From Ianthella basta (Eukaryota; Porifera; Demospongiae; Verongiida; Ianthellidae): DNA of 64,000 nt. Below the pieces are notes generated by a model that was given only the letters and a program-made list of their open reading frames with translations, did no database searches and was not told the DNA's origin. Position numbers and translations under genes: made by a program. The DNA is taken from positions 4,443,427-4,507,426 of the forward strand of contig OZ025882.1 in NCBI GenBank assembly GCA_964019415.1, written 5' to 3'. The stretch's first letter is position 1. Every line of letters begins with the position of its first letter. Positions 1 to 64,000 of this stretch are shown here, piece after piece.

Positions 1-1312
1 TGTGGGAAGTTGAACGGGCTCCCCTCAGGCACATCACTGCTGAGTCGATCGAGGAAAAGGCAATCTTGCACCGGATCATTCTCATCGTTTCACTGTAGGA
101 GGCTGCATGCTTCATTGCAATCAGTGATGCAAGCCTCTTGTACATGATAATGGCAGATGGGCCCCACCCTCCTGTGGAGGAAAGGACAATTGGTGTAAAT
201 GATCTGTGCTCCACTTAAACAACTCTCTTCTCATATGCCCTTCTCTTTACTTTTTTGTGGCGTCTGTAGCTTGCTGCAATGGTGTGGGTGCAATTGGAAG
301 GTGCTTGTGGGTTAAAAACCCTCACATCAAAGTATGTGCACTGCCTATTGCTCCCCCAGAAGCCCTGGGGTTTAACATCAAGTCGTGCATTGTCTTCCAC
401 GTTGGTGGTTCTTTAGGGGAATGTTTCTCCAGTTATAGGTTGGAGGGCTGGTTCCACTTCAACATTTGGACATACTTCAGAAAGCAGTTGAGCTGTCGCA
501 TCTCGGATCTGATCATGACGAATTGAGGGAAGACTCCTTTTGAACAGCTGAAGGCGTGGGTCATGGTAAACTGTGCCCCACAGGTATAGTGACTGGGGAG
601 TCTGGTTGGCTCCTACCCGTATTGGACACAGAGTGCATCTCGGAATGCTTGTTTGTGGAGAGAGAACCCATGCTCCTTGATCGGAAGGGTCGTCAACCAA
701 GCAGATCCTTTTTCAGAGGCCAGTTCTAATGATTTCTGAAGGGCGGCTGGGACTGTTTGCTTCAGGGTGCTTGCTTCCTCCTGCTGTTTCTCTCTGTGAT
801 GTTTCCTGGTCTCCTGTCTTAAGTGCATCTGCATGGGGTTGGTGTTATTGACTTGGTCTAGGGACATTATGCCTGCAGTGTGTTGGAGTGGGAGAAGGGA
901 CACAAGGGGCTAGGTAATGAGGTATGAGGCTTCGAACTGGTTGGCTACCAAGACTGTGGGTATGGGAATACCCAGTCCACCATCTTGCACTGGAAGTGCA
1001 AACACTTTCCTCTCTGCGTCACTGAAGGCAGGTCTCCCAGTGATGGCTGGTAACAGATGGAGCCTGATGGCATCTTCAAGGGGCTGTAGCATGTCACTTA
1101 TGTCGGGCACAACACACATCAGGAAGGTCCACCTGCCCACCAGGCCATTTGTCAGTGCACAGTATGCAGCGTGGGGTTGCGATTCTGCAATGATAGGGAG
1201 GTGCTTGAGTTCCTCAACCCACTTCTCAACTTTAGCTGAGATGAACGATTTGCAGAATGCAGAACTCGTCTGTCCCCAGAGGTGCTCCAAGATGTTTCAG
1301 GGGGTGCTGTGA
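1..1312 (-). mobile_element. Degenerate retroelement, 3' coding part with endonuclease-like region
   Basis: Read on the minus strand, several overlapping frames give pieces of one protein. From high to low coordinate they are a HLGAPLG-type segment (about 1270-1295), a block with KVEKWVEELKHLP and QPLEDAIRLHLLPAITGR (1250-1060), GSAWLTTLPIKEHGF (about 700), LPSIRHDQIRDATAQLLSEV (about 510-550), RLDV and TYFDVRVFNP (about 310-390), and YKRLASLIAMKHAASYSETM near 70-160. I recall this order as the region after the reverse transcriptase in an abundant retroelement family of sponges and corals. The RH...EP...RLD...FFDV pattern resembles restriction-like (PD-(D/E)XK) endonucleases, which is inference. 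The pieces lie in different frames, so this copy is dead. The reverse transcriptase core is not in the window. Confidence 0.6.
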
Positions 1313-1384
1313 TGGTGGTTTACACACGCCATTTTTTCCGTACTGTACCGTACCGAACTGGACCCTCCCGGAATATTGCGCTAG

Positions 1385-3212
1385 TGTTAATGGGGACAAG
1401 ATCTGATGAAATAAGCGTTGATATTGGTAACAGCATAGTACTTCAACTGTGGCAGCAAGAGGCAGGAGCGACCTACATTCTACAGACTGAACAAACACAT
1501 ACTGCAATAACAAGTAATGCTCCGTCTTATGTCTTCACAGCATCCCCTTCAATGACAGTGTCTTCTGGAGATGTGTTTGGATGCTATGTGCCAACTCTTA
1601 GCAGCCTTAGGATGGAAACTGTAACTAACATGCCAGAGCACACTATTTTCACTGCAAGAACTGGTGCCAGACCTACAGAATTCACTGCTGGAAATGCTCT
1701 TGTATGCCTTTGCCATGTTTTTGTTCATATCGTATGAAAGGCACTCTAAACTGCTTTCACAGATCCATTCTCTACTGTGACATCATCCACTGAGGAGATA
1801 CCTGATGCAACTGCTTCCAGTCTGAGACCTGATTCCACCTCAAGTCCACCCTCAGAATCTACATCAAGTAGTGGCAGTGCTAGTGCATCACCAACGAGTA
1901 AGCTCCCATTTCCACTGAACTGTGTACTACTGTCATACTGATCAATTACAGCTCTTAGACTACTGGCTACAAGGAGTAGTGTATATGTTATATGGCTACA
2001 GACGTACGTACACATGTATATGCATGTCTGTGTCCATCAGTTTGTAATAGTGTAGCTATATGATTCTCCATTGCACGATTTGGAGACACAGTATCATCTC
2101 TACACAATGTCATTGTATGTACATCTGTACTTGTTTTACTTCTTGAATCACTGATAGTTTCCCACTTGACACATTCTTCTGTGTTTATATTCATTTCTCC
2201 TCACTTTCCCTTTCTGCATATGTCAAGGTGCACTCTATTTCAATGTTGTTTTCATGTTTAATCAATACAGGTATAGCTGCAACTGAGGAGACCACCCTCT
2301 CTCAACCTCACTCCACCTCTTCCCCTATTCCAAGTTCCCCTTCTTCTACAGCAATGGAAGGAGGGGGGAGTGCTGATGATGTCTCTTCCACTGATGGTCC
2401 TGTCATTGCTGGTGTAGTACTGGCTGTGGTTTTCACGATTGTCCTGTTGTCTGTGGTGCTAGTTGTGGCATCCATTATATGTTACAAGATTAGAGTATTG
2501 AAGAAATACAACATTGAGACACATTCCAGACACAATGGTGAGTGAGTCCCACGTCCTTATCCTCCACTCATTGATACACAATATCTCTAACATGACGTAC
2601 AAATTACTGTACAAGAATGTGCAATATATTAATATATTTATACCATGCAATCAACTTGTACATATCCCTTACAATACTGCATGCCCACTGGTGTTCATTC
2701 ACTTCACTAGAGCTACTCCAGTCTATTGCATGAACTCTTATGTCTCAGAGCTCACATCCACTACCAGCACATGATTCCCTCAGTACGTGAAATATGTAGT
2801 AACTCTTCTACATTGTGTCATCCCCAGGTGACGCTGCTGCAGTCCATGACTACACCTCCCTGCAGCCAATCTATGTTAACCACACTGCTGTTAATGGAAC
2901 TTATGCAGTGTTGACTACTCATCTTGTTACAACTGATGTTGTTGCTGCTAGTGGCGAGTATACAGAGGTCCCTGACGTGGTGGCCAGTGCTGTCACCTCT
3001 GACAGCTCAGATAACCCCCAATCCTATGAGGTACCACAGCCAACAGTATTGGATGACTGGTATGAGGGAGTCGTCAGTCCCGAGTTTCCCCATTCCTCTT
3101 ATTTGTATGTACCAACAAAGGTGAGGACGTGATACTTGTCATAACATTATGTTAGGTTTTGTACCTGGATATGTCAGCTATGACAAATATGCAAACATGG
3201 TATACCATTGGC

Positions 3213-3254
<42 letters not shown>

Positions 3255-6200
3255 ATGTGCATGTGTCTGTGTGTCACGAGCATGACGTCTATTTAGGAAT
3301 GTGCCCAGTTCAAAATGGCGTCCCTATCTTAATGTATTAGGGTGCTTCAGTGAAACTAGCCAAAGGCAAAGAACATTTAAAGGTCATAGGTAGGCTTCTT
3401 TTGATGTATTGATGACGGCAGCGTACCCAAAGGCAACCTGGAGTACACATAAGAGAAAAGCGTCATTGGCTGCTCGTACCCCATTTTGTCTTTTCATATT
3501 ATTCTTGTTCTTCCCACTGAATATTTGCGCACTCCTAGCGCACGACACAGGGCACCTACGGACCTAAGTTGTGTACGGGCCTTACGTACCTAGGTCAAGG
3601 ACTAGGATCTGAGCGCCGGTGGCAATCCGATAAGTACAGTGCTGGAGCGGGCAGGAAATATGGCCTCCCCGTGTATTAAAGATACCCCAATACCGCCATT
3701 TAAATAGAAGAGAGCAATATAAAATATATATAGTCACTACACAAAACAACACAAATTGTAAAGTCGTGCACTATAGTCATACACTTCTCTGCAGCCAATC
3801 TATGTTACTGCCATTTTGTTGCACTGGTATACCGTACGGTACACGGCAGCCGCTTCATCTAAAATTGGCGTATCTGTGCTCGATGCTCTACACAATCTTC
3901 AGCTAATTTAAGGAAGGGGTACAGAAACAAGCAACAGTAACTCAACACCATGATGAACCACATTGCCATGAAGTTCGCTATGCATTCCTAATTTCCTTGT
4001 AGCTACATGGGACTGGCTAGCTAGACATTTGGGCCCATGTAGCTGTACAAGGACATTAGGAATGCATAGCGAACTTCATGGCAATGTGGTTCATCATGGT
4101 GTTGAGTTACTGTTGCTTGTTTCTATGCTTTTTCTGCTGGCCATTCCTAAATCTCTTTTGATTCTACAGGAATTTTTATACACTTGTGGTATATAATATA
4201 TATCCTTGTAGGAAGCAAGAGAGCAGAGTTGTACAGTACTCCGCAATGCCATTCCAATTGCAGAGATGGAGAATGTTGTACGTTCCACCTAAATTCAAGA
4301 CTTCACATCACACTCATTCATCTCTTCCTTACTGTAAACTGCTGCTGTGTGGTTTACTTGCTCCTTTACAGTATGAAGAGACAAGCTTCTCTACCCCAGA
4401 GTATGAGAATGTGCAGTTTGCTCCTCCAGCAAATGACGTGGAGGAGCTCTATGGACAACTAGCAGAGAGAAAGTGCATTGAAATACCAAGACAGAGTATC
4501 AGGTGAGTGGACAAAGGTAGTATAATTGTAAAAGGGCACACACTGAATCAAAATTAATGGAGGACCATCTGGTGGATTATCACATAGGTCTAAGCAAGTA
4601 CTTGGTTCAGGGCAATTTGGTGAAGTGTTCAAAGGAGAGTGGGTGACACCTTGGGGGACACAAGAGGTTGCCATCAAGAGCTTGACAGGAGAAATAAGTA
4701 AGGAAGACAAGGTTAAGTTCCTTCAAGAGGCAGCCATCATGGCTCAGTTCAGGCATCCCCACATTGTGAGGCTACTGGGAGCAGTCACTGTGGATGAACC
4801 GGTAGGTTTGTGTGGCTGTGATATGTGTTCTCTTTGGGTGTTCTCTTATTCTGGTCCCTTCTCAGTATTCTCACATTTCTGATTGGTGTACTTTCTTTAC
4901 AGAATATGATTGTAATTGAGTTTCTGAGCAAAGGAGACTTGCTGGGCTACCTACTGAAGATTCCCCCTGAGTAAGTGTAGATACATATTATTTGTACACT
5001 CAGTGAACAGCTAATAGAGCAAGTTTTAGCAACAAGTATTTCGAGTTAAAAAAACTCGTGGGGCGCCAGGGCGCCCCTGAACCTCGAACTACTTGCTAGC
5101 AATTTTCCCATGTACGTTCAGTAAATCAGATAGTTGGGGGTACAGTATTGTTGTTGGCCTGAAAGATACATCAAGACACACTAGACCGTTGGGTTTGCAA
5201 GAGTTTCAAGTCTCCAGAGCAGCCAGTCATATCCAGTGAAAGCATCCCTACCAAACTGTCAAATGTTTGCCTACTGCTTTTTGATCTATATGACATTCTA
5301 AATGAGCAATTGTTACTTTGTGCCTGGAGGAGGAGTGTGCTGGCTAAAAGGCTACCCTATGATGACTATATGAGCGAATCATGGCTATAATTATGTGTCA
5401 TGACTCGCTGGTCCTCCATTATTGGCCTACGGGTCACTAGACTTCTGTTGTATTTAGGGCTGTACCTCGCAGAAAAACAGTTACGTAAGCTTCCTACCAC
5501 AATAATATTACTTAAACATGTTCTAGAAACACTTTGCGTTCTTTGGATACACGGCGAAATCTAAAGAGAATGGTTTTGAGCCTAGCAAACAGAAAGCGTC
5601 GAGCGCGCGGCCATTTTACAATGTCCGTCAGTGATAATTGGAGCTGTATCTCGCAGAAGAGACGTTCCTTAGGCTTTTTATTAGTATCACTCTATTAACA
5701 CATGTTTATGACCACATTTCGTTCGATTCAAACACGGCGAAACGTCATTAGAGAGGATTTAAAGCTTTGTAAAGAACGACGTGAGCGCCGCCATTTGCAA
5801 AATGACAGAAATATATATACAGTGCAAGTTACAATATACACCACTAATCTAAAGTAAATAATATAATATAATATAATATAATATAATATAATATAATATA
5901 ATATAATATAATTCCCGGGGGGTTAGGCACCCCTCACGAACATGTGATAGGTGTGCCTTTGAAGTATGGGAGATTTTAAGACTTTTAAATGAGGCAGAAT
6001 TTTTAATTAGGTCTTCGTTCTTCTACAAGTAGCCCGCTAAATCCTAATATAAATGTGCATAGCATAACACTTAATGTATGGTGCATTTATATTGATGCAT
6101 AGTGGTATCTTGTATATGAATGCAACTGGGCTCGTTGAGACGTGAAACTTGGTGGACACATCCAAGTGGTCCACCTTCCTATGTTATTAGCGGGATTTCT

Positions 6201-9200
6201 TAATTAGTCTCAAAATGGCCGACATATGTGAGGTGTATGATGTATTCAACCAGCCCGGCCCGCTCAGTCATGACACTTGATGGACCTAGCCAGATAATGC
6301 AACTGTTCATGTCATTAGCAGGATTTCTTAATTAGTTGCAAAATGGCCGAGAAAAATGAGGTTCATTGCATATCTTACCAACCCAGCCCTGCTAAATCAT
6401 GATACTAAGTGGATGAAGTTAGATGACCAATTTCCTCATGTCATTAGCAGTATTGCTTAATTAGTCCCAAAATGGAGGCGATGTTTTGAACAATCACATT
6501 TTGACATCAATTTGTAGGCATTTGGCGCTATGCTGGAGCAGAGCAGCACCAACTTGTACACTTGCTCACAACTATCCAGCCACAATATCCAGCTACTCAC
6601 CACCACATAGATAAATACAACCGCCATCATCACCACCACAGCGGAAGTTGCAATGAGCACACCAGTATAATATTATGTGCTAGAGCTGCAAGAAAACAGA
6701 CCACCACATCAGGTGCTGCTACCACATACTACTACCACTACCACCACACAGTGCAAGTTACAATATTACGGCCACCACATGCATTCCTAGATGAAAATGA
6801 CCACCACCACCACCACCACATGGTGCCAGTACAATGCATGCATTCAGTATATGCGCCATTGCTCTAGAAAAAACACCACCACCACCACCACACAGTGCAA
6901 GTTACAATATCGCAGCCACCACCACCTGTGCCAGTAGAGTATCTGTGCTAGTTGGTCATAGAAAAAGACCACCACCAGTGCAAGTTACAGTAGCCACCAC
7001 CACATGTGTCAGTAGAGTGTCTGCGCTAGCTTGTCATGGAAAAAGAACACCAGTGTAAGTTACAGTAGCCACCACCACATGTGCCAGTAGAATATCTGCG
7101 CTAGTTGGTAATTGAAAAAGACCACCAGTGCAAGTTACAGTGGCTCCGGGCCAGCACATGCAAGTTACAGCTGGTCAGAACCTGCACTGCTGCCATTGTA
7201 ATGCACGCTGCAGCAAGCAATTGTAACTTGCCTAAGGGCATGCCATTGAATTTCTTCCCATGCACCCTCAATTCAATGGCATGCCCTTAGGCAAGCTTAC
7301 AATTGCTTGCTGCAGCGTGCATTACAATGGCAGCAGTGCAGGTTCTGACCAGCTGTAACTTGCATGTGCTGGCCCGGAGCCACTATATATATATATATAC
7401 CACCACAACCACCACACAGTGCAAGTTACAATATCGCAGCCACCACCACCTGTGCCAGTAAAGTATCTGTGCTAGTTGGTCATAGAGAAAAAGACCACCA
7501 GTGCAAGTTACAGTAGCCACCACCACAGTGCCAGTAGAGTATCTGCACTAGTTGGTCATAGAAAAAGACCACCAGTGCAAGTTACAGTGGCACCAGCACC
7601 ATTCGCACCACCACATGTGCCAGAAAGTAAATGCGCTCAATGGCTGAAGAAAAAGACCACCAGCGCAAGTTACAGCTGGTCAGAACCTGCACCGCCACCA
7701 TTGGAGTGCACGCTGCAGCAAGCAAATGTAAGCTTACCTAAGGGCATGCCATTGAATTGAGGGTGCGTGGGAAGAAATTCAATGGCATGCCCTTAGGCAA
7801 GTTACATTTGCTTGCTGCAGCGTGCACTCCAATGGTGGCGGTGCAGGTTCTGACCAGCTGTAACTTGCGCTGGTGGTCTTTTTCTTCAGCCATTGAGCGC
7901 ATTTACTTTCTGGCACATGTGGTGGTGCGAATGGTGCTGGTGCCACTGTAACTTGCACTGGTGGTCTTTTTCTATGACCAACTAGTGCAGATACTCTACT
8001 GGCACTGTGGTGGTGGCTACTGTAACTTGCACTGGTGGTCTTTTTCTCTATGACCAACTAGCACAGATACTTTACTGGCACAGGTGGTGGTGGCTGCGAT
8101 ATTGTAACTTGCACTGTGTGGTGGTTGTGGTGGTGTTTTTTCTAGAGCAATGGCACATATACTGAATGCATCCATTGTACTGGCACCATGTGGTGGTGGT
8201 GGTGGTCATTTTCATTTAGGAATGCATGTGGTGGCCGTAATATTGTAACTTGCACTGTGTGGTGGTGGTAGTAGTAGTATATAGTAGCAGTGCCTGATGT
8301 GATGGTCTGTTTTCTTGCAGCTCTAGCACATAATATTATACTGGTGTGCTCATTGCAACTTCCACTGTGGTGGTGGTGATGGCGGTTGTATTTATCTATG
8401 TGGTGGTGTAGTAGCTGGATATTGTGGCTGGATAGTTGTGAGCAAGTGTACATGCTGGTGCTGCTCTGCTCCAGCATAGCGGCAAATGCCTACAAATTGG
8501 TGTCAAAATGTGATTGTTCAAAACATCGCCTCCATTTTGTGACTAATTAAGCAATACTGCTAATGACATGAGGAAATTGGTCATCTAACTTCATCCACTT
8601 AGTATCATGACTTAGCAGGGCTGGGTTGGTAAGATATGCATTGAACCTCATTTTTCTCGGCCATTTTGCCACTAATTAAGAAATCCTACTAATGACATGA
8701 ACAGTTGCATTATCTGGCTAGGTCCATCAAGTGTCATGACTGAGCGGGCCGGGCTGGTTGAATACATCATACACATCACATATGTCGGCCATTTTGAGAC
8801 TAATTAAGAAATCCCGCTAATAACATAGGAAGGTGGACCACTTGGATCTGTCCACCAAGTTTCACGTCTCAACGAGCCAAGTTGCATTCATATACAAGAT
8901 ACCACTATGCATCAATATAAATGCACCATACATTAAGTGTTATGCTATGCACATTTATATTAGGATTTGGCGGGCTGCTTGTAGAAGAACGAAGACCTAA
9001 TTAAAAATTCTGCCTCATTTAAAAGTCTTAAAATCTCCCATACTTCAAAGGCACACCTATCACATGTTCGTGAGGGGTGCCTAACCCCCCGGGAATTATA
9101 TTATATTATATTATATTATATTATATTATATTATATTATATTATATTATATTATATTATATTATATTATATTATATTATATTATTTACTTTAGATTAGTG

Positions 9201-11794
9201 GTGTATATTGTAACTTGCACTGTATATACGAACATGAAGCCATACGAAGACCTAAATCTGAAAACAATATAGGGGCGCCTTCGGCGCCCCAAAAATTGAA
9301 GCCAGCTATTTGCGTGGACTGTGTTTATAACTGCGTGTTGTTGATAGCCTGCACGAGTGTAATGCGCACAGCATTAGTTTTTAGCTGTTTTTCACAGTCA
9401 TAGGAGAAGGGTAGTCAGATGCTGCATGGCCCCTCCCACAAGGTCAGGTACCGTCGCATACATTGAATTCTGCCCACATAGTTGTGCTTTAATCAGATAG
9501 CAGGACAGCTCAGTAACACTTACAAATATGCTAATTAGATGTGCAAAGTGCACAATACAGCACCATGGTATAGCCAGTGAGGGTGATGGAAGCAGCAGCG
9601 AACGATGCTGTTCATTATTTGGGTTACAAGCATATGGTTCTGTCTGGTGTCGTTTTGGCTGAGTAGCCTTTGCAGTTGCATACTAGCATCAGGAAAGCCT
9701 GTGCTTTGCATGTCTTCCTGTTCAGATTGCTGTGACCATGTCACTTCGTTGCAAGTGAGGAATGCCACTGTTGTATGATTGTCTTGCTTATACAACACTA
9801 GCGTCGAATGGAACAGCAGCTTACAATTTTTACTCAACAATGCTTACATGTACAAAGCATGTGTGCAGATTGACGCAAAAATACTCCAGAGCAACAAGTC
9901 AGTGTATGGTGGGGAGGGGTCAAGTGACTCCTGACTAGTGGGAGGGTCACAGTTACACAGACAGTTTCGACCACATACAGTAGGCTTTTGTCGGCTGATA
10001 CAGGTGTGAATGCCTTCACAGCTGAAAGTAATTTGACCCCTCCTGCTACTGTAGCATAAGAATCAGCTTCAAAGCTACTGCTATATATTATGTTAATCCA
10101 GGAACACGATATGTTTTAGACTTCACCTTAACCATAGATAACAGTACATATGCATTACGTATGACTGTACACAGCAAGGACCATTTTGGGCACAGGTTGT
10201 GAATATAGGCCATATACTGACCCTTTACAATTGTATGATTGAACATTTCTTTCTCAATTGCCTGATAGCAAACAAAGTGCAGAACTGCTGACTCAGTTGC
10301 TTCAGTTCTGCCGAGAGATTGCTGATGGTATGAAGTACCTCTCAAAGAAGGGGTTTGTTCACCGTGACCTGGCGGCAAGGAACATCCTACTGAATGGAAG
10401 ACTCAGATGTAAAGTAAGTATAGACTGGTATTTAACCTGAACAAATGTATCCTGTCCATGACGTTTGTTGCAAGCTGTTAAAGTGTTACTACAAGTTATT
10501 TGACTGGAAACTATCATCAAGCATTGTAAGAAAGCTGAGTGGTGGAGATATGATGTGCTGCCAGTGTTGCCCCTGTAGCCACTTCCTCTGGTTTTTCCCT
10601 TCTGACCAGATTGCAGATTTTGGTCTGTCCAGGGATATAGTTGATGACACCTACTACACTGCAACAGCAGGGAAAATCCCTGTTAAGTGGACAGCTCCTG
10701 AGGTATTCAGTTACACTTGGAATGTTCTCTTTCGGAATTGCCTAACTTTCTCTGTGTTGCAGATTTAAACAGCTGATAGCAATGTTCTTGTATCTGTTTT
10801 GTCACTAATTAACTACACAGGCCCTATTCTTCAAGAAGTACAGCACAAGTAGTGATGTGTGGAGTTACGGGATGCTGATGAAGGAAATATGGTCACTGGG
10901 GGAGAAGCCATTTCCCTCCTTGGCTCCACTGGAAGTAAGTTGTGTTAGTGTTTTGACCACTCATTAAATGCATCAATTAGTATTGCTGTGCTTATAGAGA
11001 GGTGTGCTGGCTCCATATACAAACTTGTCTTCTCTCTCCTTTCCTCATAACGTGCACATGTAGTGTGTGACCAAGCTCCAGGATGACCCTCACTATGTCC
11101 AGCCTCCTCCACCAGGCTGTCCTAGGGCCATTTACCAGCAAATGGTACTCTGCTGGTAAGCATGTCAATATCATTCATGTACGTATGAGGTGCTGATTGT
11201 GGGTCAATGGTGGTGATTGAGGAGGCGTTATTTTGATGCCATGTATTTAATGATGGTAGCGATTCTGAATGTAGTCCATGAATCTGTTGAGATGATTCCG
11301 CACAGCAACCTCCTTTCAGAGGCAATGATTTTAACGAATCTAGTAATCTTTCTGTGATGAATTTACTCAAGTAACTGAATCTGTCTATGTCTCACTGAAT
11401 TTACTTCACTGATGAGTTTTGGTTTGTGTGAACATTGTTAAACAAAGAGTATATTGGTATTATCTTCCTTCATCATTGACAGCTTGTCATTATTTGTATA
11501 ATTATTCTTCCTTCATCTTGGCAGCTTGTCATTGTGTTCCCCCAACAAGCCTTCACCATGCTGTTTAGTTTGTGTACATATTACTTCTCCACCTGTAGGA
11601 ACAGTGACCATCATGGGCGCCCCACCTTTGCTGCCCTTCTTGAGACTCTGTCTGGTCCTTCTGATGAGCTGCTGAGGATCCCAGAGGAGAGCCTCAGAGA
11701 AGTGAAGAACCCAGAGATGGCAGCACAGATTGGAGCTGCAAGGATGTTTTCTCTTGACCTGTACCTTGACTTACAAAGGTACTACTACTACTAA
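1385..11794 (+). CDS. RTK-1, receptor tyrosine kinase (multi-exon)
   Basis: A transmembrane tyrosine kinase. Exons: probable ectodomain about 1385-1701 and 1763-1897 (Ser/Thr-rich), membrane helix 2271-2537, juxtamembrane 2828-3120 and 4372-4502, glycine loop and Lys 4588-4801 ([17 protein letters not shown]), 4903-4970, catalytic loop 10269-10413 (HRDLAARN), 10610-10702 (DFGLSRD, activation-loop YY, VKWTAPE), 10821-10934 (SDVWSYGM), 11064-11155 and 11599-11794 (stop TAA). From 2271 every splice phase closes without a break. The juxtamembrane part has many tyrosines (YTEVP, YENVQF, EELYGQ), likely phospho-docking sites. The 5.3 kb intron 4971-10268 splits the kinase and contains a giant palindrome. 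The join between 1701 and 1763 is not phase-clean and no signal peptide was found, so the 5' end is uncertain. The kinase should act at the plasma membrane; its ligand is unknown. Confidence 0.85.
3213..3252. repeat. (GT)n microsatellite
   Basis: About 20 perfect GT dinucleotides in the RTK-1 intron between the two juxtamembrane exons, followed by degenerate GTGCATGTG units. Confidence 0.95.
3274..4200 (-). mobile_element. Composite DNA element: element P plus foldback B, copy 1
   Basis: The RTK-1 intron 3121-4371 is filled by two joined elements. Positions 3274-3920 (element P) are the diverged reverse complement of 51985-52475: both have a CACGAGC(A/G)(T/C)GACGTCT end, a conserved CCTAGGTACGTAAG-like core and a CCCCTTCCTTAAATTAG end. 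Positions 3922-4180 form a palindrome (foldback B) with arms meeting near 4020 in a TAGCTAGCTAGAC-type loop. Relatives of foldback B lie at 43740-44020, 48262-48360 and 50516-51915. No transposase is encoded, so it is a non-autonomous element. Confidence 0.75.
4971..5819. other. RTK-1 intron, left of the palindrome, with a diverged tandem duplication
   Basis: No exon is seen. Positions 5459-5640 and 5641-5815 are two diverged copies of a unit of about 175 bp; both contain GCTGTA(C/T)CTCGCAGA, ACACGGCGAAA and GCGCGGCCATTT or GCGCCGCCATTT. Near 5055-5085 there is a short GGGGCGCC/GGCGCCCC hairpin. A related CATCTCGCAGCAGACGTTCC string occurs in the repeat array at 46270 and 46960. Confidence 0.6.
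5820..9222. mobile_element. 3.4 kb palindromic foldback element
   Basis: The termini are CAGTGCAAGTTACAATATAC at 5820 and its reverse complement ending at 9222, flanked by TATATA on both sides (a TA or longer target duplication). The two arms are almost perfect inverted copies over more than 1.4 kb. Landmarks are the TAATA array 5867-5911 against 9098-9183, the GGTTAGGCACCCCTCACGAA segment near 5921 against its complement near 9070, and CAC/GTG-triplet tracts near 6560-6900 against 8090-8450. The main fold point is near 7767. The left arm is about 490 bp longer because of extra repeat units and a second palindrome at 7140-7383. The motif GTGCAAGTTACA recurs many times. Open frames inside are low-complexity (His- or Thr-rich) and no transposase is visible. 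Confidence 0.9.
7140..7383. repeat. Inner palindrome nested in the left arm
   Basis: A near-perfect inverted repeat centred at about 7261; the left end GTGGCTCCGGGCC pairs with GGCCCGGAGCCAC. The same central words (CCTAAGGGCATGCCATTGAA) form the main fold point near 7767, so this is a second copy of the element's centre. Confidence 0.9.
9223..10268. other. RTK-1 intron, right of the palindrome
   Basis: No exon is recognised. A short GGGGCGCCTTCGGCGCCCC hairpin lies near 9271-9290. Open frames on the minus strand at 9535-10019 show no recognisable domain and are treated as chance. Confidence 0.5.
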
Positions 11795-12864
11795 AGTAAC
11801 AACTGAGCTCCTGGCTGTAACTACATACACACATCAGATCAACTCTAATGTAAGGGCTGATGTATAATGAGCGCTCTCTTGTAAATAGGTACAACAATTT
11901 TTTCAGCACACAGAACTTCAATAACGCATCATATGTGTATAGTATGATATGTGTACAGTGAATATATGTATAATTAAGGTTTGGTAGGAGCAAATTGACT
12001 TTCTCCCCAATAGTGACACGTGATCAAGGCTTAATAACGTATAGGCCATGTATATATAATTGCTGTGAATGGGAAACTATACTGGAATATATATACCGAT
12101 ATACATCTAGCAAAATAAATGAGGCACTTTGGACATGTGTACATTTGAAGGACTCACACTTGTATGCATGATTTATTTGCTACAGTCCCATCTAGTATAT
12201 ATGCAGTGAGGGCTATTTTGGACACTGATATTGCAATATTGCATGCCATCATCAACTTCTCAGTCACATGCCTGAATTTCATTTTGGACAAAGCATCATG
12301 ACATGTACAGGCAGTGTGCATGTGTTCCTATATTACAGTATGTACAGTACATTAGTTATTATTAGTATTGATATTAATATTGTACTATCCAGTTCAGAAT
12401 ATTTGAATTGATTCTACTGCACAGCTGAGAATGTGTATATCCAAACAGTTTCTTGACATGCTGCATGGGTCCAATTGTAATTCACACTGCTCAAACAGGA
12501 TAATGCTTCATCTTTATTTGCACGAGCAGTGGCTTGTGGCATGTGTACTGATCAGTACATGCACTGGTCCTGGCTATAATTATATTTACTTAATTGCGTT
12601 GGTGGTGTTTTTCACTCCATTGACTAACACTACTACTCTACTTGCACATACAGTGTTCACGCTCTGTAACTTGCACACAATGCACTGCATGCATGGGTAT
12701 CTTTTCCATTGCAGCATACAATACTGATACACTCAATTACTGCAAAATACTTAATAAATGTCTCTAGCAAAAAGGGTGCTCATACAATGTATACGTTAAA
12801 GCACTATATACACTCATATAATTATTTTAATCAAAGTCAATTATAACAGGATTATATTACCCAA
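11795..12864. other. Convergent intergenic spacer RTK-1 / RTK-A
   Basis: Shared 3' flank of two tail-to-tail genes. A candidate polyadenylation signal AATAAA for RTK-1 lies at 12114-12119, about 320 bp after the stop. Positions 12360-12760 (CCAGTTCAGAATATTTGAAT onwards) recur beyond the 3' end of RTK-B (29048-29420), and part of this recurs at 58400-58600, so the duplicated block extends past the coding region. No gene is seen. Confidence 0.6.
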
Positions 12865-15800
12865 TCAATGCCAATGCTTTCTTTGCAAGTCCATGTACAA
12901 ATCCCTAGCACTGGCCATTGGAGCCCCCAGTTGTGCAGCCAGCTGTGGGTTGGCCACATGGCTCAGGCTCTCCTGTGGGATGTCCAGCACAGCCTGACTG
13001 CCAGGCACTGTTAGCAGGTCCACAACACTAGCAAAGTCTGGTCGGCTGTGGTACTCCAGGTTCCTGTACAGCCAATGACAATAACAGATATAACATGTAA
13101 AATGTCACCACTTGTGACAATGATATCTATTTCATGTGCTGAGCATGAGCATACAACCAAGTATGCACATGGGACAAATTAAACATTGTAGGGGGCAATG
13201 CACATGTTCTCTGTACACCTATACAATGGCTTCACCACTGAGGCACACAACTTCCACTAGTACCACGTGGAACACTGTATGGTCCAAAGACTACAAATGT
13301 ACATGATGTCCTGCACAGTACTCCAGGCCACTCAACCTTCTCTCTCACAGTGTCTTGTGAGCTAGCTATAGTGAGTGGCTAGTGCTTCAGACTACCTGCA
13401 CACAACTTGTTAGGTCCCCCAACTCTGTGCACTAACCAGCAGTCCACCATAATGGAGTAGATGGCCCTTGGACATCCAGGAGGTGGTGGTTGCACAATCA
13501 CGTCATGTCTTTCTTCATGCATTGCTTCAATGACCTGTTGTGAGCAAGACATGTACAAAGTATATATGCATACAAGTACAGTGATCCTATTGTCTCCTAA
13601 ATGCACTGTAATATAATGCACATGAAACTCTATTTTAGTAACTGGGGTTGTTTGAACCTGATCCAACAAACAATTAATGGTGCCATTGGTTGACTCTGTG
13701 GGCATGTAGCCATCAGCAGTCATTCTTGCTGACGTTCAGTACCACACACACACTTACACTTACCTGCTGCAAGGAGAGGTCCTTGTAGGGTGGCTCTCCA
13801 AGTGACCATATCTCATAGAGCAGCATACCATAGCTCCACACATCACTGTGGGTGCTGTACTTCTTGTAGAATAGGGCCTGAGAGTAGATCAAGTACTACT
13901 AATCACATCAGATGCCACTACAGTTAACAGCTACGCTCATATGCAGTTTGGCCACAACAATGCTGCACTGCTGTCTGTGCTTACCTCGGGTGCTGTGCTC
14001 CGAAAGGGGACTTTACCTCCACTTGCCATGTAGTATGTCTTCTCATCCAAACCACGAGAGAGACCAAAATCAGAGATCTAAAGGGAGCACCAAAACACAC
14101 CGTACACATAGACAGGATGGAGGAACCATTAGGATGGTTACCTCGTGAATGTGTCCCAGCAAAGTGCCAAGACTGTGCACTCCACCCACTCGGACACACA
14201 AACTACACTTTGCACTAAACATTAATTGTAGCCAGTATGCAATGTACCTACCTACATATATACATGATACCACAAAATGCTTGATGTCCTTGTCTCATGA
14301 ACCTCAAACTATTGCACAACCACTAGTGGAGAAAATGTCTGGTTACAGGCCAGTTTCCTGTTCAGATTGCTGTATTGCCAGTTAGGTGCACACATAGCAT
14401 ACATTATTGTGCACTCAAATGCACAACAACTGCCAACTGCAGAATATACTGAGCTATTGCGGCTACTGCAAGTTGTTGGGCTACAACTGATTGCCCAAGA
14501 CAAAAGGATGCAAACAGGCCTTCTTCTGCTATGCAGAGATATTTCATGTGCCTCCCAACAAGTAGTGGGAAGTGACTGTATTACTTCCTGTTGCCCATAG
14601 CAGCAATATCCCATGTAGCTGAGAAGTAATTAGTCATTGTTACTATTAGTCCCCTTGTTGCGATAACGAGGGACCAGGTATGGGCTTAGTCTCGTTCCCA
14701 GACCCACCTCCGGCGTTCTGCTATTTATATTCAGAAGGGGGGCGGAGGAAGGGTCTGGTAACATTGCCATACCATTTCCGTACCTGGGAGGCGAAGTCGT
14801 CGATAAAGAAACGCGTTATAACGTGTGTAACCGCATAACCACCTCTTGTGTACGCGTAGGAGATGGCATCGCGATCTGCAGCATCTTCATCAGTGGAGAC
14901 CTGCTGGGTGTACGGGCAAACTCCCAGCGTCAAGAACAGAAGGCCACCCAATTCCCCAATGTATCGTACGCTTACGCCATGAAGACATGGTCAGAACTGC
15001 GTTATTACGCGTTATAATAGCGTTCTGCGATCTTATTGGTTGCGCCAGGATTCAGGCGCAGGTACAGAAACAGTATGGCAATGTTACCAGACCCGTCCTC
15101 TGCCCCCTTCTAATTAAAAATGGCAGAACGGCGGATGTGGGTCTGGGAACGGGACTAGTATGGGCTCTTAGCCACTGCATGAGCAGGTGTTGCCCGGGGC
15201 TAAGTGGGCATTGAAGAGGAATGAGAGAAGCATGACAGCCTCTCCTATGGAAAACTTTAGGGCTTCCTCCAATGCGGCTTCTTTTGCAGTTACCTACAGT
15301 AGGTCATCCTTAAGCCTCACTAGGTTTTCAGCACTAGGTTTTCAGCACTAGGTTTTCAGCACAGTGAAAGAACACCTGAGATGTGAGTGAGTGAGCACCC
15401 AGTAGTGTTTGAGCTACCCCACATTGAAGCCTATTTGTTACTTCTGAACATGTACAGCACAGCTGATGGACTGCCAAGCCTCCTCCTTGCCCTTTCCCGG
15501 CCAGCAAGATGCTTTGCAGCACACATTGCAACACAAAACATAATTATTGACTATTAAAATTTAGTTCATCACATTCCTATATTGCACAATCGTTCCACTA
15601 TTTCAAGCCATGGAAAACTGAATCATGTTTCCAGACTTGTGCACCATTCTAGCTCATGACACAATTGAGGTACAGGTAGATTGTTAAGAGGCTAGATCAG
15701 ATTACACAAATACATTCCATCAATGGCGACATGCTCTTCTGCCCACCAACTGTACATTGACTAAATACCTTGCAGTCTTGGTTGCTATCAAGAAGGATGT

Positions 15801-18800
15801 TCCTGGCCGCCAGGTCTCTGTGGATGAAACCCTTTCCAGAGAGGTACTTCATGCCTTCTGCAATCTGGCAACAGAACTTTAACAGCAAAGATGGTGTGTT
15901 GTCATCAACTCTGCAAGCATGGCTACAAGGAAGAAGTAATATGGCAGGGATGACATACATTAGTACACAATGCACTTGTGCCTATATACGCTTGTGAGTA
16001 ATGCCAATTAGAAGGACATGAGCTGGTCCAGAAGGCCACTTTCTGTCTTCCCTTTCATGTAAGAGAGGGGCTAGCAAGCAAGGCTAAGAGGATGAGATTA
16101 TTGTTGCCCTGATTAGGCAGGCTATGCTGAAGGTAGGGGTGAAGTGGTGACATGTGTGTGAAGTACAAAAAGTACAAATATACTGCCAAAAAGCCTTGAA
16201 TTTCTTGGGATTCCCAGTTCTGTCAGAGTGTGTACCTGCACCACACAACCAGTCAATGTGGTAGGACCTGATTAGTCTCATCATTTTGGCATTCATTTTG
16301 CCAAACCAGCAAGCACATGAAATGTACAGTCCTGCATGTGTGTATGTGCAACACTTACTCTTGCTGCAGCCCAATCAGTAAGTTCTTTAGGTCCCCACTG
16401 CTCAGGAGTTCCATCACCAGAACCAACTACACAGAAGTAGGCACACACCACTATAAGCACACCCTACTCCATACCAGCTCCTCCTCATGCACCATTCAAC
16501 ACACCGGCTCCTCCACAGTGACTGCTCCGAGGAGTCTGACCACATTGGGGTGCACAAACTGCTTCATAATCGCTGCCTCTTGGAGCAGCTTCACCTTCTC
16601 TGGCTCAGGTGCATCTCTGTGTGAGACCTTGAGGGCCACAGCCACTGTACCCTCTGGAGTGGACCACATTCCCTTGTGCACTACACCAAACTCCCCTGAA
16701 CCAAGAACTAGACCACGTCTATTGGGAATTTGCACACAATGATAGCACTGGCACTCATGTACATATTTGATTGCACAGTAACTCAGCAAAACCATTTTGC
16801 ATGAAACAGCCAAGAACTCTGCACAGTATCAGCAACCTACGTATACTGCTACATGCATATATGCATGCCAGCATATAATGATAATGGATGAGTACATACA
16901 GTACATAATGGATTGTACATACATGTCATATACCCTTTCCCCTGTCTCCCTACACAATGTACATTACTTTAAGGCTACAAGTTTTACCAGAAACAAGATT
17001 TAGCGTTTTGAAAAGTCCAGGACTTGGTGGGTATAGATTTTAATGATCTTGCACGAGTCGCTACATTCACTAACACTAGCAGCTGTTAAAATTAGTACCC
17101 TTAAGGTAAGCATTCACAATAAACAAATGAGCTACAGTACCTCAGGGTATGTGGTGGGATCTCGATGCATCTCATTCTAGACAGGTCATCGTAAAGCTCA
17201 ACTACAGATTCAGCTGGAGGCCTGTACTGCACATTCTCATATGCTGGAGTAACACTTTGTTCACACTGAGGAAGATAAACAGAAAATAAATGTTGCAACT
17301 AACTTTCAAGATACAGAAAATCAAATCCACACTTTCATAAGACTTACTGAACTTTGCAAGGACGCATAACTACCAGGCTCAGTCCATTCAGTCGACATGC
17401 CCTCACCAACAGCCGCCTTGCTCTGCATATTTACCCTAGCTACCTGCATGGGGTAGTGACAACACGTGGCCTAGGTTCACTTAATACTAACAGTTTGCAT
17501 AACAGTAAAGCTTACATTGGATGGAACATAACCATAGATCGTTGCATCAGCGCTCCCATTGGGGGCAGCCTTTGTTTCAAAGTCTGGGACCTCTTCATAG
17601 GCAGTTCTGTTGGGAGCACCTATGCTCTCATACATGGGGTTATTGGATACCAGCTGTGTATGGCCCTCCAGCCGGATGGTGTCATCATTGTTTGGTGTAG
17701 AGTAGTAGACTGATGCCCCAACTACACAAGCCATATAAAGGTAGAGAAGAGAGTAAGTGAAGCCAAGCTTGGTGCCATATATGGTCAATGACATCATCAA
17801 CCATCTCAGTGGTTAGATCATACTCACTGTCTACACTTGACTTGTTACTTCTTGTTCTGTACTTGTACACTCCAAACACCACAAGCACAACCATGACCAC
17901 TGACACCACAATCAAAACCACAATGAGCACAACTGTTCCAGCAATGCTACCAGCATCCAAACTTCCTACAAGCTGCCCTAAGCTGTTGGTCTGCATGGGA
18001 AATAAAATAAGATATACACGAGTTATGGTATATATGTACATACATAGTGATACCTACTGGCATCATCCACTGTCCTACTCAAAGAACTCACACTGTGAAG
18101 TGGAACTGTACTGGTGGCAGCGCTACTGTTAGTACCTATAAAGGGGATACAACGTCATTTTAACAGTATAAGGCCAAGTCAAAAGTGTGGGCAAGGAGAT
18201 CAGCAGAATGACAGAAATGGTAGAAGTGGTGGAAATACACTGAAATATATTTCAACTCAAAATGAAGCACCATTTTGTACAAAATGTGCACTGTACATAT
18301 GCAGTACTTACCATCATCCAATGTCGAACTCAGTGCACTTTTGCTAACAGTAAAAGGTCAAGTTGAAAGTGTGTAGATTAATACTTACTTGCATCGTCAA
18401 CTGTACTGCTCAAAGAAATTGTTGGAGGCAGTGTTCCTGTGCTAGTGCTTCCACTGGTACCTTTTAGATAAGAAAACAGAGTATCCTTGTCATCATAGTT
18501 TGAAGTGTACATCATACAGTGTCCATGAACTTTACTTGTAGCAGTAGGCTGGAAGTCAACTTGGATTGATGAGCAGCTGCACTGGTATGTGCTGGACAGC
18601 GTACTTGTTCTTAACTCTGTAGAGCTGGTCATATAATATCTGCAGACAAGGAGGCATGTCATATGATATATCTACAGACAAGGAGGCGTGTCCACCTATT
18701 GTATACTTACTTACATAGATATACTTAAGTCACTAAATAAATCTGATACCCACTACATATATGTGCACATAGAACATGTTGCCATAACACAACTTACTCT

Positions 18801-18920
18801 GTGACTGTACGACAACTCCTGCCCCACCACCAACCAGTGCAGACCTCCCTTTGACTAGCTCTTTGTCCATACACAGTCGTAGAGTAAACTGTAGTGGAAC
18901 TACCACTACATGTCTGACAG
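12865..18920 (-). CDS. RTK-A, receptor tyrosine kinase (multi-exon, 5' end incomplete)
   Basis: Exons in transcript order: 18920-18798 (Cys-rich, TTVYGQR), 18639-18536, 18460-18389, a possible short 18343-18312, 18135-18054 (Ser/Thr-rich stalk), 17990-17828 (membrane helix, then VYKYRTRSN), 17721-17516, 17443-17348, 17265-17141 (juxtamembrane), 16718-16505 ([17 protein letters not shown]), 16426-16359, 15910-15769 (HRDLAARN), 14077-13985 (DFGLSRG, YY, FRSTAPE), 13877-13764, 13534-13437, 13063-12865 (stop TGA). From the helix exon onwards all phases close. Juxtamembrane tyrosines NPMYESI, YEEVP, IYGYVP, YENVQY and ELYDDL look like SH2 or PTB docking sites. The Trp before APE is replaced by Ser. 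The glycine loop, Lys, HRD and DFG are intact, so activity is plausible but untested. No signal-peptide exon was found; a LINE lies immediately upstream. Confidence 0.87.
14687..15157. mobile_element. 471-bp TIR element with 9-bp target duplication
   Basis: The termini are TAGTCTCGTTCCCAGACCC and the complement GGGTCTGGGAACGGGACTA, with pairing continuing inward for roughly 80 bp (GTCTGGTAACATTGCCATAC). It is flanked by GTATGGGCT at 14678-14686 and 15158-15166. The intact site GTATGGGCTCTTAGCC is present once in RTK-D (near 60513). A 9-bp duplication with long terminal inverted repeats suits a Mutator-like element, which is inference. It encodes no transposase. Confidence 0.88.
15321..15362. 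repeat. Three tandem copies of a 14-mer
   Basis: TAGGTTTTCAGCAC occurs three times head to tail here, twice in the RTK-B intron near 31981 and once in RTK-D near 60677. It is a copy-number difference between paralogous introns. Confidence 0.9.
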
Positions 18921-19211
18921 CTGTATAAAATGTTGAGATATATGCAGTACAACTTAATAAAACACACACTGCTGCACGGGCATTGAGATAAACTGCCTAG
19001 TGACACCTCCCTCACATGCAGAATATTGTCAAGCAGTTACAGTGCAAGGCATGCAGATAATATATATATATAGAATGATTATTAGAGTGACCGCAGCATG
19101 AGAATCAGAGGCTGCTCAGCCAAGGTTGGCTTACTGGTCACTGAAAATTTTTTTTACAAAAATTAGCTTGCAGGTGAAAGTGGATAGGTGAGTATACATA
19201 GTGACTATACA

Positions 19212-22200
19212 CTAATTGATGCATAAAAGTGATTGCCTTAAATGGTACATTTGAAGAATAAGGGATATGGTTGTATTATCAGTATTCGTTAAGAGGAACT
19301 TACATTTGTCATAAGAAGAAAGATTTGTAAATGAGTTTGATAGAGTTAGGCAATGAGAAAATAATTTTTGTCTAACAGAGCTAAGAGTGTGGCAGATGAT
19401 TAAAAAGTGATGCTGATCCTCCACCTCCCCACAATTACACAGTCTACACACCCTATCACTACAAGGTGTCCCAGTGTACCTCCCCACCTCCACCGCCAGG
19501 GGCAGGCATCCCGCTCGGAGGCCCGCCATAACTCTCCTACCCCCCAGTGATCTCATAGTGAATAGATAGTCCTCTGTACCTGGACCATGTTTAATTTGCC
19601 TATATAACACTAGTCTACCACCTGAATCAGAGCCTACTGGAATTTCGCTAACCTCTGACTTCCATTTATCTATTGAGCATCTGATTAGATATTCCCTATA
19701 ATATTGTAGACTTTGATTGATGCATAATGTTGGTGCTGAATATTCATTGGAGTGGTTGTTTTTAAAAATGTCATGGATATGGGCAATCCAATTCTTATAC
19801 CCTTTATCAGATGCTAGATTACTTGCTTCAATAAATATCTGCTTATTTAATCTACCTTCAGCCATTTTGCTTAATCTGAACCAGAATCCTATGCATGAGA
19901 TCTTAGTGATTGTCGTAATGGGGAGCCAGCCTAAATCACCTAGAAGAGCTACAATCGGGGCATTTCTGCCTACACCTAGGAAGCTTCTCATTAAATTATT
20001 CTGTATCTTCATTATATCACTATATCCCTTATAACCCCACAAGAAACTGCTATATCCAATGATAGGTAAGACAAGTGTGTTATACAGGTGAGTATAAACT
20101 TCAAATACTAGCGCTCCGCTGCTTCTAGTTTTTGCAATTAAGTAGTTTGCTGCTCTGCTTGCTGATATTGATGTGCTCTCAATTTGTTGTGCCCAGCTAA
20201 GATGTTCCGTAAATTCTACTCCTAGGTATCTGTAAATGTCTGTATAATAAATACGATATTCTCCGCATGTAAAGAGAAAATTTGAAATTTGTTTCTTCGG
20301 ATGTCTGAAATGAATAATCTTGGTTTTGTCTGGATTTATGCACATTCCATTGTCAGTGCACCACTGATTAAGTGCCTGTAACAAATTATTGAGTGAGTCA
20401 GGCTTATCTGCTACTAGTACAAGATCGTCTGCATACATGAGGGCATTCAATTGGCATGATCCAAAGGAAATCCCCTCAGCTTTTTCATTCAAATATCCAA
20501 TCAAGTCGTTTATAAAAATATTAAACAGGGTAGGGGAGAGAGGGCAGCCTTGCTTCACTCCACGCTTAATAATAATGGGGGAGGAGAGGTTGTTATCAAT
20601 TTTTATGGAGCTTCTGGTATTCGTATATAATGCCTTTATACTAGCATGAATGTTATTATTAATTCCTATATGTAATAATTTATTCCAAAGCAGTTCCCTA
20701 GGAACAGAGTCAAAGGCCTTTCTAAAGTCAACGAAACAGGCATAAGTGTCTTGCTTGCTCAATTTCCTATTTTCAATTATGAAGTATAAGGAAGATATGT
20801 GGTCCTGACAGCAGCGACCCTTACGGAACCCATTCTGTTCATCATGTAAGAGACTGTTAGATTCTAGGTAGTTGGATAGCCTGTTATTAATAATTTTAGC
20901 AAATGCCTTAGCTATGCACGATTGCAGTGTAATGCCTCTATAGTTATTGGGATCATTTTTGTCACCTTTTCCTTTATAGATTGGCTGGATAGTGCTATTC
21001 AGCCATGCTGGGGGCACAATTCCTGTTTCAAAACACTTCTGGAATAATCTATGGAGGTATTGGGTGACTTTGTCATCCTTAATAATACTTGGGCATATGT
21101 AATCAGGACCAGGTGCTTTATTTTCCTCTAGTTGTGCTATGGCCTGATACACTTCTTCCAGATCAATAGGTCTATTCAGTACTTCATCATCAAATGGGGT
21201 ATAACTATTGCTAGATTGTGATCCTAAATTGCTAAATTCTGTGTCGTGGGGATTTAGGAGGGACTCAAAATGCTTTCTCCAGGTCATCATGGTTTCCTCA
21301 CTGCTGGAAGTCAGTGTGTCATCTTCTTTTATAATGAAACTAGGCAGGTCAGTAGTGTTGCACTTATCAGTATTTATTCCAATTGAGTGGTATTCTTTCC
21401 AGAACTTTTTTGTGTTAGAGGCCTTTGTTAATAAGAAGTAAATTTGTTTTTCCTTAATAAACTGTCTTTTAGCTTTACGGGTACTGAGATTGAATCTCCG
21501 CTGTTCTTTCTTGAATTTTTGCCACAGCTTGTGTTTCTTTTCTGTATTTTGTTCTACTGTCCATTCTTTCTGTATTAGTCTCAGGTTTTTCCTAGCTGAG
21601 TCCAGGTCAGAACTCCACCATGGCTTTTTAGATGATCTGTGATGGGTTTTAGTGCTATGATTATGATACTCATTTTTAATAAGAGAGTAGAATGCGCTGT
21701 AATTTTCAATCAAATCATTGCCCTCATTGTTAGTGTCACTGGATATTGTTAGTGAGTCTAGTTCTGTTATTAGCTCTTCAAGTACTTGTACTGGATGATT
21801 ACTATTAAAAAGAGGTTTGTTTACATCTCGGCGGTATATTGGAACATGAGGTAACAGTTTAGCACTGTTTAAGCGTTGTGGTGAAGCCTTGTTGGGCATA
21901 AGTTCCGGATACGTACACTCCCAGCAAACCAGTGAGTGGTCCGGCATAAGGGAATCGGATGGGATGGAGTAGTATTCCAATATGTCCAAAACAGTTTTCA
22001 CTTGAAAATTGGAGTAATTCCGGAAGTGGTCTGCCTGTACTATAGCATAGTCTACAACAGATTTCCCTACTGATGAGATTACTGTAAAGTTGTCTTTATC
22101 GCTTGAGAATCTCCCATTGAGTGTGACCATATTGCAGTCTCTCAGAAAATCTATTAGCTGTTTACCATGGGAGTTAGTAGTATAGTCAATTATCTGTCTT

Positions 22201-22703
22201 TGGGGTAACCTAGTTTGTGTGACGTCAGACATGTCATTCAGGCTACCAATTCTAGCATTGAAATCACCACAAATCAAAATTTCTCCTTTATCCTGGAATT
22301 TCAGACATTGGCATCTTAGAGTATCGAATACATCATGAGATTTATCTCCTCTACTAGAGGCTGCTGGTGGCAAGTAGCATACACCTATGAAGATTGTGTT
22401 GTCTGGGTTATTTATTTGAGTACATGCAAGCCATAGGATGTCTTCGTGCCTTTTATCAACTACGTCAATACTAAACCTATCAAACATACTTTCCTTGACA
22501 AACACACCCACTCCACCTGATCCCCTCACTGCTCTTTTAGAGATGTTGGTCCTATTGTGTCCAAACCACTTATACCCCTCAATGCTTATAATCTCAGAAT
22601 TTCTTAGAAATGTTTCACACAAGCAGACTATGTCAAGATCCGTTGCTGTGATCACATTTTCCCTAAGCCTACAGTAGTCCCTCTGCACAAAACCTCTAAC
22701 ATT
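19212..22703 (-). CDS. LINE ORF2: endonuclease / reverse transcriptase
   Basis: About 1160 residues. The N-terminal AP-type endonuclease shows NVRGF at the very start, ETFL, GDFNARIG (about residue 141), VVDYAIV and MPDHSLV. Reverse transcriptase motifs follow: YRGITLQSC, DEQNGFRKGR, FVDFRKAFD (about 650), KQGCPLSPTLF, MYADDLVLV (about 750) and YRYLGVEF. Near 1080 comes a C-x2-C-x-C...H-x4-C cluster (CRLCNCGEVEDQHHFLIIC), typical of a LINE C-terminal zinc knuckle. The open frame begins directly after TGA (22704-22706). It has no ATG codon until about residue 68, so translation cannot start normally before the endonuclease. The catalytic residues appear intact. Confidence 0.92.
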   Translation of the reverse strand, partial: NVRGFVQRDYCRLRENVITATDLDIVCLCETFLRNSEIISIEGYKWFGHNRTNISKRAVRGSGGVGVFVKESMFDRFSIDVVDKRHEDILWLACTQINNPDNTIFIGVCYLPPAASSRGDKSHDVFDTLRCQCLKFQDKGEILICGDFNARIGSLNDMSDVTQTRLPQRQIIDYTTNSHGKQLIDFLRDCNMVTLNGRFSSDKDNFTVISSVGKSVVDYAIVQADHFRNYSNFQVKTVLDILEYYSIPSDSLMPDHSLVCWECTYPELMPNKASPQRLNSAKLLPHVPIYRRDVNKPLFNSNHPVQVLEELITELDSLTISSDTNNEGNDLIENYSAFYSLIKNEYHNHSTKTHHRSSKKPWWSSDLDSARKNLRLIQKEWTVEQNTEKKHKLWQKFKKEQRRFNLSTRKAKRQFIKEKQIYFLLTKASNTKKFWKEYHSIGINTDKCNTTDLPSFIIKEDDTLTSSSEETMMTWRKHFESLLNPHDTEFSNLGSQSSNSYTPFDDEVLNRPIDLEEVYQAIAQLEENKAPGPDYICPSIIKDDKVTQYLHRLFQKCFETGIVPPAWLNSTIQPIYKGKGDKNDPNNYRGITLQSCIAKAFAKIINNRLSNYLESNSLLHDEQNGFRKGRCCQDHISSLYFIIENRKLSKQDTYACFVDFRKAFDSVPRELLWNKLLHIGINNNIHASIKALYTNTRSSIKIDNNLSSPIIIKRGVKQGCPLSPTLFNIFINDLIGYLNEKAEGISFGSCQLNALMYADDLVLVADKPDSLNNLLQALNQWCTDNGMCINPDKTKIIHFRHPKKQISNFLFTCGEYRIYYTDIYRYLGVEFTEHLSWAQQIESTSISASRAANYLIAKTRSSGALVFEVYTHLYNTLVLPIIGYSSFLWGYKGYSDIMKIQNNLMRSFLGVGRNAPIVALLGDLGWLPITTITKISCIGFWFRLSKMAEGRLNKQIFIEASNLASDKGYKNWIAHIHDIFKNNHSNEYSAPTLCINQSLQYYREYLIRCSIDKWKSEVSEIPVGSDSGGRLVLYRQIKHGPGTEDYLFTMRSLGGRRVMAGLRAGCLPLAVEVGRYTGTPCSDRVCRLCNCGEVEDQHHFLIICHTLSSVRQKLFSHCLTLSNSFTNLSSYDKCKFLLTNTDNTTISLILQMYHLRQSLLCIN

Positions 22704-22717
22704 TCAGACCCCATAAC

Positions 22718-23860
22718 TTACTGATTGTTTTGGCCCCAGTGCATGCTCTGTGGTGGTGGAGCCCCCAGGCAATGCCTCAGATGAGCCAGCTCCCTTTCCT
22801 GGGCCTGAAGCTGGTGCCAAAGCCTGGTGAGATGGCCCGGAGGGCCGGGAGGACCCGGGAGCCATGGTCTTGGGGGAGGTGGAGGGTCGTGTACAAAACT
22901 GCGATGGTGGGGAGGGAATGATAGTGGGAGGCTGAGTGGTGGTGGGAAAGGGTGGGTATTGAGGTGGGGACAATGCTGTGGTGTGAATGGTTTGGGAGGA
23001 CCTTCTGGTCTTGCTGCTAGTTCTCGATGAAGTTTGTGTGTCTGGTTGTCGAAAAAAGGAGTGGGGCGTGTTGGGGGAGCAGAGTTGATTCTCCAAGGAA
23101 GGTTCCTCTTCTCACATGCCTGTGTGAGCATCTCTAACGCTGTTGTAGGACCCTCACAAGACATATACTTCCATTTCCCTGTGAACTCACTGTTAGGGAT
23201 AGGTTGCGTGATGGTTAGATGTTTCAGGGGTATCCCCGGGCACTTCCTCATTTGCGATCTGACATCCTCAATTTGGTGAGTTACTGGGATCTTTCTGATA
23301 AACAGGGTAGATTTCTTTGTCTTCTGTTGGGCGCGTTCCTTTTCATCAGCACCTCTAAGCCTACTTTGGACTTCCTTTGTGGCCTTGCGTGAGCCATTGC
23401 CATCATCTTTGGTAGCCTCGTGTGCTGAAGTCGTTTCGTCTGCTATTGAGCTGGTTTCTGTGTCCATATCGGCCGTTGCGCTTTTCGCGCTGGCATGTTC
23501 CGGGGCGCTATCATGGCTCTCCAGGAGCTCCAGTCTCCTGGTCAGGTCCTGATTGTCGGTTTCCAGAGAGTGCAGCCTCTCGTTGAGGATCTTCACCGTG
23601 TGGAGGAGCTCTTGCACAGCTGAGGAGAGGGCCAGACATCTGTCACAGCTCCAGGGTCTCGACGCGCCGTCTTCCCTCGCTTCAGCCACTTCTTCCTCGG
23701 TGAGAGACAGGCACCCGAAGTGGAACCATCCTCTGCAGGGGCCATCACAGCGTATTCCTTCCTCTTCGTTTCCCCGACTACCGCAGTTCCCGCAAGGCAA
23801 CGCAGATGATGTTGCGTCCTCACCTCTTCTGGCGGCATCCGACCTCTTCTTTGGGGGCAT
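22718..23860 (-). CDS. LINE ORF1: PHD-finger RNA-binding-type protein
   Basis: 380 residues starting MPPKKRSDAARRG. A C4HC3 PHD finger lies at residues 23-75 (C23, C26, C38, C42, H47, C50, C72, C75). A heptad-like stretch follows at about 78-115 (VQELLHTVKILNERLHSLE), then a charged linker, a basic segment with KKSTLFIRKIPVTH near 190 and a Pro-rich C terminus from about 280. PHD fingers occur in ORF1 of some CR1-group LINEs; the protein probably binds the element RNA as an oligomer. It stops with TAA at 22718-22720, 14 bp from the TGA that precedes ORF2, in a different frame. Confidence 0.88.
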   Translation of the reverse strand: MPPKKRSDAARRGEDATSSALPCGNCGSRGNEEEGIRCDGPCRGWFHFGCLSLTEEEVAEAREDGASRPWSCDRCLALSSAVQELLHTVKILNERLHSLETDNQDLTRRLELLESHDSAPEHASAKSATADMDTETSSIADETTSAHEATKDDGNGSRKATKEVQSRLRGADEKERAQQKTKKSTLFIRKIPVTHQIEDVRSQMRKCPGIPLKHLTITQPIPNSEFTGKWKYMSCEGPTTALEMLTQACEKRNLPWRINSAPPTRPTPFFDNQTHKLHRELAARPEGPPKPFTPQHCPHLNTHPFPPPLSLPLSFPPHHRSFVHDPPPPPRPWLPGPPGPPGHLTRLWHQLQAQERELAHLRHCLGAPPPQSMHWGQNNQ

Positions 23861-23960
23861 GGTTCAGGCGATTCGAGTGGTGCCGGACGGTACCTGGGGC
23901 GAACCTGGGATACGAAGAGTATGTTGAATAGAGTGTTTGGCCCGTTTGATACGCAGGGTT

Positions 23961-25500
23961 TCCAGATTTCAAGAGCGCAAGTCTACTCCTTCCCGCTCGA
24001 TTTGACAGGAGATGATATATATAGCTACAACTCCAACCGCTATAATATTGCGGGCATGATTTAATACTATGAATATGATTACCATGATCATGTCTAGTAT
24101 GCTGTGACAGCCTTACTCACATGTCCTACTCAGAGTGATTGCACTAAGGCATGGATGTGCCATTTGGATAACTACATCGACTATATCAGTGGAATTAAAA
24201 ATCGATGTCATGCGTACAGTACGTTCCTTTCTTGTTTTGCTACCAACGCCGGAACAGATATGCTATTTATAAATTAATAGGGCCTGTTATTAGACAGCTT
24301 CAGGACACACTGCTCCTAGCTAAGACAAGAGCTCTGCTGTATGTGGCGCGTCAATCGACACACAGTAACACACATATGCTGGTGTACGTCAACTTCAGAT
24401 CGCCACTCCATTGGACACCACCTCAAACTCACGCCAGTGCTACCAAGTAAGACAGGTTCACGGTCGCCCTCCTACACCTTAGTCTCGTTAGTTCCCAGAC
24501 CCTTCCGAAGCCCACGGGAAGGGTCTGGGGACCAGACTGCCTACACCTATGACCAGGGTAGCTGGGCTACAGCACGGAGTGCTTAACTTACATTTCCTCT
24601 GCTCCGGCACACGCTACACAAGAGCCTAGCGCGAGGAGCAATGATACTATTTTCGGCTCCATCCTTTACCAAGCAACCTCTGGAGCTCACTGAAGAACCC
24701 AAGACATACATGTACTCGCTGCCACTGTCACATGGAGTAGTCACCAGTCAGTATCGCGAACGTGTCAACGTTAACTAGCACAGGTCATGATCACGAGACT
24801 GGCCAAGGAAGCTGTGCAGGTGCGGAACTGAGTGCAGTGTAAACACGATACAAAATGGCTTCCGTGTGAGATGGCAAAATTTCCATTGGCGAACTTTAGA
24901 TATGAAGCAAGACTTGAGTACCACTATCAGTCAGCATATTGCCTGATTTCCTCCACCTGCATGTATGAGGGTATGGGACCAAGCTAGCTAGCTAGCAAGC
25001 CTTCAGGTTTTTCCTCATTACAATTCATTGCCAATAGCTATGCATTGACATTTCAAGCAGCTAGTTAGTTGCGTGACTATAGAGTCTAATGCAGTTAGGT
25101 TGGCACAATGTAGTTAAAGTGAATTAAACATTCCTTAGGCTTAGGTCATTGCTGTCATATAGCTAGCTAGCTAGCTACAGCTATATAGCTAGCTACAGCT
25201 ATATAGCTACAGTGCTTCAATCCTAAAGGTTCCACAATGAAATAACATAGCCATTACTACAGGATAATCAAATTTTGAAATTCTTACGCAAACAACCTAC
25301 CTAATGAAAGAATCTTTCCTTTACTGTGCAACTAAAACCTGAAATAGCTTGTGAATGAGCATTTTCAGAAAAAAAACATACTTAAGAATGTCAGCCTTAA
25401 ATTCCGTGAAATATAAGTTTCTAACATCAATTGCATATTAATCATTGGTGCATTAGGCAAACCATACAATAGAGACTGGAAGTACATGTGGCATGTTATT
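23961..25500. other. Spacer without recognised gene
   Basis: No exon with recognisable protein content. It holds a 59-bp hairpin (24480-24538) and simple TAGC/TATAGC repeats near 25160-25210. Confidence 0.5.
24480..24538. mobile_element. Miniature hairpin, TAGTCTCG family
   Basis: A 59-bp inverted repeat whose left end TAGTCTCGTTAGTTCCCAGAC pairs with the right end; GACCCTTCCCG-like arms face a 10-bp loop. The ends match the 14687-15157 element, so it may be an extreme deletion derivative. Confidence 0.6.
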
Positions 25501-25800
25501 GTGCAACTAACCAGGCTGTGCATGGACATGCATGGAGTAGGCTCAACCCTATGGACTTGAGTGCCTGTATCTAAGTCAGCTGTGGCCACAAGGAAGGCAT
25601 TAATGGTGCCTTCTTTCTCTATGTTTAGACCTTCCCCAATCCCAATGACATGCCATGAAGCTCTCACTCACACTTGGTCCATGTATATAACTCAGAACTG
25701 TCTTCACAGACCATTCACTGTCTAGGCTACGGACGACAGCTCTGTTGGCATAAACAAGTTGCTGGAATTGTTTTGGGCAAACATGGACCATGCTATCTGT
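25365..25800 (-). pseudogene. Orphan exon pair, copy 1 (possible exon or relic)
   Basis: On the minus strand, one frame reads VHVCPKQFQQLVYANRAVV then SEWSVKTVLSYIHGPS (25791-25690). A second frame reads RASWHVIGIGEGLNIEKEG then NAFLVATADLDTGTQVHR (25667-25550). The second part is repeated at 27661-27933 together with about 500 bp of flank. I do not recognise the family. The frames could be two exons of a cytosolic protein; no domain is assignable. It may be a partial duplicate of the 27.7 kb copy. Confidence 0.35.
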
Positions 25801-26524
25801 ATGCTACACACCGGTTAAGTTATCCTAACTCTCTATTATGACCTTCATCACAGCACCCCTGCACACACCAGGGGAAGTACAGTCCATTTCATTTCCAGTG
25901 CGCCATGTGCATGTTTCCTATTGCTACTTCATTCTGAAATAGGGTTTCCAAGTCCACAAAGTATTGTGTTATAGCTCTTCAGGAAATGGGTTCGCATACC
26001 ATGGCTTTGTCAATACTATTTCTTTGTTAGGTATTTGAGTCTAGTGCTAATATTGTGACTGAGGGTTTGAGGAAGTTTCAGTTTTAATAGCAGCATGTGC
26101 TAGATGCTTGAAAATGTAGTTGTATATATATAGCTACATATACCTGAAACAAGTGCAATTAGCCTGTTATACAATGTATATCAATCCTCCACTTCTCTCA
26201 TGATTCACACTTGCTGCTTACTTCAGTAAAGAAAGCATGCAGTGTAAATTGTATGCAGTTCAATAGCCTAGCAACACTGCTGTGTGTCCAATTGGAGGTG
26301 CATACATCGCTATCCCCGGCCAAAGTTAGCTTGAACGCCATTTGAAGGACATACGTGGTCGTTTCCATGTTCTTTTCAGTAGGTTAGCATGGAACCTAGG
26401 TGCTAGCCCACACCTTGAGCTCCCGGATTACAGAAATAAGGTATAATGCCTGCACCATTACCCTATGGCTGAGACTAAGTGTGTTACTCAGCTTAGCTGC
26501 CCACTATAAAAGGTACAGAAACTA

Positions 26525-26720
26525 GAAATAATAAAAATTTTTTACAAAAATTGTATGGATGTAGGGATGGCATATATAAAAGACAGAAACAAGTTAGGAC
26601 TGTTACACAGTGGAGCATTGACCATCGTCCCTACATTCAAGGATGTAGGACTATTTATCAAGTGACTGTGATATTCTTGCATCTAGGGACCATGGTTAAT
26701 GCATGGTTAGCTCATAGGAT
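26525..26720. mobile_element. MITE family A, partial copy
   Basis: It begins with TTTTTTACAAAAATTGTATGG, then GATGTAGGGATGGCAT, ACACAGTGGAGCATT and the central CCCTACATTCAAGGATGTAGGACTA-like words. The right arm stops after GGGACCATGGTTAATGC. The full-length relative is at 42960-43200 and another partial copy is at 36150-36300. Confidence 0.75.
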
Positions 26721-27660
26721 ATTGCATCCACCTTTCATGCATGAGCATTCTAACATACATACTTTCTTCCAGTCATTGTAGCTTCCTCGCTTTGTCTGCA
26801 AACCATGCACACGTTATATAAAGTGTCAACATCATGGCTGTCTAGCTTCCAACAAGTCTTGCATGAGCCTTCTTAATGTCATCTCAAACGCAGTCAAGTT
26901 TATGGAGCAGTGCAGGTTTTTTCCTTCCACCTCTGTTTTTGTCCCATTAACTGGTTTGCCTTGGTGGCTGAAACTCCACATTAAAGAGTGTGTCCCAGGT
27001 TTGATGCTGGCTGTGCATCACATTTCCCCCTATCACCTGTTCTTGAGTCATGGTGTACTGTAAGTTGTAACTTACATATATACGTGTATAGACACTTCTG
27101 ACTCATACATAGAGCTCTCTTGAACCTGTGCTAACATGAGCACGAATGGTGATATCATAAATGAGAGAATAAATGCATTAATACTCTCACATAAATCAAA
27201 TTCAAATGTAGCAGTCTTATTTCATCAATCAATGCTTTCTTTGCAAGGCCATGTACAACTGCGCATGCATGTTCAAATTCATAGCATGTGCCACACAACC
27301 TGTCCTACTGCCCACACATGAATATTTGGCCATGCAAATCTGACCCAGAAATGTGTATCACAAATTGTTACTAATCATCACAGAGGTACATTACCTCTTT
27401 TTCCTCAAAAACAAAAATGGAACCTTTAGAATTGGAGCACTGTAACTAGATGATTATGTATGTCTATAGCTAATGGAAGTTGCAAAATATCTGCTAGTTT
27501 GTCTAGCTAGCCAAAAAGGTGCGCAAGACACTTTCATTGTACTTCATTCCCAGGTGGGTCAGCATGCATCATAGATGTGTGCCAATGTGTACATTGGACG
27601 CAATAATGTAGCTAGCTAAATTGTTGCACATTAGTACCAAGTAGCTAGCTAGCTATATAT

Positions 27661-27950
27661 CTAGCTTCCCTTCCACTCTTTGCAAGTGTACTGCAGTTCT
27701 TCAAGGGCAGCAGTTTCCCATGCAACTCTCTTCTCAAGGCTGCCCATTGTAGGGACATCTGGATACAGGAAGATGTCTCCATCATGCATGGACATGCATG
27801 GAGTAAGCTCAGTCCTATGGACTTGAGTGTCTGTATCTAAGTCAGCTGTGGCCACAAGGAGGGCATTAATGGTGCCTTCTTTCTCTATGTTTAGACCTTC
27901 CCCAATCCCAATGACATGCCATGAAGCTCTCACTCACACCTGGTTCATGT
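27661..27950 (-). CDS. Orphan exon, copy 2 (hypothetical protein, terminal exon)
   Basis: The minus-strand frame reads RASWHVIGIGEGLNIEKEG, NALLVATADLDTDTQVHR, then IFLYPDVPTMGSLEKRVAWE and LQYTCKEWKGS before a stop. It looks like real coding sequence (mixed composition, conserved with copy 1 at 25.6 kb) but I cannot name it. Upstream on the same strand an open frame at 29002-28796 starts MTSSRKPSLHC and ends near a GTAAG donor (around 28795), so a small gene spanning 27.7-29.0 kb is possible. Confidence 0.35.
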
Positions 27951-28795
27951 AACATGTCAACTCACTCATGTCTTGCTGCTGTCTGTATGCCACACACCGG
28001 GTGAGTTATCATAAGTTACGCTGTCTCTCATCACAACACACCAGGGGAACTACAGTCCATTTCATTTCCAGTGCATGTGCATGTTTCCTATTGCTACTTC
28101 ATTCTGAAATAGGATTTCCAAGTCCACGAAGCATTGTGTTAACTCTTCAGAAAATGGGTTTGTATTCAATGTTTATATAGCCACATATACCTGAAACAAG
28201 TGTAATTAGCCTGTTATACTGTGTGTATTGATTCTCTCATGATTCACACTTGCTACTTACTTCAGTAAGGAAAGCATGCAGTGCTAATTGAATGTATAAA
28301 TATGCTTTGGTCATTCCTGTAATCCACTAGTCCTACCTTCACCAAAGTAATATATATATACATATTATAAGGTCTAGTAACACTGTGTGTGCAGGCTTCA
28401 TAGCTGCTACTACGTACTGTTGTGCATGGTTGTTGCAATGTGTTTGCTGCCCTGCCTGCTGCCACTGCACTAGCTCACTCACAGCTAGTGTCAGATGCTT
28501 CCAGCTATTCATGCACTCCACTACAGCCCATGATCAAACAGTGGTTGTTTTTGGGCCATGTTTTGCGTTCCCTTTCACTGTGTGTGCTCCCATTAGGACA
28601 AACAGAGTAATGACTTAATTATTGTGAAGCCAGATCCTGCTTATCAGACAGCACGGTAGTACTGTCGATGTAGGGATGGCGGTTGTTGTTTGTATGTTGT
28701 AATGCAAACGAAAAGTAGCGCTATCGCCATATAGGGCTGAAACCGGCGAAGAAGGTTACCCAAGAGTACCTGTTGCATACAACTCAGTACTAACC

Positions 28796-29002
28796 TTACT
28801 TCCCAGCGAAAGAGCGTGGTCTGGCAGAGAACGACCTCGACATTTCCCCTGTTTCGTCTTCTTCTTTTCTTTCATCTCTGGCAACAGTAGCGAACGAACC
28901 ATAACGAGTAAAAGGAAGGGATAAAGGAAGAATTCTTTTGTACGTTAGAAACCTCCGCGAACAAGTTTCGCAATGCAATGAGGGCTTCCGAGAAGACGTC
29001 AT
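28796..29002 (-). CDS. Possible first exon of a small minus-strand gene
   Basis: The frame starts ATG at 29000-29002 (MTSSRKPSLHCETCSRRF) and runs 68 codons, rich in Arg, Ser and Glu, to a GTAAG donor-like site. The start lies in a GACGTCAT...ATGACGTAAT inverted pair (28996-29015), which resembles two CRE/ATF half-site clusters. It is hypothetical; no homologue is recognised. Confidence 0.3.
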   Translation of the reverse strand: MTSSRKPSLHCETCSRRFLTYKRILPLSLPFTRYGSFATVARDERKEEDETGEMSRSFSARPRSFAGK

Positions 29003-29016
29003 TTTAATATGACGTA
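28995..29016. promoter_or_regulatory. Paired CRE-like motifs
   Basis: GACGTCAT and ATGACGTAA lie in inverted orientation around the start of the 68-codon open frame. TGACGTCA is the known CREB/ATF core. Function is inferred only from the motif. Confidence 0.25.
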
Positions 29017-29521
29017 ATGAACGCTTTGGCTACATTGGTTCGCCTAATCCAGTTCAGAATATTTGAATTGTTCATACTGCACAGCTCGAGAATTCCTATA
29101 TCCAAACAGTTTCTTGACATGCTTGGTTCAAGTGTACTTCACACAGCTAGCGCTCATGATCATGCAATGCCTCATCAATATTTACACAGTGGCTTGTGCC
29201 ATGTGTACTCATCAGTTAGTATATACCTGCATGTGCTGGTCCTGACTATTTAATTTTACTTAGATGCACTGGTGGTGTTTTTCACCCCATTAACTAACAC
29301 TACTACTCTACTTGCACATACAGTGCTCACCCACTGCAACTTGTGCGCAATGCACTGCATGCATGGGGATCTTTTCCATTGCAGCATATAATACTGATAC
29401 ACTCAATTACAGCCAACGTTTTAGTGTCTCTAGCAAAAAGGTGATCATACAATGTATACGTTAATGCATTATATACACTCACTTAAAATTAAGTCAATTA
29501 TTGCAGGATTATATTACACAC

Positions 29522-32500
29522 TCAATGCCAATGCTTTCTTTGCAAGTCCATGTACAAATCCCTAGCACTGGCCATTGGAGCCCCCAGTTGTGCAGCCAGC
29601 TGTGGGTTGGCCACATGGCTCAAGCTCTCCTGTGGGATGTCCAGCACAGCCTGACTGCCAGGCACTGTTAGCAGGTCCACAATAGTAGCAAAGCCTGGTC
29701 GACTGTGGTACTCCAGGTTCCTGTACAAATCAATGACAATAACAGATATAAAATGTAAAATGTCACCACTTGTGACAGTGATATCTAACAATTCATGTGC
29801 TGAGCACGAGCATACAACCAAGTATGCACATAGGACAAATTATACACATTGTAGGGGGCAATGCACATGTTCTCTGTACACCTATACAATGGTTTCACCA
29901 GTGAGGCACACAACTTCCACTAGTTCCACATGGACTGTATGGTCCAAAGACTACAAATGTACATGATGTCCTGCACAGTACTCCAGGTCACTCAACCCTC
30001 TCTCTCACAGTGTCTTGTGAGCTAGCTATAGTGAGTGCCTATTGCTTTAGACTACCTGCACACAACTTGTTAGGTCCCCCAATTCTGTGCACTAACCAGC
30101 AGTCCACCATAATGGAGTAGATGGCCCTTGGACATCCAGGAGGTGGTGGTTGCACAATAATATCCTGTCTTTCTTCATGCATTGCTTCAATGACCTGTTG
30201 TGAGCAAGACAAGTACAAAGTATATATGCATACGAGTATAGTGATCCTATTGCCTCCTAAATGTATTGTAATATAATGCACATGAAACTCCATCTAGTAA
30301 CTGGGGTTGTTTGAACCCGATCCGACAAACAATTAATGGTGCCGTTGGTTGACTCTCTGGGCATGTAGCCATCAGCAGTCATTCTAGTCCAGCCGCTAGA
30401 CCCTACTTTGTCATCGTGCGTGGGGGCGGAAGAAATGTAGGGTCTAGCAGAATGTCTAAATGTGTAAATTCCACTCCTTGCGCTGACCAATGAGATCGCA
30501 GCTGCTTCAGATCACAGCAGCAATTATGGAGACACCGGCGTATATTGACCAAAGTAGAGACAGGGCGGCAGTTGTATTAATACGTTCGCTGCAGGCTGTG
30601 AAGCCCCCGATTGTTGAGGAAAGCCTAGGCGACGCATTTCCCACCCTCTGGTCATATATTGCTCTCGATACTGAGTGTTATTAGTCGACGTTGTTCGTAA
30701 TGGACGTTCTTAAAAAAAAAACGCTCAGTAGCACATTGATTGCGAAGTGTGGAATTTACGCATTCTGCTAGACCCTACTTTTCTTCCGCCCCCATGCGCG
30801 ATGACAAAGTAGGGTCTAGCGGCTAGACTACAGTCATTCTTGCTGACATTGAGTACCACACACTCACCTGCTGCAAGGAGAGGTCCTTGTAGGGTGGCTC
30901 TCCAAGTGACCATATCTCATAGAGCAGCATACCATAGCTCCACACATCACTGTGGGTGCTGTACTTCTTGTAGAATAGGGCCTGAAAGTAGATCAGACAA
31001 CAGTAACTACATAACATACAAGTGGTCGCCAGTCATTAAGTACTGCTAACACAGTGCCATCATTCACATCAGATGCCACTGCAGTTAACAGTTACACCAC
31101 ATGCAGTTTGGCCACAACAATGCTGCACTGCTGTCTGTGCTTACCTCGGGTGCTGTGCTCCGAAAGGGGACTTTACCTCCACTTGCCATGTAGTATGTTT
31201 TCTCATCCAAACCACGAGAGAGACCAAAATCAGAGATCTAAAGGGAGCACCAAAACACACCGTACACATAGACAGGATGGAGGAACCATTAGGATGGTTA
31301 CCTCGTGAATATGTCACAGCAAAGTGCCAAGCATTGTGCACTCCACCCACTCGGACACACAAACTACACTTTGCACTAAACATCGTAGTCAGTATGCCAA
31401 AAGTACCTACCTACGTATTTATACTCAATAGCACAAAATGCTTGATGTCCTTGTCTCATGAACCCCAGACTATTGCACAACCACAAGTGTCTGGTCACAT
31501 GAGCTCAGTTTTCTGTTCAGATTGCTGTATTGCCAGTTAGGTGCACACATAGCATACATTCCTGTGCACTCAAATGCACAACAACCACCAACTGCAGAAT
31601 ATACTGAGCTATTGCGGCTACTGCAAGTTGTTGGGCTACAACTGATTGCCCAAGACAAAAGGATGCAAACAGGCCTTCTGTTGTGCAGAGATATTTCATG
31701 TGCCTCCCAACAAGTAGTGGGAAGTGACTGCATTACTGCCTGTTGCCCATAGCAGCAATATCCTATGTATGCAGCTGAGAAGTAATCAATCACTGTCATT
31801 CTTAGTCCCCTTGTTGTGATAATGGGCTCTTAGAGCCACTGCATGAGCAGGTGTTTCCCAGGGCTGAGTCGGTGAAGAGGAATGAGAGAAGCATGACAGC
31901 CTCCCCTATAGAAATCTTTAGAGCTTCCTCCAATGTGGCTTCTTTTGCAGTTACCTACAGTAGGTCATCCTTAAGCCTCACTAGGTTTTCAGCACTAGGT
32001 TTTCAGCACAGTGAAAGCACACCCGAGATGTGAGTGAGTAAGCACCCAGTAGTGTTTGAGCTACCCCACATTGAAGCCTATTTGTTACTTCTGAACAACA
32101 TGTACAGTACAGCTGATGGACTGCCAAGCCTCCTCCTTGCCCTTTCCCGGCCAGCAAGATGCTTTGCAGCACAAAACATTATTATTGACTATTAGACATT
32201 AGTTCATCACATTCCTATATTGCACAATCATTCCACTATTTCAAGTCATGGAAAACTGAGTCATGTGACCAGACTGTTTCTATACTTGTGCACCATTCTA
32301 TATAGCTCATGACACAATTGAGGTACAGGTAGAATGTTAAGAGGCTAGATCAGATTACACAAATACACCCCATCAATGGCGACATGCTCTTCTGCCCACC
32401 AACTGTACATTGACTAAATACCTTGCAGTCTTGGTTGCTATCAAGAAGGATGTTCCTGGCCGCCAGGTCTCTGTGGATGAAACCCTTTCCAGAGAGGTAC

Positions 32501-35500
32501 TTCATGCCTTCTGCAATCTGGCAACAGAACTTTAACAGCAAAGATGGTGTGTTGTCATCAACTCTGCTAGCACGGCTACAAGGAAGCAGTAATATGGCAG
32601 GGATGGCATACATTAGTACACAATGCACTTGTGCCTATATACGCACGTGAGCAACGCCAATTAGAAGGACATGAGCTGGTCCAAAAGACCATTTTCTGCC
32701 TTCCCTTTCATGTAAGAGAGGGGCCAGCAAGCTAGGCTAAGAGGATGAAATAATTGTTGCCCTGATTAGGTAGACTATGCTGAAACTAGGGGTGAAGTGC
32801 TAACATGTGTGTGAAGTACAAAAAGTACAAATCTACTGCCAAAAAGCCTTGAATTTCTTGGGTTTTCTGTACTACTACGTAGATACCTAAATACAGCACC
32901 AGTGCATGTACAGTCCTGCACGTGTGCATGCGCAACACTTACTCTTGATGTAGCCCAATCAGTAAGTTCTTCAGGTCCCCACTGCTCAGGAGCTCCATCA
33001 CCAAAACCAGCTACACAGAAGTAGGAACACACCACTATAAGCACATCCTCCTCCATACCAGCTCCTCCTCGTGCACCATTCAACACACCGGCTCCTCCAC
33101 AGTGACTGCTCCGAGGAGTCTGACCACATTGGGGTGCACAAACTGCTTCATAATGGCCGCCTCTTGGAGCAGCTTCACCTTCTCTGGCTCAGGTGCATCT
33201 CTGTGTGACACCTTGAGGGCCACAGCCACTGTACCCTCTGGAGTGGACCACATTCCCTTGTGCACTACACCAAACTCCCCTGAACCGAGAACTGGGCCAC
33301 GTCTATTGGGAATTTGCAGACAATGATAGCACTGGCACTTGGGAATTTAATTGCACACACTGGTAATTCTGGCACACACATGTTTGCATGCACAGTAACT
33401 CAGTAAAACCATTGTGCATGAAACAGCCAAGAACTCTCTACAGTATCAGCAACCTACGTATATTGCTACATGCATATATGCATGCCAGCATATAATGATA
33501 ATGGATTGTACATATATATACATGCCATATACCCTTTCCCCTGTCTTCCTACACAATGTACAATTACTTTAAGCCTACAAGTTTTACCAGAAACAAGATT
33601 TAGCATTTTGAAAAGTCCAGGACTTGGTGGGTATAGATTTTAATGATCTTGCACTAGTCGCTACATTCACTAACTCTAGCAGCTGTTAAAATTAGTAGCC
33701 TTAATTGAGATAAGCATTCATGATAAACAAATGAATTACAGTACCTCAGGGTATGTGGTGGGATCTCAATGCATCTCATTCTAGACAGGTCATCGTAAAG
33801 CTCAACTACAGATTCAGCTGGAGGCCTGTACTGCACATTCTCATATGCTGGAGTAACACTTTGTTCAAACTGAGGAAGATAAACACAAAATTAATGTCGC
33901 AACTAACTTTCAAGGTACAGAAAAATCAGATCCAAACTTTCATAACACTTACTGAACTTTGCAAGGATGCATAACTACCAGGCTCAGTCCATTCAGTCGA
34001 CATGCCCTCACCAACAGCCGCCTTGCTCTGCATGTTTACCCTAGCTACCTGCATGGGGCAGTGACAACACATGGCATGGGTTCACTTAATACTTACAGTT
34101 TGCATAACAGTAAAGCTTACATTGGATGGAACATAACCATAGATGGTTGCATCAGAATTTCCATTGGAGACAGCCTTTGTTTCGAAGTCTGGGACCTCTT
34201 CATAGGCATTTCTGTTGGGAGCACCTATGCTCTCATACATGGGGTTATTGGATACCAGCTGTGTATGGCCCTCCAGCCGGATGGTGTCATCATCGTTTGG
34301 TGCAGAGTAGTAGACTGATGCCCCAACTACACAAGCCATATAAAGGTAGAGAAGATGGTAAGTGAAGGCAATGATTGGTGCTATATATGGTCAATGACAT
34401 CATCCATCATCTCAGTGGTTAGATCATACTCACTGTCTACACTTGACTTGTTACTTCTTGTTCTGTACTTGTAAACTCCAAACACCACAAGCACAACCAT
34501 GACCACTGATACCACAATCAAAACTACAAGGAAAACAACTATTCCAGCGAGGCCACCAGGATCTACAATATCAAACTGTACTATGCTGTCGTTCTGTGAA
34601 ATACAAGAAGACAAATCTGGTATATACCTGTATGAAGCATAACTAGACATACGTATCAAAGTCACTGTCTTGCTCCACACCATGCAACAGTATGAACTCA
34701 CAAGAGCAGGAGGTGCAGGAGGCATGGTAGGAAGGACTGTTGGCAAATTGACTGCAACTGAATAATAAATAATAGGATACAATGAATTAAAAATGTTACA
34801 TGCAAAATGTATAGAGTGCCTATACTTACTAGCATCCACTGTCCTGCTTGAAGAACTCACACTGTCGGGTGGAACTGTCCTAGTGGCAGTGCTACTGCTG
34901 GTACCTTCAAAGGGGATACAACAAAAGTACAAATAATAGCGGGACTTATAAGGTGTCCCTCAACAACATGATAGTAATGAAAATGCCAAGGTATTTGTTG
35001 GATATAGAGTACAAAGCTTGAGGGCGTAAAGCACTTGAGTGCTGAGTGGTTCAAATTCCACAGGACATCATGGCATTAAGGTGCTATAGATCCAAATCTA
35101 TTCTCTAACCCAAAATTAAATTGTCTTTTCTTTCTTCTCGTGATAATGTCTGAGTATTGGTAACTGACGACATAATGGGAACCAGAAAAACTATTCAGCA
35201 TACCTAATACTTGATACCTGATACATTACAGTCCTTTGCCTCTGCCCCTTAATAAACCTACTTTGTAAGGAAACATGCCACCAAGGACTGATTCAGAAGG
35301 AATAGGTTGCAGAAATAAGCATGTATTACAGCACTGTAAGATAAAAAGGCTGTATATATGATGATGCCGCCCTCTGCCCACAATGTACATACGTTCTGTG
35401 TGGGGTTTATCATCATGCCCACTCTGCCTACAACATATGTGTATGGGAGTCGGAATCACGTACCAAGCAAGTGGAATGCTTCTATGAGATTTAGAACTAT

Positions 35501-38500
35501 CATTTAGACAAATGGTACCATGGTAGCCTTGCTTAGCCAACAGCTATTCCTGCCTCCATTTTGTATGCTGACATCATCGGTCAACAGGAATAGGGTTGAC
35601 CAATGTCAGCCTATAAGAAATGAAGACAGGAATAACAGTCGGCTATGCGAGACTAGTAACATGCGACTACGAGATCTATACTATTTACACCATTAGCCCT
35701 GCCCTTTCTCCCTGTAGCTTTCAGTGTATACATGCTACTGAATGCATCCAGTACTTAACATGTAATTATATATATACAGTACTTATTGACACTTACCAGT
35801 GTCCACAATTGCATGTACATTAACCTACCGGTAGCTAGTCCCCCGCCAGACAAATTCACAGGTGGTGTTGTCCTACTGGCAGTGTTACTGCTGGTACCTT
35901 CAGAGAAAGATACATACACCATGTCCTTGTCAGGTAAAGTCAGCTAAGTCACACAAGTGCACATTAACAGTAACATTCACAAGTGACATTGTCATGGCAA
36001 CAGAGATCCTGGTACTGGTGCTAGTGGTGCTGCTACTAATAGTACTGCTTGTGGTACTGGTACTGCTCATGGCACTGGTAGTGGTAATTGCGCCTACACA
36101 AAAAACAGCACATAACTTTGACTGGTTAATTAAGTGTACACATGATTATATAGAAATAATAAACTTTTTCTACAAAAATAGTAAGGGTGTATGGATGGCA
36201 CAACAAATATAGAAACAAGGAAATGCTGCTACATAGTGAAACATTAACAATGGTCCCTACATGCAAGGATGGTGCTGCATTCTTTCATGTAGGGAGAAAT
36301 GCCTCGGGATGAAACAAGGTTTCAGTTGCTGCAGTCCAAAGTTTGCCAACAACTCTTGCAGAGTCGCCACCATGTGCTTCAAGGAATCGCCGTAGTGTTT
36401 CCTTCTCTTTCCTTTTATTCAGCGTGCTCCGACAGAGCAAGCAAACATCCATTCCGCACACAGCAACAGGTGCAAACTATTGTTTACATGCATGCATAGT
36501 GTCATGACGTCATGCGATAATTGCATTCCAACATGCCATGAGTACCTGGCAAAAGTTACCAGACCTTCTCTCCCCGGTGGGAAGGGTTGGCAGGCAAGAC
36601 TAAGTGCTAGGCAAGTTTGGCGGCCATCCATTCGCAGGTGCTTAAAAATATTCGGGACAACGGTTCTGCCCACTCTTTCACATTTACTGGGGAACATAGT
36701 AGTAGGGCACTTGCAAGAAAGCCCCCTCAAACACTAGTTTGCTGTCTTCTGTTCGTGGGAATGGGTCCATCACCAGCACATATCTATTCCTCCCCACAGG
36801 AGGGCCAAAGCGTACTGTCTGTACTTTGCTCAGTTTAATACCCTCTACATCATCTGACTTCACTTTTGACCGGCTGCTGGAAGTTGTACCAAACCCACTC
36901 TACTCATTCTGATGATAATTAATCTAGTCACAACTGAATTCAAATTCTACTATCTAAAAAGTGTAGTGAGCCCACGCCTTTACACACTTCAACTGTGAAC
37001 ATCAACAGAAATAGTTGGTGAGGCATAGCTGATGGCACAGGGAAGGTCAACTATGCAGGAGGAAGGAATTTACAGATGACAGGATGGGGACATTTCAAAA
37101 ACTCATAGAGGGCCTTCTTCGCATGGAACCTTATTCAAGTGGTTGAAATCTTTTTTGCAGCAGTTAGTTTAGCACCTGTTACCAAGCCAGTGGGAAAAGC
37201 ACTTTCTGACCTATCCTCCCGACAAGCTATTGCAAGCAGTCTGTCAGTAGTTGCACACTAGTGCTACCAGGAAGCATCCTCATTCAGTTTCGGAGCCTGT
37301 CTGGATATCTGAACAAGAGCACTCACTGAAATCACCGCACCCAACACAAAAAGAACTTTGACATGAAGGAACCGCCACCAACTCAATATCCTACATGCAG
37401 CAAGCTAACCCCACCAAAAGGGTGATTATGGAGCCATGCATGGCAATGGGAGATATAACAGTCATAGCTCTCTTAGTGTGTGATACAACACATACACACA
37501 CACACACAGCACAAGGCCGGTCACACACTAAGAGGGCTGTAACAATTATTGGGGCGAGCCTGAGCGAGCCCCACAGTTAGGAGATCAACGGCGACTTTGT
37601 CTGTCCTCGTACGTCTTACCGTATAGTTCTATTGGCGAATCGCATTTGTACTAGCCGCTTTTGGCTTCACTAACATTGTGGTTGTACTATCGTGCATGTA
37701 CAAACAATTATACATACCCTACATACTGCACAGTGTACAGTGCACAGGGACAACGACATGGATCCGGCCCACGCGGAGCGCCTACGGCGGAGGCGAGAGC
37801 GGGAGAGAGAGACAGACGTGCCTCCGAAACACCTGAACGCAGAGAAGAACGGTTGAGAGTGCGAAGAGAACGGGACAGGGCCAGGCGCGCTATCCGAGTG
37901 GCCAACGCAACTGCTGATGCGACACATGCCCGCCTGTCAGTTAAGTGCTACCCAGAGGGCACGACGCTCTGCAGAAAGTGCAGACCAGAGACAGGTCTGA
38001 CTGCTGCAAATAAGTGCTGCCCAGATCGAACGACTTGCTGCTGAAACTGTTGCAGAGACAGAAGCACGATTAGATCGTGACAGAGAAAGGCATAGAGCAC
38101 AACGTCGCGTGCAGCCGCAACCTTCACTGCTTGAACAGCCTGTGGTTCGTCACAAAATATTTGCCTTCCAAAGACACCTATCTATAAACTGGATGTGGCG
38201 CAATGTATCACTTGCTGTGAGGCATTACCTGGCCTGCAGCTACAATCTCTGCAGTCTGCTGAGTGTGTGCGATGTTATTGGTTTATTCCTTGCTCAGGCT
38301 CGCCCCACTGATGATTATCATCTGTCTAGTATACAAAGATAGCCTCGTCCCCAGACTGTCCACGATAATTAACGCGAAGGGCCTGGACGAGGCTAATACA
38401 AAGAGTGCCCATCAAATTTACCTGTAGCAGTAGGCTGGCCAGCAACTGGAAGTGTTGAACAGCTGCATTGGTAGTAGCTAGTCATTGTCCTTGTCCTTGA

Positions 38501-38740
38501 CTGCACAGAGCTGGTCATATGATATCTACGGGGGAAAAAAAACACCATGACTGTCACTAAATATAGTTGTTCTATTCACAATATGTACAAGGGACAAAAG
38601 CAGCTGCTGAATCTTACTGTCTAACATCACGGCATCTCCTGATTATCCATGCCCAGGTGCAGGTTCTCCTTGTAGTAGATCTCTCTCCATACACGGTTGT
38701 GTGGTAAATTGAGTAGTAGGTCCTACTACATGTCTCACAG
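29522..38740 (-). CDS. RTK-B, receptor tyrosine kinase (multi-exon)
   Basis: Exons in transcript order: 38740-38618 (Cys-rich, CETC, TTVYGER), 38525-38422, about 36093-35996 and 35897-35829 (Ser/Thr-rich), 34904-34830, 34757-34702 (Pro-rich, [11 protein letters not shown]), 34593-34434 (membrane helix), 34326-34121, 34048-33953, 33869-33745 (juxtamembrane), 33302-33089 ([11 protein letters not shown]), 33010-32943, 32563-32422 (HRDLAARN), 31237-31145 (DFGLSRG, FRSTAPE), 30981-30868, 30194-30097, 29720-29522 (stop TGA). From 34326 onward the exon lengths equal those of RTK-A. Tyrosine sites NPMYESI, YEEVP, IYGYVP and YENVQY are kept. It differs from RTK-A in the number of stalk exons and in inserted transposons. 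The kinase core is intact; no signal-peptide exon was found. Confidence 0.87.
30385..30830. mobile_element. 446-bp TIR element with 9-bp target duplication
   Basis: The ends are TAGTCCAGCCGCTAGACCC and the complement GGGTCTAGCGGCTAGACTA; pairing extends past CTACTTTGTCATCG and GGGGGCGGAAGAAA. CAGTCATTC is duplicated at 30376-30384 and 30831-30839. The uninterrupted site CAGTCATTCTTGCT is present in RTK-A (near 13720), psi-C (near 41672) and RTK-D (near 59503). A 64-codon frame inside (30490-30684) may be a transposase remnant but is not recognisable. Confidence 0.9.
36150..36310. mobile_element. MITE family A, truncated copy
   Basis: It reads TTTTTCTACAAAAATAGTAA, GGATGGCACAACAAATATAG and CATTAACAATGGTCCCTACA in the order seen at 42960-43200, and ends after CATGTAGGGAGAAATG. 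It lies in an RTK-B intron. Confidence 0.65.
37551..38306 (+). mobile_element. Element with GGGGCGAGCCTGAGC ends and broken Arg/Glu-rich frame
   Basis: GGGGCGAGCCTGAGCGAG at 37551 is matched by the inverted GCTCAGGCTCGCCCC ending at 38306. Between them three different plus frames contain Arg/Glu-rich repeats: [32 protein letters not shown] and [14 protein letters not shown]. Such repeats are common at the N terminus of helicase-like transposon proteins in invertebrates (recalled, not tested). The frame changes show a degraded copy. Confidence 0.5.
38340..38395. mobile_element. Mini-hairpin, TAGCCTCG family
   Basis: A 56-bp palindrome from TAGCCTCGTCCCCAG to CTGGACGAGGCTA with a TAATTAACGCG centre. 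Its reverse complement closely matches 55885-55957. Confidence 0.7.
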
Positions 38741-41441
38741 CTGTGTACACATGTGGAGATAAGTATGTAAATAATAGCATATGTACAGTGCACTGTTGGG
38801 CATTGCTCTTGTAAGACATACTACTCGACCTTTCCCTTACATGCAGAATAGTGTCAAACAAGTGCAAGGCATACAGATAAAACTACAAATTCTCTAAAAT
38901 CTAAGTGTTTCATGAGATATTGCCGGTTAACCCCGTGCATAGTTCTTCACAATGCCTATAACATCAAAGTAATTATTTCAAGCAGATGACAATTATCACT
39001 CTTACTCCCATTAATACTTGAAGCACACAACCCCCATTTTACTTTGGCAAGAACGGACATGCACTGTCTATGTGTCAAAACGTACTGCCCACTTGATTGC
39101 AGACTGCAGGCCTAGCAGAGCTGCCCTCCCCCCCTCCCAAACCCCACCCCAAACTGGGGTGTCTAGATGAAAACTACCACTACTAGTCAGCTTGCTACAT
39201 TGCTTTGATTTGCCCTGCTTGTGATTCTTCAACACCATGTGACAGGAGACATGTATAGTTGCTAATGCCACTGGAACCTAATAAGGTTGCTGGTAGGACT
39301 GTGCACAGATGATTGCATGCATACATGCATGACTGTCTCTGTCACCTTCCAGGGTAGTACTGCTTTATTAATGTCATGTTAAGACATTATGAGCGCTACT
39401 GTGACAGCTATATCCACAACTGAACAAAGAAGCTTCCAGAAGTGGCACTTACACAAAGCCATGTCATAGCCACAACTGCTCTAAGGCAGGAAAGGCAAGC
39501 AACTGAAGCAACTATAATATACAAACTATATATAGCTTCACTGCAACACATAGCTGCCCACATCATAGGCGGAGGAAGCTCACAAACTTCGGGGGGACTG
39601 TACTGGTTAAGTTAGTATTTTTGTCAATACATTATGTTAGGTTTCTAAAACATTGGGGGGCTTCAGCCCCTCAGCCCTATAGGTCCCGCCACCAATGCAC
39701 ATTGTACAAAAAGGTACCGTTGACTAAACATCTTTGTACATGCACAAACAGTGGCACTCTAGCCATCTTATCTAACCCAATGGCCTGCATGGGTACAAGG
39801 CTACTGGTATCCCCACCTCAGAGTGTCTTCTCCTTTCTAGTGCCATTTTATTCTACAGATTAAATTTGGATTATGACCTTAAGAACTAGACAAGGGTAGG
39901 CTAGTTGTGCTAGGTGAGAACACCACATTAAAAGAAAAGACTGCCATTTCACTCAGTGTTTACATGATCGTGATCCTAAAAAATGGCATATAATCAAGCT
40001 CAACACTAGTTGTGAGTGTAGTTTGAATGATGCACATAGCACAATTGGTTTAATCACCTAAAAGATCTATTGGGTTAAATTATCATGTTTACATGCAACT
40101 TTCATCATGTGTTGGTTGTCATAATGGTATTATAAAACCTAACTGAAAGAGTTTAACCTTGAAGTTCCCTGAAACACTGAGAAGCCTCATTATCAGCCAA
40201 AGAGAGATGTGATTTCTTCAAATAATATAGGGACATAAGTGGTTCTAAACTGTAGTTGCCAGTCAACCTGATTATAGTCTAGCGAGCCAGACTAACCTGG
40301 TACTCACAGTGGACGTAACTGGCTGTACTATCATCACTACCTATGTATGAACCAATAACTGTCACAGTATTACTATACCTATTGTATAAAAACGTCAAAT
40401 GTAGTTCAAAGGTAAAGTTCATATCATGCAAGCTGATATTACATATGATGTTGGTCCACAGCACCACACACATACTGCAAATATTGTTTAGCCTTGGTCT
40501 GATCAGTCAGGCCCATAGCCTGGTTAGAAAATGGGGGGGTCTTGTCCAGCCAAAGGGGAACACAGTGCAATACTATGAATGCTGCTGAGCAGTGTTCAGT
40601 TGAGCCATTACTACGTACAGGACTAGGCTAGTATTAGAAGTGAACATGAAACGACAAGTTGGTGTGACTATAATGTAGAGTTTTCAGTGGCAGGTGGAAC
40701 TTATCCAGTGCTGTAGGGGGCAAGGCCGTACCTGGGGGGGTGGGTCTTCCGACCCCAGCCTGCGGGCCTGCCAGCAGTGTGCACAGTGTGAGACATAGAG
40801 ATACGAGAAGAACTTGGCCGTTCGAGCCAAAGGTCTTAGGCCCATGACAGCGGGAATGAGCCGAGTGCGTAACTCACATGCCCTCTCCTTCGGCTCCGAC
40901 GAAATTTACACAGAAGGCAAGCGCAAGGCTAAACCCAAGGACTAATGATACTTTCTTTGCCGCCATCCCAGCAGCAACCGATCTCTGGCTAGTTCCCGCG
41001 CAAGAGAGATAGCCACGTAGCTATTAATCGAGCCCAGAGAACTCTTCCGCTCAGGCTCGGGCCACACCCCAACACCCTTGCCCCAATAGGCTGTTTGGGA
41101 ATTGCGGGGCTCGACAATTATGCATTCCGCTTCCGGCCGCCATCTTGAAATGGTTCCTGCAGCAATATATAGTGAATACCTTTATTAAATGTATATATAA
41201 TACCACGTACCTATTGAATAGTGCCAACTCTCTCTCCTGTTCCTCTTCACAGCACTGCTGTACAGTAGCTAGGATCATGTTGTTCGATTGCTGCCCACAC
41301 CAGGACAAGTACTGTCCAATTCATTACCCATGTGGCTGTGCTTTCCTATTGCACTACACTCCATAATTGAGTTTTGAATACCGACTACATGAAGCATTGA
41401 GCTAATATATTAGCTGGGGGTTGTGGACATGCATGACATAG
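38741..41441. other. Spacer upstream of RTK-B, no gene recognised
   Basis: No signal-peptide or kinase exon is seen. Scattered open frames on both strands have no recognisable domains. Missing 5' exons of RTK-B may lie here but cannot be picked out. Confidence 0.4.
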
Positions 41442-42790
<1,349 letters not shown>

Positions 42791-42959
42791 CTACACAGAA
42801 TTAGGCACACAACATCATAAGCACATGCACCCTACTCCATATCAACCAATGTTTATGATGTATGGGGTACATATATATATATATATATATATATGTTACG
42901 TGCATACCTCCAACCTGCGCAAACCTATATATATATATACAATTGCTTAGAATGGGAAA

Positions 42960-43200
42960 TAGAGATTTTCAGCAAAAATTGTAAGGATGTAGGGATGGCA
43001 TAAAAAGGAAAGAAACAAGTAAAGGCTGTTACACAGTGGAGCATTAACCATCATCCCTACATTCAAGGGTGTAGGACTATACAGTGCGGCATTCTTGCAT
43101 GTAGGGACCATGGTTAATGCTCCACTGTGTAACAGCCTTTACTTGTTTCTGTTGTATTTATGCCATCCCTACATCCATACAATTTTTGTAGAAAATTTTT
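42960..43200. mobile_element. MITE family A, full palindromic copy
   Basis: The arms fold about position 43080. CAGTGGAGCATTAACCAT pairs with ATGGTTAATGCTCCACTG, and AAAAATTGTAAGGATGTAGG pairs with CCTACATCCATACAATTTTT. It is non-coding; two truncated relatives lie at 26.5 and 36.2 kb. Confidence 0.85.
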
Positions 43201-43739
43201 ATTTTGTCTAGTTTCTATACTAATGATGATGGTGATCCTACACATTGATACAGAATATGCAGTAATTGAAAAGAGAAAGCATGCAAAGGGAATCGAAGTA
43301 ATTCAAACAAATGAAATTGTAAAGGAAAGCACTCAGTGTTTCACTTTGGCTGGACAAGAACCCTCCTATTATCCGACTAGCCTAGCTAATTCCAGATCCA
43401 ACTAGGGGTCTGTAAAAGGGATTGCTTTCATTTCACACCGTACATAAGTTCCTAATTTTATACACCACAGATCCTGGAAGGGCCCAGGAATTTTCAGCCA
43501 ACTTTTCTACACAGCCACAAAAGTGCACTTCTTGTCATCATCCAAGCTGTCCTCATTTCAATGGCTGTCACTTCGAACAATATTTTAGAATTCATTGTAG
43601 GGCACAATTTGGCTGCGGCCATAACTTGCCATACTGAGTTTAGAATTATTCGACAGGCCTTCCAGCACTGCTCCTCATGCAGGTCATGAACTGGAAACTC
43701 ATACGGGAAAGGTCAATAAGTATAATTTATACTAGTGTA

Positions 43740-44020
43740 TAAAACTTCCTTTAGAATTAAAAGGGATTCAGGAATGGCCAGCAGAAAAAGCATAGAAACA
43801 AGCACCAGTAACTCAACACCATGATAAGCCACATTTCCATGGAGTTCATCCTGTATTCCTAATTCCCTTGTAGCAATGATACTCTACCACATGCATGCAT
43901 GGGACTAATTAGCTAGCTAGCTACAAATTTGTGTCCATGCAGCAAGCGCTGTACAAGGAAATTAGGAATGCAGGGTAAATTCCATGGAAATGTGGCTTAT
44001 CACGGTGTTGCGGGAATGTA
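43740..44020. mobile_element. Foldback B, copy 2
   Basis: The left arm AGTAACTCAACACCATGATA and GGAATGGCCAGCAGAAAAAG, the loop TAGCTAGCTAGCTA, and the right arm GGAATGCAGGGTAAATTCCA match the foldback at 3922-4180. The right arm breaks off after CACGGTGTTG. Confidence 0.75.
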
Positions 44021-44036
44021 CCCTTTAATTGGTATA

Positions 44037-44560
44037 CCGTCTTGTCCCTAATTGTTTGGCAGAAAAGAACACAGATCAAAGTCGGCACTTATGGGTTGCG
44101 ACTGGAAGCGCAACGAAGCATTAGGAAATTATGATTACTCTGATTAGAGTACGCGACGGTATAATAGGAAACAAAATGATTCCTCAGACTCGTCGTTGAA
44201 TTGCCCATCAGAGTTGCTGTCCGAATACATTTCTGACGGGGATGGAGTCGCTGGTGGCCATCTGTTTGGAGTTCGATTGCCAGGAAGAGTAGGAGATTTG
44301 GACATGGCTGGAAAGCCTTCTTCGCTGTCCATATCGGCAAGAAATGAGCAAAGACTCGGCAAATAAGAAATTGCAGCAGCCGAAGATTTATTAGAGCGAA
44401 GCAGCTGAAGATTCATTAGACTCCGCAGCAGACGACGACTTAATAAGAGTCCCAGACGACAAGGGGCAGCCATTTTTCGTCAGGAATTCGAGTATGATCC
44501 GATTTGGGCGGGTGCCGAACAATTAGGGAGCCAAACATAATCATTATAGGGACAATACGG
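44037..44560 (-). mobile_element. TA-flanked element with CCGT(C/A)TTGTCCCTA ends
   Basis: The left end CCGTCTTGTCCCTAATTG is preceded by TA. The right end, the complement of CCGTATTGTCCCTA, is followed by TA. A TA duplication and short ends fit the Tc1/mariner type. A minus-strand frame (44473-44144) starts MAAPCRLGLLLSRRLLRS and is followed by an acidic Ser/Pro-rich stretch (MYSDSNSDGQFNDESEE). I do not recognise it and it is shorter than any transposase. Confidence 0.55.
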
Positions 44561-44694
44561 TATTCCTAGGTAAACGTCACGAACATGACGTCTAATTGCC
44601 TATAATGTATATGTCTGATGTGGTAGCTACCATTATAGCTACCACCCCATCCGAAGGTAAAAGGTCAAATCGGCATTCTGTGGGCAAGCTAGAG

Positions 44695-47600
44695 ATGTAC
44701 GCGCAACTGCGTGTTCTACGGCTAAGACGCAAGGCCTTGGTGTGCTTCAACTTGCTGCTCTTCATGCTCTGTCAAGGTAGCTAATTGCAATAGCACAATA
44801 GTAAGAATTGAATTCGTATTAAGTCACGACTCGGAGGAAAGGTAGGGCAAGGAAGGGAAAAGTTGCCACCGGCCAGTATCGAACCCGGCCCCATCTGTGC
44901 TCTTACGCGGAGATTAACTTTGGTACATGCTTTATAGTTGTATGTAGCTATGTCACCTCTGTGGGTGTCCTGATTGCAGAGGTATTAGCTACTAAGCTAG
45001 ATATGCTGCATATTGGTACTTAAAAATACCATACATTTGACTTCGGCACCCAATGTCCAGTGTGATCTGAAAAGGATCTGCAAACACATCTTTCCTCACA
45101 CCTACAAACCCTATTCGACCACATCCTTAGGTGTGAGATCTTGCAATCATTAGTGTATGTACACATTGCAACTGTAAATCCATGTCTCCCCATGACCTAC
45201 AGGCACAGCCCCTCACATACTTTCTTCCATCCTCTTTCAACAGGGCCTCTAGCTCAAACAGTTTTCTGCCAGGATGAATGTTCATTTGGTAACCTTCCAT
45301 CCTTCAGTGGGGAGAATGCCTCAGGAGAGCAATGCTGCAGAGATGAAGGATTTACCTCCTACAGTATTGACTTAGGAGCTTGCATTAATTGCAGCAGTAA
45401 GTAGATGCCTTCACCTTGCAGTCTAGTACATTGCACACACACAAGTTGTACACATATGCTGTTACAGTAACTGGGTTGTTTCATCATAATTATAAGCCAC
45501 AAATCTGTGCCAGTAGGTCACTTGAAATACTAGTGTGTTCGTTGGTATCCTTGCTTGCATGAATTTGGTTGTGCTGCACACAATATTAATAACACCTGCT
45601 TCATTTTTCTCTTGCAGTTGCCTTTCCGCCACTAAGGTGCGTCTGTACTTGAAATGCACATTTTCTTGCAACATGCATAGGATGTGTAGGCATTTTCCAG
45701 CACTTCTCAAGGGAATGTGTAGCCAATAAAAGAGTGCTGACACTTTGCATGCAGGGACATGTGTTTCCAAGTGATCTTGTATATCTTCAACCGTATGGCC
45801 TGAAATTATGGTGGGGAGTTTATTTTGGAGGATTGGCAGTTTGAGAGCAATCCGCCAATATTTCTTCTGCCAAAATTTTGTGATAATTATTGCATAATCG
45901 CAGTTTCCCTGTGCAGAGTAGACTTATAGTTAATTGGATGCACCAGGCCTGTAGGCATATCATCGACATGGAGTTCACCATCAACAGCTGTGCTCGAGGA
46001 TACAATGTTTCAAGTAATAGTTAAATGCTGACCAAGAGGTGTCTCTGAGATTTAGAGCACGAGGCACGAGGGCGCGAAGCGCCCGAGTGCTGAGTGGTCT
46101 AAATCTTCAGAGACACCGATTGGTCAGCATTTAAGTGTTATAGATCCCGACGATTGGGCAAGGAGCGGCAGCGAATCAGTTTACCAACTCGTACTTGCGT
46201 CATCACGCGTCTTCCGGAAGTAGTTAGCAATTTTTGACAATGGCCGAGAAAACGTCGTTTGGTTATTGGTTTGTCATCTCGCAGCAGACGTTCCTAAAGG
46301 TCGGCAGTGGATGCGGCGCGTAAGCTAAACGTAAGGTTACTCACTGTCAGCCCCGTCAGCCACAGCGTTTCCTAGAGCGGTGTCCTAAGCCTGTTCCCAG
46401 CTCGTAAGCAGTTCGCTCCTTACTATGCTCTGGTTCGTAGGCCGCTGCGGATTGTTGCTTTACCCTGTTTGTCGACGAAACAAGTAAGCCGAGTGACCTT
46501 TGCATCGTATGTTGTGGAGTTAGCCACTATTGTTGTCGCAGCTGCAGTTTCTCTGCTATAGACCACGGGCCTAAGCCACGCCCATGCTCTAAATCGGTAT
46601 TTAGAGCATAGCGCGAACGCCGCGCGTGCCACGCCCATGCTCTAAATCGGCATTTAGAGCATAGGCGCGAACGACGCGCGTGCCACGCCCATGCTCTAAG
46701 TAATAGTTAAATGCTGACCAAGAGGTGTCTCTGAGATTTAGAGCACGAGGCGCGAGGGCGCGAAGCGCCCGAGTGCCGAGTGGTCTAAATCTTCAGAGAC
46801 ACCGATTAGTCAGCATTTAAGTGTTATAGATCCCAACGATTGGTCAAGGAGCGGCAGCGAATCAGTTTAACTACTTGTACTTGCGTCATCACGCGTCTTC
46901 CGGAAGTAGTTAGCAATTTCTGACAATGGCCGAGAAAACGTCGTTTGGTTATTGGGTTTGTCATCTCGCAGCAGACGTTCCTAAAGGTCGGCAGTGGATG
47001 CGGCGCGTAAGCTAAACGTAAGCTTACTCACTGTCGGCCCCGTCAGCCACAGCGTTTCCCAGAGCGGTGTCCTAAGCCTGTTCCCAGCTCGTAACCAGTT
47101 TCTTTCTCGGCTCTGGTTTGTAGGCCGCTGCATGCCGGATTGTTGCTTTACCCTGTTTGTCGACGAAACAAGTAAGCCGGGCAACCTTTGCATCGTATGT
47201 TGTGGGGTTAGCTACTATTGTTATCGCAGCTGCAGTTTCTCTGCTATAGACCACGGGCCCAAGCCACGCCTATGCTCTAAATCGCGATTTAGAGCATAGG
47301 CGGGAACGCCGCGCGTGCCACGCCCATGCTCTAAATCACGATTTAGAACATAGGCGCGAACGCCGCGCTTCGAATTAGAACACGGCTAGACGAAATAGAC
47401 CACGGCGCGGAACAACATCCGGGGTGTCTACGACGTTTAGAAACATCGTTTAGACGCACGTTACCATGGCAACGGGATCTATATCGGCATTTAGAGCATA
47501 GGCGCGAACGCCGCGCGCCGAATTAGAACACGGCTGGACGAAATAGACCACGGCGCGAAACAACACCCGGGGTGTCTACGGCGTTTAGAAACATCGTTTA

Positions 47601-50600
47601 GACGCACGTTATAATACCTATTTGCTCCATTGTACTTGTGTGAACTTCCATTATAACTCTTAATGCATGGACCTTTAGTTTATGTTGGGCAGTGCGCATG
47701 TGTGCCCTATGTATAATTATTATTGTGTTACTTTCCATTTAGACGCACGTTACCATGGTAATGGGATCTATAGAGTTTTAATTTGGTCACCAGAGGTGGG
47801 AGAAGAGCTGCCTTAGCTTGTCAGCATGAGGGAGGCAATGTAAACGGCGTTGTGTATGCGGGTGAAGACTGACGTTGATATTGTTGTTGTTCGCTTACTT
47901 AGGAAGACCTTTATTGGCAGCCATTCTCTGTTTCTGCGTTGGAGAGGTACGATTACATACTAGGTCACAGGCAGCAGGGGAGCATCAGCAAATCTATACC
48001 GCAAGGAGGCTTGGAAGTCCCTTGCACATTGAAGAATTCTTGGACAAGACAAAAGATTGGAACAAAAAATACTGTGGATTTGGTCAAACAATGACTTATG
48101 TACTCCTCAGTCACAATTAGGCCAAAGTATATTCCGCCAAATAGTGAAAGAACATTAGAAGGATAAATCTAATGAAAACTCTTATTATTTCAAAGTACAA
48201 TCACTATAAATTATATATAGTGCTGAAACTAGAGAATAAAGACGTTTGCTCAAAAATGAGAAAGAAATTAGGAATGATCAGCTGAAAAAGCATATAAACG
48301 AGCCATAGCAACTCAACATTTCAACACATCTCATTTCTGTTGATTTCACACTGCATTTCACTGAATCCCTAGTTGAGGCCAGTGATCTTTTGAGTAGATC
48401 ATTGACACCTGCATGTCTGGGGTGTACTCCTGCAGCTGAGGCTGTGCAAACCCAAGTGGTCCACTTCAGCACCACACTGATAGCATTTTTGGAGTTTGCA
48501 CAGGATGACCCCTAGGTAGAGCCCCGCTGCCACCCAAAGCACCTCATTATCTGTGGAAGCTACGTATTGATCAATGTGCTTCAGATTAAAGGTGCTAAAG
48601 TTTCACCTCCTTGACGTAGGGCACTGAATGAGGCCACTGCGCCCAGTAAACTCTTCCTTCCACCAGTTCTGGTTCACCTTCTCTAGCACAGTCACAGTGC
48701 CCCCTTCTTTATTCACATAATATATTATAGCTCATCCTCTTTCTGAGGTTTAAATTCATACATGTTCTGTTGTGTGTGTAATAGTTGAATGCTGACCAAG
48801 AGGTGTCTGCTGGATTTAGAACACGTAGGTCGAGGGTGCAGAGCGCCCGAGTGCTGAGGCATGCTGAGTGTGTTACATAACTCTTGTTTTGTGTACCTGA
48901 AGAAGCCTGTAATGGGTGATTGTTGCACTGAAGTGACAAATGTTTCCTGGTGAACTCCATTGTCCAAATGAAGGATCAAGCTACTATCAATTCAGCATGC
49001 CTAATACCTTTCACAACTACTTATATGTAGGCGCGGTGGAAATTTACCACTCAGATTTGCGACCTTGAGCTTTGTGCTCTACTTCCCACTGTGACTTCTT
49101 GGTTAATTGGCATTTAACTGTTACATATACATCACTAAACATGCATGAGGTGCTTAAGTAGTGGCCATAGGTGTAGAAGTACGTAGTACTCATGCATATC
49201 TCATAACTTATTTATATAGCAGAATCACGCAGAACAAAGTGCAGAAAGTTAGATATTCAAAAACCAAGCCCAAAAGGGAGTTGTCAAATGCCATCCATGG
49301 TCCACAACATTCCTTATAGCTTTCTAGAACGGTGTAGCAATGCCTGTTTTTCATAAATGTGATGGACTATGTCTTAATCAATCACTGTCCTTGCTGAATT
49401 CAGTTGTGAGGCTTATGCAGGCAGAGTCTGCTCACCCTTATACAACAGCACAACCATTGTCACTCATCTAATGTCAGAGATGGAATTGGATACCATTTTG
49501 CAAAACTTCCACCGTGCAGCAACAGGAACTGGACAGAGTGACACAGCTACAAACAGGTACTATGGAATGGTGTGTGTGTGTGTGAGTGCCTGTGTGCATG
49601 CATGCGTGCGCACACATGCACATAATTTATTGTGGTGTGTATGGCACTGTGCATGTGTATAATATGAGTGTGTATTTGGCATAAATGAATTTATGTTTGC
49701 GTGGCAGAGCTATACACATGTACATACCCTAAGATGTATGTACATACATCTAGACACATACTACACGGGTGGGTGTTGCATTGCTGCTAGAACAGAATCA
49801 ATGGAGGACGATCACTGCCAATGGTATGGCCTGCTACAAGGCACAGTGGAAGCCCTAGCTATTGAGCCTCAAATGGCCTGCACCTCATTACTTATGCTGT
49901 ATATATTATATGTACATACACTTTGATTAGTCAGCAGTGTAAGAAGGCTGGGTCTATACTTCTAAACCAATAGTGACATTCTGCCGTATGCAGAAGTCTA
50001 CACATGGTATGTACAGTATTTCCTTAATTCTTTGCTCACTGTAAGAGTTGTGGCTCTCACTTTAAAATTTAATTTCTCTTCCACACTCTTATGCTCTGTT
50101 ATAGGTGTGAAATCCTCTTTAGGCAGGCTCTCTGCTTGACCCAAGTACCTGAGTGCAACCCTGCCCTTACTCCTCCAGCTGCCAATTACCTCAGGCTGCG
50201 CAACAATCAGTCGTGCTTTGACTTCTATAAAGACCTTGTGTCTACTTGCAGTGTCATTGGTGCTAACGTGACTGAACACCTCACTAATGCAACCACCCAG
50301 GACATGTTCTGTCCAGGATATGTTAGTGGGACGTGTAAGGATGTACCAGGTGCAGTTTATGCTGCCGTTAACTGCTCTGCAGCATGCAGTAGTGAATGCA
50401 GTACTATCTGTAGTGTACCACTGCGTACTAGCTATAGAGATCAGTCCAACAATCATGCTTGCACACAAATATAATATGTCCCCTTAGTAAAATGCACCCA
50501 TCCCCAAGATATTTTTATTATTATAGTGCATAAACATTCCTTTAGAAATAAAAAGAATTTAGGAATGGCCGACAGAAAAAAGCATAAAAACAAGCAACAG

Positions 50601-53600
50601 TAACTCAACACCATGATGAACTGTCATGAAAAATTTGGACCCCCTGAAAAGGTTCACCCAGTTTAAATATTTCAAAACATTTGGACCCCCTGGAACTAAT
50701 ATTTCAGAAATGGACTGAAATCTTTGGACCTACCCTGAAATATGTGGGCCCCCTCATCTATGTTTATATTCTAGGTTTTCCAGGCATAATGCATTTCACT
50801 TTCATCATCCGCACAATGCTTGCATGGGAATTTGAACTTCATAAAAATACATAAGTGAATAGAAATATACATATGCAGAGTAGCTATAGCTATAATAAAT
50901 GTTGTGAAAATAAATAATGTGAATGTCACTCAGTCTGTCCCCAATGTAACCCAATGTCATTGACACCAAACATGCGCTCTCCCACATACTCTAGATTTAA
51001 CATACTGTATGCCCACAAAGCTACATACATGCCAACACTGGCACACCCACGCCCACACCCACACTAATGGCAGTGTCCAGTCTGGTCTGTAAGCTAGATT
51101 GTACGTACTACTCAGTACTGTGTGAACCTGTGTGATAATTCAATAATACTCTCTGTAGGCATACTGAAAGATTTCCCTCACAATAGCTGTACAGGAAAGG
51201 AGTCACCAAAACATAAACATGTTGTTTTAGGAAGTGCTAATGTAATGTGGACATGGTTCAGTGACCAACTTCCCTTTCCTATTCCATACAGCAATTGTGT
51301 AGAAGGCTTTTCTGTGACTCAAGAATAGACTGTGAATGCACAGTAATTAAAATTTTCAGAGCTAACTTAGACCCCACAGATTGAGCTATGTTATGTTTGA
51401 GCTTGAGGAGGTTAGAGGGGTAGCCATTACCCATGCAGCACGTGCTCAATAGCATGCTCTAACATAACGTCTCCTTTGGTAACGGGTTCTTCCTTCGGCT
51501 CCATCTTAATCTCACTCAGAGTGTGACCCGCTAATTCGCTCGCTCGCCATTTCTATGTGTGCAATCACGCGTAGTATATAATATCTATGGTGCAATGTAG
51601 GGGAACTTCTATTTCAGTTGTAGTCCAAATATTTCTAAATATTTGGACTAGGGAGAATGTATATTATGGGGGGCCAATTTTCACGTAACAGAACCACAAT
51701 TCTGTGAAGTTTGCTCTGCATTCCTACTTTCCTTGTACAACTACATGGACCCAAATGTCTATCTAGCTAGTCCAATGTAACTACAAGGAAATTAGGAATG
51801 CAGAGCGAACTTCACAGAAATGTGGTTCATCATGGTGTTGAGTTACTGTTGCTTGTTTCCATGCCTTTTCTGCTGGCCATTTCTAAATCCTTAATTCTAA
51901 AGGAAATTTTATACACTGGATTGTACAGTTTTTGCATATCCAAAAGACTATGGCTACATCAGATTAATACCAGCGCTGACTAATACCCCTTCCTTAAATT
52001 AGATGAAGATTGTGCAGAACATCGAGCACAATTGTGCCACTTAGTTGATGAAGCGGCTGCCGTTTACCAGGCAACAAAATGGCGGCATTTGGGGTATCTT
52101 TAATACACCGGAAAGACAAATTTCCTGCCCGCTCCAGCGCTATACTTATCAGATTGCCACCGTCGCTCATATCCTACTCCTTGACCTAGGTACGTAAGTC
52201 CTCATACACTATTTAGGTGCATAGGTGTCCTGAGTCGTGCGCTAGGAGAACATATGGGATATGAGCAGCCTATGACGCTTTTCTCTTACGTGAACTCCAG
52301 GCTGACTTTGGCTGCACTGCCGTCTTCAATACATCAAATGAAGTCTATCCATGGCCTTCAATTGTTCTTCGCCGTAGCAGTTTGGCTAGTTTCGCCGAAG
52401 CGTTCTAATAAGATGGGGTAGCCATTTTATCTGGCACATTACCAAATGGACGTCACGAGCGCGACGTCTGATGTAGCAGTATGTAGCTCAATGAGGGTGG
52501 CTGGCCAGAGCAACTAGTTGACTACTGGATCGTTCACCACTGTGTCCTTCTTTGCATACTGCTTCAGAAGTAGGCATGTGTGGTGTCCTGCTGCCCACAT
52601 TACAGGAGAGTGGTGCTTAGGCAGTCTTTCCATCCTTGCATGGTGATTACCACAGATGGCCTGGGTATATATAAGGCTAATATCAATAGTACATTACATT
52701 TGTACAAGACATACAAGCATAAACAACGCGCTTAACTCTTACGTATGTATCACTGACATCAATTTACCCCACATTCTTTGTAATTAGGACTTAGCTACAA
52801 TCTCTGTTACTTATTGAACACCTTTGATTCTGAACTGTGCATGCTTTGAATGTGCCTTGTTCAGCACCTTCAAAGAGACCTTATGCAAATGTGACAAGGA
52901 CGACAGAGACAGACTTCCCTACAATGAGCATGACACCTAGTGGCAGTCCCTTGATACAGTTATCTTGGGCTAGCATTGGACTGATGGTGGCTGTCATTGT
53001 TTTCCTGGTGGTTGGATCAATCATAGTTGCTGCTGTACTGATTGTGTGGTGGAGAGTGAGGAAAAATGGAGGGAAGCCATGCACAGGTCAGCAAATGCTT
53101 TTATTGCACATCAGTTGATTTTGCAAAGATGTTTTCTATTATATTTGAGTAACCATTTGTTTTTTCAGAAATGAGCTTTAAGGGGGAGTCTGCAAACAGT
53201 TAGAGTTTAACTGGCTCCTGAGGACGCATGGTACCTGATCTAAACTGGAATTACCTGCAATCTTTATGCTGGCTCCATGCATGCACTGTGACTGTTGCAA
53301 TTGTTGGCAGATTCAACCAGTGAACTTGCTATGGTTTGTTCTACAGTGTGCTAACCAGCTTATGCTATGTGTGGCAATAACTGTGTTTGACAGACCTGTG
53401 CCTCTAGTTCTTACGAATGTATGCTGTATAAAAGTGGTTAAAGTATAGGATTTGAAGCCTAAATAGACTTTAGTCTACTGTAGGTTGTTAGCTGAGAAGA
53501 GAGTGAGCACAAAGAAGCTGTGAAGGGGCACAATATGAAGAATGGAATGCATGGAATGCATGTATGGACCAAAAAGCATATGGTAGACTGGAGGCCAGCA

Positions 53601-54928
53601 CAGTGAAGCAAGTGGGACCAACTACTTAAGGAGGAGGACACCTAAAGCCCTCTACATCCACCAACAATTACCTAGTCTCCAACCTTGGCTTTGACCGCAA
53701 ACTCAGCTAGTCTTGTGTGGTCCCTGCTCTGATCAAGTCCCCCCCCCCCCACACACACACATGCACTACAATTTCCCATGCACTCATAATATTCTGATGT
53801 ACACTAACTGCATTTTAATATTTCAATTTTGTAAAGATTTGCAGACACTAGCCAAATGGACAATGTTTCCAATGTTTTGATAGCGTATAGCTACCTTCAT
53901 CAGGGAACAATAACTAGTGGAGGACTGATGATGTGGTAATGAATAATGTTAAAAATGTTAATGATAAAAGCAATTTGGATATACTTAGGATAAAGTCAAT
54001 GTAGAGCAGTGGGAGCATGGTAGGCAAGTTGCTAGGCTAGTCCAACAAGGATGAGTACTCCCTCAGGAGTGTCCTTTGTTCATGATTTAATATGTTTGGG
54101 TAGCGCTGGATGTGCCAGCTTTCCTGGTGTCACCGTGGTTGCCCATGCAGGGGTGGGTGTCAATTATTTCAGCCTGGGACAGGTCCTCTAGATAGCCTGT
54201 CGACCACGTATGTTTGGCCAGAGCAGATGTGTCCACATCCCTGTTCCATAATGCCCGTTTGTGTTCAACCAGGCGGTAATGTAGTGTTCGGTCAGACTCC
54301 GACATACACCTTAGGGCATTCGGACCTACCTAGCCACTCAGGCTTTTTCAACAGTAATACCTGTTATTATAAGCTACCAGAGGAAATGGTCATGTCAATT
54401 AGTGCTGTATTGAGGCAATTGCATGCAAGTCCACAGTATATTGTTACAGTGCTTCTGTTTCACATCTGTCCTGCTGTATATACATGTAAATAGGTGCTTC
54501 TGTTCCTGAAACCAGTACTGTCATAACCATGCAAGACAATCCATCCTACAAAGCAGTGCAAGGAGAGCAGATAATGCAGCCAAATTCTGATGTCGTTGAG
54601 CAGCTCTATGGTGGGCAACATGTATATCTTATATTAAAATTTGTCTGTCAGGTCTAATCATCTAGGTCCTGCAGTCAGTGCAACTTATATAGATAGCAGT
54701 CAGTGGATTACTAATGTTGTTCCTGTACAGTGGTGCATATTACCAAGGTACAGTATGCCTATCCACTGTGCAGTTTTATTGACAGGAGTGCATGAGAGTG
54801 GGTATGCTTCTTTTGGTATGACTTATACCTAGCTATAGTGTGTGTGCACACGTTGTACTGTACACATGCAATGCTTCTTATATATTGTTGCTGCAGACAC
54901 AGTTGATGAATACTTTGACTACATATAA
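44695..54928 (+). CDS. Single-pass receptor with Frizzled-type cysteine-rich domain, no kinase
   Basis: Eight exons with compatible phases: 44695-44776, 45244-45396, 45930-46013, 49478-49556, 50105-50334, 52865-53086, 54494-54610 and 54897-54928 (TAA). They total 999 nt, 332 residues. The order is signal peptide (KALVCFNLLLFMLCQG), a CC-containing segment (GEQCCRDEGF), then CARGYNVSS, ILQNF, CEILFRQALCLTQVPEC and QSCFDFYKDLVSTC, matching Frizzled CRD spacing including GYN and L-C-x4-P-x-C. A Pro/Ser/Thr stalk and a helix (LMVAVIVFLVVGSIIVAAVL) end in RVRKN. The tail has NPSYKAV, EQLYDTV and YFDYI, plausible docking or endocytosis motifs. There is no kinase exon before the stop. A short alternative terminal exon (53169-53203, EMSFKGESANS) would also be in phase. 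An upstream in-frame ATG exists, so the start is a choice based on the signal peptide. Confidence 0.72.
46013..47610. repeat. 686-bp tandem duplication and hairpin-rich repeat array in an FZ-receptor intron
   Basis: AGTAATAGTTAAATGCTGAC starts at 46013 and again at 46699; offsets inside (AATGGCCGAGAAAACGTCG at 46238 and 46924) stay at 686 bp. Each unit has a GAGATTTAGAGCACGAGG hairpin with GCGCGAAGCGC loop words and paired TGTCTCTGA/TCAGAGACA. Short units CATGCTCTAAATCG...CGATTTAGAGCATA follow repeatedly (46574-47520), then two copies of a unit of about 125 bp with AGACCACGGCGCG (47390-47610). GC is higher than the surroundings. A relic of the unit start lies at 48778-48860. No convincing coding frame. 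Confidence 0.85.
47611..49477. other. FZ-receptor intron, remainder
   Basis: A plus frame at 47875-48120 (RPLLAAILCFCVGEVRLHTR, then EEFLDKTKDWNKKYCGFGQT) looks protein-like but matches nothing I know and lacks an ATG. A partial foldback B relic lies at 48262-48360. Nothing else is recognised. Confidence 0.4.
50516..52480 (+). mobile_element. Composite foldback B + element P, copy 3, interrupted by a nested element
   Basis: The left arm of foldback B (50516-50621) and the rest (51690-51915) are separated by an insertion. 51985-52475 is element P, the inverted relative of 3274-3920, ending in GACGTCACGAGCGCGACGTC. It occupies the intron before the membrane exon of the FZ receptor. Confidence 0.75.
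50622..51689. mobile_element. 1068-bp nested transposon with 4-bp target duplication GAAC
   Basis: The ends are TGTCATGAAAAATTTGGACC and the complement of TGTTACGTGAAAATTGGCCC. GAAC is duplicated at 50618-50621 and 51690-51693, splitting ATGATGAACCACA of foldback B. Inside, the minus strand near 51520-51410 has a short frame MEPKEEPVTKGDVM, possibly a captured or transposon first exon. Confidence 0.8.
53860..54345 (-). mobile_element. Penelope-like element fragment (GIY-YIG end)
   Basis: The minus frame at 54305-54087 reads SDRTLHYRLVEHKRALWNRD, ALAKHTWSTGY, QAEIIDTHP. Just before it another frame gives CPKVYVG. KVYVGE(S/T)xRxLxxRLxEHKRA...ALAEHxW is the GIY-YIG endonuclease core of Penelope-like retroelements. 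One frame break lies between the halves, and the reverse transcriptase part is missing. It sits in an intron of the FZ receptor. Confidence 0.65.
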
Positions 54929-56165
54929 TGAGTTCAGAAATCAGATCAGGAAACATTTGCAGACAATGTAGTTTCATTATTTTGTTCCTAATTTTACATC
55001 AATGATACATTAAGTATTCGTTGCACTGATGGTAGAATTGTATATTGCTCTACAATTATTATGAAACATCAAAATATGCCAAGTCAAACTTACTATAGAT
55101 GGAATGTTCAATGTATGACCAGTGACTTTCACATTTTCCTGTGTCATGGCAAGGCATGTGTATTATTGCAAGCCTTGAGGACTGCGTTATGGCTTGTCAG
55201 TGCATGCTGCATAACAGGAAAAGGAAACTTCTTGAGCAATGGACAAAGCATATAGTTATATAATTATAGGTTTAATATACCAGGACCTTTCAGGTGTACG
55301 TATATAGGCCTTTGGCAGCTACGGGTGAGAAGATGGTGTTTGTGTACAGGTGGTTGTGGTGTGACATCATATAGGTGGTCTACAGTGACATCATGTGAAG
55401 CAAAATGGAATCATTCAGGATGTGGGAGTAAATTAGTATATAAAAAGTTCACTTTACGTAGGTCAATACAGGTAAGTTTAGATTGCGTCCTGCAGCAGCA
55501 TGCGGGATCCAGAGATGTGGAGACCACAGTCCAAGCTCATAGAGTATACCATTCACTGCTGATCTGGCACAATGGATATAAATGCCTGCAGGGATTTTCT
55601 GTTCCATTTCCATGTGCTGTCATCTGCACTCTAGCTTGTTCACAATCCATTTTATGTTGGAGTTCCCGTTTTACTGAAACTTTCTTGCTGTTCCACTTCA
55701 CCAGTTATCTTTCACCCATACAGATTCAGCCTCAATTCTCACACTTATCTCTTCTGCTCAGGACCATGGCAGGCCTACATTTGGCCATGTAGGCCTGCAT
55801 GGACTGAATACAAAGCAGTTGATGATTGATTCTGCTACATCACTGGTCACGATCTATTTGCCTAACAGTCATCATGTAGTTGTATAGCCTCATCCCCAGG
55901 CCCTTCTCGTTAATTGCGCCCACGCTAATTATCGCGGACGGCCTGGGGACGAGGCTAGTAGTTGTATGGTAGTGTCTTTAGTACACCTTTGCCAATAAGT
56001 GCCAATACCGTAATCGTTGAAAATTTCGTTGTGTGGAAATTTTCGTGGTTGCCTCCATCCACGAAAATTATGCCCACGAAAATTTATGTACAAAGAATAC
56101 AGTAGTAACTAATATAATATGTCTAATACATTAAAGCGATACGAAGGTCTGCATCTGAACTCGTT
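54929..56165. other. Spacer between the FZ receptor and psi-E
   Basis: No gene recognised. A 155-codon plus frame (55325-55792) has no domain and looks accidental. A 73-bp mini-hairpin lies at 55885-55957 and short GAAAATTT(T)CG inverted repeats at 56018-56085. Confidence 0.5.
55885..55957. mobile_element. Mini-hairpin, TAGCCTCG family, second copy
   Basis: From TAGCCTCATCCCCAGGCC to GGCCTGGGGACGAGGCTA with a TAATTATCGCGG centre. It pairs almost perfectly with itself and resembles 38340-38395. Confidence 0.75.
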
Positions 56166-56564
56166 TGCAATGGAAGCTTATGAGCTTCGAGCGCAGTATT
56201 TACTTCAATAGGATACAGAATGTTTCGATCCATTGATTTTCATCAGCTGTAATACTAAACTTAGGGAAGTGCGACATTAAATAAGGGTGGGCGTGTCATT
56301 GGGTGTCAAATGTTTGGCGGGAGGTGATGTAATGGGGTGGTGATGTAGTGGGTGCAACTAATTAGGAGCAAAGAGAGTGATAGGGAATAGAATGAATAGG
56401 ATAGGATATGAGGTAGGTTAAGTGGCCTGGGAGGGGGGGGGGGGCAGTCAAGGAGGGCAGTGGGATGGAGGCTTGTTCAACAGGGGGAGCCAGGATGGAT
56501 TGATGTTGAGCCCACAGTTAATAAAAGTTAGTACTGCGCTCAAAGCTCATAAACTTCCATTGCA
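56166..56564. mobile_element. TIR element upstream of psi-E
   Basis: TGCAATGGAAGCTTATGAGC at 56166 is matched by the complement of TGCAATGGAAGTTTATGAGC at 56545-56564, followed on both sides by GAGCGCAGTA. It is about 400 bp with a G-run (56430-56444). It lies where the missing kinase exons of psi-E would be. Confidence 0.75.
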
Positions 56565-56626
56565 TCGTGACCACGCAGTAATGAACCTCTGCAGTATCAT
56601 TCCTGTGGTTTGTCCCATCTGACCAG

Positions 56627-57833
56627 ATTGCAGATTTTGGTTTGTCCAGAGAATATTGTTGATGACACCTACTATACTGCAACGGTAGGGAAATTGCCTA
56701 TTAAATGGACAGCTCCTGAGGTATTCAGTTACACTTGGAATGTTCTCTCTCAGAATTGCCTAACTTTCTCCATTTTTTGCAGATATAAATAGCCAGTGTC
56801 AATGTTCTCGTATCTGTTTGGTCACTAATTACCTACTCAGGCCCTATTCTTCAAGAAGTACAGCACAAGTAGTGATGTGTGGAGTTATAGAATGCTGATG
56901 ACATAATTATGGTCACTGGGAAAGAAGCTGTTTCCCTCTTGAATCCAATGGCAGTAAGTTGTTTCAGTATTTTGACAACTTGTTAAAAGCATCAACTAGT
57001 ACTGCTGTGCACATAGAGAGTTGTGCTGGCTCCATATACATACTTGTCTTCTCTCTCATTTCCTCATAACGTGCACATGTAGTGTGTGACCAAGCTCCAG
57101 GATGACCCTCATCATGTCCAGCCTCCTCCACCAGGCTGTCCTAGGGCCATTTACCAGCAAATGGTACTCTGCTGGTAAGTTTCAATATCATTCATGTACG
57201 TATGAGGTGCTGTTGTGGGTCAATAGTGAATCCGAAAATGAGGAAACAATATTATTTTGATGCCATGTACTTAACAATGGTAGCAATTCAGAATGTAGCC
57301 CGTTGAGTGCACAAGAATATATGCCACGTGTGCACCTAACTGGCAATACAGCAATCTGAACATCTGTTGAGACGATTCCTAACAGCAACCTTCTTTCAAA
57401 AGCAAAGATTCAATAGGACTAAGAATCTCTCTACATGGTGACGAATTTACACAAGTAACTGAATCTGCCTACCTCTCGCTGAATTTACTTCAGTATTGAG
57501 TTTTGTGTGAATATTGTTAAGCAAAGAGTATATATTTGTATCATCTTTCTTCTTCTTGGCAGTCTGTCTCTGTGTTCCCTCCAACAAGTCTTTACCATGC
57601 AGTTTAGTTTATGTACATATTATTTCTCCACCTGTAGGAACAGTGACCATCATGGCCGCCCCACCTTTGCTGCCCTCCTGGAGACTCTGTCTGGTCCTTC
57701 TGATGAGCTGCTGAGGATCCCAGAGGAGAGCCTCAGAGAAGTGAAGAACCCAGAGATGGCAGCACAGATTGGAGCTGCAAGGATGTTTTCTCTTGACCTG
57801 TACCTTGACTTACAAAGGTACTACTACTGCTAA
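56627..57833 (+). pseudogene. psi-E, 3' kinase pseudogene related to RTK-1
   Basis: Four exons align with the last four of RTK-1: 56627-56720 (DFGLSR, then one extra base near 56650 shifts frame), 56841-56953 (one base short, with stops after MLMT), 57083-57174 (intact) and 57638-57833 (intact, stop TAA). The glycine-loop and catalytic-loop exons are absent upstream. Introns and the 3' flank also resemble RTK-1, so this is a truncated genomic duplicate. It cannot make a kinase. Confidence 0.9.
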
Positions 57834-58637
57834 AATAACAACCAAGCTCCTGGCTGTAACTACATACACACATCAGATCCACTCTAATGTAAGGGCTGAT
57901 GTATAATGAGTGCTCTCTTGTACATATATTTGTGAGCATTATTAGCACACAAGAAGGTAACTGCTGTGTGTGACATTCTAACTTACAGGTTGTATATTTC
58001 AAATGTAATGCTTATTTGTGTGTGTGTGGTCCATTATTATGATTAGTGATCTCTTAAATAAATACACAATTTTTCAGCACACAGAACTTTAAATAATGCC
58101 TGATATGTGTATAATATGTTAGATAATGTTCGGAACTACACATGGTAAAGAAAGAATGGCGGAAGGAAAATATGACAGTCAACCGGACAAGCACCAGCAA
58201 CCTCCAGATCTTTAGCTGACCTTTAGCAGCTGCAGCCGGGTCACTGGTCACCGCCAACAGCTACGTGATTTATTCCCCCTTTATAATACTGAAGTGGGCG
58301 GGCTCCATCCATGCGCAGAGCCACCTCTGAAACTCCCATGCACACTGGACGCTGACTATATCAGAAATGCTTTAATTAAGCTGGTCTATGTACCATAGTG
58401 ACTAACACTACTACTACTTGCACATATATACAGTGCTCACCCTCTGCAACTTGCACACAATGCACTGCATGCATGGTATACGTAGTCTTTTCCATTACAG
58501 CGTATAATAGTGATACACTCAATTACTGCAAACTATTTAGTGTCTCTAGCAAAAAAGTGCTCAGACAATGTATACGTTAATGCATTATATACACTCATTT
58601 AAATGAAAGTCAATTATAACAGGATTATATTACACAA
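57834..58637. other. Convergent spacer psi-E / RTK-D
   Basis: The counterpart of 11795-12864. An AATAAA lies near 58057. It shares the segment CTTGCACATA...CAGTGCTCACCC with the RTK-A and RTK-B 3' flanks. No gene. Confidence 0.6.
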
Positions 58638-61600
58638 TCAATGCCAATGCTTTCTTTGCAAGTCCATGTACAAATCACCAGCACTGGCCATTGGAGCCCC
58701 CAGTTGTGCAGCCAGCTGTGGGTTGGCCACATGGCTCAGGCTCTCCCGTGGGATGTCCAGCACAGCCTGACTGCCAGGCACTGTTAGCAGGTCCACAATA
58801 GTAGCAAAGCCTGGTCGGCTGTGGTACTCCAGGTTCCTGTACAACCAATGATAATATCAGATATAAAATGTAATATGTCACCAATTATGACAATACATAT
58901 CCAGTACATATGCTGAGCATGAACATCCAATATACATAGTGTGTGCATAGAAGTACAAATTATACACATTGTAGGGGGCAATACACATGTTCTCTGTACA
59001 CCTATACAATGGCTTCACCAGTGAGGCACACAACTTCCACTAGTACCACATGGAACACTGTATGGTCCAAAGACTCCAAATGTACATGATGTCCTGCACA
59101 GTACTCCAGGTTACTCAACCCTCTCTCTTACAGTGTCTTGTGAGCTAGCTATAATTAGTGCCTAGTGCTTCAGACTACCTGCACACAACTTGTTAGGTCC
59201 CCCAACTCTGTGCACTAACCAGCAGTCCACCATAACGGAGTAGACGACCCTTGGACATCCAGGAGGTGGTGGTTGCACTATGATATTATGTCTTTCTTCA
59301 TGCATCGCTTCAATGACCTGTTGTGAGTAAGACATGTACAAAGTATATATGCATACGAGTACAGTGATCCTGCTGTCTCCCAATTGCACTGTAATATAAT
59401 GCACATGAAACTCCATCTAGTAACTGGGGTTGTTTGAACCCGATCCAACAAACAATATTAATGGTGCCATTGTTTGACTCTGTGGGCATTTAACCATAAG
59501 CAGTCATTCTTGCTAATGCTCAGTACCACACACTCACCTGCTGCAAGGAGAGGTCCTTGTAGGGTGGCTCTCCAAGTGACCATATCTCATAGAGCAGCAT
59601 ACCATAGCTCCACACATCACTGTGAGTGCTGTACTTCTTGTAGAATAGGGCCTGAGAGTGGATCAGACAACAGTAACTACAGAACATACAAGTGGTCGCC
59701 AGCCATCAAGTACTGCTAACACAGTGTCATCATTCACATCAGATGCCACTACAGTTAACAGCTACACACCCACATGCAGTTTGGCCACAACAATGCTGCA
59801 CTGCTGTCTGTGCTTACCTCGGGTGCTGTGCTCCGAAAGGGGACTTTACCTCCACTTGCCATGTAGTATGCCTTCTCGTCCAAACCACGAGAGAGACCAA
59901 AATCAGAGATCTAAAGGGAGCACCAAAACACTCCGTACACATAGGCAGGATAGAGGAATCATTTGGATGGTTACCTCGTGAATATGTAACAACAACGTGT
60001 CAAGCATTTTGCACTCCACCCACTCGGACACATAAACCTAAACTACTCTTTGCAGTAAACATCATAGTCAATATGCCAAATGTACCTATGTATACTCAAT
60101 AGCACAAATGCTTAATGTCCTTGTCTCATGAACCCCAAGACTATTGCACAACCACAAGTGGAGAAAATGTTTGGTCACATGAGCTCAGTTTCCTGCTCAG
60201 ATTGCTGTATTGCCAGTTAGGTGCACACATAGCATACATTCTTGTGCACTCAAATGCACAACAACCACCAACAGCAGAATATACTGAGCTATTGCAGCTA
60301 ATGCGAGTTGTTGGGCTACAACTGATTGCCCAAGAAATAAGGAAGCAAACAGGCCTTCTTCTGCTATGCAGAGATATTTCATGTGCCTCCCAACAAGTAG
60401 TGGGAAGTGACTGTATTACTGCCTGTTGCCCATAGCAGCAATATCCCATGTAGTTGAGAAGTAATTAGTCATTGTTATTATTAGTCTCTTTGTTGTGATA
60501 ACGAGGGACCAGGTATGGGCTCTTAGCCCTTGAATGAGCAGGTGTTACCCGGGGCTGAGTCAGCATTGAAGAGAAATGAGAGAAGCGTGACAGCTTCCCT
60601 TATGGAAATCTTTAGGGCTTCCTCCAACGTGGCTTCTTTTGCAGTTACCTACAGTAGGTCATCCTTAAGCCTCACTAGGTTTTCAGCACAGTGAAAGCAC
60701 ACCCGAGATGCGAGTGAGCACCCAGTAGTGTTTGAGCTACCCCACATTGAAGCCTATTTGTTACTTCTGAACAACATGTACAGTACAGCTGATGGACTGC
60801 CAAGCCTCCTCCTTGCCCTTTCCTGGCCAGCAAGATGCTTTGCAGCACACATTGCAACACATAACATGATTGACTATTTGAATTTAATTCATCACATACC
60901 CATATTGCTCAATCTTTCCACTATTTCAAGTCATGGAAAACTGAGTCATGTGACCAGACTGTTTCTACACTTGTGCACCATTCTAGCTAATGACACAATT
61001 GAGGTCCAGGTAGATTGTTAAGAGGCTAGATCAGATTACACAAATACATTCCATCAATGGCAACATGCTCTTCTGCCCACCAACTGTACATGACTAAATA
61101 CCTTGCAGTCTTGGTTGCTATCAAGAAGGATGTTCCTGGCTGCCAGGTCTCTGTGGATGAAACCCTTTCCAGAGAGGTACTTCATGCCTTCCGCAATCTG
61201 GCAACAGAACTTTAACAGCAAAGATGGTGTGTTGTCATCAACTCTGCTAGCACGACTACAAGGAAGTAGTAACAAGGCAGGGATGACATACATTAGTACA
61301 CAATGCACTTGTGCCTGTGCATGTGAGCAATGCCAATTAGGTCATAGCTGGCCTACATGACTATTTTCTGCATTCCCTTTCGAGTAAGAGAGGGGCTAGC
61401 AAGCTAGGCTAAGAGGATGAGATTATTGTTGCCCTGATTACACAGGCTATGCTGAAGTTAAGGGTGAAGTGCTGACATGTGCGTGAAGCGTAAATAATAC
61501 AATTATACTGCCAAAAAGCCTGAAATTCTTGGGATTTCCAGTATCACTACGTTATGCAGATGCTCATATACAGCACCAGTGCATGTGCTACATGCATTCT

Positions 61601-63995
61601 GTCAGAGTGTGTACCTGCACCACACAACCAGTCGATGTGGTAGGACCTGATTAATCTCATCATTTTGGCATTCATTTTGCCAAACCAGCAAGCACATGAA
61701 ATGTACAGTCCTACATGTGTGTATGTGCAACACTTACTCTTGCTGTAGCCCAATCAGTAAGTTCTTCAGGTCCCCACTGCTCAGGAGTTCCATCACCAGA
61801 ACCAGCTACACACAGAAGTGGGCACACAACATTATAAGCACACCCTACTCCACACCAGCTCCTCCTCATGCACCATTCAACACACCGGCTCCTCCACAGT
61901 GACTGCTCCGAGGAGTCTGACCACATTGGGGTGCACAAACTGCTTCATAATGGCCGCCTCTTGGAGCAGCTTCACCTTCTCCGGCTCAGGTGCATCTCTG
62001 TGTGAGACCTTGAGGGCCACAGCCACTGTACCCTCTGGAGTGGACCACATTCCCTTGTGCACTACACCAAACTCCCCTGAACCAAGAACTGGGCCACGTC
62101 TATTGGGAATTTGCACACAATGATAGCACTGGCACTCATATACATGTTTGCATGCACAGTAACTCAGCAAAACCATTTTGTATAAAACAGCCAAGAACTC
62201 TGCACAGTATCAGCAACCTACGTATACTGCTACATGCATATATGCATGCCAGCATATAATGGATTGTACATACATGTCATATACCCTTTCCCCTGTCTCC
62301 CTACACAATGTACAATTACTTTAATGCTACAAGTTGTACCGGAAACAAGATGTAAATTTTACTTTAAGGCTACATTTAGCGGCAACCATCATTTTGAAAT
62401 GTCCAGCACTTGGTGGGTATAGATTTTGACAATTTGTCGGTATAGATTTTGACAATTTGTCACTATTAACTAAATTTGCTAACCTTAGTAACTGTTAAAA
62501 TTAGTAGCCTAAAGGTAAGCGTTCACGATAAACAAATGAATTACAGTACCTCAGGGTATGTGGTGGGATCTCGATGCATCTCATTCTAGACAGGTCATCA
62601 TAAAGCTCAACTACAGATTCAGCTGGAGGCCTGTACTGCACATTCTCATATGCTGGAGTAAAGCTTTGTTCAAGCTGAGGAAGATAAACAGAAAATAAAT
62701 CTTACAACTGACTTTCAAGAAACAGAAAAGCAAATGTGAGCGGATTTGACAAAGGGGTCACTTGTCACTATGTATAAAGTGTCACTACGGACGAAAACAT
62801 GCAACCGAGTGATGTTTTCAGTAAATTCAAATTTTTCCATCTTTCGTACCTGTGGTATTGTCCTAACATCCGGCCAGGTTTCAGACTCATAGTCCTTTCC
62901 TGCGCTTCCAACAGGAAGAATAGTTACGCCGTTGCCATGTTTACAAATATAATAATGAAAGGGTTACGGGCCATTCTCATAATTGCACCAGGCATATTTT
63001 TGTACTTTGAGCGTGCGTATCTCGGGAACGAGAGCAGCTAAAGCATGACAAAGTGCAACGAAGAGCTCATCTACTGTGCTTCCACCCAGTACCACTAACT
63101 CAAAATCGAGAATAGTGGCAAGTGGGCCCTTTTGTTAAATCCGCTCACAAATGTATAAATCCAAACTTTCATAATACTTACTGGACTTTGCAAGGATGCA
63201 TAACTACCAGTCTCTGTCCATCCAGTCGACATGCCCTCACCAACAGCCACCTTGCTCTGCACATTCACCCTAGCTACCTGCATGGGGCAGTGACAACACA
63301 TGGCCTAGGTTCACTTAATACTTACAGTTTGCATAACAGTAAAGCTTACATTGGATGGAACATAACTGTAGATGGTAGCATCAGCATTCCCATTGGAGAC
63401 AGCCTTTGTTTTGAAGTCTGGGGCCTCTTCATAGGCATTTCCGTTGGGAACATCTATGCTCTCATACATGGGGTTATTGGATACCAGCTGTGTATGGCCC
63501 TCCAGCCGGATGGTGTCCTCATTGTTTGGTGTAGAGTAGTAGACTGATGCCCCAACTACACAAGCCATATGTAGAGAAGAGGACAAGTGAAGGCGATGGT
63601 TGGTGCCAAATATTGTCAATGACATCATGGACCATCTCAGTGGTTAGATCATACTCACTGTCCACACTTGACTTGTGACTTCTTGTTCTGTACTTGTACA
63701 CTCCAAACACCACAAGCACAACCATGACCACTGACACCACAATCAAAATTACTAGGAAAATAACTATTCCAGCAAGGCCACCAAGATCTAGAATACCAAA
63801 CTGCACTATTCTGTTGTTCTGTGAAATACAAGAAGACAAATCTGGAATATTACAACAGCAACCTGCATGAAGCATAATTAGACATATCAATGTCACCATC
63901 CTGTTCCACGCCATGCAGTAGTAACAAACTCACAAGAGCAGGAGGTGCAGGAGGCATGCTAGGAAGGACTGTTGCATTTGGCAAATTGGCTGCAC
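58638..63995 (-). CDS. RTK-D, receptor tyrosine kinase (5' end beyond window)
   Basis: Exons in transcript order: 63995-63934 (Pro-rich stalk), 63818-63659 (membrane helix, VYKYRTRSH), 63555-63350, 63277-63182, 62674-62550 (juxtamembrane), 62099-61886 ([17 protein letters not shown]), 61805-61738, 61243-61102 (HRDLAARN), 59910-59818 (DFGLSRG, YY, FRSTAPE), 59651-59538, 59317-59220, 58836-58638 (stop TGA). Lengths equal RTK-A and RTK-B and no frame break is seen. Two docking motifs differ from the paralogues: YEEAP for YEEVP and IYSYVP for IYGYVP. The rest of the ectodomain lies beyond the right edge. Confidence 0.87.
62736..63148. mobile_element. 413-bp TIR element in the RTK-D juxtamembrane intron
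   Basis: GTGAGCGGATTTGACAAAGG at the left is matched by the complement of CCTTTTGTTAAATCCGCTCAC at the right. AAAT flanks both sides. The same intron in RTK-A and RTK-B (17266-17347 and 33870-33952) lacks it. It is non-coding. Confidence 0.8.
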
Positions 63996-64000
63996 CTGAA

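Follow-up and report, generated by a model that had tools for sequence, protein, structure and literature searches.

The closest described systems combine some of the features discussed here. Receptors of the ROR and MuSK type bear a CRD that starts with C-x2-Y-x-G-x-V-C, and MuSK has an NPxY motif in its juxtamembrane region. The LDL receptor family consists of single-pass receptors with a short tail containing NPxY, while paired activating and inhibitory immune receptors (KIR-like) are tandem siblings with shared ectodomains and differing signalling tails. MFRP and CORIN are single-pass proteins of type II that contain CUB or protease domains, and we know of no docking tail on them like that of the gene reported below. 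PMC6747125 describes both as carrying a Frizzled-type CRD outside Frizzled and kinase proteins; the premise of the preliminary description, namely that these domains sit on seven-helix or ROR/MuSK receptors, is thus too narrow. Among the titles and abstract openings listed in searches of the open-licence PMC literature, none describes kinase-less RTK siblings in sponges or a Frizzled CRD on a docking-only receptor.

The gene was found in a window of 64,000 nucleotides of Ianthella basta. It resembles ROR and MuSK in the start of its Frizzled-like CRD and in its single helix, but differs from them in having no kinase exons, no Ig or kringle match and a CRD below the Pfam cut-off. ROR-like and MuSK-like genes were recognized by eye elsewhere in the genome. 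The NPxY in the short tail of a single-pass receptor recalls the LDL receptor family, from which the protein differs in showing no LDL-receptor ectodomain module in Pfam and only a weak Fz match.

Structure of the Eight-Exon Gene

The splice model on the forward strand has GT-AG borders at all seven introns, a running phase of 1,1,2,2,1,1,1 and a frame open over 361 aa followed by TAA, in agreement with the eight cleanly phased exons initially proposed. Exon 1 (44695–44776) encodes the signal peptide MYAQLRVLRLRRKALVCFNLLLFMLCQ and is 83–85% identical over 46–47 nt to the signal exons of six upstream RTK-A-type units, one of them kinase-less. Exon 2 (45244–45396) encodes an N-terminal six-cysteine module and is followed by a 19-nt microexon (exon 3, 45618–45636; IAFPPL). 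The Frizzled-like CRD is divided between exon 4 (49404–49556, CEAYAGRVC to LYNSTT) and exon 5. The latter ran from 50105 to 50412 in an earlier model; however, a better in-phase donor (CCAG/GTGCAG at 50349/50350) occurs 63 nt before that end, where the in-frame similarity to the homologous exon on contig C6 stops, and the protein with the revised end stays open. Exon 5 thus probably comprises 50105–50349, and the extension 50350–50412, corresponding to aa 218–238, is probably intronic.

Exon 6 (52865–53086) encodes a stalk and the transmembrane helix and matches transmembrane exons of arrays on contigs C15 and C11. It is followed by exon 7 (54494–54610), containing NPSYKAV, and by the last coding exon (exon 8, 54897–54928), which ends with DTVDEYFDYI and the stop; one pattern search found no homologue of this 32-nt exon. 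The tail tyrosines in NPSYKAV, EQLYDTV (which spans the exon 7/exon 8 junction) and EYFDYI were all recovered in the translation as previously described. The translated model has one strong hydrophobic segment, at about aa 275–301, besides a weaker segment close to aa 14, consistent with a single membrane helix. The GYN motif formerly ascribed to the CRD is absent from the protein, which has LYNST instead. An ORF at about 45900–46018 containing GYN was considered as an additional exon and rejected, since exon 3 joins exon 4 cleanly without it and no splice that would keep the phase of the exons on either side was seen by eye.

The Frizzled-like CRD and Its Counterpart on Contig C6

The trimmed CRD matched the Pfam Fz profile (PF01392) with 21.6 bits (E 3.4e-4), short of the curated cut-off of 32.1, and the CRD of its relative on C6 gave 24.1 bits (E 5.5e-5). 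When the full protein was compared with Pfam, neither an Fz match nor a Frizzled seven-helix domain was returned, and no PDB chain was matched by the full protein or by a profile of the two CRDs. Against an HMM built from nine hand-picked CRD segments of the genome, two of them below the Pfam cut-off, the CRD scored 17.4 bits, a value reached by 0 of 1000 full shuffles and 1 of 1000 cysteine-fixed shuffles, and hhalign returned a probability of 88.2 over 58 columns. Up to the revised end of exon 5 the domain contains nine cysteines, lacking one that is present in the C6 copy, which has ten; ten conserved cysteines are given as the rule for Frizzled-type CRDs in PMC6938638. The domain resembles the Frizzled type beyond composition and cysteine spacing, with Pfam support that stays below the curated cut-off. 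With a single helix segment besides the signal peptide and no seven-helix domain, the protein falls outside the Frizzled receptors, and with no tyrosine kinase domain after the helix it falls outside the ROR/MuSK RTKs.

The whole cassette of exons 2–5, microexon included, is also present on C6, where its gene continues downstream into tyrosine kinase exons. The phases are identical, amino acid identity is 63%, and the C6 microexon measures 22 nt as compared with 19 nt, both lengths being 1 mod 3 and both exons following TCTCTTGCAG. The C6 kinase copy, joined by eye, scored 281.9 bits; setting aside a 678-residue chain labelled EGFR, the best 60 of its 813 PDB matches included AXL, MER, TYRO3, IGF1R, FGFR, insulin receptor, MET and MSP receptor chains and no ROR or MuSK chain. 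A Frizzled-like CRD is thus placed both on a kinase gene that is not obviously ROR/MuSK and on a docking-only receptor. The dN/dS of the cassette between the two genes was 0.545 (bootstrap 0.357–0.836), a value spanning two lineages that may also fit one constrained and one relaxed copy.

Docking Exons in Kinase-less Units

A genome search with exons 6–7 returned 76 further places with E values of 1 or less, of which 37 by hand count were at 0.01 or less. Queries made from docking exons returned 62 places at E up to 0.01, among them the eight-exon gene itself. The first NPxY was present in 19 and the second in all of 20 docking exons picked and read, counts that are biased by a query holding NPxY, a frame picker favouring it and several near-duplicate copies. 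Pooled pN/pS was 0.51 in 21 of 24 exons, the other 3 being dropped as unparsed by the pattern. The whole of exon 7, donor included, aligned at 74% with an exon in the unit at C15:4288973, which is kinase-less and lies on the minus strand. This nearest counterpart has NPYS in place of NPxY, and exon 7 lacks the tyrosine of the family's second NPxY, which is kept in four of six docking units nearby.

We also considered that exon 7 might be a plain RTK juxtamembrane exon, on the basis of a likeness by eye to RTK-1 and RTK-A motifs; this reading was rejected because the genome search matched docking exons and the whole kinase-less counterpart. The juxtamembrane regions of RTK-A and RTK-1, located beside a kinase, also contain tyrosine motifs, with NPMY in RTK-1. 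The gene thus shows the organization of a docking receptor, i.e., a helix exon, a phase-1 intron and a docking exon with no kinase, and it is not the lone oddity that it had been taken for, since docking exons recur in kinase-less units and its ectodomain is common to the kinase-bearing gene on C6.

A unit map of C15:4.27–4.45 Mb comprises 11 ectodomain-helix-kinase units and 6 ectodomain-helix-docking units, which share an ectodomain and helix family; the mapping took in features of C15 from 2.7 Mb upward, with C11 and C22 outside it. Seven of the 11 kinase units were read as DNA and showed exons K1, K4, K5 and the C-terminal exon in 7/7 and a K3 match in 6/7, the remaining four being assigned by their K1 match. 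In 6/6 docking units the DNA read beyond the docking exon contained no same-strand kinase exon; the stretch from ectodomain to docking exon was read in some of them. Docking unit 4277881 has stops inside its matches, and broken docking exons occur elsewhere in the cluster.

Absence of Kinase Exons

No match at E up to 0.05 was obtained in the interval 44695–56500 with 13 queries, comprising RTK-A, RTK-1 and C6 kinase exons together with juxtamembrane exons of RTK-A. As a positive control, 12 of the 13 matched both RTK-A, which lies from 4.3 kb onward, and every one of three RTK-1 copies. A smaller database gave a single antisense match containing a stop (E 0.040), which we take as chance. These data support the earlier view of a kinase-less gene inside an RTK cluster. 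Moreover, RTK-A ectodomain, helix and juxtamembrane exons had no match in the gene, where the CRD cassette occupies the place of the RTK-A-type ectodomain carried by the six nearby docking units.

Downstream, at 56600–57926 on the forward strand, we detected a damaged 3' fragment of an RTK-A-like kinase, 82% identical at the nucleotide level to 10583–11887, introns included. It has a frameshift in the DFG-APE exon, a stop in the next exon and an open C-terminal exon; no N-lobe or HRD exons of this fragment were found. A stray docking exon at C15:4299426 likewise precedes kinase C-lobe exons, 1.5 kb later (C15:4299426–4302352), and a 45-nt stretch between docking and C-lobe exons is common to both loci. 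The fragment may be left over from an adjacent RTK, or it may be the end of an ancestral kinase that has decayed, and the same order at the second docking exon suggests that it may be a remnant of the gene's own lost kinase.

Proposed Function and Alternatives

The exon anatomy, the shared cassette, the missing kinase and the repeated occurrence of kinase-less docking units suggest, with a chance that we judge close to even, a shuffled kinase-less docking receptor, probably a partner or competitor of kinase-bearing siblings. Exon shuffling would have joined an RTK-A-family signal exon, the CRD cassette also present in the C6 kinase gene and helix and docking exons akin to those of a kinase-less receptor family. 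The predicted product would expose a Frizzled-like CRD and, beyond one helix, have a short tail with two sites, NPxY of the PTB type and YDTV. It might bind the same ligand as the C6 receptor or a similar one and pair with that receptor or with neighbouring RTKs; its tail might then be phosphorylated in trans and recruit PTB or SH2 adaptors, so that the net effect would be either amplification of, or competition with, the kinase-bearing siblings. The docking class itself may go back to a swap of tails or to an ancestral kinase that was lost.

A truncated or decaying former RTK, still with open exons and acting at most as a passive decoy if not non-functional, is a less likely alternative. The damaged kinase fragment 1.7 kb downstream, the repeated order and 45-nt stretch at C15:4299426–4302352, the missing CRD cysteine and second NPxY, a dN/dS that relaxed constraint on one lineage could produce and the broken docking exons of the cluster all favour it. 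However, the gene retains 361 open codons and intact splice sites, and the probability of finding no stop by chance over the whole CDS is 0.001 at the estimated distance of 0.21 neutral changes per site, and 0.032 at 0.1. Furthermore, the RTK-A helix and juxtamembrane exons are unmatched in it, and the six further kinase-less units have no such fragment on their strand.

A role as an endocytic or scavenger receptor, in which NPxY and Yxx-hydrophobic sorting signals would internalise the ligand without tyrosine phosphorylation as in the LDL receptor family, seems improbable to us. The NPxY of the docking exons and the short tail agree with it, but tyrosine motifs are also found in the kinase-adjacent regions of RTK-A and RTK-1, and ectodomains and helices common to RTKs suggest signalling partners. 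Finally, the eight exons could form the 5' part of a gene with a kinase, its other exons having been overlooked. This reading, which the same-strand C-lobe fragment and the kinase exons of the C6 relative might suggest, is very improbable given the lack of matches in 44695–56500 to queries that detect RTK-A and RTK-1 and the frameshifted, interrupted state of a fragment devoid of N-lobe and HRD exons.

A Possible Paired-Receptor System

Extending the reading as a shuffled docking receptor to the arrays, the sequences hint at a paired-receptor system, a scheme to which we give somewhat less than an even chance. Tandem RTKs and kinase-less siblings would have a common ectodomain and helix followed by either kinase or NPxY docking exons, and the eight-exon gene would extend the scheme to a Frizzled-like CRD with its kinase-bearing twin on another contig. 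The arrays differ from KIR-like pairs, to which we claim no homology, in that a tyrosine kinase belongs to one sibling class and docking exons to the other. If the animal is early-branching, as its RTK arrays may suggest, matched sets of siblings with and without a kinase, and with exchangeable ectodomains, would speak for recognition or tuning through receptor pairs rather than for redundant kinases, and would offer a concrete system for trans-phosphorylation tests.

A second region, C15:2.74–3.41 Mb, contains 22 helix matches (entry 2854013 was counted as both helix and docking exon, one match spanning both), followed next by K1 in 14 cases, by a docking exon in 7 and by neither within 6 kb in 1. 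K1 was scored in 150 of 1722 candidates, and the matches listed do not contain the window's RTK-1 exons, which are 63% identical; the 7 docking cases, with one stretch read as DNA, are thus provisional. In three kinase units of the first region a docking match lies 6–8 kb beyond K1 (4299411, 4317881 and 4432476); the first two have a complete kinase ahead of it.

Gene model and encoded protein

The genome (209 Mb, 96 contigs) was searched and the window was located at C15:4443427-4507426; coordinates without a contig name are window positions. The eight exons, phases, coordinates and stop codon of the preliminary description (44695..54928, plus strand) were exactly reproduced, returning a protein of 361 residues with one strong hydrophobic segment at about residues 275-301 and a weaker one close to the N-terminus; its tail has four tyrosines. 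The GYN motif previously assigned to the CRD is absent from the protein, the CRD showing LYNSTT instead. The start of exon 5 was retained, while its proposed end is probably 63 nt too late, as an in-phase donor, CCAG/GTGCAG, places it at 50349. Since the related gene on contig C6 shows CCAG/GTACAT at the equivalent position and its alignment beyond the donor contains frame-breaking gaps of 1 and 5 nt, residues 218-238, including NCSAACSSECSTIC, probably belong to the intron; the shorter model also has an open frame. A tandem pair of element copies of about 670 bp, 93% identical, occurs at 46012-47368 within the long intron that separates exons 3 and 4.

A cassette in common with a kinase-bearing gene

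A whole-genome protein search found exons 2, 4 and 5 at one other place, C6:3815027-3817826 on the minus strand, and a genome search with the C6 CRD returned no further strong place, the next match having an E of 0.01 and 28% identity. The DNA of the two genes aligned at 72-75% identity reaching into the introns, with the same splice phases and a 22-nt C6 counterpart of the 19-nt microexon. Downstream of this cassette (exons 2-5, including the Frizzled-like CRD), the C6 gene (C6:3803000-3818900, minus strand; stretches L032 and L033) carries a hydrophobic exon and then tyrosine kinase exons from the glycine loop to the C-lobe, which, joined by eye, gave a kinase score of 281.9 bits. Among the best 60 of 813 PDB matches, this kinase retrieved AXL, MER, TYRO3, IGF1R, FGFR, insulin receptor and MET chains and no ROR or MuSK chain; the top row, a 678-residue chain labelled EGFR and matched in two stretches, was set aside. 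The cassette's dN/dS ratio, computed over 179 codons from exons 2, 4 and 5, was 0.545 (bootstrap 0.357-0.836, with 6/1000 replicates at 1 or above).

The Frizzled-like domain

The full protein gave no Fz match in Pfam. The trimmed CRD scored 21.6 bits (E 3.4e-4) and its C6 relative 24.1 bits (E 5.5e-5), both below the cut-off of 32.1. A genome CRD HMM, built from nine CRD segments picked in the same genome (two under the Pfam cut-off), returned 17.4 bits for our CRD, matched by 0/1000 full and 1/1000 cysteine-fixed shuffles, and 19.8 bits for the C6 CRD, reached by 0/1000 and 1/1000 respectively, while hhalign of the CRD gave a probability of 88.2 over 58 columns. Of the Frizzled-type assignment originally made, the resemblance beyond shuffles is upheld, below the Pfam cut-off; against it stand the lack of any PDB match to the protein or the CRD profile, and the nine cysteines, versus ten in C6. 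We take the CRD as a divergent Frizzled-type domain, its fold not being proven. Frizzled CRDs had been described as normally sitting on seven-helix or ROR/MuSK receptors, which is too narrow, as MFRP, CPZ, CORIN and COL18A1 also have them (PMC6747125). PMC11219042 reports that the lipid groove is missing from the CRD of ROR2, so that Wnt binding by the present CRD is not to be presumed.

The same genome also contains frames for Frizzled CRDs and kinases resembling ROR/MuSK, which point to an animal, and its large RTK arrays may indicate a sponge. By eye, the kinase at C14:253500-260000 (L016) is ROR-like, with two Frizzled CRD segments below threshold and two segments resembling kringles, and the one at C14:2737500-2743500 (L015) is MuSK-like, with Ig-like segments, a CRD and NPYY in the juxtamembrane region. 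Divergent Frizzled-like CRD segments are repeated at C16:342500-352400 (L020); by eye, they are poorer in cysteines than is usual.

Docking exons and kinase-less units

Searching with two joined docking peptides, we found 62 places with E no higher than 0.01, including our gene and one doubtful place on C19; by sequence, exon 7 is a member of this docking exon family. The entire exon, with flank and donor, aligned at 74% to an exon of a kinase-less minus-strand unit at C15:4288973 (motif NPYS), the gaps within the exon being multiples of three. In places picked across the arrays and read, the first NPxY occurred in 19/20 and the second in 20/20; a pattern aligned 21 of 24 docking exons, retaining the first tyrosine in 21/21 and the second in 20/21 (the exception being our gene) with a pooled pN/pS of 0.51, the NPxY counts being biased by a query and frame picker favouring NPxY and by near duplicates. 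After exon 8 lies a 45-nt stretch (55114-55158), perhaps a common 3' end, that is found again, at 82-84%, past three further docking exons (C15:4300278, 4318912 and 4341145).

At C15:4.27-4.45 Mb, ordered matches delineated 11 units that combine ectodomain, helix, juxtamembrane and kinase exons, and six (4 plus, 2 minus) in which a docking exon follows ectodomain and helix; one more kinase place (4249983) lacked a match to the ectodomain. Of the 11 kinase units, seven were read, and K1, K4, K5 and C-terminal exons occurred in all seven and K3 in six. In none of the six docking units did a same-strand kinase exon follow within the DNA read, which extended up to the next unit or over 4.6 kb or more; L002 gave a weak RTK-A juxtamembrane match (E 0.042). 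Their first docking exon retained the first NPxY in 6/6 and the second in 4/6. Later docking exons are partly broken (a stop in the second of L035; in L002 the second open, the third broken), and unit 4277881 has stops within its ectodomain and helix matches. At C15:2.74-3.41 Mb, 22 helix matches were followed by K1 in 14 cases, by a docking exon in seven, provisional as 150 of 1722 K1 candidates were scored, and by neither within 6 kb in one; the docking case read (L034) has helix plus docking sequence in an open frame, with no match to a kinase. Tyrosine kinase exons are also numerous in other large arrays, at C22:3.46-4.61 Mb and C15:0.71-1.17 Mb.

Origin and possible function

Sequence comparison shows a composite gene: its signal exon is of RTK-A type, its CRD cassette recurs in a gene that carries a kinase, and after a helix exon comes a docking exon belonging to a kinase-less family. 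RTK ectodomain shuffling is already described (PMC8662651), and titles and abstract openings of the literature searched contained no description of RTK arrays with kinase-less docking siblings. A shuffled kinase-less docking receptor is the explanation we prefer, at a little under an even chance. Such a receptor would share a ligand with its C6 twin or act beside neighbouring RTKs; its tail would be phosphorylated in trans and would then recruit adaptors.

A decaying gene is a live but rather unlikely alternative. Neutral decay is disfavoured by the open frame: with 0.21 changes per site (half of the cassette dS), a stop would be absent from the whole CDS with probability 0.001 and from the ectodomain stretch with probability 0.0465, and with 0.1 changes per site these values become 0.032 and 0.159. 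Downstream, 56600-57926 matches the end of the window's RTK-A at 82% identity, introns included, and parts of it match upstream copies at up to 90%; its DFG exon is frameshifted and the following one contains a stop. In L057 (C15:4299426-4302352), beyond a complete RTK, the stray docking exon C15:4299426 precedes the same C-lobe exons, without N-lobe, at 4301018-4302352, the 45-nt stretch recurring between them as well as past two further docking exons. This repeated order makes 56600-57926 less readily mere debris and, with the 45-nt stretch, suggests that docking units may descend from RTKs whose kinase was lost; it renders the docking receptor slightly less likely and decay slightly more. 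An endocytic receptor is also a live, though less likely, alternative.

An RTK-1 fragment at 41441-42628 (minus strand) has a stop in its HRD exon and is apparently a pseudogene; the window's three other RTK-1 copies (13.7-18.0, 30.8-34.6 and 59.5-63.8 kb) are fuller. By eye, an intron of the RTK-A kinase contains, at about 5820-9240, a large inverted repeat whose arms are rich in ACC/GGT.
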